44,526 bases of DNA from Candidatus Zhuqueibacterota bacterium. Its GTDB lineage: Bacteria; Zhuqueibacterota; Zhuqueibacteria; Residuimicrobiales; Oceaniaggregativiventaceae. The position numbers and the translations under genes were made by a program. The stretch lies in contig WJMF01000082.1 of the NCBI GenBank assembly GCA_014728085.1, positions 1 through 44,526 of the forward strand. Reading direction: 5' to 3'. Below are positions 1 through 44,526 of the stretch, piece after piece. Below the pieces are notes generated by a model. It saw only the letters and a program-made list of their open reading frames with translations, was not told the DNA's origin and did no database searches. Position 1 is the stretch's first letter. Each line of letters begins with the position of its first letter.

Positions 1-60
1 TAACCGCTTTTTCTCTTTTCATAGCATCTTTTCCTATGGTTTTAGCGCTGTGTCATTCGA

Positions 61-1287
61 TTAACGTCGTCCACGTGAGCTGGATGAACTCGAAGAGCTG
101 GATGAGCTCGAAGAGGAAGACCTGCTTGAGCTTGAAGAGCTTCGGCTGCTGCTACCGGAACTCGAAGACGACCGCGATGATGAGGGTCGCGAGTAGCTGC
201 TCGAACGGCGCGATGACGAAGATTTCCTCTTCACCGAAGAGGAGCTCGAGGAACGACGACTTTTCTTTACCGTAGCCGATGAGGGCGAACCGGATGAACT
301 GCTTTTACGCCGCGATACCGATGATTTCGAGGAACCCGACGAAGACGAAGAAGACGACTTGGACCTTCTGTCGACGGTAGAGCGTGAACGGCTGTCACTC
401 GTGCGCTTGCCGACATCGGTTTGGATATAACGGCGGCTGTTGGGCTGTTCATAGGAACGGCTGCTCGACGATCTCCGCGTGTTTACCGCCGCTTTACCGT
501 TTTCGCTACCGGATGTCGTCGTGCGCCGGTGTGTCGTCGACATCGGCCGGTCACCGCCGGTGCTAACGCCACGACGCGAGGTTTGATAATCCGGATTGGT
601 TGATGTGGTAACGCCGCGGCGGCTGGTTACCATATCGCGCATGCTACCGCTCTCCGCCCGTCGCAACGTGCTGCTGCGTCTGGCATTTCCTTCGGCAAAA
701 GAATTATCATAACGCGTCGGCGTGCGCGCTGTCAGACCGTGACGGGTAAAGGGGCGCGGTTCCTGAACCGTATAGGCATAATCGTATCCCCAGTAGCCGC
801 CATAACCACCATAACCACCGTAACCACCGTGGTGATAGCCATAGCCGCCCCATCCGTAATTATAGTATCCCCATCCGCCATAAAAGGAGATCGGTGCCCA
901 ATACCAGGGATCCCCCCAATAGGAAGAATAACCCCAATAGGGATCCCAATTATGATGATGTCGCCACCAATAACCGGAATGAGCGTACCAAAAGGGCTCA
1001 TACCAATAACTGTTCAAAAAGACGGGGTAATCATGATAGATATGAACTTCATCGATGCCGTCGTATTCCCGGTGATAGACAACCTTGCGATTGCCTTCCT
1101 CATCGATATATTCCTCTACATATTCGTCCTCAACCGGTTCGTCATAATCATCTGCGTAATACTCTTCTTCATAGTAATCATCGCTATATTCAACAGGGGG
1201 TCTGCCAATTTGTGTATAACACCCGCTAAAGTATAACGCAAACACCAACACGGCTGACAGAATTACGTATCGTTTTAATGCCTTCAT
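61..1287 (-). CDS. Low-complexity Ser/Arg-rich lipoprotein, function unknown
   Basis: A 408-residue protein that I cannot assign to a family. The start is the ATG at 1287. It follows an AGGAGG at 1294-1299 with 6 bases between, and it begins a lipoprotein signal ending in FSGC, with the lipid-modified Cys at residue 23; a longer frame to 1356 would bury the signal. After the Cys come an acidic, Tyr-rich stretch (DDYYEEEYYADDYDE), then a Trp/Tyr/Gly-rich central part with repeated GGY, then about 200 residues dominated by Ser and Arg (SRRSSSS runs) ending in GRR. The segments suggest an unstructured envelope or surface protein rather than an enzyme. It has its own candidate promoter and lies downstream of the Bat operon. 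The extreme composition makes a specific function unsafe to state. Confidence 0.7.
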   Translation of the reverse strand: MKALKRYVILSAVLVFALYFSGCYTQIGRPPVEYSDDYYEEEYYADDYDEPVEDEYVEEYIDEEGNRKVVYHREYDGIDEVHIYHDYPVFLNSYWYEPFWYAHSGYWWRHHHNWDPYWGYSSYWGDPWYWAPISFYGGWGYYNYGWGGYGYHHGGYGGYGGYGGYWGYDYAYTVQEPRPFTRHGLTARTPTRYDNSFAEGNARRSSTLRRAESGSMRDMVTSRRGVTTSTNPDYQTSRRGVSTGGDRPMSTTHRRTTTSGSENGKAAVNTRRSSSSRSYEQPNSRRYIQTDVGKRTSDSRSRSTVDRRSKSSSSSSSGSSKSSVSRRKSSSSGSPSSATVKKSRRSSSSSSVKRKSSSSRRSSSYSRPSSSRSSSSSGSSSRSSSSSSRSSSSSSSSSSSSSSSRGRR

Positions 1288-1327
1288 TTTAGGCCTCCTA
1301 TTCATGCAATATTCGTTTGCCTGATCC

Positions 1328-1356
1328 AATATACAAAGAGTTTTAACATTAGGCAA
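1328..1356 (-). promoter_or_regulatory. Candidate sigma-70-type promoter of the 61-1287 lipoprotein gene
   Basis: On the minus strand, TTGCCT (1351-1356) and TATATT (1328-1333) are separated by exactly 17 bases. Transcription would begin near 1321 and give a leader of about 34 bases to the ATG at 1287. The same -10 hexamer occurs in the promoter at 43578. Confidence 0.5.
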
Positions 1357-1526
1357 ACTAAATCGACAACTCTGTCCGCCTCATAACCAACCATCATAAT
1401 ATACGGTTAAAAGGCGAAAATATTGTGTGCCGGTATCGCTTTACTCTCTATTTATAAAACGTATAAAAGTGAGGTTTTGTTCCGCATTCGGGCGGGAAGT
1501 TCTGATCAACCGGATCAAAATCGGCG

Positions 1527-2279
1527 CTATATTCTACCCACATCGCTGCCGGGTAACCATCCTTCTTTACCATCTGCCAAGCGGATTCGATAATAGTCAC
1601 CGGATTGATCTGTAATGATCAATTCCAAACCCCGGTGGATGGAAAAGACCTCTTTGGCATCCTCACTGGGAGCGCTCATGACGGTCACCTTTTCCTCAAG
1701 AACAATACCGCGTTGATGATTGCGGTCATAATCGAGTCTGAGCAGGAAAAGCAGGAGAAATACAGCAAAAGCAAAGGCGGAGGGATAAACAAGAAATTTG
1801 ATCAGGCTTTTTATATGGCTCTTGCGGATAACAAGATATAAAATCAGGGTCAATAAAAAGAAAATATAAAACGCAACCATCATCACTGAAAGTTGATGCG
1901 TATTAAAAAAGGTAATCAGGCGGTTCCACTGTTTGATGATGAATCCGGGGTTCGGGACCTGGATTTTGTCGACCACATATACCCGGGCAATTTTCAGATT
2001 ATGCAAAATATCCGCATCCCTGGGCGCCAGTTTTTTGGCTTTTTCATAATACAAAATGGCGTGACCGATATCATTGAGCTTAAAATAGGCATTGCCCAGG
2101 TTGTAATAGAGAGACGCGCTTTCATAGCCGAGATCGATAACCGAGCGGTATTGCGAAATAGCCTGCTCGTACTTTCCGTTCTGGTAGAGCTGATTTCCGT
2201 TTTCAAAAGAAAATCCGGCCTGACCCAGATCGGCCTGGGGCATAAACAAAAACATTAATATCATTAAACTCGTCATCAT
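1527..2279 (-). CDS. batE: BatE-like TPR and SH3-like membrane protein
   Basis: Last gene of the Bat operon, 250 residues. A short hydrophobic N-terminus (signal or anchor) is followed by about two TPR units (residues 25-95: GNQLYQNGKYEQAISQY, YYNLGNAYFKLND). Two membrane segments lie around residues 130-180, and a C-terminal bacterial SH3-like domain ends in DGKEGWLPGSDVGRI. This order (TPR, two membrane spans, SH3) is that of BatE in Bacteroidota. It starts 4 bases after batD, so coupled translation is likely. The ATG at 2279 is followed by another at 2276; I cannot separate them. The role in the Bat complex is inferred from position and architecture. Confidence 0.75.
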   Translation of the reverse strand: MMTSLMILMFLFMPQADLGQAGFSFENGNQLYQNGKYEQAISQYRSVIDLGYESASLYYNLGNAYFKLNDIGHAILYYEKAKKLAPRDADILHNLKIARVYVVDKIQVPNPGFIIKQWNRLITFFNTHQLSVMMVAFYIFFLLTLILYLVIRKSHIKSLIKFLVYPSAFAFAVFLLLFLLRLDYDRNHQRGIVLEEKVTVMSAPSEDAKEVFSIHRGLELIITDQSGDYYRIRLADGKEGWLPGSDVGRI

Positions 2280-2283
2280 ACAC

Positions 2284-4095
2284 TCACAACGCTTTTTCCA
2301 GTTTTATAATTGCCTCTTTGGCCTTTTTGAATGCCTGTTCCATCTCTTCCCGGCTGCTGGATGTCGTGGCAAAGCGATAGAGGTCGCATTTTTGAACAAG
2401 AGCGATATACATGTCCACCAATTCCGCGTCAAGCCCCCTGGCTTTTAAGCTCTTTTCCAGCTCGGTCGAGATAATACCGGCACTGGATATATTGAGTTTG
2501 TCGGCGGCAAATCCCAGCAAAGCGCGGCTCATTTCCGAATAGAATTCTTTTTGCGTGGACTCGCCGAGACAGGCTTTGGTTTGGCTCAGTCGCTTTCTTG
2601 CCAGCCGGTTTGCGCCACGCCTGCGCGCATACGCCCGGTTTTTATTCAATTTTTCCATATGGCGCTGGTAAGCCAGCGCCAATAGAAACAACAGAGCCGG
2701 GAACACCAGCAAAGCGACGAAATAGAACGATTGATAAAAGCGACTCTCCAGGGGCGAAAACCGCGGGCTGTGGAGTTTGATAAAACGAATATCCTGACCG
2801 ATTAGCTCAATCTCTTCTTTGCTGAAACCGGAACCGATACCACTATTGTACTCTTCGTCTCCTTTTTCAACATTAATCGTGAATTCAGGTGATCGTAACG
2901 TCACATAATCCTTTTTACCGGTATCAAAATAACTAAAGGCAAAAGGACGAATCCGCTGTTGACCCGGGAATCTCGGAATCAGAACATACTCGAAGGTTTT
3001 GTGACCGCTGATCCCGTTTCCGCTTCTGTTGATATTTTGTGTCACAGTGGGTTCATATTGTTCAAAATCGGCCGGAATAAACAAATCGGGTTTTGGAATA
3101 ATGCTGATATTTCCTTGTCCTGATATTCTAACCCGAAGCGTGATCCCCTCATTGGTCTTTACATTATTTTTATCAAGAGTAGCATTCAGATCGAAACGGC
3201 CTGCAAGACCGCTGAATTCCGATGGTTTGTTTGTCGCCGGAAACGGCAAAACCTCGATGGCCACCGGTTTTGAGGAAATTTTCCTGGTAACCGTTCTGCT
3301 GAAAAAAGAATCATTGAAAAAAGAGTCAAAAACATCCTTCGATTGTCTGCGATTGCGTACCCGCACCTGACAATCCAGCGTTAAAGGTCCGATGGTTTTT
3401 TTGCCGGGAGAAGTGGGGAACAACGCATATTTTTTGATATCCGCCACCGCATAGCGAACGCCTTTATAAACTTCGTTCTGCGTCTGTAACCGCGTCCCCA
3501 AATCAAATTCTTCCGCCCAAAAGCCCGTGGTTTCAGGCATCTGTACCGGATTAATGCCGGTGACGCTGACCTTGGCATAGATTCGAAACGTAACGATAAC
3601 CGGTTCATTGGGATAAACCCGCTGCTTGCTGGTAAGCATTCTTAAAAACAAGTCCTCACTGTCATCCTCACGGTTTTCACTCCGGGAGCCCGGTGACGAT
3701 GTGCCGGTTTTGACAATGCTGATCGGAATCGAGTTTGACTGATAGGTTTTATCCTTGTATTTAATGGTAACCGGTGAAATCGTATAAGAACCGGCCTTGA
3801 CAGCCATGTATACAAAGGTATGCGTTATGCTGATCGATGTTTTTCCATTGATGAACTGTATATTCTGAGAAGTTCCGCGGGAACCGTAAAATCGTAAATA
3901 GTCGCCCCCGTCCGGCGGCGGAACAGACGTTATTCGATTGGCATCTTCTCCGGTCAATTCAACGCTCAGAACAAGCTGTTGATTAACCGCGAGCGTCGTC
4001 TGATCCACGGATGCGGTGATTTGCACCGTCTGTGCCTGAACAGGAAGAGTGAGTAACAATAAAAGACAAATCATTTTAGCATATTTGAATACCAT
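2284..4095 (-). CDS. batD: BatD family membrane protein
   Basis: About 603 residues. The start chosen is the ATG at 4095, preceded by GAAGG and beginning VFKYAKMICLLLLLTLPVQAQ, a good signal peptide. The longer frame opens with TTG at 4116. The exported part contains repeated immunoglobulin-like sandwiches typical of BatD (VDQTTLAVNQQLVLSVELTG; later LDKNNVKTNEGITLRVRISGQGN). A membrane span (FYFVALLVFPALLFLLALAY) near residue 465 leads to a basic stretch and a cytoplasmic helical domain of about 100 residues. It lies between batC (14-base gap) and batE. Two smaller proteins in the same operon (6951-7994 and 10832-11758) share the layout. Confidence 0.88.
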   Translation of the reverse strand: MVFKYAKMICLLLLLTLPVQAQTVQITASVDQTTLAVNQQLVLSVELTGEDANRITSVPPPDGGDYLRFYGSRGTSQNIQFINGKTSISITHTFVYMAVKAGSYTISPVTIKYKDKTYQSNSIPISIVKTGTSSPGSRSENREDDSEDLFLRMLTSKQRVYPNEPVIVTFRIYAKVSVTGINPVQMPETTGFWAEEFDLGTRLQTQNEVYKGVRYAVADIKKYALFPTSPGKKTIGPLTLDCQVRVRNRRQSKDVFDSFFNDSFFSRTVTRKISSKPVAIEVLPFPATNKPSEFSGLAGRFDLNATLDKNNVKTNEGITLRVRISGQGNISIIPKPDLFIPADFEQYEPTVTQNINRSGNGISGHKTFEYVLIPRFPGQQRIRPFAFSYFDTGKKDYVTLRSPEFTINVEKGDEEYNSGIGSGFSKEEIELIGQDIRFIKLHSPRFSPLESRFYQSFYFVALLVFPALLFLLALAYQRHMEKLNKNRAYARRRGANRLARKRLSQTKACLGESTQKEFYSEMSRALLGFAADKLNISSAGIISTELEKSLKARGLDAELVDMYIALVQKCDLYRFATTSSSREEMEQAFKKAKEAIIKLEKAL

Positions 4096-4109
4096 ATCAG
4101 CCTTCACGC

Positions 4110-4892
4110 TTACCAATCTTTTCCCGTTTTAACCCCGCCAGGGACTTGCTGACGACGCGCCTTTTTCATGTCATCCTTTTGTTCACTCAATGCATTGAGA
4201 ATTCTCTCCGCATCCTCCCTGGACATTTCCTTTTCCCGCGCCTGTTGTCCCTGTTGCTGTTGTTGCTGTTGCTGGTCCTGCTGCTGATCCTCTTGCTGTT
4301 GTTGTTCCTGCTCTTGTTGCGCCTGCTCTTGTTGCTCCTGTTGATTCTGCTGTTGCTGCTCATTTTGCTGTTGTTGCTCGTCTTGCTGACCCTGTTGCTG
4401 GTTCTGCTGTTGTTGCTGTTGCTGCTGTTGCTGCTGGTTCTGCTGCTGATTCTGTCGCTGCGCCTGATCTTTGAGTTTTTTTCTCACATATTCCAGATTA
4501 TATTTTGCATCTTCATCTTCGGGATTGAGCTCAAGGGCTTTCTTGTAAGCCTCGATAGCCTCGAGATATTTATTCTGCCGATAATGCGCATTTCCCATGT
4601 TATAATAAGCTCTGGACTGTTCAAGTGCATCGTCAAAACTCAGAGAAGACTGCCACTCTTTGATACTCTCTTTATATTTTTTCTTTTGATACTGAGCATT
4701 TCCGATATTGTACTGGATCAAGGGAGATTCAGGATCATTGAGTTGAGCATCTCTGTACTTGTTCAACGCTTCATCGTAGCGCTCCTGTTCGTAGAGCTCG
4801 TTACCCGCAACCACTTTTTTTCGCACCGGTGACTGTGCCGTCACCAGCTGCGCAAACAAAATCACAACAATTGTTACAAATCGTAGCATCAT
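4110..4892 (-). CDS. batC: BatC-like TPR protein with a long Gln-rich tail
   Basis: 260 residues. I place the start at the ATG at 4892 (a second lies at 4889): AGAGG sits 5 bases upstream and the product begins MMLRFVTIVVILFAQLVTAQ, an exported signal. Three TPR units follow (residues about 20-135: GNELYEQERYDEALNKY, IQYNIGNAQYQKKKYKESI, YYNMGNAHYRQNKYLEAIEAY). About 90 residues after them are almost pure Gln with some Glu, then a short charged tail containing EDAERILNALSEQK. The Ala/Glu-Arg-Ile-Leu-Asn-Ala-Leu motif resembles the C-terminal helix of BatC proteins. It is tightly packed between batB (8 bases) and batD. The Gln tract is much longer than an ordinary linker. Confidence 0.82.
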   Translation of the reverse strand: MMLRFVTIVVILFAQLVTAQSPVRKKVVAGNELYEQERYDEALNKYRDAQLNDPESPLIQYNIGNAQYQKKKYKESIKEWQSSLSFDDALEQSRAYYNMGNAHYRQNKYLEAIEAYKKALELNPEDEDAKYNLEYVRKKLKDQAQRQNQQQNQQQQQQQQQQQNQQQGQQDEQQQQNEQQQQNQQEQQEQAQQEQEQQQQEDQQQDQQQQQQQQGQQAREKEMSREDAERILNALSEQKDDMKKARRQQVPGGVKTGKDW

Positions 4893-4900
4893 AAAAGCCT

Positions 4901-5926
4901 CTACAAAAATCTTCCCCGCCATTCTCGTTTTACTTTTTTACGATCGGTTATAAAAAGATCAAGCCCCAGCAATACGATAGCAAAAATAACAAGATACTGA
5001 AAGCGATCCTCAAACTGGGAGTACTGCAGCGACCCCAGCTCTTTTTTATCCATTCTAAAGATTAAATCGTATATCTTTTCAAGTTCTTCTTCTCCGGAGG
5101 TCGAGCGAAAATATTTGCCTCCGGTCTGCAGGGCGATTTTTTCCAGGGTGCGTTCATCCAGCTTGGTGATAACCACTTGTCCTTCTTTGTCTTTTTTAAA
5201 GTTACTGCCTCTGCCCTGTTGCAGGGGTATTGGTTCGCCCTGCGGAGAACCGATACCGACGCAGTAGATAACGATACCCTGACGCTCGGCCTCTTCGGCG
5301 TATTGCAGCGCGTTTTCTTCATGGGTCTCACCATCTGTAATAAGAACGAGAACCTTGTGTTTTCGTTCCTTTTGCTCAAAGGTGTCGATGGCTTTTTGAA
5401 TCGCCCGTCCGATCGCTGTGCCCGGGGTTGGAATCAAATCCGGATCCATAATATCGAGAAAAATCTTTGCCGCACCGTAATCAAGCGTCAGCGGACACTG
5501 GACAAATGCAACCCCGGAAAAGGCGATGAGCCCGATTCTATCCCCGCGCAGGCGGTTGATCAGCGATTCGACTTCGTGTTTGGCCTTGGCAAGACGGCTC
5601 GGGGCAATGTCCTGCGCCAGCATCGATGTCGATACATCCATGGCAACAATGATATCGACACCTTCACGTCTGATTTCTTCCAGTTTGGTACCGATCTGCG
5701 GACGCGCCAGTGACAATACGATAAAAAGCAAAGCAAGTAACAGTATGGCCATTTTATAGATCTGCTTTTTCCGGCTCGTGTTTTCAATCAATTTTTGCAT
5801 CAATTGTAGATTCCCGAACCGCCTTAACGCCCGTTTTTTGGCGCGAAATACAAAAACAAAAAACGTTACCAAAATCGGCAAGAGCCATAACAAATAAAAA
5901 TATTCAACATTTGCAAATCTCAGCAT
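4901..5926 (-). CDS. batB: BatB: membrane-anchored von Willebrand factor A protein
   Basis: 341 residues. Two N-terminal membrane helices (about 9-27 and 59-74) precede a VWA domain, and a C-terminal helix (about 309-328) follows. The metal-binding MIDAS motif is intact as DVSTS (D97, S99, S101), with ITDGETHEEN further on. The pattern ARPQIG just before the VWA domain is common to BatA and BatB. The domain should face the periplasm between membrane anchors. It is paired with its paralogue batA immediately upstream (25 bases). The ATG at 5926 has AAGG 9 bases upstream. Confidence 0.9.
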   Translation of the reverse strand: MLRFANVEYFYLLWLLPILVTFFVFVFRAKKRALRRFGNLQLMQKLIENTSRKKQIYKMAILLLALLFIVLSLARPQIGTKLEEIRREGVDIIVAMDVSTSMLAQDIAPSRLAKAKHEVESLINRLRGDRIGLIAFSGVAFVQCPLTLDYGAAKIFLDIMDPDLIPTPGTAIGRAIQKAIDTFEQKERKHKVLVLITDGETHEENALQYAEEAERQGIVIYCVGIGSPQGEPIPLQQGRGSNFKKDKEGQVVITKLDERTLEKIALQTGGKYFRSTSGEEELEKIYDLIFRMDKKELGSLQYSQFEDRFQYLVIFAIVLLGLDLFITDRKKVKREWRGRFL

Positions 5927-5951
5927 AGTCGTTTACCTTTTCCGCACAAAA

Positions 5952-6944
5952 TTAAGGAATTTTTCTCAACCATGTATACGACAAGAGAATTTCGAGAACC
6001 AACAAAGCCAGCGCAATCAGGAGATAATGCACAAACAGTTCACGATAGCGGGTGTATTCCTTAACCTCAATTTTCGTTTTTTCCATCTCGCTGATTTCAT
6101 TGTAGATTGCTTCCAGGCTACTTTCGTCGGTAGCGCGAAAATATTTGCCCCGGGTAATGTCAGCGACTTTTTTCAGCAGATCTTCATCGATCTGTACAGG
6201 CATCCGCCGGTAATGTTTACCGAAAACCGGATCATCGATCGGATACATGGCATAGCCCTTTTTGCCGGCGCCGATTGTATAAATACGGATATCAAACGTC
6301 CCGGCGATTTTAGCGGCTGTAACCGGATCCAGCTCACCGCGATTATTGCGGCCATCGGTAAGCAATATCACCACCTTGGATTCGGCGCTGCTGCTGCGCA
6401 ACCGGTTAACACAGGTGGCAATCGCCATACCGATAGCGGTTCCGTCTTCGATCATACCGATTTTAATCTCATCGAGAAATCTCAATAAAATACCGTAATC
6501 CAGAGTCAAAGGGCACTGGGTAAAGCTCTGTCCGGAAAAGACCACCAGACCGATGCGATCATTACGCCTGCCTTTGATAAAATCACCGGCGACCAGTTTA
6601 ACCGCCTGCAGGCGATTCTTGGGCTGGAAATCTTCCGCCAGCATACTGCTGGAAACATCCACAGCAAGAATAATATCGATTCCTTCTGTAATCACTTCAG
6701 TCTCTGTACGTCCGGCCTGCGGCCTGGCGAAACAGATAATGAGTAAAATCAACACCAGCAGGCGAAAAGCGAACAACAGATGTCGGTAGTTTTGCTTTGA
6801 AGATTTTTTAATGGATTTGAATAAATCGATATTGGAATAGCGCAATGCTCCGCTCATTTTTCGATTGCGGCGAAAATACCACCCTATGACAAGCGGTATG
6901 AAGAGGAGCAGTAGCAAAACCTCGGGATTTGCAAAACGAAACAT
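5952..6944 (-). CDS. batA: BatA: membrane-anchored von Willebrand factor A protein
   Basis: 330 residues, with the same architecture as BatB: N-terminal helices (about 8-24 and 57-72), a VWA domain with intact MIDAS DVSSS (D96, S98, S100) and LLTDGRNNRGE, and a C-terminal helix (LFVHYLLIALALLVLEILLSYTW). Both proteins share the lead-in FARPQ and the sequence FSGxxFxQCPLTLDYG, so they are clear paralogues. BatA/BatB proteins of Bacteroides, Leptospira and Francisella are linked to stress tolerance, but their biochemical role is unsettled. The gene begins 6 bases after the BatD-like gene upstream. Confidence 0.9.
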   Translation of the reverse strand: MFRFANPEVLLLLLFIPLVIGWYFRRNRKMSGALRYSNIDLFKSIKKSSKQNYRHLLFAFRLLVLILLIICFARPQAGRTETEVITEGIDIILAVDVSSSMLAEDFQPKNRLQAVKLVAGDFIKGRRNDRIGLVVFSGQSFTQCPLTLDYGILLRFLDEIKIGMIEDGTAIGMAIATCVNRLRSSSAESKVVILLTDGRNNRGELDPVTAAKIAGTFDIRIYTIGAGKKGYAMYPIDDPVFGKHYRRMPVQIDEDLLKKVADITRGKYFRATDESSLEAIYNEISEMEKTKIEVKEYTRYRELFVHYLLIALALLVLEILLSYTWLRKIP

Positions 6945-6950
6945 CTTTTT

Positions 6951-7994
6951 CTATTCCTTTTCTTCGCGTTCTTCGACAATATCACTCTCTCCGGTATAAC
7001 TCTCATCTTCAGAGGGATCAGCCTCCCTTTGTTCGTCCTCATTCGCAGAGGCCGCCTCTGGTTGCCGGCTAAAAATCAGCTTGGTATTGTTGACAAAATT
7101 CACTGCCAGATTTATGCTGGTTTCATTTTCAGTCCGGGTCGGAACATATTTTGCAAATTTGACAAAATCACTCAAAGATAAAATTTGTCTCAGGTCGGAT
7201 AAATGATCCGGAGCGATTTTGCGTTGATAGAGATTGTCGTAAATTTCCTCACTGGTCATTTCCATGGCATCGATAAAATATCTACCTTCGATATAGATGC
7301 GAATGATATCGCTGAGCCGGCTATAGTGGGCTTTTACCTCTCCCTTGTCGAGCAAATCGCTCTGGGCCAGTTCGTCAAGCTCTTCAAGCGCAACGACATG
7401 TGCCGGGCGCGGAGGCGTCTGCCGTTTTGGTAAAATCGACTCTCCTGTTCGGCGCTTTCTGATAATATAAAAAATCAAATATCCCGCAATCACGGCCAAC
7501 AGAACGCCACCGCCGATCAGATACCACATTGTATAGTTCGCCGGCGGTTGCATCGGCGCTTTGATGTCGCGAATATCGCCGGCTTGATCCGGATTCAGCG
7601 ATTCCACCATAATATCTATTGGCTCGGTTTCCAACGCATAAGAGGTGGTGTCATCGCCAACGGTATAACGGTATTCCACGGCAGGAATCTGATATTCCCC
7701 TGTATCAAAAGTAGAAATATCATAATCGATCTGTTCGCGAACCCAACCCGAATCGGTTTTAACAGCATCATGTACGTTATAATCCTGGATTTCAAACATG
7801 CCCAAATTGACGGCAAGCGGTGACGTCAGCAGGGTGACCTCTTTGTCGTGCGTAATGATGACACTGTACTGAATGACATCACCAACCAGTATTTTGGCTT
7901 TATCTACTTTTGATTCAACTGAAATACGGCCCTGTGTATACCCCGCAATTGAAAACAAGAGCAGCAGGTAGAGAATCGTCTTGAAAATTTTCAC
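6951..7994 (-). CDS. BatD-like protein (exported sandwich, membrane span, cytoplasmic helical domain)
   Basis: 347 residues; GTG start at 7994. A signal peptide (KIFKTILYLLLLFSIAGYTQG) leads to an exported beta domain of about 120 residues opening RISVESKVDKAKILVGDVIQYSVIITHD, the typical BatD-like repeat start. One membrane span (YLIGGGVLLAVIAGYLIFYII) lies near residues 157-178. The cytoplasmic helical domain (HYSRLSDIIRIYIEGRY...MTSEEIYDNL) is followed by an acidic Glu/Asp-rich tail. The C-terminal domain resembles those of the 10832-11758 protein and of BatD, and is of the type seen in DUF4381-like proteins. It probably joins the periplasmic part of the Bat complex to cytoplasmic partners such as MoxR or DUF58; that is inference. 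Confidence 0.72.
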   Translation of the reverse strand: MKIFKTILYLLLLFSIAGYTQGRISVESKVDKAKILVGDVIQYSVIITHDKEVTLLTSPLAVNLGMFEIQDYNVHDAVKTDSGWVREQIDYDISTFDTGEYQIPAVEYRYTVGDDTTSYALETEPIDIMVESLNPDQAGDIRDIKAPMQPPANYTMWYLIGGGVLLAVIAGYLIFYIIRKRRTGESILPKRQTPPRPAHVVALEELDELAQSDLLDKGEVKAHYSRLSDIIRIYIEGRYFIDAMEMTSEEIYDNLYQRKIAPDHLSDLRQILSLSDFVKFAKYVPTRTENETSINLAVNFVNNTKLIFSRQPEAASANEDEQREADPSEDESYTGESDIVEEREEKE

Positions 7995-8009
7995 AGCCTG
8001 TTCTCAGGT

Positions 8010-8936
8010 TTATTGTACATTTTTATCGTAGAATTTGACATCTTCGGCCATAATCATTTTTTCGATCAAGCCCTGATAAGCGTTCTGATATTTCTGAGTA
8101 TAGAGATCCTGAGCCACCCTATCTTTTACTTGAGAGAATGGCTTTTGTTTCACGATTTCACCTTCATCATTTTTCTCAGCATACTCTGTTTTATTGGCCT
8201 CATAGTACAATTCAATATCAGACGCTTCTATATCGACTTTGGTGGCCACGCGCTCCTGTAACAGCTTGCGCACCATAAGCATTTTTTTGCTCTGAAACGC
8301 GCCCTCTATCACTTCGGGATCCTTGTCCAGCCCGGCCCGCCTGGCGGTATCATACATGAGTTCCGTGGCGACATATTCACGCAAAAATTCCAGTTTCTTT
8401 TCCTTGCTGTTAAACTGATCGCGAACGCTGGGAGGCAATTGGCTCAATTCGAAATCGAGATCGCCCTGGGTAATCTCCCGTTTACCGATACGGGCAATCA
8501 CAGCGCCCGGTCGCTTTTTGCGTACATCGCGGGGATCCAGTTGAACCGCTTCGTCCAGCACCTGCTGTGCATCCCCGGAACGTTCAAGACGTTCCAGACA
8601 GGCGACGATGCGTTTGTTGACCTCATCCATCAGAGTACTCTCGGGATAAAAATGCTTGATCTTCAGATAGGAGCCAAGAGCGCTCTCATAATCCTTCAGC
8701 CGTTCAAAATAAGTGTTGGCAATGATATAGTGAACATTGGCACGTTCGCGTCTATCGATTTTATAATGATCGAGATAATATACATATTGACCGATGGCCT
8801 GGCTGTACAAAGCCCGGTTGATCAAATCTCCGGCATATTCTCTTACCTTGTCGGCCTCGATATCCGGCTCGGGTGCTTTACTTTGACATCCCCAAATGAC
8901 CAAAACCATGAGGATGATCCCTAAAAGTTTATTCAT
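8010..8936 (-). CDS. SurA/PrsA-like lipoprotein without a parvulin domain, with TPR-like N-terminal half
   Basis: 308 residues. The ATG at 8936 has a GGAGG ribosome site; the signal ends in VIWGC with Cys17 as lipid anchor. Residues about 30-140 are TPR-like helices (YYLDHYKIDRRERANVHYIIANTYFERLKDYESALGSYLKI). Residues about 150-255 match the N-terminal chaperone region of SurA/PpiD/PrsA proteins (ARIGKREITQGDLDFELSQLPP, then helices with ATELMYDTARRAGLDKDPEV). The sequence then passes from IELYYEANKTEYAEK straight to KPFSQVKDRVAQDL, the helix that normally follows the peptidyl-prolyl isomerase domain; the roughly 90-residue isomerase domain is absent. It lies inside the Bat operon, so a chaperone for exported Bat components is plausible. 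Confidence 0.72.
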   Translation of the reverse strand: MNKLLGIILMVLVIWGCQSKAPEPDIEADKVREYAGDLINRALYSQAIGQYVYYLDHYKIDRRERANVHYIIANTYFERLKDYESALGSYLKIKHFYPESTLMDEVNKRIVACLERLERSGDAQQVLDEAVQLDPRDVRKKRPGAVIARIGKREITQGDLDFELSQLPPSVRDQFNSKEKKLEFLREYVATELMYDTARRAGLDKDPEVIEGAFQSKKMLMVRKLLQERVATKVDIEASDIELYYEANKTEYAEKNDEGEIVKQKPFSQVKDRVAQDLYTQKYQNAYQGLIEKMIMAEDVKFYDKNVQ

Positions 8937-8948
8937 GCTAACCTCCAG

Positions 8949-9827
8949 TTATCTAAAACGCTTTGCTCTCATCTTGAAAAAACGAATCAGAGGATCGATA
9001 TAGGATTGTTGTGTATTGATACTCACCGTATCAATGTTCATGGATTTGAATACTCTTTCCCGATCCTGTTTACGTTGCTCTGCCTGGCTGGAAAATTCAT
9101 CCCGCAGATCCGCGTCGCCGGTGTCCACCAAAAATGTTTCACCTGTTTCAGCGTCTTCAAATTCAATCAATCCGATACTGGGCAGCTCCTGCTCGCGTGG
9201 ATCCGTGATGGTTATCGTGACCAAATCATGTCGTTTGTTGGCGATTTGCAGCGCCTTTTCATAGCCGCTGGCGATAAAATCAGAGACTAAAAAAACAACA
9301 GCCCGCCTCTGTGTTACGCGCGAAAGAAACTCGAGCGCTTCCGTAATATTGGTTTGATGACCCTGAGGTTCGTGATACAACAGCTCCCGAATCACGCGCA
9401 ACACGTGTGATTTACCCTTTTTGGGGGCGACATACTTTTCAACCCGATCGCTGAAAATAATCAATCCGACCTTATCATTGTTTTTGATTGCCGAAAAGGC
9501 CAACAATGCGCAAATCTCCGCAGCAAGTTCTCCCTTCATCTGCTCGACAGTCCCAAAATCACTGGAAGAGCTGACATCGACGACAAGCATAACCGTCAAT
9601 TCACGCTCTTCATCGAACACTTTAACAAAGGGATGTCCCATGCGGGCGGTTACGTTCCAGTCGATGGTGCGGATATCATCACCGATCTGATATTCCCGGA
9701 CCTCGGCGAATTCCATGCCGCGCCCTTTGAACACCGAATGGTATTCCCCGGAAAAAACATCGTTGACCAGACCCCGCGTCTGGATTTCAATGCGTTTTAC
9801 TTTTTTTAATATTTCTTTGGGTATCAA
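8949..9827 (-). CDS. DUF58 protein of the MoxR/Bat operon
   Basis: 292 residues. The reading frame opens with TTG at 9827, with GAGG about 10 bases upstream; no ATG fits between it and the conserved N-terminus. The DUF58 signature is clear at residues 50-72 (DDIRTIDWNVTARMGHPFVKVFDEE). A VWA-like fold follows with a complete metal motif DVSSS (D84, S86, S88). No membrane segment is visible, so it should be cytoplasmic or peripheral. DUF58 proteins are almost always encoded next to MoxR ATPases, as here (18-base gap), and are thought to be their substrates or adaptors. Confidence 0.9.
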   Translation of the reverse strand: MIPKEILKKVKRIEIQTRGLVNDVFSGEYHSVFKGRGMEFAEVREYQIGDDIRTIDWNVTARMGHPFVKVFDEERELTVMLVVDVSSSSDFGTVEQMKGELAAEICALLAFSAIKNNDKVGLIIFSDRVEKYVAPKKGKSHVLRVIRELLYHEPQGHQTNITEALEFLSRVTQRRAVVFLVSDFIASGYEKALQIANKRHDLVTITITDPREQELPSIGLIEFEDAETGETFLVDTGDADLRDEFSSQAEQRKQDRERVFKSMNIDTVSINTQQSYIDPLIRFFKMRAKRFR

Positions 9828-9845
9828 CGCCTGTCAACCTCTGGT

Positions 9846-10835
9846 TTATGGAACTTCAATCCGATTTAACACTTTTCGAACCACATCTTCACTTGTGATC
9901 TCTTCCGCCTCTGCTTCATAGGTCACCAGAACACGATGACGCAAAACATCAAGTCCGATCGCTCTGACATCTTCAGGCGTGACGTAACCCCGGCGGCGCA
10001 GAAAGGCATGGGCTTTTGCCGCTTTGGACAGATATATGGATGCCCGTGGTGAAGCCCCAAAAGAAATCAGCTCGCTCAAATCATCAAACCCGTAGGCCTG
10101 GGGTTTTCGCGTTGCGAAAACGATATCAACGATATAATTCTCAACTTTGGGATCGATATAAACATCGTGAACAATTCGTTTTGCTTTTTCAATCTGAGCC
10201 GGCGTTACAACTGCCTTGATGGTTGGAACCTCAGCCCTGGTCATTCTGCGCATAATTTCCAGCTCCTCGTCCCTGTCCGGGTAGGTCACCGATATTTTGA
10301 GCATAAAACGATCGACTTGCGCTTCCGGCAGTGGATAGGTGCCTTCCTGTTCGATCGGGTTCTGCGTCGCCAACACCAAAAACGGTGCCGGCAGGGGAAA
10401 CGTCTGATCGCCAATAGTCACCTGTCGTTCCTGCATGGCTTCCAAAAGAGCGGACTGGACTTTGGCGGGAGAACGATTGATTTCATCCGCAAGCACCAAA
10501 TTTGAAAAAACCGGTCCCTTTTTGACGGAAAACCCACCGCTCTTTTGATCGTAAATCATGGTTCCGATAATATCGGCCGGCAATAAATCCGGTGTGAACT
10601 GGATACGTTGAAAGCCGGTTTTAACCGCATCGGATAAAGTTTTTACCGTCATGGTTTTGGCCAAACCCGGAACCCCTTCCAGCAGAATATGCCCATCGGA
10701 CAACAAACCAATCAGCAATCGTTCAACCATATAAGTCTGGCCGACGATCACCTTGCCGACGTTTTCGATAATCGTTTCAACAAAAGCGCTTTCTTCCTCT
10801 ATACGGGCATTTATCGCTTGAATGTCTACGTTCAT
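9846..10835 (-). CDS. moxR: MoxR-family AAA+ ATPase
   Basis: 329 residues, the usual length for the family. Walker A is GVPGLAKT (54-61) and Walker B is LVLADE with D117-E118, followed by the MoxR-typical INRSPAKVQSALLEAMQERQVT. Sensor 1 is VLATQNPIEQEGTYPLPEAQVDRF, a very strong MoxR signature. A helical lid follows (SPRASIYLSKAAKAHAFLRRRGYVTPEDV). The ATG at 10835 has GGGAGG upstream and overlaps the preceding gene's TGA by 4 bases. MoxR proteins act as chaperone-like ATPases that assemble or activate partner VWA proteins; the partners here would be the DUF58, BatA and BatB products. Confidence 0.95.
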   Translation of the reverse strand: MNVDIQAINARIEEESAFVETIIENVGKVIVGQTYMVERLLIGLLSDGHILLEGVPGLAKTMTVKTLSDAVKTGFQRIQFTPDLLPADIIGTMIYDQKSGGFSVKKGPVFSNLVLADEINRSPAKVQSALLEAMQERQVTIGDQTFPLPAPFLVLATQNPIEQEGTYPLPEAQVDRFMLKISVTYPDRDEELEIMRRMTRAEVPTIKAVVTPAQIEKAKRIVHDVYIDPKVENYIVDIVFATRKPQAYGFDDLSELISFGASPRASIYLSKAAKAHAFLRRRGYVTPEDVRAIGLDVLRHRVLVTYEAEAEEITSEDVVRKVLNRIEVP

Positions 10836-11758
10836 TTATCCTCCCTGATCTGGTTTGATTTATTTTTTTCCAAAATCTTTTCAAACAAAGCGTAAATGCG
10901 GTCGACCTGATGTCTGTCGCCGGCACTTCCGGAAAATTTGTAAAGATCAGCAGTACTCAATATCTGGTTGATATTTTCAGACAACTCTTCATCAAGATCG
11001 CTCGATCTGACGAATTGCATAATGTCCCCCGTGGTTGCCTCAAGTCCCGGACCGATTCCCTTCTCCGCCAGATAGCTTTTCAAAAGTCTGGAAATGGTGG
11101 AATAGGCCTGAGCGGTATCCAGTTCCGGTTGATTTATATTTAATGTTTCCAGTTCATTGAGATATTTTTGTTCGGTGGGAATCGCTTCCTGTTGCTGCCG
11201 CCGAACCAAAAGACGCCTTTGCTGTCGTTTTTTCATCACAAAAAAGCCCAGAGCAGCAAAAAGAAGGAGAATCAACGCCAATAAAAGCCAGAATTGCCAT
11301 TGAAAGGCTCCTGGTTCAGGCAAAGGGTCTTCTACTTTAACCTCCAGACGGTTGGTTATGAGGCGATAATTGCGGTCTGTTTTTAAATCCGTGTATTTTA
11401 TAATAACACCCTCGATATATCCCATACCGAGGCGGCCTGGTTTGAGGATGTATTCATATTCGTTGATGGCCTGCTGGTTTCCGCCCTCCTGCAAAACGCG
11501 GTTTGAAGAAGCATTGCCGACGATTTCGAAATTCTCCAAAAGAGGATTATCGAACTTGTGAATTTCATACCGTTCAAGGTCTCCGCTCCATTGCAGGCGA
11601 ATGGTAAAGGTCACGGTTCGGTTCAGTGGCACGCTGGTTCTGTCGACAAAACACAATAGTTTAATGGCGCTTTCCTCGTCCGCCGCCGTGGAATCCTGTG
11701 CCGGCAAAACACCGGCCAAAAAACACAGCAAAAAGAGTACGATCAGGCTTTGCTTCAT
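10832..11758 (-). CDS. BatD-like protein at the head of the Bat operon
   Basis: 308 residues from the ATG at 11758, which has GAGGGG 7 bases upstream and begins the signal peptide KQSLIVLFLLCFLAGVLPAQ. The longest frame starts at 11920 but adds 54 residues with no export signal. The exported domain runs to about residue 145, a membrane span covers 155-175, then a basic stretch (KKRQQRRLLVRRQQQ) and a cytoplasmic helical domain (AYSTISRLLKSYLAEKG...DLYKFSGS). The layout is that of the BatD-like protein at 6951-7994. Its stop codon overlaps the moxR start (ATGA), so it is the first gene of the ten-gene operon. Confidence 0.75.
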   Translation of the reverse strand: MKQSLIVLFLLCFLAGVLPAQDSTAADEESAIKLLCFVDRTSVPLNRTVTFTIRLQWSGDLERYEIHKFDNPLLENFEIVGNASSNRVLQEGGNQQAINEYEYILKPGRLGMGYIEGVIIKYTDLKTDRNYRLITNRLEVKVEDPLPEPGAFQWQFWLLLALILLLFAALGFFVMKKRQQRRLLVRRQQQEAIPTEQKYLNELETLNINQPELDTAQAYSTISRLLKSYLAEKGIGPGLEATTGDIMQFVRSSDLDEELSENINQILSTADLYKFSGSAGDRHQVDRIYALFEKILEKNKSNQIREDK

Positions 11759-12018
11759 ACATACCCCTCTTTTTTCCGTAAGGGTTACGATGGTTTGATT
11801 TACATGGTTTTGGGAAAACGGATTTTTCCGCAGGATCGGAAGGACAAGCCTTTTAAACACGATTTTGCGAAACACGTTTCTCTCATATAGATTGACAATG
11901 CAATTTTGCAGAATATGCAATACAAAGAAACCCGTTCATTCAATACCCGAAAGGCCTGCGGAAAAACCTCTTTCTGCAATCACATATGAAAACCTATAAT
12001 CGAATACAATATCGCAAT
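11759..12018 (-). promoter_or_regulatory. Upstream region of the Bat operon with clustered TGCAA half-sites
   Basis: This 260-base gap must hold the Bat operon promoter unless transcription continues from 12519. I see no convincing -35/-10 pair. At 11899-11921 there are three half-sites: TGCAA (11899-11903), TTGCA (11906-11910) and TGCAA (11916-11920), forming two overlapping inverted repeats. They could bind a regulator; with arms of only 5 bases chance is also possible. Confidence 0.2.
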
Positions 12019-12519
12019 TTAATTCGCCAGGGAATCCGCCTGGAGATCGAGCTCAATCGAACTGATGTCTTGTCCTAAATGATTGAGCTCCCATTCAACC
12101 GAGGCGGCCAATTCATGATCCGGATAATTTTCGAGAAAAGATTCATATGCCTGTTGCGCTTTATCCAGATCCTGAATGTTGTTTGCATACCAATAGCCGA
12201 TCATGAAAGCGGATTTTACGGCATACTGACTTTGAGGATATTTCTCAATCAGCTGCTTGTAAATAGATATCGATTTTTCAAAATCCTGTTTATGATTTAC
12301 ATAGAGACTTCCCAGTTTGTAAAGCGTCTCGTCCGCTTTGGGAGAATCCTTGTATGTTTTTAATATCTTTTCATAGGTCTCGATGGCTTTTTCCCATTGT
12401 TCCTTGTTCTCATAATCAAGAGCCATTGCACGCATTTGTTGTTCCGTCATTTTCTCGCCACAACTCGTCAAAAATCCGAGTAATACCAAAAGAATAAAAA
12501 GTCGCGACAATGCTTTCAT
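12019..12519 (-). CDS. BamD/YfiO-like TPR lipoprotein
   Basis: 166 residues. The ATG at 12519 is preceded by CCGGAGGAAC. The signal peptide ends in LTSC with Cys20 lipidated. The rest is tetratricopeptide-like (YENKEQWEKAIETYEKILKTY, ADETLYKLGSLYVNHKQDFEKSISIYKQLIEKYPQSQYAVKSAFMIGYWYANNIQDLDKAQQAYESFLENYPDHELA). The FLENYPDHELA-type repeat ends resemble BamD and YbgF/CpoB-type proteins. It is shorter than classical BamD (about 240), so I do not call it BamD outright. It lies between clpB and the Bat operon. Confidence 0.75.
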   Translation of the reverse strand: MKALSRLFILLVLLGFLTSCGEKMTEQQMRAMALDYENKEQWEKAIETYEKILKTYKDSPKADETLYKLGSLYVNHKQDFEKSISIYKQLIEKYPQSQYAVKSAFMIGYWYANNIQDLDKAQQAYESFLENYPDHELAASVEWELNHLGQDISSIELDLQADSLAN

Positions 12520-12604
12520 GAGAGTTCCTCCGGAAGTTGATTTACTATTCTTACCAAAAAAAAATTCTTAGGTTCCCAAATAATTGGACAAAATATCCAG
12601 ATTT

Positions 12605-15208
12605 TTATATAAAGTCAAGCGAATTCTCCCGTATCACGACCTTTACCACTGAATCGGCTTGCAGGTTACCTTGCAGTAATCGCGTTGCCAATCTATTGAC
12701 AACCTCTTTCTGAATGTATCGCTTTAGAGGTCGGGCACCAAAAGCAGGATCGTATGCGTTCCCGGCAATAAAATCCTCTGCTTCCGGGCTCAGTTCGATT
12801 TTCACATTTTGTTTGGCCAAAAGCTTACCCACTTGTTTGAACTGCAAGCGAACAATCTTTTTGATATCCTCTTTGGTCAGCGCGTGAAAAATGATGATAT
12901 CATCGATGCGGTTGAGAAATTCAGGTAACAGTTGCTTTTTCAGCATTTGCAGGACGCTGTGGCTGATTTCGCTATGCACCTTTTCCCGGTTCTGTTCGGT
13001 TATGGTTAATGACTTTTCAAGAATTAATGGCGCGCCGATATTGGACGTCATAATAATAATGGCATTGGTAAAATTAACGGTTCTACCCTTGTTGTCGGTT
13101 AAGCGGCCATCTTCCAGCACCTGTAACAACAAATTGAACACTTCGGCGTGCGCTTTTTCGATTTCATCGAGCAAAATAACCGAATAGGGCCGTCTTCGCA
13201 CCGCTTCAGTCAGCTGTCCGCCCTCTTCGTATCCGACATAACCGGGAGGTGCCCCGATCAACCGGGAGACGGAATGCCTTTCCATATATTCCGACATATC
13301 GATGCGCACCATAGCCTGCTCATCATCAAAAAGGAATTCGGCCAGCGCCCGGGCCAGCTCCGTTTTACCCACACCGGTCGGGCCCAGAAAAATAAACGAT
13401 CCGATAGGCCTGTTGGCGTCCTGTAGCCCGGCTCTTGCCCGCCGAATGGCATCGGCAACCGCCCTGACGGCTTCATTCTGGCCGACCAGGCGTTCCTCGA
13501 TGCGCTGTTCCATTTTCAATAACTTTTCCCGTTCACTTTCCAGCATGCGCTGAACCGGTATACCCGTCCATTTTGCCACAACCTCGGCAACATCTTCTTC
13601 ATCGACCTCTTCCTTGAGCATTTTTCGATCCTTCTGCAACTCGACCAGTGTTTTATTGCTCTCTTCCAATTGGTTTTGCAGCTCCACCAGTTTGCCGTAT
13701 TTTAATTCAGCCGCCCGGGTCAGATCGCCTTCCCGCTCAGCTTTTTGACCTTCGCTTTTTACCCGGTCAATTTCTTCCTTTAAGCGGCGAATACGACCGA
13801 TACTCTCCTTTTCCAGCTCCCAATGCGCCCGCATCTCCTTGATGCTCTCTTCAAGGTCGGCAATGTCCTTCTCCACCTGTTCGAGCCGCTTTTTGGAAGC
13901 CTGGTCTTTTTCCCGGGTCAGGGCCTGTCGCTCAATCGCCAGCTGTTTCAGACGCCGTTCCAGCTCGTCGAGCTCAACCGGCATACTGTCGATTTCAATC
14001 CGCAATTTGGAAGCCGCTTCGTCGATCAAATCGATGGCTTTATCCGGCAAAAAACGATCCGTAATATAACGGTCCGAAAGCGTTGCCGCCGCCACTATGG
14101 CGGTATCCTGTATGCGCACACCATGATGTACTTCATATTTTTCCTTTAAACCGCGTAAAATGGAAATGGTATCTTCCAGAGTCGGTTGATCGACCAGAAT
14201 CGGTTGAAAACGGCGTTCCAGTGCCGCATCTTTTTCAATATATTTTCGATATTCATCCAGAGTCGTGGCTCCGATACAGCGAAGCTCTCCCCTCGACAGG
14301 GCGGGTTTGAGCATGTTGGAGGCGTCCATCGCTCCTTCTGCCGCACCGGCTCCGACCAGCGTGTGCAATTCGTCGATAAATAAAATCATTTGACCGTTTG
14401 AATCGCTTATTTCCTGCAATACCGCCTTCAGGCGTTCTTCAAATTCACCCCTGAATTTTGCCCCGGCAATCAGAGCGCCCAGATCAAGAGCGATGATGCG
14501 TTTGTTCTTCAGGTTCTCGGGAACATCTCCCTCAATAATCCGGTGAGCAATGCCTTCGGCAATGGCTGTCTTTCCCACACCTGGTTCGCCGATCAGCACC
14601 GGATTGTTTTTGGTACGGCGGGAGAGGACCTGCAACACGCGTCTGATCTCCTCATCGCGTCCGATAACGGGATCGAGTTTGTCCCGGCGCGCCAAATCAT
14701 TCAAATCACGGGCGTAGCGTTTCAATGCCTGATATTTGGCTTCGGGATTTTGATCGGTCACGCGTTGGCTGCCGCGAACCTCGCGCAGAACCTGCATCAA
14801 AGCATCCTGACTGAGGCCGCTCTGGCGCAATAAAGCACCGGCTTTGCCGCCATCTTGCGTTAAACTGAACAACAGGTGTTCAATGCTGATATATTCATCC
14901 TTGAGCGCATTCGCCTGCTGCATAGCCTTTTCAAAGACCTGATCGGTGTCGGGTGACAGGTAAACCTGCCCGATGCCGCCGGAGACTTTGGCAAGCTTGT
15001 CCACCTCTGCCCTGACTCTGTCGAGCAATATCTCCGGCTTTTGTCCGACCTTGTTCAAAATCGAACGCGCAATGCTTTCCGCCGGTTCTATGATGGCAAA
15101 TAAAAGATGTAACGGCTCAATTTGCTGCTGTCCGTATTCGGAGGTCAGCCGCTGCGCTCTCGACAGCGCTTCCTGAGCCTTTAATGTCAATTTCTCTATG
15201 GGTATCAT
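12605..15208 (-). CDS. clpB: ClpB disaggregase
   Basis: 867 residues from the ATG at 15208, which follows GGGAGG; the longer frame to 15247 would run through a terminator hairpin. The order is the N-terminal double Clp domain (1-150), AAA+ module 1 with Walker A GEPGVGKT near residue 205, a coiled-coil M domain (about 400-520) rich in Glu/Lys/Arg, AAA+ module 2 with Walker A GPTGVGKT and Walker [12 protein letters not shown], and the C-terminal D2-small domain ([15 protein letters not shown]). The M domain separates ClpB from ClpA/ClpC. It works with DnaK and DnaJ, both encoded just upstream, to dissolve protein aggregates in the cytoplasm. Confidence 0.97.
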
Positions 15209-15227
15209 ATCTTCTTTTTCCTCCCTC

Positions 15228-15260
15228 AAAAAAAAGGGCGAGAACACAGGCTCGCCCTTT
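15228..15260 (-). terminator. Rho-independent terminator hairpin in front of clpB
   Basis: On the minus strand a perfect 10-base-pair stem (AAAGGGCGAG, 15251-15260, with its complement at 15233-15242) encloses an 8-base loop (15243-15250). A run of eight T on the minus strand at 15228-15235 includes the stem's last three bases. It ends only about 20 bases before the clpB start. It would stop transcription arriving from dnaK. Confidence 0.8.
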
Positions 15261-15285
15261 ATATCGTTATGCTATCTATAGTCAA
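15258..15285 (-). promoter_or_regulatory. Candidate clpB promoter overlapping the terminator arm
   Basis: On the minus strand TTGACT (15280-15285) and TATAAA (15258-15263) are 16 bases apart. The -10 box overlaps the first arm of the terminator hairpin, and the expected start (about 15250) is at its end. A transcript from this promoter would lack the first arm and could not form the hairpin. Confidence 0.55.
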
Positions 15286-15626
15286 TGGGAGCTATATCAA
15301 GAATATTAATCGTACTATTTTTTCAGGTTTCTTAATGAATACAAACCGCAGAGAAAAAATATAAAAATTTTTCTTGACTGTGTTGTTCCCGGCTCTTTAT
15401 TCAAATATTCCCTATACTCGTTATCAAGCCTGTTTATAATCCGCAACAAGCCGGAGAACGCGAAGAAAGCTCTTATGATCAAGTTATGAACGTATGCATT
15501 CATACTTGCTACAGTCTTATATTTTCTTCGCGTTCCTCAGCGTTCTTTGCGGTTCTGGATCGCTGAAACCCGATAGCAAAATACTGCCTTTTGCATTTCC
15601 GGCTATCTTTATACTACCATGACAGC
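15264..15626. repeat. dnaK-clpB intergenic region with a dispersed GCG-rich repeat in inverted arrangement
   Basis: Apart from the clpB promoter, this gap holds no gene. The segment 15521-15554 belongs to a dispersed family characterised by CGTTCTTTGCGGTT; copies recur at 33956-34020 and 34151-34215. Inside the gap, GAGAACGCGAAGAAA (15454-15468) is the inverse of the sequence at 15523-15538, and AAACCGCAGAG near 15343 faces the CTTTGCGGTT end. The region therefore looks like a roughly 210-base inverted-repeat element. A 62-residue frame at 15315-15503 lies within it and has no protein-like features. Confidence 0.5.
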
Positions 15627-17558
15627 TTATTTTTTATCCTCGTCAACCACTTCGTAATCGGCATCTTCTGCCTGTTCTGAATCATCCGATTTCTCTTCAC
15701 CGGCGGCCTGCTGCTCTTCGCCCTGCGGCCCGGCTTGCGGTCCGCCCTGCTGAGCACCTTCGGTTGACTGATACATCTGCGAGGCAACCGTCTGCCATAT
15801 CTGATTAAGGTCATCAATGGCTGACTTGATTTCATTGCTGTTATCGGCTTTGGTTGCTTCTTTAACCCGCCCGATAGCAGCTTCCAGTTTATTCTTGGAA
15901 TCGGAATCGATTTTATCTCCGCTCTCCTTCAGGCTCTTTTCAGTCTGATAGACCAGCTGATCCGCCTGGTTGCGGAGATCGATCAATTCGCGTTTCTGCT
16001 TGTCTTCTGATTCATGCGATTTGGCATCGTTGACCATATTCTCGATTTCTTCCTTGCTCAGACCGGTAGATGCCTCGATACGTATCGATTGTTCCTTACC
16101 GGTGGCCTTGTCCTTGGCCGACACGTTGAGGATACCATTGGCATCGATATCAAAAGTAACCTCGATCTGTGGTACCCCTCGTGGAGCCGGCGGAATACCG
16201 TCCAGGTGAAATCGTCCCAGGCTGCGGTTATCACGCGCCATTTCTCTTTCTCCCTGTACCACATTGATTTCAACCGATGTCTGGTTATCCGCAGCGGTAG
16301 AGAAAATTTCGGACTTTTTCGTTGGTATCGTTGTGTTCTTTTCGATCAATTTGGTCGTGACACCACCCAGCGTTTCAATACCCAGGGAAAGCGGCGTAAC
16401 GTCCAGCAAGAGCACATCTTCAACATCGCCGCCAAGCACACCACCCTGAATAGCGGCACCGATAGCAACAACCTCATCCGGGTTTACACCCCTGTGAAGT
16501 TCTTTGCCGAAATATTCTTTTACCATCTGCTGAATCTTGGGCATTCTTGTCGAACCACCCACCATAACAATCTCATCGATTTCAGAGGGCTCGAGACCGG
16601 CATCCTGTAATGCTTTCTTGACCGGTTCCAGACTGCGGGTAAACAGATCGTCACAAAGTTTCTCAAAGTTCGATCTGGTCAGCGTCATATTTAAATGTTT
16701 GGGACCGCTGTCTGTCGCCGTGATAAAAGGTAAATTGATCTCAGTTTGTGACGTGGAAGACAATTCTACCTTGGCCTTTTCCGCTGCTTCTTTTAATCTT
16801 TGCAGGGCCATGGGGTCCTTCGAAAGGTCTACGCCTTCCTGTTTGATAAATTCATCTACCATCCAATCGATAATACGTTGATCAAAGTCATCACCACCCA
16901 GGTGAGTGTCTCCATTGGTGGCCTTGACCTCAAATACACCGTCACCGATTTCAAGAATGGAAATATCGAATGTTCCGCCACCAAGATCGTATACGGCAAT
17001 TTTTTCGTTTGCCTTTTTATCCAGACCATAAGCAAGTGAAGCCGCCGTCGGTTCATTGATTATACGACGAACGTTTAATCCGGCAATCTCGCCGGCTTCC
17101 TTGGTGGCCTGACGCTGACTGTCATTAAAATATGCCGGTACGGTAATCACAGCATCGGTCACCTTTTCTCCGAGATGATCCTCGGCGGTCTGTTTCATTT
17201 TTTGCAGAATGATCGCCGATAATTCCTGAGGCGTATATTCCTTATCATCGATCTTTATCTTGACGACATTGTTCTGGCCCGCAATAACCTTATAGGGTAC
17301 TTCTTCGCGTTCACGGTCGACCTCGTTATAGCGCCGTCCCATAAAACGCTTGATAGAAAAAATCGTCTTTTGCGGGTTGGTAATTGCCTGTCGTTTTGCA
17401 ACCTGACCAACCAGCCGCTCTCCGCTTTTGCTGAATGCCACCATTGACGGGGTGGTTCGCTGTCCTTCGCTGTTCTGTATGACAGCAGGCTTGCCACCTT
17501 CCATTACAGCCACACAAGAGTTGGTGGTTCCCAGGTCGATTCCAATAATTTTACCCAT
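15627..17558 (-). CDS. dnaK: Chaperone DnaK (Hsp70)
   Basis: 643 residues, the normal length. It begins [22 protein letters not shown], has the ATPase phosphate motif [14 protein letters not shown] and the adenosine motif [12 protein letters not shown], then the linker [19 protein letters not shown] and the substrate-binding domain. The C-terminal tail is Gln/Gly/Glu-rich and ends [12 protein letters not shown], close to the EEVKDKK-type ending of bacterial DnaK. GGGAG lies 10 bases before the ATG. The gene stands alone between a terminator (17672-17712) and clpB, with its own upstream region. Confidence 0.98.
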
Positions 17559-17632
17559 ATTAAAACAACTCCCTTCTTTAGTCGTTGATTATTTTACGTA
17601 TTCATGTTTTACTTTATTTTTTTCTCTTATAT

Positions 17633-17648
17633 GCAAATGATGTGCCAA
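17633..17648 (-). promoter_or_regulatory. Sigma-54-type promoter candidate upstream of dnaK
   Basis: On the minus strand the sequence is TTGGCACATCATTTGC. This matches the sigma-54 -24/-12 consensus TTGGCACG-N4-TTGC at 15 of its 16 positions in register. The GG is at 17645-17646 and the GC at 17633-17634. The start would lie near 17621, leaving a leader of about 63 bases. An alternative is a poor sigma-70 -10 (TATAAG) just downstream. No CIRCE operator was found here. Confidence 0.5.
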
Positions 17649-17671
17649 CAAAAAAGAAGCCACTTTAATAT

Positions 17672-17712
17672 ATAAAAAACAAGCACATAAGATATTTTCC
17701 CATGTGCTTGTT
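17672..17712 (-). terminator. Rho-independent terminator after fmdB
   Basis: On the minus strand an 11-base-pair stem (AACAAGCACAT, with arms at 17702-17712 and 17678-17688) has a 13-base loop and is followed by a T-rich run (17672-17679). It closes the dnaJ-degP-fmdB group and separates it from dnaK. Confidence 0.8.
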
Positions 17713-17749
17713 CTCAACGTGACAATTGACAAGTTGGCAAAAAATCTGA

Positions 17750-17968
17750 CTAATTGTCAGGCTTTTCCGCCTTTTCGCTTTTTTTTGATCTTTTATAATC
17801 GGTAATATAAAACCCCGATCCTTTAAAAATCAATCCCTGGCCGCCGCCGATAAGGCGGACGACCTGTCCATTGCACAGGGGACACTCGTCAATCATTTCA
17901 TCAGAAATTTTTTGAAATACCTCGAACTGATGTCCACATGCTTTGCACCGATAGTCATAGGTCGGCAT
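17750..17968 (-). CDS. FmdB-family zinc ribbon protein
   Basis: 72 residues. It starts MPTYDYRCKACGHQFEVFQ, the hallmark of the FmdB/CxxC_CxxC regulatory family. The zinc ligands are C8-x2-C11 and C30-x2-C33, followed by the usual GGGQGLIFKGSGFYITDYK. The charged tail KRSKKSEKAEKPDN is probably disordered. The family is named from a regulator of formamidase expression, but most members have no known role. It lies 68 bases after degP and before a terminator, so it probably shares that transcript. The ATG has GGAG upstream within a duplicated 20-base unit. Confidence 0.9.
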   Translation of the reverse strand: MPTYDYRCKACGHQFEVFQKISDEMIDECPLCNGQVVRLIGGGQGLIFKGSGFYITDYKRSKKSEKAEKPDN

Positions 17969-17969
17969 T

Positions 17970-18009
17970 GTTCATTCTCCATCTCAAGCGTTCATTCTCC
18001 CTCTTAAGC
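17970..18009 (-). repeat. Tandem 20-base duplication containing the fmdB ribosome binding site
   Basis: Two adjacent 20-base units (17970-17989 and 17990-18009) match at 18 of 20 positions. Each carries GGAGAATGAAC on the minus strand, so the Shine-Dalgarno region of fmdB is doubled. The upstream copy would open a three-codon frame (ATG AAC GCT TGA) that stops just before the true start. Confidence 0.7.
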
Positions 18010-18036
18010 GTTTAAACGACAAATGTAATCCACGGT

Positions 18037-19554
18037 CTATTCGTTATCCGGCATTCTCAGCGCTGCAAACAGGCTGACATTGCCGCGTTTCAGGCGAAAG
18101 AGAACGATTTCATCAGCATTTATTTTTTCCATTTCTTCGTTAAAATCACCGAGATTTTTCACCGCCTTGCGGTTTACAGCGGTAATCAGATCGCCTTTTC
18201 GAATGCCCTCGAGATCAGCCACTGAATTGCTTTTAACATTCGAGACCAAAACACCATCTTCGCCTTCGTAACCCAGGCGCGAAGCGAGGTCATCAGTTAA
18301 CGCCTGTACGTCAAATCCCAGCTTTTCCGTGGCAGAAGAGGCTTCCGGGCTTTCCGCAACGGGCTCGCTGCCGGGTCGTTCTCCCAGTTTAACCTCAACA
18401 CTCTTTTCCTTCTCATTTCGCCAGATCGTCAGGTCCACTTTACTATCCGGCGCATAAGAGGCAATGACGCGCTGCAGTTCTTCAACAGAATCCATCTGTT
18501 TACCATTCACCTTAAGAATAATATCTTCAGATCGTAATCCGGCTTTTTCCGCCGGTGAATCATTCTGTACCATGGTCACCAAAACACCGGTTGTCTCATC
18601 CAGACCAAAAGATTTCGCCAGCTTTTCATCTACAGCCTGAATATTGACGCCGAGAAATCCACGTATAACGCGTCCCTTCTCAACGAGCTGTTCCATAACA
18701 TCCTTGACCATATTGACCGGAATAGCAAAGCCGATGCCGACATTTGCCTGTCCTACAATAGCGGTGTTGATTCCCACAAGCTCTCCGCGCAAATTGACCA
18801 GTGCCCCACCGCTGTTACCGGGGTTGATCGCTGCGTCGGTCTGGATAAAATCCTGATACTGGATACCCTGATTGCCGCCAAGCGCCAGTCCGGAACGACC
18901 CTTGGCACTGACAATTCCCGCTGTAACCGTATTCTGCAAGATACTATCGAACGGATTTCCGATCGCCAATACCCATTCGCCGACTTGCAGCTCATCGGAA
19001 TCACCGAGACGGACAGTGGCCAGGTCTTTTTTCTCGATTTTAATGACTGCAACATCGGTGAGCGGGTCGGTGCCGATAACTTGTGCTTTGTATTCCTCCC
19101 CTTTATAAGAAACCTGAATCTCATCGGCTTCATCGACAACATGATTATTGGTTACAATATATCCATCGGATTTTACAATCACACCGGAACCCAGTCCGCG
19201 CAAGATTTGCTCTTCATCTTGCTGCGGCATATTGAAAAAGCGTCGGAAAAAATCGTCATCGAAAAAAGGATGAACTTTTCGCTGAACCACGGCTTTGCTC
19301 TTGATCGTCACAACCGCCGGATTGACTTCTTTGGCAACCCAGGTAAATGCTTTGCTCATCGTTTCCATCGATGCAACTTGTTCGGGAACAGGTTCCTGGG
19401 AGCCAAAGACAACTGCTTTTACTTTCGGCTCCGGTAACGGGCTCGCCGCTTCACTGTGGCTGGTGAAATCAAAATTTGAAGCGATAATCAATCCACTGAC
19501 AATGCCGACAAAAATCGCCATCAAGATAACGAGCGAAAAAATTTTGCTTTTCAT
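18037..19554 (-). CDS. degP: DegP/HtrA-family serine protease with two PDZ domains
   Basis: 505 residues from the ATG at 19554, which has AAAGGAAAC upstream. The longer frame to 19656 would overlap dnaJ and hide the N-terminal membrane segment SKIFSLVILMAIFVGIVSGLIIA. The trypsin-like domain has the full triad: His in TNNHVVDEAD, Asp in DPLTDVAVIKIE and Ser in NPGNSGGALVN. PDZ1 begins at RGFLGVNIQAV and PDZ2 at KLGFDVQALTDDLASRLGYEGEDGVLVS. It degrades or refolds damaged proteins in the periplasm. The gene follows dnaJ by 19 bases. Confidence 0.95.
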   Translation of the reverse strand: MKSKIFSLVILMAIFVGIVSGLIIASNFDFTSHSEAASPLPEPKVKAVVFGSQEPVPEQVASMETMSKAFTWVAKEVNPAVVTIKSKAVVQRKVHPFFDDDFFRRFFNMPQQDEEQILRGLGSGVIVKSDGYIVTNNHVVDEADEIQVSYKGEEYKAQVIGTDPLTDVAVIKIEKKDLATVRLGDSDELQVGEWVLAIGNPFDSILQNTVTAGIVSAKGRSGLALGGNQGIQYQDFIQTDAAINPGNSGGALVNLRGELVGINTAIVGQANVGIGFAIPVNMVKDVMEQLVEKGRVIRGFLGVNIQAVDEKLAKSFGLDETTGVLVTMVQNDSPAEKAGLRSEDIILKVNGKQMDSVEELQRVIASYAPDSKVDLTIWRNEKEKSVEVKLGERPGSEPVAESPEASSATEKLGFDVQALTDDLASRLGYEGEDGVLVSNVKSNSVADLEGIRKGDLITAVNRKAVKNLGDFNEEMEKINADEIVLFRLKRGNVSLFAALRMPDNE

Positions 19555-19573
19555 AATAGTTTCCTTTCCAGGT

Positions 19574-20572
19574 TTAATGGGCCAGTCCTGCTTCTCTCGC
19601 AAAATCTTCAAGGATCTTTTTCGATGATCCGGATAGTTTCGAGGGTATTTGAACATGGAGACGCACGTAAAAATCTCCCTTTTGTCCCTTTGCCTCCAGT
19701 CCCAGCTTTTTCAATTTGAACAATTTACCGTTTTGACTGCCCTGGGGAATTTTAAGCTGGACTTCTTTTCCGTCAAAGGTACGCACATTTATCTTTGAAC
19801 CCAGCACTGCCTGAACCACGTTGATGTTTACCGTCGTATAAAGGTCCAGGCCCTTTCTCTCGAAAACAGGGTGCGGCAAAACCTGAACGGTGACGATCAA
19901 CGAGCCGCGCTCGCCTCCACCCATTCCGGGTTCTCCTAATCCGCGCAGACGTATCTGTTTACCGCTATCCGAAGCAGGGGGTATATTGATGCAGACCTTT
20001 TTAGACTCGTTTATCGTTCCGGAGCCGCCACAGGTACTGCAAAATGTCGATCGCGACATAAAGCCTCCTTTACCGCTGCATTGCGGACAGGCTTTTTTGA
20101 AATTCAAAGAAACCGTATGTTTGCCGCCCCGCGCAGCAGTCTCAAACGGTATATGCACCGTCGCCCTCAGGTCATTTCCTTTTTGCCGTATGTCGGTGGC
20201 ATTGTTTCTGCCACTGAAAAATTGACTGAATAAATCCTCAAATTCAAATGCACCGCCGAATCCTCCTGTGCTCCGTTTTGTACGTGCACGACCACCGAAC
20301 ATGGAAGAAAGATCTTCAAAATCAAATCCCTGAGAATTGTATTGCTGATGATTGCCGTATTTTCGCAGTTGATCGTATTTTTTTCGCTTCTCCTTGTCCT
20401 TGAGGACCGCATACGCCTCTGAAATCTCTTTAAACCGTTCTTCGGCCTGTTTGTCATTCTTATGCGTGTCAGGATGGTACTTTTTCGCCAACTGACGATA
20501 AGCAGACTTTATCTGGTCCTGCGTGACATTTTCCTCAACACCTAATATTTTATAAAAATCTTTTTGCTGCAT
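19574..20572 (-). CDS. dnaJ: DnaJ-family co-chaperone with a halved zinc-finger region
   Basis: 332 residues, against about 375 for standard DnaJ. The J domain (5-70) has HPD at 33-35. A Gly/Phe-poor linker ([13 protein letters not shown]) follows, then a zinc region with only two CxxCxGxG motifs (CPQCSGKG and CSTCGGSG) instead of four, enough for one zinc site. The C-terminal client-binding domains are typical ([54 protein letters not shown]). It is thus intermediate between DnaJ and CbpA. It would stimulate DnaK, encoded nearby. The ribosome site is weak (AGAAAAG). Confidence 0.88.
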
Positions 20573-20589
20573 ATATATACTTTTCTATA

Positions 20590-20644
20590 TTTATGAAAAA
20601 AATTCTGACTTTTATCAAACGCTGGTTAAAATATGCAAAACCAG
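20590..20644 (-). promoter_or_regulatory. Candidate dnaJ promoter with an adjacent inverted repeat
   Basis: On the minus strand TTGATA (20613-20618) and CATAAA (20590-20595) are 17 bases apart and close to the dnaJ start. Directly upstream of the -35 box, CTGGTT (20622-20627) and AACCAG (20639-20644) form an inverted repeat with an 11-base spacer, placed where an activator or repressor could bind. The -10 box matches the consensus at only four of six positions. Confidence 0.35.
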
Positions 20645-20959
20645 ATTATTAAATTGTTTTCGAATTATGCATCTAACATTGTCTCAAAGAAATCAAAGCC
20701 TTGAAAATCATAGTTCATTTATTTACTAGTAACAATGTCGTTCTCTTCTTTCCTTTGCGGCCTTTGTGGTTTCGGCCTCTTTCATGCCTAAAAACCACCT
20801 AATGACCGTTCTTCCAACAGCTCCACTCAAATAGATTGCAACAAGTATGCCAAATCATTTAAAAACTATTTAAAAGCATAATTATTAATCATTTACACAA
20901 AAAACGCCGGTATTTGTGCAAAATTTGGCCTGCCATTTTGGCAGAAAACAGCAATTCAT
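20645..20959. repeat. Gap between the zinc peptidase and dnaJ with a degenerate dispersed repeat
   Basis: No gene is visible. The stretch 20741-20770 (TTCCTTTGCGGCCTTTGTGG core) is a worn relative of the dispersed repeat at 15521 and 33956. At 20930-20944 CTGCCA-TTT-TGGCAG makes a small hairpin just beyond the stop of the 20960-21640 gene when read on the minus strand; without a T-run it is only a weak terminator candidate. Confidence 0.4.
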
Positions 20960-21640
20960 TTACTCTTCGCGCAACAGTAGCAGGCGGATCAAATTCAAGA
21001 CTGCAACCGCTGCCGCAGCGACATAGGTCAGAGCCGCTGCATCCAGCACTTTTTTGGCACCCCGAACCTCATTGCCGACAAGGTATCCGCCGGAATTCAA
21101 CTGTGCCAGGGCCCGTTTGCTCGCATTAAACTCTACCGGCAGCGTGATAAGGGTAAAAAGAACAGAGCCGGCATAAAGTATGATACCGATATCAACGAGA
21201 ACGGGAATGGAAAAAAAGATTCCACCGATCAGCAGCGGCATCAAAAGAGAAGAACCAAAACGCGCAATCGGGAATATCGCCTGCCGTAGCATCAGAGCGC
21301 GATAACCTACCTGATGCTGTATGGCATGCCCGGTCTCATGCGCCGCGACTCCCAGCGCCGCCAGCGAATTGGAATGATATACCTTCCCGGACAAACGCAG
21401 CTTTTTCTTGATGGGATCATAATGATCAGATAACCGCCCTTCCACCTCTTCAACCTCAACATCATGAATTCCATTTTGCTGCAGCATACGCCTGGCCACA
21501 TCAGCTCCGGAATAACCGGACGACGCCCGTACCTTACTCATTTTTTCAAAGGTGCTCTTTACCCTGGACTGTGCATACAACCCCAGTAAAAGAGCCGGAA
21601 CCAAAAGCAATATATCCGTCAAGCTGAAAAAAGGGATCAT
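20960..21640 (-). CDS. Membrane zinc metallopeptidase, YugP type
   Basis: 226 residues from the ATG at 21640, preceded by GAGGAGG. The longer frame uses a TTG inside that ribosome site. An N-terminal membrane helix (FFSLTDILLLVPALLLGLYAQ) is followed by GYSGADVARRMLQQNGI and the family motif LAALGVAAHETGHAIQHQ, where H101, E102 and H105 form the HExxH zinc site. C-terminal hydrophobic segments include LLIGGIFFSIPVLVDIGIILYAG and AAAVAVLNLIRLLLL, and LPVEFNASKRAL is the typical family stretch. The active site should face the cytoplasm or sit near the membrane; natural substrates are unknown. It is the last gene of the operon starting at 24409. Confidence 0.9.
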   Translation of the reverse strand: MIPFFSLTDILLLVPALLLGLYAQSRVKSTFEKMSKVRASSGYSGADVARRMLQQNGIHDVEVEEVEGRLSDHYDPIKKKLRLSGKVYHSNSLAALGVAAHETGHAIQHQVGYRALMLRQAIFPIARFGSSLLMPLLIGGIFFSIPVLVDIGIILYAGSVLFTLITLPVEFNASKRALAQLNSGGYLVGNEVRGAKKVLDAAALTYVAAAAVAVLNLIRLLLLREE

Positions 21641-21702
21641 CGGAAACCTCCTCAATTCTATTTTCTATTATTAGACTCTGGTCAAGTAAAAAAGTTTCAA
21701 AA

Positions 21703-21921
21703 TCATGATCTGAAATCACGGCGTACTTTTTCGAATTTATCTTTAAGGCGATCTTCAAAGGAGGGAAATAAAAGAATGATGCCGAATATCAACAGTAACC
21801 AGCCCGGCAAAATGGGAAGAATGAGACCGCTCAACCCTAAAATGATAAAAACCACCGCCAATATCGGTTTTTTCTTGCGGAACAGGCGTATATCCTCAAC
21901 CAATCTGCTCTTCCTGCTCAT
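21703..21921 (-). CDS. Small PGPGW-like membrane protein
   Basis: 72 residues from the ATG at 21921, whose ATGA overlaps the stop of the preceding gene; the frame could extend to 21993 but that would overlap the DUF2914 gene by 76 bases. The basic N-terminus MSRKSRLVEDIRLFRKKKP is followed by two close membrane helices with LPILPGWLLLIFGIILLFP between, which resembles the PGPGW family of putative transmembrane proteins. A charged C-terminus (FEDRLKDKFEKVRRDFRS) follows. The family has no established function. Confidence 0.75.
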   Translation of the reverse strand: MSRKSRLVEDIRLFRKKKPILAVVFIILGLSGLILPILPGWLLLIFGIILLFPSFEDRLKDKFEKVRRDFRS

Positions 21922-22457
21922 ATCAACTCGAATGATAATTGCGTTAACAATTGCCCTGAACTCATCACCTGCAACAGCCAGGATCCTTGCCACGCAGGAA
22001 TCATTTCCATTTTGCTGACTAGTATCTGCTCTCCGGGGGAAACCGAAAACGTCTCTTCATGCACTAGCCGGTCGTCATAGATCCATCGATGGCTCATACT
22101 GTATGTCTCAGAACTGTTGACCCTTACATAGCAATAGAGATGATCCACCAGCTTGCTGAATTCGGACTTGAATATGAGGGGCCGGCCATTTTCCACGTCA
22201 AGACAAATCACCGCCTGCTCAATAGTTAAAGCGTGGTGCGTCGGTTGCTTTTTCTCTTCCTCCACCGGAGCAGGGGTCGGGGTCGGAACCGATGCGATGG
22301 ATTCTTCAACAGCGGTTTGCACTTGCGGTTCCACAGCCTGAGGCGCCTTCGCGTAATGGCGTTGATATTTTAAGACCACAAATATGGCAAACAGAATGAA
22401 CACAATCTGCAACAGCCAGCTGATTTTAATCTTGAATATGGATTTGATCGTGGACAT
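21918..22457 (-). CDS. DUF2914-type membrane-anchored protein
   Basis: 179 residues. A single N-terminal membrane helix (ISWLLQIVFILFAIFVVLKY) is followed by a Pro/Glu-rich stalk (about 40-75) and a C-terminal DUF2914-like domain. In that domain FSKLVDHLYCYVRV, SHRWIYDDRLVHEETFSV and WQGSWLLQVMSSGQLLTQLSFEL follow the family's expected pattern of His-Trp-x-Tyr and Gly-x-Trp. It overlaps the upstream gene by 32 bases and the downstream gene by 4. The domain most likely lies outside the cytoplasm. Confidence 0.78.
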   Translation of the reverse strand: MSTIKSIFKIKISWLLQIVFILFAIFVVLKYQRHYAKAPQAVEPQVQTAVEESIASVPTPTPAPVEEEKKQPTHHALTIEQAVICLDVENGRPLIFKSEFSKLVDHLYCYVRVNSSETYSMSHRWIYDDRLVHEETFSVSPGEQILVSKMEMIPAWQGSWLLQVMSSGQLLTQLSFELI

Positions 22458-23067
22458 TTGGACTCATTTGTTTAAGGCGATTTAAATGAACCGCTATTTT
22501 TTGTCGGAAAAGACGTATCAGAATTTGATTGTTCCGAATCTCGGATTCCCATTCGATCCATTTTCTGTCAAAAGGCGCCAGGCGTTTGTAGATATATATT
22601 CCCAGCAGCAGGAAAAAATACCCGGCAACCATGATCGGATGCTGAAAAAATGGCCGGCCTGACAACGCTGTAACCGGTAAAAGTAAAATCACAAAAAGAA
22701 CACCGTGTTCAAACCATTTGAATTGTTTCATCAGCCGCTCAAGCCGTCTGTTCCTGATCTGCAAGTTGCCGATACGATCCATCAGCCCTTGAATGCGCTT
22801 TTTTTCTTTGGCGATTTCTTTGGATAATTTATCCCTGAGCGCATCGCGATGCATGGCGATGACATCCCTGATGATCAGGGCAGCCTGGTATTCCTGCGAT
22901 TTTTTCAGGGCAATCGCATTATAACGCGCCGCCCCGTCAAGATCGCCTCCCTTTAACGACCTGATCGACTGGCGGTGATAGGCGCCCCTGGGGAGCCATT
23001 GTTTTTTATCGGCAAGCGAATATCCCAATCTCAACAGCGCTATTGCCGGTAGAGACCATAAAGCCAT
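22426..23067 (-). CDS. Membrane protein with coiled coil, function unknown
   Basis: 213 residues, not recognised. The N-terminal 55 residues resemble a TPR-like helix pair (YHRQSIRSLKGGDLDGAARYNAIALKKSQEYQAALIIRD). Residues about 75-115 are a strongly charged coiled coil (LSKEIAKEKKRIQGLMDRIGNLQIRNRRLERLMKQ). Two membrane helices follow (GVLFVILLLPVTAL and IMVAGYFFLLLGIYIY), then a second coiled coil (WIEWESEIRNNQILIRLFRQKIAVHLNRLK). It starts 13 bases after the preceding gene and overlaps the next by 32. Its place in the operon suggests a membrane scaffold. Confidence 0.7.
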   Translation of the reverse strand: MALWSLPAIALLRLGYSLADKKQWLPRGAYHRQSIRSLKGGDLDGAARYNAIALKKSQEYQAALIIRDVIAMHRDALRDKLSKEIAKEKKRIQGLMDRIGNLQIRNRRLERLMKQFKWFEHGVLFVILLLPVTALSGRPFFQHPIMVAGYFFLLLGIYIYKRLAPFDRKWIEWESEIRNNQILIRLFRQKIAVHLNRLKQMSPNVHDQIHIQD

Positions 23068-23080
23068 ATCGATTTCGTTC

Positions 23081-23386
23081 CTATTTCATGGCCAGCGCAC
23101 GTTCCAGATATTCAACCGCCTTTGGGTAGCGGTTGCGAACCTGGTCCCACTCGGCATTGCTCAACGCTGCCGGTTCTTTACCGGTTACGCTCACAGCACC
23201 GTCATAAACGAGTTGTATAAGATCGCGGTTGGCGTGTAATATCCCAAGCGAGGCTCCGGCGATTTCGAAAACACCGTTGATAAATTCCACGCCCATTGCC
23301 GATTCCAGACCATGTTCAATGATATAGCCGGCAACGCCACCGATGGCACCATGCCTGAATGATTTTGATAAACGTTCACTCTTCAT
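23081..23386 (-). CDS. Small glycine-rich hypothetical protein
   Basis: 101 residues from the ATG at 23386, which has GAGGAAAC upstream; the longer frame to 23425 has no ribosome site. The start overlaps the preceding gene's end by 11 bases. The N-terminal half (FRHGAIGGVAGYIIEHGLESAMGVEFINGVFEIAGASLGILHANRD) has spaced glycines like a glycine-zipper membrane-active segment. The C-terminal half (SNAEWDQVRNRYPKAVEYLERALAMK) is amphipathic and TPR-like. I do not recognise the family. Confidence 0.68.
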   Translation of the reverse strand: MKSERLSKSFRHGAIGGVAGYIIEHGLESAMGVEFINGVFEIAGASLGILHANRDLIQLVYDGAVSVTGKEPAALSNAEWDQVRNRYPKAVEYLERALAMK

Positions 23387-23588
23387 TTGTTTCCTCTTGT
23401 AATTTAGATAAAGCTTTTCGTACATATTCGTCTTTTTTTCGTAAAGCAGTTCTTAAACGGTGTACCTCTTTACGGAGTTCCCGTGTTTGTTTATTGGCAA
23501 AGAGTTTCCCCCAAATCGTTTCAAAAACAATGACACCGGCAATGGCCAGTATCATACCGAATATAAAACTTAAAAGATCTATGTTCAT
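23376..23588 (-). CDS. Small single-span protein with coiled-coil tail
   Basis: 70 residues. A membrane helix (IDLLSFIFGMILAIAGVIVFETIW, residues 3-26) is followed by a charged coiled coil (NKQTRELRKEVHRLRTALRKKDEYVRKALSKLQEETNEE). Its ATG overlaps the stop of the STAS-HATPase gene (ATGA), so translation is probably coupled. It could hold that regulator, or the next proteins, at the membrane; this is inference from order and shape only. Confidence 0.72.
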   Translation of the reverse strand: MNIDLLSFIFGMILAIAGVIVFETIWGKLFANKQTRELRKEVHRLRTALRKKDEYVRKALSKLQEETNEE

Positions 23589-24409
23589 GCTTGTTCCTTC
23601 AAATATTTGGTCATAATCAGCTGGTTTCCCTCCAGCGTATCCTCTGTATAGGATAAATCATCCACCGCCCGTTTGATGATATGCAACCCCATGCCGCCCC
23701 GTTCTCTGCCGGAAACGGCATTTTCAATATCAAATGACTTTGTATCATCAACCTGAAATCCCTCTCCAAAGTCGATTATACGAATAACAAGCCTGTCCGG
23801 TTTCACCTCAACATTTACATCGATGGAGCGATTGGTATCGGAATGATAAGCATGTTCGATCACGTTCAGACAGGCCTCATAGACGGCAATCTTGATCTTG
23901 TTGATTTCGGACTGGGTCAATCGTAAACGGCCGGCAATATCGGTAACAAAATCACAGGCTCGATAGAGATGATTCACCCGGCTCGCAATTCGAATCGATC
24001 GGTTGACTATCTTGATATCCGAACGTTCCGGTTCCGTACGTTTAGGCGCAGAATGGGTATTGAACAGATCGAGCGCTTTGCTGATATGATCGCATTTATT
24101 TAAAAAATTGAGCGGATGAAAACGGTCCAGATCCGTTTTCGCAGAAGACTGCAGATTGAGCATCACCAGGTTTCCGCCCTTTCTGCGAAATTTGGCAGTC
24201 ATTTCAAGCAGCAATACCACCAAACTCGACGGCAGACCGGATAGACGCCCTAAATCGAGTATGACAAAGAATTTCTTTTTTTCCAGCAACTTTTCAAATA
24301 CCCGCTGCAACACCGGGACCAGAGCAATATCGGATTCCGGAATGAGCGGAGTAACTTTGACAACATTTTTGGCTTTACCGGTTTGTACGATGCGAACAAG
24401 GTTGTCCAT
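23585..24409 (-). CDS. STAS domain fused to an RsbW/SpoIIAB-like HATPase
   Basis: 274 residues. Residues 1-115 read as a STAS (anti-sigma antagonist) domain: VILDLGRLSGLPSSLVVLLLEM replaces the usual D-S-S-G loop, keeping Ser61 and Ser62 but losing the Asp. Residues 140-270 are a GHKL ATPase of the anti-sigma kinase type: N-box EACLNVIEHAYH (E178, N182, H186), G1 box DFGEGF (213-218) and G2 box GRERGGMGLHII. Normally these two functions are separate, opposing partners. No sigma factor or PP2C phosphatase lies in the window. It heads a tightly overlapping operon of small membrane proteins. Confidence 0.82.
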   Translation of the reverse strand: MDNLVRIVQTGKAKNVVKVTPLIPESDIALVPVLQRVFEKLLEKKKFFVILDLGRLSGLPSSLVVLLLEMTAKFRRKGGNLVMLNLQSSAKTDLDRFHPLNFLNKCDHISKALDLFNTHSAPKRTEPERSDIKIVNRSIRIASRVNHLYRACDFVTDIAGRLRLTQSEINKIKIAVYEACLNVIEHAYHSDTNRSIDVNVEVKPDRLVIRIIDFGEGFQVDDTKSFDIENAVSGRERGGMGLHIIKRAVDDLSYTEDTLEGNQLIMTKYLKEQA

Positions 24410-24500
24410 TTTAATAATAGCTGTTTTTTATGACCAGACCCTGACAATTATGTTGTGCTACAGCAATATACATAACTTTTTGTGTAAAAAGTAGGAAAAA

Positions 24501-26219
24501 TTACAGTTCCCGGCGTAATGGCTTTCCGAGCAGATTTTTGGGAATGACTTGAACAAATTCGATGATTTTAGGAACTTTATAATCAGCAAGTTCATGTTTA
24601 CAAAAGGCGATAATTTCCAGACAGGAGAGACTTGACTCTTTTTCCAATACCACCACGGCTTTAACCACCTGCCCCCAAAAGGAATCATCCACGCCCACTG
24701 CACAGGCATCATGAATATCCGGATGCCGAAGCAATACCTGTTCAATCTCTGACGGATAAATATTATATCCCCCCGAGATAATGAGATCCTTATATCTCGA
24801 GACAATATAAAAATAACCCTCTGAATCAACTTTGGCCAGATCACCCGTGCGGAGCCACCCATCGCGGAAAGCAGCTTTGCTCTCCTGCACATTTTGCCAG
24901 TAACGTTTCATGACCTGAGGCCCTTTTACCCACAACTCGCCAATCTCTCCGGCCGCCTTTTCTTCTTCACTTTCCATATCGACGACTCTGGCCAGCGTGT
25001 CCGGCCAGGGTATACCTATGCTGGACGGTTTGTTGCATCCGCGAATCGGGTTGCAGTGCGTAATCGGTGAAGCTTCGCTCAATCCATATCCCTCCACCAG
25101 TTTGGTGCCAAAGCTTTCTTCAAACTCTTTTTTCAATCCTTCGTCAAGCGGGGCCCCGCCGCTGATACAGGCGCGCAAAGAGGTAAAGCTGTTCTGTTTT
25201 TGGGAATTTTCCCCCACCATAGCTGCGAACATGGTCGGTACACCCGGGAAAAGGGTGATGCGGTGCTTTTGGATGAGTTTGATGACGCGTTTTGCATTAA
25301 AACGGGGATCGAGCACCATCTTTGCCCTGGTATAAACGGAGAGAAGGTGGCACGCCATTTGACCATAACTGTGAACAAGGGGTAAACAGGCCAGTATCAC
25401 CTCCTCCCCGTCGCGCATATCCGTAATCCAGGCATGCGCCTGAATGACATTGGCCAAAAGATTACGATGGCTGAGCTCGGCACACTTGGAGGTTCCGGTC
25501 ACACCTCCGGTAAACAGCAAAATGGCGGTATCATCCGGCTCGCTCTCTGACATGTCGCCACAGGGATGACGCCTCAATATCTGGCGATAAAAAACGATAT
25601 TGCGATGTTTTTGAATTCTGTTCCGGGTTTTATCGAGCCGGTTTTTAAAGTGAACGGCAATTTTCAAAAAGGCCGGCAAGTAGGTCTCCAGGCAGGCGAT
25701 GACCACAACCGTATTTTGCAAGGTATCGACATAGCGCTCGAGACGGGGAAAAATCCGATCCAGTACCACGATCATAGCGGGATCGATGCTCAACAGCTGA
25801 TATTTAAACTCGCGTTCGGATAAAAGCGGATTAATCGGTACAACCGTGGCCCCGATATAAAGAGCAGCCCAGTAGGAAATAATATACTGCGGAATATTGG
25901 GCAAAATCAGGGCGACGCGGTCTCCCTGTTGCACACCGGATTCCTTCATTCCCCGGGCAAATCTCAGCATGAGCTGGTGTATATACTTGTAGGTAAAGGG
26001 CTTGCCAAAGTAGGAGATCGCACAATTTGCCGGCGCCTCGTTTACCGAATTGAACCAGAGATCGACCAGGGAAAAGTCTGGAATATCAATGCGTTCCGGC
26101 ACTCCCTTGTCATAGGCGTTCAGCCAGACCGGTTTTCTGCCCCTGGCAGGATGCCGGCGTTTAAGAGAATCGAGACCGCTCTGCAAAGCGGTACATATTC
26201 TTTTTTTTAGTTGACTCAT
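24501..26219 (-). CDS. Long-chain acyl-CoA synthetase, FadD-like AMP-binding enzyme
   Basis: 572 residues. The AMP-forming ligase motifs are in order: the phosphate loop LLFTGGVTGTSK (235-246, where Val and Ser replace the more common Thr and Pro), VEGYGLSEASPITHCNP, WLRTGDLAKVDSEGYFYIVSRYKDLIISGGYNIYPSEIE, and the C-terminal lysine region NLLGKPLRREL. It should activate a fatty or related acid to its CoA thioester; substrate length cannot be read from sequence. It follows the polyferredoxin gene by 14 bases. No clear ribosome site precedes the ATG, so coupled translation is likely. Confidence 0.9.
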   Translation of the reverse strand: MSQLKKRICTALQSGLDSLKRRHPARGRKPVWLNAYDKGVPERIDIPDFSLVDLWFNSVNEAPANCAISYFGKPFTYKYIHQLMLRFARGMKESGVQQGDRVALILPNIPQYIISYWAALYIGATVVPINPLLSEREFKYQLLSIDPAMIVVLDRIFPRLERYVDTLQNTVVVIACLETYLPAFLKIAVHFKNRLDKTRNRIQKHRNIVFYRQILRRHPCGDMSESEPDDTAILLFTGGVTGTSKCAELSHRNLLANVIQAHAWITDMRDGEEVILACLPLVHSYGQMACHLLSVYTRAKMVLDPRFNAKRVIKLIQKHRITLFPGVPTMFAAMVGENSQKQNSFTSLRACISGGAPLDEGLKKEFEESFGTKLVEGYGLSEASPITHCNPIRGCNKPSSIGIPWPDTLARVVDMESEEEKAAGEIGELWVKGPQVMKRYWQNVQESKAAFRDGWLRTGDLAKVDSEGYFYIVSRYKDLIISGGYNIYPSEIEQVLLRHPDIHDACAVGVDDSFWGQVVKAVVVLEKESSLSCLEIIAFCKHELADYKVPKIIEFVQVIPKNLLGKPLRREL

Positions 26220-26233
26220 CTTATGCGAGTATT

Positions 26234-27772
26234 TTAGTATATACTCTCACTGGCCGCTGTTTCTGTTGCCGCCGTAACAAAGATCCCGGGTTTTCCCACC
26301 ACCGGGCACTTGTTCTCACATATGCCGCAGCCAATACAGGTATCCTCGATGACATAGGGAAATTTGACTTTTTTAACCGAGCCGTCAAACGTTTTTACCT
26401 CCTGTATATCAAATTTAATCGCTTTATCGGAAACCGGACAGTGCTCTTCGCACACCAGACAATCATTGTGGCTATACCAGGGAATACAGCGGCTTTTGTC
26501 AAAATAGGCAGTTCCCATTTTGGCGTTTTTCTTTTCTTCAATATCAAGGTTTTCAATCGCACCGGTGGGACAAACCTGGCCGCAGAGATTGCAATTGTAT
26601 TCACAATAACCCAATCTCGGAATGGAAATCGGCGTCCATAGCGACTCGAGGCCTTTTTGCGTCAAAGCCGGTTGTAAACATCCCCCCGTGCTGTTGCAGA
26701 TTTTAACGCACTCTTGACAGCGAATGCAACGATCCAGGAACTCATCTTCTTCCAAAGCACCCGGTGGTCTGATGGCATTGCCGGCACGGTTGCGGTCACG
26801 GGCCATAGCGTTTAAAACTCCGATTCCGCCAAGACCGGCAACCGAGGCGAGGACAAATTTTCTCCTCGACAAATCGATTTCATTTTTACCCCGGTTCGAG
26901 CCAAAGGTGTATGAAATAGCATCGGGCTTGCAAACATGTTGACAGGTATCGCACTCTATGCATTCCACTGTATTGTTGATGCTATAGTCATCTTCGATGG
27001 CGTTCATCTTGCACTCACGCTGACAAATACTGCAGCTGGTACAATCGGATGACACGTAACGCTTGACGATACGATATTTGGAAAAAATACCAAGCAAGGC
27101 ACCCAGAGGACACAAATTGCGGCACCAAAATCGCTTTTGGAAAAATCCCAGTGCCAGGATACCTGAAAAGAGCAGCAGCGTGATCAGAACCTGATAAAAG
27201 GCCGGTTGGCTCAGAGGTAAAAAGCTTTCCTGAGCGGTATTGTACAGGCTGTATACCTGATCCTCGAGCACGCCCGGGGAAAAGCCGATGTCAAAAGCAG
27301 CGTGAATAATAAATATGAGAACCGGGAAAAACACCAGAGTGGTAACCCGCGTAAAAAGTGCAATCGGATCGAAATAACCCACCAATTGGGTAGAAAAAAC
27401 AGCGCTGACCAGCAGAAAGACGAGCAGAACAAATTTATAGGAGCGAAAGTGCAGCGTATCGCGTTGTCGTGGTTTTTTTCGGCGCTCCTTGATCAAAAAG
27501 CGATCGGAAGCATCCAGGGTGGTTCCCAGTGGACAAATCCAGCCACAAAAAACGCGTCCCAGTGGAATCGTCAAAAGCAATACGATGAGCCCGACCACCA
27601 TGGTGGCGATAAAGGCCCGGGCGGAAATCATGGTTGCAATGGCAACCAATGGACTGGCACGCAAAAACAGATCAGAGGGGAGGCCGGTTTCATAGGGATA
27701 ACGTGCCTGAAAAAACAAAAAGAAGAAAAAGAGTAAAAAGAAAACCTGAAAAAGTCGTCGCGCCGTTCTCAT
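26234..27772 (-). CDS. NapH/NapG-like fused polyferredoxin
   Basis: 512 residues joining two proteins usually encoded apart. Residues 1-300 are NapH/NosR-like: membrane helices, two CxxxCP motifs (C76/C80 and C217/C221), and two 4Fe-4S motifs (C244, C247, C250, C254 and C271, C274, C277, C281). Residues 302-306 read SRRKF followed by VLASVAGLGGIGVL, like a Tat signal inside the chain. Residues 345-490 are NapG/MauM-like with four more cluster motifs (starting C349, C390, C429 and C479). Six 4Fe-4S clusters are thus expected. It probably carries electrons from quinol to an exported acceptor. It sits 9 bases after the DUF362 gene. Confidence 0.85.
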   Translation of the reverse strand: MRTARRLFQVFFLLFFFFLFFQARYPYETGLPSDLFLRASPLVAIATMISARAFIATMVVGLIVLLLTIPLGRVFCGWICPLGTTLDASDRFLIKERRKKPRQRDTLHFRSYKFVLLVFLLVSAVFSTQLVGYFDPIALFTRVTTLVFFPVLIFIIHAAFDIGFSPGVLEDQVYSLYNTAQESFLPLSQPAFYQVLITLLLFSGILALGFFQKRFWCRNLCPLGALLGIFSKYRIVKRYVSSDCTSCSICQRECKMNAIEDDYSINNTVECIECDTCQHVCKPDAISYTFGSNRGKNEIDLSRRKFVLASVAGLGGIGVLNAMARDRNRAGNAIRPPGALEEDEFLDRCIRCQECVKICNSTGGCLQPALTQKGLESLWTPISIPRLGYCEYNCNLCGQVCPTGAIENLDIEEKKNAKMGTAYFDKSRCIPWYSHNDCLVCEEHCPVSDKAIKFDIQEVKTFDGSVKKVKFPYVIEDTCIGCGICENKCPVVGKPGIFVTAATETAASESIY

Positions 27773-27781
27773 AGGGGCCCT

Positions 27782-28675
27782 TTACGTCATATTGATGGTT
27801 TTAACCTTGATTTTGGAAAGATCCATTGTTCCCAGCCCGCGATCCTGGGCGATTTTCAAATATTCCATTTGATTGGGATCGACATCGAGCAGGGTAATGG
27901 CATACGCATCGGCGGCAACGCGGTCGGTTGCGGCGATACACTCCTTTTTCGTAACGACATCGGCAAGATTTCCGCCGGACGGTCCGTTGCGCAACAAGAC
28001 GCGATACGCATCGATCAGCGTTAGAGTCGGTTTCACCGCCATATTGATATCAACGATCTTGGTCATAAAATTTCGATGAATCGCTCCGCGGTCGCCTCCC
28101 AGAATGCCCATCATGTTTTTAAATCCAAGGGTCACTCTGGAAATAGAGTGGTGCTTAACAATGGGCATATTAATCAGCACATCGGCATCCAGGGCGTCTT
28201 TATAAAAAGGCCAGGATTGAATCATCTCACCACCGGGAATATCTACATCTTTGAAACGGCTGTCGACGATATGGCGAACCTCGGCTCCGGCTCCCTTGGC
28301 AGCCTCTTCGATACCACTACGGCGATAGCAACGGCGGGCTTGATTGCAGGTTCGGTCCAGGACCCGTACCCAGTCTGCACCGGCATTTGTACACAGTTTG
28401 ACCATTTCCGCAACAGCTTCCGGATTGGTGTTGGCGGCCTGCTCCGGAACACGGTCCCAACCAATATTGGGCTTGATCAAAACCTTTTGTCCTTTTTTAA
28501 CAAAGCGTTCGATACCGCCGATGTTTTCCACCGCCCGGCGAACCATTTCCGCCGGCGAGCCGTTCTTAACGATGACCATATCCGGTATCTCATTTTGAGC
28601 AAACAGGGAAGCGGTACCAATACCTGCCGCACCGGCTACTGTTGTTCTGATAAAATTTCGTCTGTTTATATTCAT
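27782..28675 (-). CDS. Tat-exported DUF362 protein
   Basis: 297 residues from the ATG at 28675, which has GGAG upstream; the frame could extend to 28714 but that enters a terminator. The N-terminus NINRRNFIRTTVAGAAGIGTASLFA is a classic Tat signal with adjacent arginines. The rest matches DUF362: KKGQKVLIKPNIGWDRVPEQAANTNPEAVAEMVKLC, DADVLINMPIVKHHSISRVTLGFKNMMGI and AADAYAITLLDVDP. No 4Fe-4S motif lies in this protein, but a ferredoxin-rich protein is encoded right after it. DUF362 members have no agreed reaction. Export in folded form suggests a bound cofactor. Confidence 0.87.
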   Translation of the reverse strand: MNINRRNFIRTTVAGAAGIGTASLFAQNEIPDMVIVKNGSPAEMVRRAVENIGGIERFVKKGQKVLIKPNIGWDRVPEQAANTNPEAVAEMVKLCTNAGADWVRVLDRTCNQARRCYRRSGIEEAAKGAGAEVRHIVDSRFKDVDIPGGEMIQSWPFYKDALDADVLINMPIVKHHSISRVTLGFKNMMGILGGDRGAIHRNFMTKIVDINMAVKPTLTLIDAYRVLLRNGPSGGNLADVVTKKECIAATDRVAADAYAITLLDVDPNQMEYLKIAQDRGLGTMDLSKIKVKTINMT

Positions 28676-28702
28676 TGTAAAACTCCATTCCTTAAATAAA
28701 AA

Positions 28703-28733
28703 AGCCCACCCCAATTGACACTTAAGGCGGGCT
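28703..28733 (-). terminator. Rho-independent terminator after the 28756-29784 TPR gene
   Basis: On the minus strand an 8-pair stem (AGCCCGCC at 28726-28733 with GGTGGGCT at 28703-28710, one G-T pair) and a 15-base loop are followed by TTTTTATTT. It lies about 28 bases before the DUF362 ATG, so that operon needs a promoter at or before this hairpin. Confidence 0.72.
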
Positions 28734-28755
28734 CGCGATTTAGCTGAAGAGTAAC

Positions 28756-29784
28756 TTATAATTGGCGCTTAATCGTGTCAATCTCATATTGAGCGGCTTT
28801 ACGCCAGCGCCTGTCATTGGCCGCTTTTTCGAACTCGCTCAGGGCTTCACTCAAACGCCCCATCGTCTGCAACGCCTTGCCGGCCTCAAAGTGAGCAGCA
28901 GCTTTGTATCGACTCCGGTCTGCAGCCGCCTTCCGTGCTTCAGTCAATGCCTGTTCATGCTGACCGGCTTTATTGAGAGCTTCAGCAAGGTGATAACGGG
29001 CGCTGGTATAATCTTCATCAATAGCCAACGCATTCTGAAAGGCCATAATTGCATCTTCCAAACGGCCTGCGCCGGAAAGGGCGACACCAAGACTGTTATA
29101 AGCCTTGTAATAATCGGAATTGACCGTGGTTGCCATGCGGAAATACTTGATCGCATTCTCCCAGTTTTTGATATTATTATAAACCAGACCGAGATTGTAC
29201 ATGGTGGTGTAAAGACTCTGATCGATTTCGATAGCGTTTTGATACGCTTCGATCGCCTGTTGCTTTCTGCCGAGACGATTGTAGGCAGAACCCATGGCGG
29301 AAAAGGCACGGCTGTGGCTGGGATTGACTTCGACAACGTGCTGAAAAGCGGCAATTGCATCTTCATAACGACGCAGCTTCAACATTGTCAATCCCTTGCC
29401 ATAATAGGCGTCATCGTAATTTTCGTTTAATTCAACCGCTTTGTTGTATTGATTCAAAGCCTCCTCATATTGCCCCTTTTTGTAGGCAGTATTACCCTCA
29501 TTGAATGCCTGTTTGGATTGGTTCATTCGTTTCTGGTATTCCGCATCTTCCAGCAATTTGGCTTGAAGTTCCTTGATTTCCTGGTTGAGCTGTTCATATT
29601 GTTCTTTGAGCTTTTCATATTCATCTGCAGCAATTCCTGCTTCACCCATCTGGGCACGGATTTCGTTTGCTTTTTGAAGCTTTTGGTCATATTCCGCCTG
29701 CAGATCTTCCTGTGCCTGGAGAGAAAAACTCGCGAATGCTATAAAAATCGCCGCCAACAGCAAGGAGGTTCCTTTTCGCCTCAT
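28756..29784 (-). CDS. Exported TPR-repeat protein with N-terminal coiled coil
   Basis: 342 residues. The ATG at 29784 has AGGAGA upstream. A signal peptide (RRKGTSLLLAAIFIAFASFSLQAQ) leads to a coiled coil (about 25-85: LQAEYDQKLQKANEIRAQ...LNQEIKELQAKLLEDAEYQKR). About seven TPR units follow (GNTAYKKGQYEEALNQYNKAVELNENYDDAYYGKGLTMLKLRRYEDAIAAFQHVVEVNP, continuing to the end). It is periplasmic or surface-bound and most likely a protein-binding scaffold. The function cannot be set further. It lies directly after tRNA-Leu and ends in a terminator. Confidence 0.85.
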   Translation of the reverse strand: MRRKGTSLLLAAIFIAFASFSLQAQEDLQAEYDQKLQKANEIRAQMGEAGIAADEYEKLKEQYEQLNQEIKELQAKLLEDAEYQKRMNQSKQAFNEGNTAYKKGQYEEALNQYNKAVELNENYDDAYYGKGLTMLKLRRYEDAIAAFQHVVEVNPSHSRAFSAMGSAYNRLGRKQQAIEAYQNAIEIDQSLYTTMYNLGLVYNNIKNWENAIKYFRMATTVNSDYYKAYNSLGVALSGAGRLEDAIMAFQNALAIDEDYTSARYHLAEALNKAGQHEQALTEARKAAADRSRYKAAAHFEAGKALQTMGRLSEALSEFEKAANDRRWRKAAQYEIDTIKRQL

Positions 29785-29822
29785 AATATTATCTCCTGAT
29801 TAATTTACATGACAGTCAATGT

Positions 29823-29910
29823 TGGTGCCGAAGGCGGGATTTGAACCCGCACGCCCGGTTAGGCACTACCCCCTCAAGATAGCGTGTCTACCAAATTCCA
29901 CCACTTCGGC
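29823..29910 (-). tRNA. tRNA-Leu (anticodon GAG)
   Basis: On the minus strand the gene runs from GCCGAAG (5' acceptor arm, ending at 29910) to CTTCGGC plus A and an encoded CCA (29823-29825). The anticodon loop TTGAGGG is at 29871-29877, with GAG at 29873-29875. A long variable arm (TGCCTAACCGGGCGT) confirms a class II tRNA, and the T loop GGTTCAAATCC is normal. It reads CUC/CUU leucine codons. It lies 12 bases after secG and may be cut from that transcript. Confidence 0.96.
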
Positions 29911-29922
29911 AAGTGTAATATC

Positions 29923-30300
29923 CTACTGTTCTGATTCGTTTTCCTGAACCGGCGGTTGTCCCTGAACCGGCAATTCTTGCTCAGCTTCCGGAACCTGGGG
30001 TAAAATTCTCGAACTCGACGACATGCGGCGATCGCGCTCCTGTTCCACCAGACTGGCGTCATCCAGTCCGCCACGCGTCATCAACCCCAGAATCAGGGCG
30101 AGAACCATAAAAACGGTTGCCAATATCGCCGTGATCCTGGTAAGAAAATCTCCGGAGCCGCGTCCGCCAAAAACGGTACCCATCGGATCCGAACCCCCAA
30201 AGGTACCGGCAAGACCGCCGCCTTTGCTGGATTGAATCAGAATCACAAATGTTAATAATATAGAAACTAATATGAAAATTGCAATTAAAAAAGTATACAT
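29923..30300 (-). CDS. secG: SecG, protein translocase subunit
   Basis: 125 residues. The start chosen is the ATG at 30300, with GGAG 5 bases upstream; an in-frame GTG at 30306 overlaps the tpiA stop. There are two membrane helices (TFLIAIFILVSILLTFVILIQ and ILATVFMVLALILGLM) joined by the conserved loop QSSKGGGLAGTFGGSDPMGTVFGGRGSGDFLTRIT. A long Gln/Pro/Glu-rich tail after residue 90 is not part of the core family. SecG assists SecYE in export. The tpiA-secG order is common in bacteria. Confidence 0.95.
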   Translation of the reverse strand: MYTFLIAIFILVSILLTFVILIQSSKGGGLAGTFGGSDPMGTVFGGRGSGDFLTRITAILATVFMVLALILGLMTRGGLDDASLVEQERDRRMSSSSRILPQVPEAEQELPVQGQPPVQENESEQ

Positions 30301-30302
30301 TT

Positions 30303-31070
30303 TCACTCCATGTTCGACTTTGCATGATTGATAATAGCGATGAATGAACCGGCATCAAGACTTGCCCCACCGATCAAACCACCATCGACATCGGGCTGAG
30401 ACAACAACTCGGCGGCATTATCGGGTTTCATGCTGCCGCCATACTGAATGCGAATGGTACTGGCGGTCTCTTCATCAAAAATATCGGTTAGCAATTTTCG
30501 AATAAATTCATGTACCTCCTGGGCCTGCTCCGGCGTGGCAACTTTACCGGTGCCGATGGCCCAGACAGGCTCGTAGGCGAGGACCATTTTTTGCGCCTGA
30601 ATCTTGTCAATATCCTCAAACGCTGCCTTAACCTGGGTCTCGATAACGGATTGCGTTTTATCGGCTTCGCGCTCTTCCAGCAATTCCCCGACACAGACGA
30701 TCGGTATAAGACCTTCATGCAGCGCGCTCTTGATTTTTTTGTTCACCGTTTCATCCGTCTCTTCGAAATACTGGCGCCGCTCGGAATGACCGATGATGAC
30801 ATAATGACAACCCACGGATTTTAACATATCAGCGGAAATCTCTCCGGTAAAGGCACCCTTTTCCTCCCAGTGCAGATTCTGCCCGCCAAGATCGATATAG
30901 CTGTCGTGAATAATGCGATAGACCGCGGCAAGGTCTGTAAAGGGAGGACACAGAACCACATCCACCTCTGTGCTCGTATCCATTTTTTGCTTGATTTCCT
31001 CTGTCAGCTCTGAAGCTTCCGGTGCCGTTTTGTTCATCTTCCAGTTTCCGGCGATAATTTTTTTTCTCAT
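30303..31070 (-). CDS. tpiA: Triosephosphate isomerase
   Basis: 255 residues, the standard length. Catalytic residues are K11 in GNWKMNKT, H95 in VIIGHSERR and E167 in LAYEPVWAIGTGK. The phosphate-binding QYGGSMKPDNAAELLSQPDVDGGLIGGASLD is complete. It interconverts dihydroxyacetone phosphate and glyceraldehyde 3-phosphate in the cytoplasm. The gene follows gap after 118 bases that contain a strong RNA hairpin, and is immediately followed by secG. Confidence 0.98.
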   Translation of the reverse strand: MRKKIIAGNWKMNKTAPEASELTEEIKQKMDTSTEVDVVLCPPFTDLAAVYRIIHDSYIDLGGQNLHWEEKGAFTGEISADMLKSVGCHYVIIGHSERRQYFEETDETVNKKIKSALHEGLIPIVCVGELLEEREADKTQSVIETQVKAAFEDIDKIQAQKMVLAYEPVWAIGTGKVATPEQAQEVHEFIRKLLTDIFDEETASTIRIQYGGSMKPDNAAELLSQPDVDGGLIGGASLDAGSFIAIINHAKSNME

Positions 31071-31102
31071 AACATCGATATCCGTTTTATTCGCTTACTT
31101 GT

Positions 31103-31138
31103 ATTGGAGCCCACGAAGATTTATCTCCGCGGGCCAAT
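31103..31138 (-). other. Conserved-looking mRNA hairpin between gap and tpiA
   Basis: On the minus strand, ATTGG pairs with CCAAT outside, and CCCGCGGAGA pairs with TCTTCGTGGG inside. Two positions pair only as G-U in the minus-strand RNA and would be mismatched (A-C) on the other strand. No T-run follows, so it is not a standard terminator; an mRNA-processing or stability element is more likely. Confidence 0.5.
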
Positions 31139-31188
31139 CCGAATGCTGCTATCTATTCAAAGAAACGCAATTTTGATGATAATGTTCC

Positions 31189-32214
<1,026 letters not shown>

Positions 32215-32238
32215 CTATCGTTATTTTTATTTCAATGT

Positions 32239-33165
<927 letters not shown>

Positions 33166-33211
33166 CTACATCCTCATTTCTTGATAATATTCAAATATTA
33201 CATAATCTATT

Positions 33212-33240
33212 ATTATAATCAAAATGTTGAAAAATGTCAA
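33212..33240 (-). promoter_or_regulatory. Consensus sigma-70 promoter of the fba-gap-tpiA-secG operon
   Basis: On the minus strand TTGACA (33235-33240) and TATAAT (33212-33217) are both perfect and separated by 17 bases. The -35 box overlaps the comF stop codon. The start would be near 33205, with a leader of about 40 bases. This is the best promoter in the window. Confidence 0.85.
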
Positions 33241-33929
33241 GAAATATCTGTGATATCTGAAACGCGTAAAATAGAAAGCCCCACAACAGAAGCGGCGCCG
33301 GCATGACGCAGTTCCCGGCCACACGCATTCATCGTCTGCCCCGTCGTATAAACATCATCGACCAGGCCGATGCGCTGATCCTCAATCGCTCCAGCATCGA
33401 CCACCCTGAACACCCCTTCAACATTGCGCTGCCGCTGCTCCCTGTTCATCTTGGCCTGGGGAGAGGTGTATCGGGTTCGGATCAGCGCTCTCTGTAGAAC
33501 CGGGATATCTAAAATCACCGCAAGCTCCCGCGCCAGCAGCTCGGCCTGGTTGTATCCCCGTTCGCGAAAACGGACTTTATGCAACGGTACCGGTACCAGG
33601 GCATCCAGTGTTTCCATCACCGGACTCGTCATCGCCAGCGCTTCAGCCAGGGGCTTTGCCAGGGATTTGATTTCACGATATTTGAACGCATGTATTAGCG
33701 CCTGTGAAATGGAATCGAGATCATAGAGCGCGATGGAATACAATAACGGCCCCGGTTTCCCCAGATAAAGAGAGGCGGGCTCGGCAGGCGTCAGGCTTTG
33801 CCAGCATTGCGGACACAGATAATCGCGCGCTGCTTCTATCCTGCTGGTGCACGCCAGACACTGCGGCGGATAAACGAAATCCAGTATATGCTTAACGGTC
33901 TGTTGTATGATCTTTGCTGTAAATGACAT
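33237..33929 (-). CDS. comF: ComF-family phosphoribosyltransferase-like protein
   Basis: 230 residues from the ATG at 33929; a GTG at 33944 is also possible and neither has a clear ribosome site. An N-terminal zinc-ribbon (PPQCLACTSRIEAARDYLCPQCWQSL) is followed by the ComF signature LVPVPLHKVRFRERGYNQAELLAREL and the PRPP-loop IGLVDDVYTTGQTM. ComF proteins support DNA uptake in naturally competent bacteria, but many non-competent species carry them. No other competence gene is present. The right flank holds dispersed repeats. Confidence 0.9.
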   Translation of the reverse strand: MSFTAKIIQQTVKHILDFVYPPQCLACTSRIEAARDYLCPQCWQSLTPAEPASLYLGKPGPLLYSIALYDLDSISQALIHAFKYREIKSLAKPLAEALAMTSPVMETLDALVPVPLHKVRFRERGYNQAELLARELAVILDIPVLQRALIRTRYTSPQAKMNREQRQRNVEGVFRVVDAGAIEDQRIGLVDDVYTTGQTMNACGRELRHAGAASVVGLSILRVSDITDIS

Positions 33930-33955
33930 CGATGCATTAACCACGGATTGTGCAG

Positions 33956-34215
33956 ATCAAAAACCCCATCTGACGTTTTTTCCATTCTTTTCTTCGCGCA
34001 TCTTTGCGTTCTTTGCGGTTCCCTAAAAGCCGTACTCTATCATCCCCAGAATAACCGCAAAGGGCGCTGAGAAAAAATTAAAAAATTTGCCTTGAAATTT
34101 TCAGCAAAACTTGCTCAAATATTTCTAAAAACCTTTAACCGCCTTAAACAATCAAAAATCACATCTGACATTTCTTCCATTCTTTTCTTCGCGCATCTTT
34201 GCGTTCTTTGCGGTT
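33956..34215. repeat. Pair of 65-base direct repeats with an inverted fragment between
   Basis: Copies at 33956-34020 and 34151-34215 agree at 61 of 65 positions by my alignment. Both end in CTTTGCGTTCTTTGCGGTT. Between them, 34053-34075 (AACCGCAAAGGGCGCTGAG) is the inverse of the same ending, so 34011-34020 and 34053-34062 could form a hairpin. No open reading frame of note lies here. The family recurs at 15521-15554 and in worn form at 20741 and 41068. Confidence 0.8.
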
Positions 34216-34279
34216 TTAAAACCGATACATCAAAAGCTTGAAAATCAAAAATTTTGAATACTTTTTTTTTCGTCAGACG

Positions 34280-35614
34280 CTATTTGAATTCATAGGCAAA
34301 AACCAGTCTTGGCTCAACCCGTTCCTGGGGTTTGTAAATGCGGCTGCCGGGTTCGGTTTCGACATAGGTCCAGATATAATCCATAAACATAATCAAATAG
34401 GGCGTCACTTTATATCCGACGCCAACCCGGGCAATGCTCTGGTTGTCGAGGGTAAAGACATCATCAATGGTTTCAATCCGCATCTTGTCATAGGTGGCAT
34501 GCAACGCCAGCGTCGGAATCAGGTCAAGGGCTTCCGCAGCCAGATGCATATTTCCCTGGTCATCGGCGTGATCGAGTTTGGTCAGCATACCCAGCAGGCG
34601 CACCTTGTTATCCAGGAGACTGCCGTAAAGCTCGCCAAAAACGCCTTTGGTCTCGTCGAGGTTGATCAGCATGTCGGTTTTATAGAGCTCAACCCCGGCA
34701 TCGACCATATAGCGTTGAATCTCATAAAAGGGATCAAAAAAGGCCGGGCGAAACTCTTCGCCGAGCCAGCGCCGTTCCACTCGTGCCGAAAGATCGATGA
34801 TGCCGAGAAAGTTGACCCAGTCGAAACTGATTCCGGCTGCCTGGCCGGCGCCAAAGGATCTGGATTTACCTTCCAGAGCGGAAAATCCCTGAATCCGGGC
34901 CCAGTCAAAATAAATTTTGCTGTACATGTTCAGGGGTTCTAGATCGAGAATCGGCATTTCGACGTCAAAGCCATAGGCGGAAACACCGTCGTCGGTTCCG
35001 CTCCAGGCATCGGGATCAAAATCGCGCGCAAAGGTTGCGCCGACCGCAAAGTTTTTAATCAGGGGAATGTTGACAATGCCGCGCAGCGGCCGGTAATAGC
35101 CCCGGAAACCGATCAATTCAGCGCGACCCAGATTGCTGGCGACCGATTCAAATCCGAATTTTCCCATATCGACATCAAATGCCAGGCCGATCTTGCGTTC
35201 ATCATAGTTGGCTTCATTGGTATAATAGTTCATAATAAAGCCGTGGCCGAGCCGGGCTGCGTCCAGGGTTCCGACGCGGGCATAGAGCGGATCCCATTTC
35301 CGCCCCCAGCGGATATAGCGCAGTATGCGGAAATAATCGTATCCGGAATCCCAGTCTTTGGAACGGATGTGACCGCTTTCGGTGTCATAAAGCAGATTGA
35401 CGTTTAATCCGATTCCCAGCTTTCCGATCGCCAGTTCGGGCCTGAACTGTATGGCAAAATAACTCTTGTCGTTAATTTTGCTATAGCCCACGCCCCCCAT
35501 GATCAATCCGCCACGTTCGCCACGGGGATAGTATTCCATTCCTGCATACTGAGCGAACACGGTGGTGGATAACAGTGCAAGGAAAACAAAGGCGAAAAAG
35601 AGATGTTTAAACAT
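34280..35614 (-). CDS. Outer-membrane beta-barrel protein, porin-like, function unknown
   Basis: 444 residues. The ATG at 35614 has GGGAGG upstream and begins a signal peptide (FKHLFFAFVFLALLSTTVFAQ). The mature chain has alternating strands with many aromatic girdle residues (YFAIQFRPELAIGKLGIGLNVNLLYD, YDYFRILRYIRWGRKWDPLYARVG, YMVDAGVELYKTDMLINLDETKGVFGELYGSLL) and ends in PRLVFAYEFK, near an aromatic terminus. This is consistent with about 16 or more strands. The substrate is unknown. It follows the rubrerythrin-like gene by 24 bases, so it is probably the third gene of that operon. Confidence 0.78.
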   Translation of the reverse strand: MFKHLFFAFVFLALLSTTVFAQYAGMEYYPRGERGGLIMGGVGYSKINDKSYFAIQFRPELAIGKLGIGLNVNLLYDTESGHIRSKDWDSGYDYFRILRYIRWGRKWDPLYARVGTLDAARLGHGFIMNYYTNEANYDERKIGLAFDVDMGKFGFESVASNLGRAELIGFRGYYRPLRGIVNIPLIKNFAVGATFARDFDPDAWSGTDDGVSAYGFDVEMPILDLEPLNMYSKIYFDWARIQGFSALEGKSRSFGAGQAAGISFDWVNFLGIIDLSARVERRWLGEEFRPAFFDPFYEIQRYMVDAGVELYKTDMLINLDETKGVFGELYGSLLDNKVRLLGMLTKLDHADDQGNMHLAAEALDLIPTLALHATYDKMRIETIDDVFTLDNQSIARVGVGYKVTPYLIMFMDYIWTYVETEPGSRIYKPQERVEPRLVFAYEFK

Positions 35615-35638
35615 TTTACCTCCCTGTTTTTTTTTAGG

Positions 35639-36160
35639 TTACCACAAATCTTCCATTCCCGGAGGTGTATCCCAATGTGTTGCCCATTGAAAATGCCCGT
35701 GCCCGCCCGGCAAACTTGCCCGGTCTACCGATAAAAGGCGTTTGTGCTCCAATTCTTCTCCTGCCAAATATTCAAACATCTTTTTGGCATTGTTGCTTTT
35801 GGCTTGATTGGCTGCCTGATGATAAAATTCATATGCTTTTTGTTCGGCCCCCATGGCCAGATCAAGAGCTTTTTCCGCGGTGATATCCCCGGAAACCGTA
35901 GCGCCTTTGATCTCGGCATATTTCATGTCGAGCTTTGGGGACTCGCCGGTCAGTTTTTTATAAAAATCGGAAAGCTGATCAAAATGATCCTTTTCGACAT
36001 CAGCCAGATAGGTAAAGCGGTTTTTCACCGACGTTTCGCTAACCTTGCCGGAAACCCCCAGATAAAATTCGCGGGCACCTTTTTCGCGGCTGATGGCGAT
36101 TCTTAAAGCGGTCAGCGGATCCATTTCCTGCAAATTGACGTTTTTATTATCTGATGGCAT
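35639..36160 (-). CDS. Rubrerythrin-like diiron ferritin-fold protein
   Basis: 173 residues from the ATG at 36160, with GGGAGG upstream; the longer frame to 36268 overlaps the preceding gene. Four helices carry two diiron half-sites: E26 (REKGAREFY), E56-x2-H59 (VEKDHFDQL), E106 (GAEQKAYEFY) and E136-x2-H139 (EELEHKRLL). The C-terminal rubredoxin domain of classical rubrerythrin is missing; a short tail GGHGHFQWATHWDTPPGMEDLW replaces it. It may reduce peroxide or store iron, as related erythrins do. It implies anaerobic or microaerobic life. Confidence 0.85.
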   Translation of the reverse strand: MPSDNKNVNLQEMDPLTALRIAISREKGAREFYLGVSGKVSETSVKNRFTYLADVEKDHFDQLSDFYKKLTGESPKLDMKYAEIKGATVSGDITAEKALDLAMGAEQKAYEFYHQAANQAKSNNAKKMFEYLAGEELEHKRLLSVDRASLPGGHGHFQWATHWDTPPGMEDLW

Positions 36161-36200
36161 GTCAACCTCCCGTTGATCTTCACCCCCTGCAGGGGTAAAG

Positions 36201-36959
36201 CTATTCTGTTTTTCTCTTGCTGATTTCCAAATAACGCAACAAATCGCGTATTTCAGCGGCTCGTTCATATTCCTCGCTTTTGATCGCCTGGTTCAGCTCC
36301 TTTTCCAGCTTTTCCCGTTCAGAAAGCGGCCGTTTATCACGAATTTCGCGCATCCATTTGGTGAGAAAATCGAGCTCGAATTTTTGGTTGCCGGCGCGAT
36401 CCTGGTGGGTAGCGTAAAACTCCTGAATCTGCTCCAGACCATTTTTAATAATTGAAATTGCCTCGTCGTAATTTTCATTGTCCAGGCTGATCGAAGCCAG
36501 CGCTCTGGTATGCATCATTATCACATAGGGGCGGTATTGTTCAAAGGACCAGTGTATCTGATCATCATTGCAGTATTTCGACACAAAATCGAATATGCGC
36601 AAATTTTTGCGCGTGTCCCGTGCCACCCGAACATAATCCCCCAGCTTGATCAATGCCAGATAACGGTGGTAATATTGGATGGATTCCTGTTGCAGGTGCA
36701 GACAATCAACCGGATTAAGCTCAAAGGATTTGATCTTTTCCTCTGATTTCTTGACCCGGTTTTCATAATAGGTTAAATAAGAATCATATCGATAGGGTCG
36801 TTTACCATCGGGACGGCCATCCAAATCCATCTGTAAAAGCCCGAGATCGATCCGCATCTGTAACTTTTCACGACCGTCTACGCCTTTTACCAGTCTGACA
36901 TTGATATCGTTCGGTTTGTATTTCCATCGTTCAAGGATGGGACCGATATCATTTGTCAT
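36201..36959 (-). CDS. UVR-motif protein
   Basis: 252 residues. The ATG at 36959 has CAGGAG 8 bases upstream, and a TATAAT at 36986-36991 could be its -10 box. The C-terminus (EKLEKELNQAIKSEEYERAAEIRDLLRYLE) is a clear UVR motif as in UvrB, UvrC and McsA. The N-terminal 200 residues are mostly helical (YYHRYLALIKLGDYVRVARDTRKNLRIFDFVSKYCNDDQIHWSFEQYRPYVIMMHTRALASISLDNENYDEAIS) with TPR-like spacing. There is no nuclease or helicase motif, so a repair role is not supported. It could be an adaptor for a Clp-type protease or a stress regulator. A CCCCTGCAGGGG palindrome (36184-36195) lies just after its stop. Confidence 0.75.
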   Translation of the reverse strand: MTNDIGPILERWKYKPNDINVRLVKGVDGREKLQMRIDLGLLQMDLDGRPDGKRPYRYDSYLTYYENRVKKSEEKIKSFELNPVDCLHLQQESIQYYHRYLALIKLGDYVRVARDTRKNLRIFDFVSKYCNDDQIHWSFEQYRPYVIMMHTRALASISLDNENYDEAISIIKNGLEQIQEFYATHQDRAGNQKFELDFLTKWMREIRDKRPLSEREKLEKELNQAIKSEEYERAAEIRDLLRYLEISKRKTE

Positions 36960-37101
36960 AAAAAAATCTCCTGAAATTAAATTCTATTATAAAAAATCGA
37001 CCACAATAAAGCGCGGCCATCATAATAGAGTAACATTCCATTAACCGCCCGTGTTCCCGTCTATTTGCCTTTCTCTCACGATATACAAAGTAATCAGTCC
37101 G

Positions 37102-37875
37102 TTAATCCGTAAAATACCGCACAGCATTGCGAAACAGAGGCAATCCGTCACCCGTTTCAGCGGCTCCCAGGCGCGTCCATTGCGGATGTTGAGTCGGATC
37201 AATATGACGTTCGGGATGAGGCATCAATCCCAATATACGTCCCTGCGGGTCACAAATACCCGCAATATGATCCACCGAGCCGTTTGGGTTCATCGGATAT
37301 TCTACCCGGCCAAAAGGATTGTCATACTGAAAAACGATTTGTTGATTGCGTTTGAGCCTCTCCAGTACGCCGGCATCATGAACGACGAATTTTCCCTCTG
37401 CATGAGCAACCGGGAAATAGACGCTCGCCGGCATGTTCCTGGCAAAAACACACTTGTCAGCGGCAACCCGAAGATGAACCCAGCGATCTTCGAATTTTCC
37501 GGAATCGTTAAACGTCAGGGTCACGCTCTGGGCCTTTGTGAAATCGACGGCCGGCAATAATCCCGCCTTGACCAAAACCTGAAAGCCGTTACAGATGCCG
37601 AGAATCAATTTGTCGTTTGCATGGAATTCGGTCAGCTGATCAGCCAGACCATACCGCAGCTCATTGGCGAGGACCTTTCCGGCCGAAATATCATCTCCAT
37701 AAGTGAATCCACCCGGAATGGCCAATATCTGATAATCGGAAAGACGAACGCTCTTTTCCTTCAGCCGGTTGATATGCACCAGCTCGGCGTCGGCCCCGGC
37801 GCAATCAAACGCGTATTTGGTTTCTACATCACAATTCGAGCCGGCAGCTCTTAATACGATTACACGAGGTTTCAT
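37102..37875 (-). CDS. purQ: Phosphoribosylformylglycinamidine synthase glutaminase subunit
   Basis: 257 residues from the ATG at 37875, just after the purL stop; an ATG three codons upstream (37884) would overlap purL by 7 bases. It is a class I glutamine amidotransferase with nucleophile C95 in LGICNGFQVL and the His-Glu pair in LMPHPERH. VIVLRAAGSNCDVETKYAF and IPGGFTYGDDISAGK are PurQ-typical. It releases ammonia from glutamine for PurL in the fourth step of purine synthesis. Confidence 0.95.
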   Translation of the reverse strand: MKPRVIVLRAAGSNCDVETKYAFDCAGADAELVHINRLKEKSVRLSDYQILAIPGGFTYGDDISAGKVLANELRYGLADQLTEFHANDKLILGICNGFQVLVKAGLLPAVDFTKAQSVTLTFNDSGKFEDRWVHLRVAADKCVFARNMPASVYFPVAHAEGKFVVHDAGVLERLKRNQQIVFQYDNPFGRVEYPMNPNGSVDHIAGICDPQGRILGLMPHPERHIDPTQHPQWTRLGAAETGDGLPLFRNAVRYFTD

Positions 37876-37877
37876 GA

Positions 37878-40745
37878 CTACCATCCAAGAGTTTTTTGCC
37901 AGGATTGCTTTAACGTTTCCATGTCCTGTTCGATGCGCACGATTCCGTTCAAGCCGCGAATTTTTACCGTATTGTTGTCCATAACCCGGCCAATTTTTTT
38001 GCAGGCGCAATCCGACAGCAAATTGTCAAAACGCTGCCCGTTCTTTTCTTCCACTTCGACCAAAAAGCGTGAATTGCTTTCGGAAAAGATGGCGATATCA
38101 TCCCGCTCCAGAACCTCAGAGCCGGGGATCTCCTGCAGCGAAATATCCAGGCCTGTACCGCCGGCAAAAGCCATTTCAGCCGCAGCAACGCCGATGCCGC
38201 CCTCCGAACAATCGTGACAGGCGCGCACCAGACCTTCCTGCATCGCCTGTAAAAGCGCCCGATAGGTCTGCAATGCCTCTTCGGGGTCTACTTTTGGCAC
38301 CCTGTCGCTGACTATGTTCAGATAATCACCATAGTGCGATCCTCCCAGCTCATCCAGCGTGCGGCCGACAAGATAAAGCGAATTGCCCGCTTTTTTCAGG
38401 TCCATCGAAACCGCCTTGCGGGCATCCGGCATAACGCTGATCGCCGAAATCAACAGCGTCGGCGGAATGGCAATGGTTTCTCCGGCATCGTTTTGAAACT
38501 CATTATTGAGGCTGTCCTTGCCGGAAATGAACGGCGTCTTATATACTTTGGCCAGATCATAACAGGCCCGGGCCGCCCTCACCAGGCCGCCCAGCCGGTC
38601 CGGCTTGTCGGTGTTTCCCCAGCAGAAATTATCCAGCAGCGCGGTTCGTTCAAGATTACCGCCGACAGCGACAATATTGCGAATGGCTTCATCGATCGCA
38701 GAGGCTGCCATCCAGTAGGGATCAACAAGGCCGTACTTTGGGTTGAGACCGTTTGAAACAGCGATCGCCCTGTGCGAATCCAGTCGCGGCCGGGTGATGC
38801 TGGCATCGCCCGGACCGTCGTTCTTGACGCCGACCAACGGCTTGAGAACACTGCCGCCCTGAACTTCATGGTCATATTGGCGGATCACCCACTCTTTACT
38901 GCAGACATTGGGAGCCGCCAGAATATGGTTCAACGCCTCGTTTAAATCGGGCATTTCAGGCAGCTCATCTGATCCGGTTATAACGGGTTCCCATGTCGCT
39001 TTGCGGACCAGTCTGGGCATACCGTCGTGCAAAAACGCCATTTCCATTTCACCGACCAGAGTGCCGTTGTAGTACAAACGCAACACCCGGTCATCAGTGG
39101 TATGGCCGATAACCGTGGCTTCAACATCCTCGCCGGCAAAGAGGCTCAGAGCCCTTTCCACGTTTTCCGGCGGCACAAAGATCACCATGCGTTCCTGTGC
39201 TTCAGAAATCCAGATTTCCATATAGGTGAGGCCATGGTATTTGAGCGGCACTTTATCGAGGTCGACTCTGGCACCGGTCGTTTCCGCCAGTTCCCCGATT
39301 GCAGAGGAGAGACCGCCGGCACCGCAATCGGTAATGGCGCGGTAAAGGCCCTGATCTCTGGCTTTTAAAAGCGTATCCACCAGTTTTTTTTCAACAATGG
39401 GATTGCCTATTTGTACGGCACCGCTCCAGGTGCCTTCGCTTTCGCTGTGGAGCTCGCCTGAAGAGGCGGTGGCACCGTGAATGCCGTCCCTGCCGGTGCG
39501 GCCGCCTACAACCAGAATGGCATCGCCGGCAACAACGTTTTTCTCGCATTTGTCCTTTGGCATTATTCCGATATTGCCGCAGAAGACCAGGGGATTTCCG
39601 ATATAGCGGTCGTCGAAGAAAATCGAACCGTTCAGAGTCGGGATTCCCATGCGATTGCCGTAATCCCTGACTCCGGCAACCACGCCCTGCATCACCCGTT
39701 TGGGATGCAAAACGCCTTTGGGCACATCTTTATGGGCGATATCCACCGGGCCGAAACAGAACACATCCGTATTCATCACCGGTTTGGCGCCGAGGCCGGT
39801 CCCCAGGGGGTCGCGAATGACGCCGCCGATGCCGGTATTGGCACCGCCATAGGGCTCCATCGCAGAGGGATGGTTGTGGGTCTCAACTTTAAAACAGACG
39901 TTATCAGTATCATCAAAGCGAATGATACCGGCATTATCCTTAAAAACCGAAACACACCAGGGTTTATCCAGCTCGCGCGTTACCCTGAATATGGTCTGCT
40001 TGAGCAAATTATCAATGGTCTTGCCCTCATAGTCGACCAAACCGGTCAGCGTTTTGTGGCTACAGTGTTCCGACCAGGTCTGGGCCAGCATTTCAAGCTC
40101 GACATCGCTGGGATCGCGGCCGAGTTGATCATAATAGGTTTGAATCGTTTTCATCTCCTGCAGATTGAGAAAGAGATCGCGCTCCTTGCTCAGACGCTGC
40201 AGCTCCTGCTCGTTCAATGCGGCAAGAGGAACATGCACCGGCTCAAAAGGCACTTCCCGGGTAGGGAAAAATATTGTTTCATCCGGCTGCAGCACATGCT
40301 CGATCACCTTGTTCATCAGCAGTTTTTCGGTAATGATTGCTTTCTGGTCACCGGTGAGCTTGCCGACAAACTCATAGCGACGCGCGGTTTTGACCTCCTG
40401 TATTTCGGCAATACCGAGATCCTTTATACCCTTGTTTGCCGTCTGCGCCACAAGATCGGTCACACCACGGTTATAGGTGATCTCGACGGTCCAGTGCGGC
40501 GCCTCTTTGTCGCACTGATTCAATTGCTCATCTATAGCCACATTATCGACAACCCTGTCAGCGAGCAATTTCTGCGCGATTTCGGCTTTCTGAGCCACTG
40601 CAAGGTCCCCGAGTAAATAATAGACGCGATAAAAACAAACTGATTCTACTGAATCTATTCCCAGATCCCGGCTTGCCGCCACGATCGACTGCGCCTCGGG
40701 ATCGTAAAATTCTTCTTTTACCGCCAGTTCAATTCTGGTTATCAA
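37878..40745 (-). CDS. purL: Phosphoribosylformylglycinamidine synthase with fused PurS domains
   Basis: 955 residues. The best start is TTG at 40745, with AGGGA 7 bases upstream, giving (M)ITRIELAVK, a PurS-like beginning; the frame extends to another TTG at 40781. Two PurS-like modules (about 1-75 and 80-160) are followed by the linker domain with MLAQTWSEHCSHKT and the two AIR-synthase-like halves (FKVETHNHPSAMEPYGGANTGIGGVIRD; DCGAGGLSSAIGELAE; FISGKDSLNNEF; HDCSEGGIGVAAAEMAF). Small PurL is about 740 residues with separate PurS. Here PurS is duplicated and fused while PurQ stays separate. Confidence 0.93.
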   Translation of the reverse strand: MITRIELAVKEEFYDPEAQSIVAASRDLGIDSVESVCFYRVYYLLGDLAVAQKAEIAQKLLADRVVDNVAIDEQLNQCDKEAPHWTVEITYNRGVTDLVAQTANKGIKDLGIAEIQEVKTARRYEFVGKLTGDQKAIITEKLLMNKVIEHVLQPDETIFFPTREVPFEPVHVPLAALNEQELQRLSKERDLFLNLQEMKTIQTYYDQLGRDPSDVELEMLAQTWSEHCSHKTLTGLVDYEGKTIDNLLKQTIFRVTRELDKPWCVSVFKDNAGIIRFDDTDNVCFKVETHNHPSAMEPYGGANTGIGGVIRDPLGTGLGAKPVMNTDVFCFGPVDIAHKDVPKGVLHPKRVMQGVVAGVRDYGNRMGIPTLNGSIFFDDRYIGNPLVFCGNIGIMPKDKCEKNVVAGDAILVVGGRTGRDGIHGATASSGELHSESEGTWSGAVQIGNPIVEKKLVDTLLKARDQGLYRAITDCGAGGLSSAIGELAETTGARVDLDKVPLKYHGLTYMEIWISEAQERMVIFVPPENVERALSLFAGEDVEATVIGHTTDDRVLRLYYNGTLVGEMEMAFLHDGMPRLVRKATWEPVITGSDELPEMPDLNEALNHILAAPNVCSKEWVIRQYDHEVQGGSVLKPLVGVKNDGPGDASITRPRLDSHRAIAVSNGLNPKYGLVDPYWMAASAIDEAIRNIVAVGGNLERTALLDNFCWGNTDKPDRLGGLVRAARACYDLAKVYKTPFISGKDSLNNEFQNDAGETIAIPPTLLISAISVMPDARKAVSMDLKKAGNSLYLVGRTLDELGGSHYGDYLNIVSDRVPKVDPEEALQTYRALLQAMQEGLVRACHDCSEGGIGVAAAEMAFAGGTGLDISLQEIPGSEVLERDDIAIFSESNSRFLVEVEEKNGQRFDNLLSDCACKKIGRVMDNNTVKIRGLNGIVRIEQDMETLKQSWQKTLGW

Positions 40746-41131
40746 TTTACTGTCCCTGTTATGATTTATACAGCTCGCCAATTTAGTTTACATATATTTG
40801 GCCATAAATTCAAGTTTAAAAATAGGAAAAGTCAGCGTGCCCTGCCTGTTTCATTGACCATTTTCATCACCATTGAACAAAAATTCTGTTTGAATCCATT
40901 TCAAGGAACGGGTTGCCGCTCTTTCTGTTTGTTGTATTTATAAATTATTGAATATTAGTGGCTTATTAGCATAAGTCGGCTATTTTTAATTTAAACTCAT
41001 CGAATAAATGGACTCTCGACCAAATAGCGCAGTATAATCTCTACGCCAAAGCCTGTGGACCCGGCCACCTCTGCGGCCTCTGCGTTGAAACGCCTGTAAA
41101 CCCCAAAACAGAACAACACGAACGAAAAAGA
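40746..41131. other. Gene-free stretch before purL
   Basis: 386 bases with no credible reading frame. It must contain the purL promoter, but I find no clear -35/-10 pair. The segment 41068-41086 (CCTCTGCGGCCTCTGCGTT) is a worn copy of the dispersed repeat seen at 15521 and 33956. No riboswitch-like helix set was recognised. Confidence 0.5.
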
Positions 41132-42997
41132 TCAATTCAAAAAATTCCAGGAAAATCCATACCGGATCAGCCGCTGAACACCGGGAAAGCCGTGAATGAC
41201 GGCATAATCCACCCCGAGGGGATTATCGATGGTCAGAAACAAGGTTGCATCCTTGATGATGCATTTGGCGTGGGCATATGGAACCAGAGCGGCATCGAGC
41301 CGGTAGAGCGTACCGCCCCGGCGGACTCCAAACGGCACCATGCCGTAACGCTCCCCCCAAAAATTGCAGCCGATTCGCAAATCGACGTGCAAATCCTTTT
41401 TGAAAAAGATGTCGAAAAAACGCAAATAAAAATTCGAGATTTGCACCGGAATAGCGGCGAGAGGCTGGTCATTTTTATCATGAGTCAAAATGCACTGCCG
41501 CCCCTGAACAAAAAACGTAAATTTCCGGCTCAACGTCAGCGCCGCCGACAAATCGAAAAAAGCCCGCCTATCATTACCACCGTCGATATAGCGGGGCTGG
41601 TCATTTACAAGCGCCGTGGTATGATAATTATCCATAAGCAGAGCACCGGCGCCGGCGACAACGGACAGGCGGCCCTGGCCGAAACGCAAGGCAGCCCCCG
41701 TTTGCGTATAGCGCGCCGGCTTGAGATCGGGATTACCCAACACCCAGGGCCCGTCTGAATAGCGGGCCGAATAAGCGGGTAACGACCATTCCCGGTTTAG
41801 CCACAAGACCAGTTGATTTTGCCGGTGATAGCGGTAGGTCAAAGAGAACCGCGGCAACCACACCGGATCATGGTGTTTTGCCTTGCGAAGATTGAGATCG
41901 AGATAAGCTTTGATGCGGCCGGACAACGGCAAGCCCACACCCACCCAGCTATCCAGGCGATAAGCATTTTCCGGATTGCGGTGGTTATCGTTCAGATCAT
42001 CGCTTATACCCTGTGCACCCAGTCGCATGTCCAGTTTTGAAATGCTGTGCTTACACTCGAACGCTGCGCGCAAACGGCTGAGATCGATGCTTTGATCGAA
42101 AAAGCTGCGGTTTTTTGCATAAAGTTCCCGGTGATGATCCGTCAGCTGTACGACGCCATAAAACGAGCTGTCGCGCTGCACAAAGAAACCATGGTCATAT
42201 CGCTCTATCTTTTCATGCGGTTGTTGCAGTTGCGGCACCAGTGGCGTCACCTGCGTAGACGGCAGCGGCAGGGCCGGCAACAGCAGATCCAGATCGGACT
42301 TGTATTTCAGCAGACGGTAACGCACACTCCATTTCCGTCTAAAGATATATTCAAGGGCAAAATCGATTTTTTGCACGCTGTATTTTTCATTCTCCTCCGC
42401 TCCGAGGTAGGTCTTGGCCAGTCCGCCGGCGTTGAGGGCAACTCGCGGATGCGGCAAAATGCCCAGGCGTGCATCGATATCATCATATCCATACATGCCG
42501 GTGCGATAGGTCACCCGGGAACGGATCGGCAAGGAAGCCAGATCTCTGCTGAACAGCTGCAGCGTCCGGCCGCTGCCATAAACCCCCAGTCGCCGCTTGT
42601 CCGGGTCAAGCACAATTGTACAGCCGGCAATGCTTTCCGTCGGGATCATGCGCAAAACAACGCCATTGCTTATGGGATTGTCGAGGACAAGGCCATTGTA
42701 ATCGAGGGTAAAATCTCCCTCCGGACCGGCGAATATCCAGGCCATTAGCGGTTGTCCGGCGGGATTGCGCCGCAACGAGGTGGCAAAGGGAAGCGCATCA
42801 AACACATCCGCAAAGGAATAGTAATCGGACCCCGTGATCAGGGCGCTGTCCGATCTGGAATAAAATCCGCCTTGCAGGGATGCGGTTGCCAGTGAATCGT
42901 CCAGCACCTGCAATGGGGGCTGACTCTGTTGCAGAGGTTGAGAGAGCAGCAGAGCGGTGAAGGGGAAAAGAAGATAAAAAATAACCTGTTTCATCAT
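41132..42997 (-). CDS. TonB-dependent-receptor-like outer-membrane protein
   Basis: 621 residues. A signal peptide (KQVIFYLLFPFTALLLSQP) is followed by a plug-like region (about 50-155: YYSFADVFDALPFATSLRRNPAG, IPTESIAGCTIVLDPDKRRLGVYGSGRTLQLFSR). The rest is a beta barrel with RYSDGPWVLGNPDLKPARYTQTGAALRFGQG, the receptor-typical NPDLKP segment, and the aromatic end IRYGFSWNFLN. I see no TonB box. Its ATG overlaps the S-component stop by 4 bases. It probably brings a vitamin or metal complex across the outer membrane for the ECF transporter; the substrate is not readable. Confidence 0.75.
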   Translation of the reverse strand: MMKQVIFYLLFPFTALLLSQPLQQSQPPLQVLDDSLATASLQGGFYSRSDSALITGSDYYSFADVFDALPFATSLRRNPAGQPLMAWIFAGPEGDFTLDYNGLVLDNPISNGVVLRMIPTESIAGCTIVLDPDKRRLGVYGSGRTLQLFSRDLASLPIRSRVTYRTGMYGYDDIDARLGILPHPRVALNAGGLAKTYLGAEENEKYSVQKIDFALEYIFRRKWSVRYRLLKYKSDLDLLLPALPLPSTQVTPLVPQLQQPHEKIERYDHGFFVQRDSSFYGVVQLTDHHRELYAKNRSFFDQSIDLSRLRAAFECKHSISKLDMRLGAQGISDDLNDNHRNPENAYRLDSWVGVGLPLSGRIKAYLDLNLRKAKHHDPVWLPRFSLTYRYHRQNQLVLWLNREWSLPAYSARYSDGPWVLGNPDLKPARYTQTGAALRFGQGRLSVVAGAGALLMDNYHTTALVNDQPRYIDGGNDRRAFFDLSAALTLSRKFTFFVQGRQCILTHDKNDQPLAAIPVQISNFYLRFFDIFFKKDLHVDLRIGCNFWGERYGMVPFGVRRGGTLYRLDAALVPYAHAKCIIKDATLFLTIDNPLGVDYAVIHGFPGVQRLIRYGFSWNFLN

Positions 42998-43542
42998 TGT
43001 CTTTGCAATTGATTTTGTTGTGCCAGCGAATCGAGGCGTTTTAAAATTAACGGAACCAACAAAGAAAAAATAATCGCATTGCCGATCACGTGAACAGTGG
43101 TAAAAATAGTGCCGATGGCAAAGGTGGAGAGTATTTTTTGGCGATCAAAGCCGACAGAGACGATGAGAAAACTCAGAGTCGTCAAAACAGTATAAATCAG
43201 GGTCAGCAAGAATCCCGCCACTCCGAAGAGCGCAACCCGGGGTAAACCCGAAACCCGCAGCCGCCTGAACAGTCCGCCGGTCCACCCGACCAGCAACATG
43301 GAGAAGAGCTGTGCCAGCAGCAGCGGCGGAGATGACATGCCCATGGGATTGAGCAGGGAAAAGATCAGTCTGGACAGCACCCCCACCAGAATGCCATAAG
43401 CGGGACCCAGAATATAACCGGCGATAAAAACAGAAGCGGTAAACAATTCGATATTGGGAATATAGATAAAGACAAAACCGACCGCCACCGCCAGTCCGGT
43501 CAACAACGCTGCCAGCACATTTTTATTACCGGATAGAGTCAT
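42994..43542 (-). CDS. ECF-transporter S-component-like membrane protein
   Basis: 182 residues with about six membrane helices. The pattern IPNIELFTASVFIAGYILGPAYGILVGVLSRLIFSLLNPMG is characteristic of substrate-binding S components of energy-coupling factor importers. The ATG at 43542 has GAGG upstream. No EcfA ATPase or EcfT is in the window, so a shared energising module elsewhere is expected. It is translated with the downstream outer-membrane receptor (ATGA overlap), a pairing that suggests uptake of a scarce micronutrient such as a vitamin or cobalamin precursor. Confidence 0.78.
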   Translation of the reverse strand: MTLSGNKNVLAALLTGLAVAVGFVFIYIPNIELFTASVFIAGYILGPAYGILVGVLSRLIFSLLNPMGMSSPPLLLAQLFSMLLVGWTGGLFRRLRVSGLPRVALFGVAGFLLTLIYTVLTTLSFLIVSVGFDRQKILSTFAIGTIFTTVHVIGNAIIFSLLVPLILKRLDSLAQQNQLQRQ

Positions 43543-43550
43543 GTAAATCC

Positions 43551-43577
43551 TCAGGAAATCTCTGTTATATTTCCTGA
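43551..43577 (-). promoter_or_regulatory. Perfect palindromic operator candidate over the transcription start
   Basis: TCAGGAAAT (43551-43559) and ATTTCCTGA (43569-43577) are exact inverted copies with a 9-base spacer. The palindrome begins immediately after the -10 box (43578-43583) and ends next to the ribosome site. A bound repressor would block transcription start. The RNA could also form a hairpin beside GAGG. Confidence 0.65.
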
Positions 43578-43606
43578 AATATAGAGAAGAGAAGCGCGAA
43601 TATCAA
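43578..43606 (-). promoter_or_regulatory. Promoter of the ECF/receptor operon
   Basis: On the minus strand TTGATA (43601-43606) and TATATT (43578-43583) lie 17 bases apart. The start near 43571 gives a leader of about 29 bases, which is too short for a riboswitch. Confidence 0.65.
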
Positions 43607-44526
43607 GATTTTTCCATCGTTCCGGTATTGCAGCAAGCCTGCCGAATAAAAATAAATAACATCAAAATCTGTCCATGAATAGTCGTTATCACCTGAACGT
43701 TGAGGACGGTTGAAACCATCGAGATCACCGAGAACCACTGAGAGCAACAGAACAGGCGACCTGGCTGAAATGGAAATCAGGCGTTTATTACCTCGTTTCA
43801 ACGCTCCGAGTGTGTGTGAAAACAAAGTCATTTTTATCAATTGTGTTTTTTTTTTCTCGTTCCAATGCTCTGCGTTAGAATGCCGTCCGGACGCTCTGCG
43901 TCCAGTCACCCATAATGCCTCATTAGACAAACACCGAGTGTAATCCATTGTAAATATTTGTCCAAAATGGGTACCTGTCAGAATAAGCCCCGGGACTAAT
44001 ACTGGATTGCGACTTTAGCACGGAACCACTTACCAGGCCATCGCCGGAATAAACCCCCGGACGGGTAATTTCCTTCCAACGCTCTAAAAATATTTCAAAA
44101 CACAGTATATAGAAAAAATATGATTTTTAACTATATAATTTTGAATGTCACCAGGCATATCATGGATCTTTGGGTCCGCTCCGGCTACCCCCGCCACAAT
44201 CTCAACAGCAAGTAGCAGCAGGTCGGAATCTGGCAGAACAGAATGATGAATGATAATGGCCGGATTATGAAAGGAGATTGCGGCGGGGGTGATCCTCCGC
44301 GGGCTGCGCGAGCTCTTCCGCTTTCTTTTTTTGGGGTCCTGTTTATTCGCTAGCTCCAGAGGTTGAATTAAAATCCGTGGCAATAAAAGGCGGAAGGATC
44401 TCGCTCCGCAGAATGTTGAGAAAAAAATATTATCTCGTTCCAACGCCTCGAGGGTGTGTGAAAATACAATCATTATTGTCAATCGTGTTTTACAAGGCTG
44501 GTTATGAACCACGAAGCTCTCGAAGA
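43607..44526. repeat. Gene-free right end with dispersed repeats
   Basis: Copies at 43792-43849 and 44434-44491 match at about 48 of 58 positions. A third remnant is near 44071-44100 (CCAACGCTC). At 43857-43903 a different element carries an imperfect palindrome (TTCCAATGC-TCT-GCGTTAGAA) and a perfect one (GGACGC-TCT-GCGTCC, 43889-43903). Two minus-strand frames (43565-43948, 127 codons, and 44084-44512, 142 codons) run through these copies and share FSHTLxALxR only because of the repeat, so I do not call them genes. Confidence 0.6.

Follow-up and report, generated by a model that had tools for sequence, protein, structure and literature searches.

The window, by which we mean the whole 44,526-nucleotide stretch of DNA that was analysed, comes from an uncultured member of candidate division KSB1, a phylum for which the name Zhuqueibacterota has been proposed (PMC11683472). 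Seven same-strand open reading frames that overlap or nearly touch lie on its minus strand at 20960-24409, and the first of them encodes a fusion of a STAS domain to a HATPase_c_2 kinase domain, designated SH. These genes, the two domains of SH and the flanking genes that bear on the limits of the run are as follows, in the direction of reading.

27782..28714, minus strand: DUF362 protein, further upstream in the run
26234..27772, minus strand: membrane polyferredoxin (Fer4_5/Fer4), further upstream in the run
24501..26219, minus strand: FadD-type acyl-CoA ligase, the usual upstream neighbour of SH and probably co-transcribed with it; 91 bp from SH in the window
23585..24409, minus strand: SH, STAS-HATPase_c_2 fusion kinase, 274 aa (open reading frame and Pfam)
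24104..24337, minus strand: SH residues 25-102, STAS domain, decayed, with Ser61 at the acceptor position (Pfam; acceptor column variable)
23606..23986, minus strand: SH residues 142-268, GHKL/HATPase_c_2 kinase domain (Pfam; invariant E178, N182, D213, G239 and G241)
23376..23588, minus strand: S70, 70 aa, single span and coiled coil, unnamed family (open reading frame and alignment)
23081..23386, minus strand: G101, 101 aa, helical, without a span, unnamed family (35 residues invariant in ten relatives)
22426..23067, minus strand: T213, 213 aa, TPR-like hairpin, long coiled coil, two-span hairpin and coiled coil, unnamed family
21918..22457, minus strand: DUF2914 protein, 179 aa, anchored in the membrane at its N terminus (17 loci in the phylum)
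21703..21921, minus strand: P72, 72 aa, two-span hairpin with an LP(I/V)xPG motif (start set from the ATGA overlap and relatives)
20960..21640, minus strand: ZnP, Zn_peptidase_2 (YugP-type) membrane HExxH metallopeptidase, 226 aa (35 loci in the phylum)
12605..20572, minus strand: DnaJ-DegP-FmdB-DnaK-ClpB chaperone/protease block, downstream, 387 bp from ZnP

A first-pass annotation of this DNA had treated the seven genes as one unit on the strength of their overlaps, and all of these are real: ATGA overlaps at 23588-23585 (SH/S70) and 21921-21918 (DUF2914/P72), and overlaps of 11 bases (S70/G101) and 32 bases (T213/DUF2914). The starts of ZnP and P72 are better placed at ATG 21640 (226 aa, with a good ribosome-binding site) and ATG 21921 (72 aa), both later than in the longest open reading frame, and that of G101 at ATG 23386. 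A scan of the window for promoter and terminator consensus sequences gave no clear excess over shuffles and so does not fix the borders of the unit. No CIRCE heat-shock element was found in the window, and the sole Rfam match in it is a tRNA at 29826-29910.

The true start of the unit is probably upstream of SH. In 20 of the 29 loci in which FadD precedes SH the gap is 60 bp or less (median 22 bp), sometimes with an ATGA overlap, and because FadD is thus often translationally coupled to SH, the latter is not the head of the unit, contrary to what had been proposed. At the other end, the DnaJ-DegP-FmdB-DnaK-ClpB block is probably a unit of its own, apart from ZnP. Many relatives carry GrpE between ZnP and DnaJ (for example at L055 4521-5090); the window does not. 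After ClpB, positions 2284-11920 of the window hold a BatD/TPR/VWA (BatA/BatB-like) and DUF58/MoxR run, and the order DnaK-TPR-BatD-like-MoxR-DUF58 recurs in relatives too.

The first-pass annotation had made its proposal depend on conserved co-occurrence of these genes outside this genome. Such conservation was found: the seven-gene set recurs, in the same order, among the 60 related genomes searched, and, of 82 phylum genomes, 66 encode a full-length SH and five others give matches that are partial or cut by a contig end. Loci were compared one per genome for 68 genomes, that of G003 lacking SH at a contig break. Read along its own strand, SH is followed by P72 in 16 loci, by S70 in 12, by DUF2914 in 10, by ZnP in 10 and by DegP in 3, and it is preceded by FadD in 29 and by polyferredoxin in 8. 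SH usually lies between FadD and P72, ZnP or DegP. Median gaps are short (SH-P72 8 bp, SH-S70 2.5 bp, S70-G101 -18.5 bp, G101-T213 13.5 bp). The same gene order is kept in relatives whose SH proteins are only 30-45% identical, and the reading frames of S70 and G101 overlap in 12 of 12 loci, for which reasons the run is taken to be more than a chance arrangement. The SH tree follows the families of the phylum. The seven-gene run is a real unit that is widely conserved in this phylum.

The kinase domain of SH scores 96.7 against a Pfam cut-off of 27.4 for HATPase_c_2, and the STAS domain scores weakly, 23.6 against 22.6. Only RsbW and SpoIIAB were found as relatives of solved structure in the PDB, and with the RsbW/RsbV and SpoIIAB/SpoIIAA systems SH shares the kinase fold and the catalytic residues. 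The five invariant residues listed above are present in 66 of 66 SH proteins, with the N box and G boxes intact. In those systems, however, a distinct antagonist protein carries a conserved phosphoacceptor serine, whereas in SH the antagonist is fused to the kinase and the motif is lost. The acceptor column of the SH alignment, which we take to correspond to the phosphorylated serine of SpoIIAA and RsbV (compare the review PMC8256260), is occupied by Ser in 15 of the 66 proteins, by Thr in 9, Pro in 16, Ala in 11 and other residues in 15, and glycine two places past it occurs in none. All eight of this genome's free-standing STAS proteins have both residues. A serine does lie one place past the acceptor in 42 of the 66 SH proteins, so that a shifted acceptor is possible. 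The window's own SH keeps Ser61, alone among the 11 trio-bearing genomes in the alignment (the trio being S70, G101 and T213), and phosphorylation in cis is therefore possible in this genome. The earlier description of a partner-switch regulator with antagonist and kinase in one chain thus stands as regards the two domains, both of which Pfam recognizes, and not as regards a working antagonist, since the acceptor motif has decayed across the phylum.

No Sigma70_r2 match was found on the window's contig (C219), in agreement with the earlier remark that the unit has no sigma factor, a further difference from RsbW/RsbV and SpoIIAB/SpoIIAA. Likewise, the proteins of the window's operon and its neighbours that were scanned include no SpoIIE/PP2C phosphatase, and a Pfam scan of 23 members revealed no HTH on SH. 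Elsewhere the genome has 15 SpoIIE-type matches and 17 sigma-70 region 2 matches, and it also encodes a separate canonical SpoIIE-STAS-kinase module (L124). The best reading of the SH sequences is that they represent a non-canonical STAS-GHKL kinase and not a canonical antagonist-plus-kinase switch.

The three genes that follow SH in the window belong to no named family. Strong matches to the G101 and T213 profiles were obtained in the same 13 of 82 phylum genomes. Weak T213 matches in five more (E 1e-3 to 5e-6) were set aside as noise from coiled coils, G101 being absent from the genomes concerned. SH-S70-G101-T213 is contiguous in 12 of the 13 trio genomes, some sets being cut by a contig end, and in G003 it is split over two contigs. 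In G017 this set stands alone (L050 9380-11435), away from FadD and ZnP, and its G101 reading frame is broken; 95 bp downstream of the set, in the same orientation, comes a Tricorn-type protease (L050 6051-9284). When presence of the trio was mapped on the SH tree, 6 changes were required, at least 4 of them forced by well-supported branches. An old trio that was lost repeatedly is a likelier history than a recent transfer, because in the distant f9 genomes the trio occupies the same place and T213 is only 17-19% identical. Over the same distance G101 retains 58% identity, which places it under much the strongest constraint in the trio.

Hydrophobicity indicates one span for S70 in 12 of 12 relatives, a hairpin of two spans for T213 in most, and none for G101 in any. 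G101 is therefore not to be counted among the small or unknown membrane proteins of the earlier account. In the AlphaFold model of T213 (pLDDT 85) a TPR-like hairpin is accompanied by a helix of 76 residues, a second membrane span and a helix at the terminus, and the model of G101 is all-helical and weak (pLDDT 70). Sequence searches of the PDB with these two proteins gave chance or generic TPR matches only, and Foldseek gave no meaningful match (no E value under 0.3 for T213 or under 2.6 for G101). No relatives of G101 were found in plasmids or viral contigs, PHROGs gave nothing of weight, and neither did PADLOC for the partners of SH.

Of the remaining products, the DUF2914 protein belongs to its family by score (PF11141, 29.5 against 23.6), and a second DUF2914-like protein, 28% identical, is encoded elsewhere in the genome at L030 (G000:C113:57195-57512). 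A literature search on DUF2914 gave no relevant paper and no tested function of the family. P72 resembles DUF454 and FxsA in its two-span, PG-containing hairpin but falls below both curated cut-offs (18.8 against 35.1 and 16.5 against 25.2, respectively). ZnP, in contrast, is a clear member of Zn_peptidase_2 (PF04298, 299 against 27 bits, with HETGH present), and the run does end, as had been noted, with a membrane metallopeptidase. No tested function of Zn_peptidase_2 was found in the literature searched, and we know of no previous linkage of this family to a GHKL kinase.

It must be considered whether the linkage of SH to protease genes has any functional meaning. If genes in this phylum are rearranged slowly, SH might merely have remained beside protease and chaperone genes. 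The synteny does extend far past the seven genes, from GAPDH and TIM to ClpB, BatD and MoxR, and GAPDH, TIM and DnaK may be linked to the run in this way only. However, in the outgroup families f15-f17 none of GAPDH, TIM, DUF362, DnaJ, DnaK or ClpB is near SH, and only the genes that flank it survive: the order FadD-SH-ZnP-DegP is kept in G062, G064 and G066, and G065 shows SH-ZnP-DegP, from SH on, at a contig end. This conserved order is the best evidence here, and it points to a linkage beyond slow rearrangement. Further, family f11 keeps SH-P72-ZnP without the rest of the run, in G017 the trio has relocated together with SH, and the junctions within the run overlap. Neutral gene order is on these grounds an unlikely explanation. 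Another possibility is that SH regulates FadD or the supply of phospholipid, the proteases being bystanders. FadD is the commonest upstream neighbour and is often coupled to SH, regulation of the Mla lipid transporter by a STAS protein is reported (PMC7367683), and this genome contains a kinase-STAS-MlaE-ABC run. Yet families f8 and f11 have SH-P72-ZnP but not FadD, which is also missing from the four-gene core of G017, and we regard a role in lipid homeostasis as distinctly unlikely.

Two other explanations would assign SH to a known class of switch. In the canonical scheme SH would sequester a sigma factor and phosphorylate its own STAS domain in cis, and a SpoIIE phosphatase would reset the system. 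The fusion of a STAS domain to an RsbW-like kinase, the Ser61 of the window's SH and the many SpoIIE-type and sigma-70 proteins of this genome are all compatible with such a scheme. It becomes very unlikely when one considers the acceptor column, in which proline is about as frequent as serine and the glycine is never found, the contig without a sigma-factor match and the separate module that already has the canonical composition. The other class is that of the CapK/VapK kinases (CapKS, VapKSC), in which STAS and GHKL domains also share one chain and a separate, adjacently encoded STAS protein is phosphorylated (PMC13373217). SH has the same domains, but no STAS gene lies next to it in any of 68 loci, which leaves a substrate in trans without a neighbouring candidate, whereas capS or vapS is adjacent in those systems; CapK has an additional N-terminal HTH that SH lacks; and those operons are immune, whereas protease and chaperone genes surround SH. 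Thus, SH at most works like CapK/VapK and is not assigned to that group. Moreover, PADLOC gave no match for SH, which is near-universal in the phylum and vertically inherited, unlike mobile defence genes. That SH is an immune or DNA-damage kinase of this type is therefore highly improbable.

The reading that we prefer, with a confidence that falls a little short of even, is that the run is one expression unit for quality control of inner-membrane and envelope proteins, under the control of the non-canonical kinase SH. The first-pass annotation had suggested a membrane signalling or quality-control module, and the gene company favours this: the Zn-peptidase, DegP and GrpE/DnaJ/DnaK/ClpB. SH would be a serine kinase of the RsbW/GHKL type that works in the cytoplasm, and its STAS domain, having lost the phosphoacceptor loop, may serve as a built-in docking or regulatory domain and not as a substrate. 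Where they are present, S70 and T213, with their spans, coiled coils and one TPR hairpin, might form a membrane platform together with soluble G101, and this platform would bind SH and relay the state of the membrane to it. SH would then act on a free-standing STAS protein, for which CapK and VapK offer a precedent, or on P72 or ZnP directly, and would thereby set the activity or supply of ZnP and of the adjacently encoded DegP-type protease. It is a more doubtful proposition that SH represents a new class of membrane-tethered switch kinase, in which a GHKL kinase that bears a dead antagonist domain and is docked on a platform of three new families gates membrane proteolysis directly, without a sigma factor.

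No described system that matches the whole seven-gene set was found, which agrees with the earlier word "undescribed", and to our knowledge no envelope stress regulator has been described for this phylum. If the preferred reading is correct, kinases of the partner-switch type would be tied to envelope proteolysis. Zn_peptidase_2 and DUF2914 would gain a candidate pathway, and three unnamed families, among them G101 with its 35 invariant residues of about 101, gain a genomic context and a testable partner.

Two further observations concern genes outside the run. A tight run on the minus strand at L122 (G000:C8, 1-2253) comprises a HATPase_c_2 kinase, a STAS protein whose DSSG motif is intact, an MlaE permease and an ABC ATPase, that is, a serine-kinase/antagonist pair ahead of an Mla-type lipid transporter. 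In the window itself, positions 61-1356 encode a protein of 431 aa whose long C-terminal tail is rich in Ser and Arg and ends in a run of serines.
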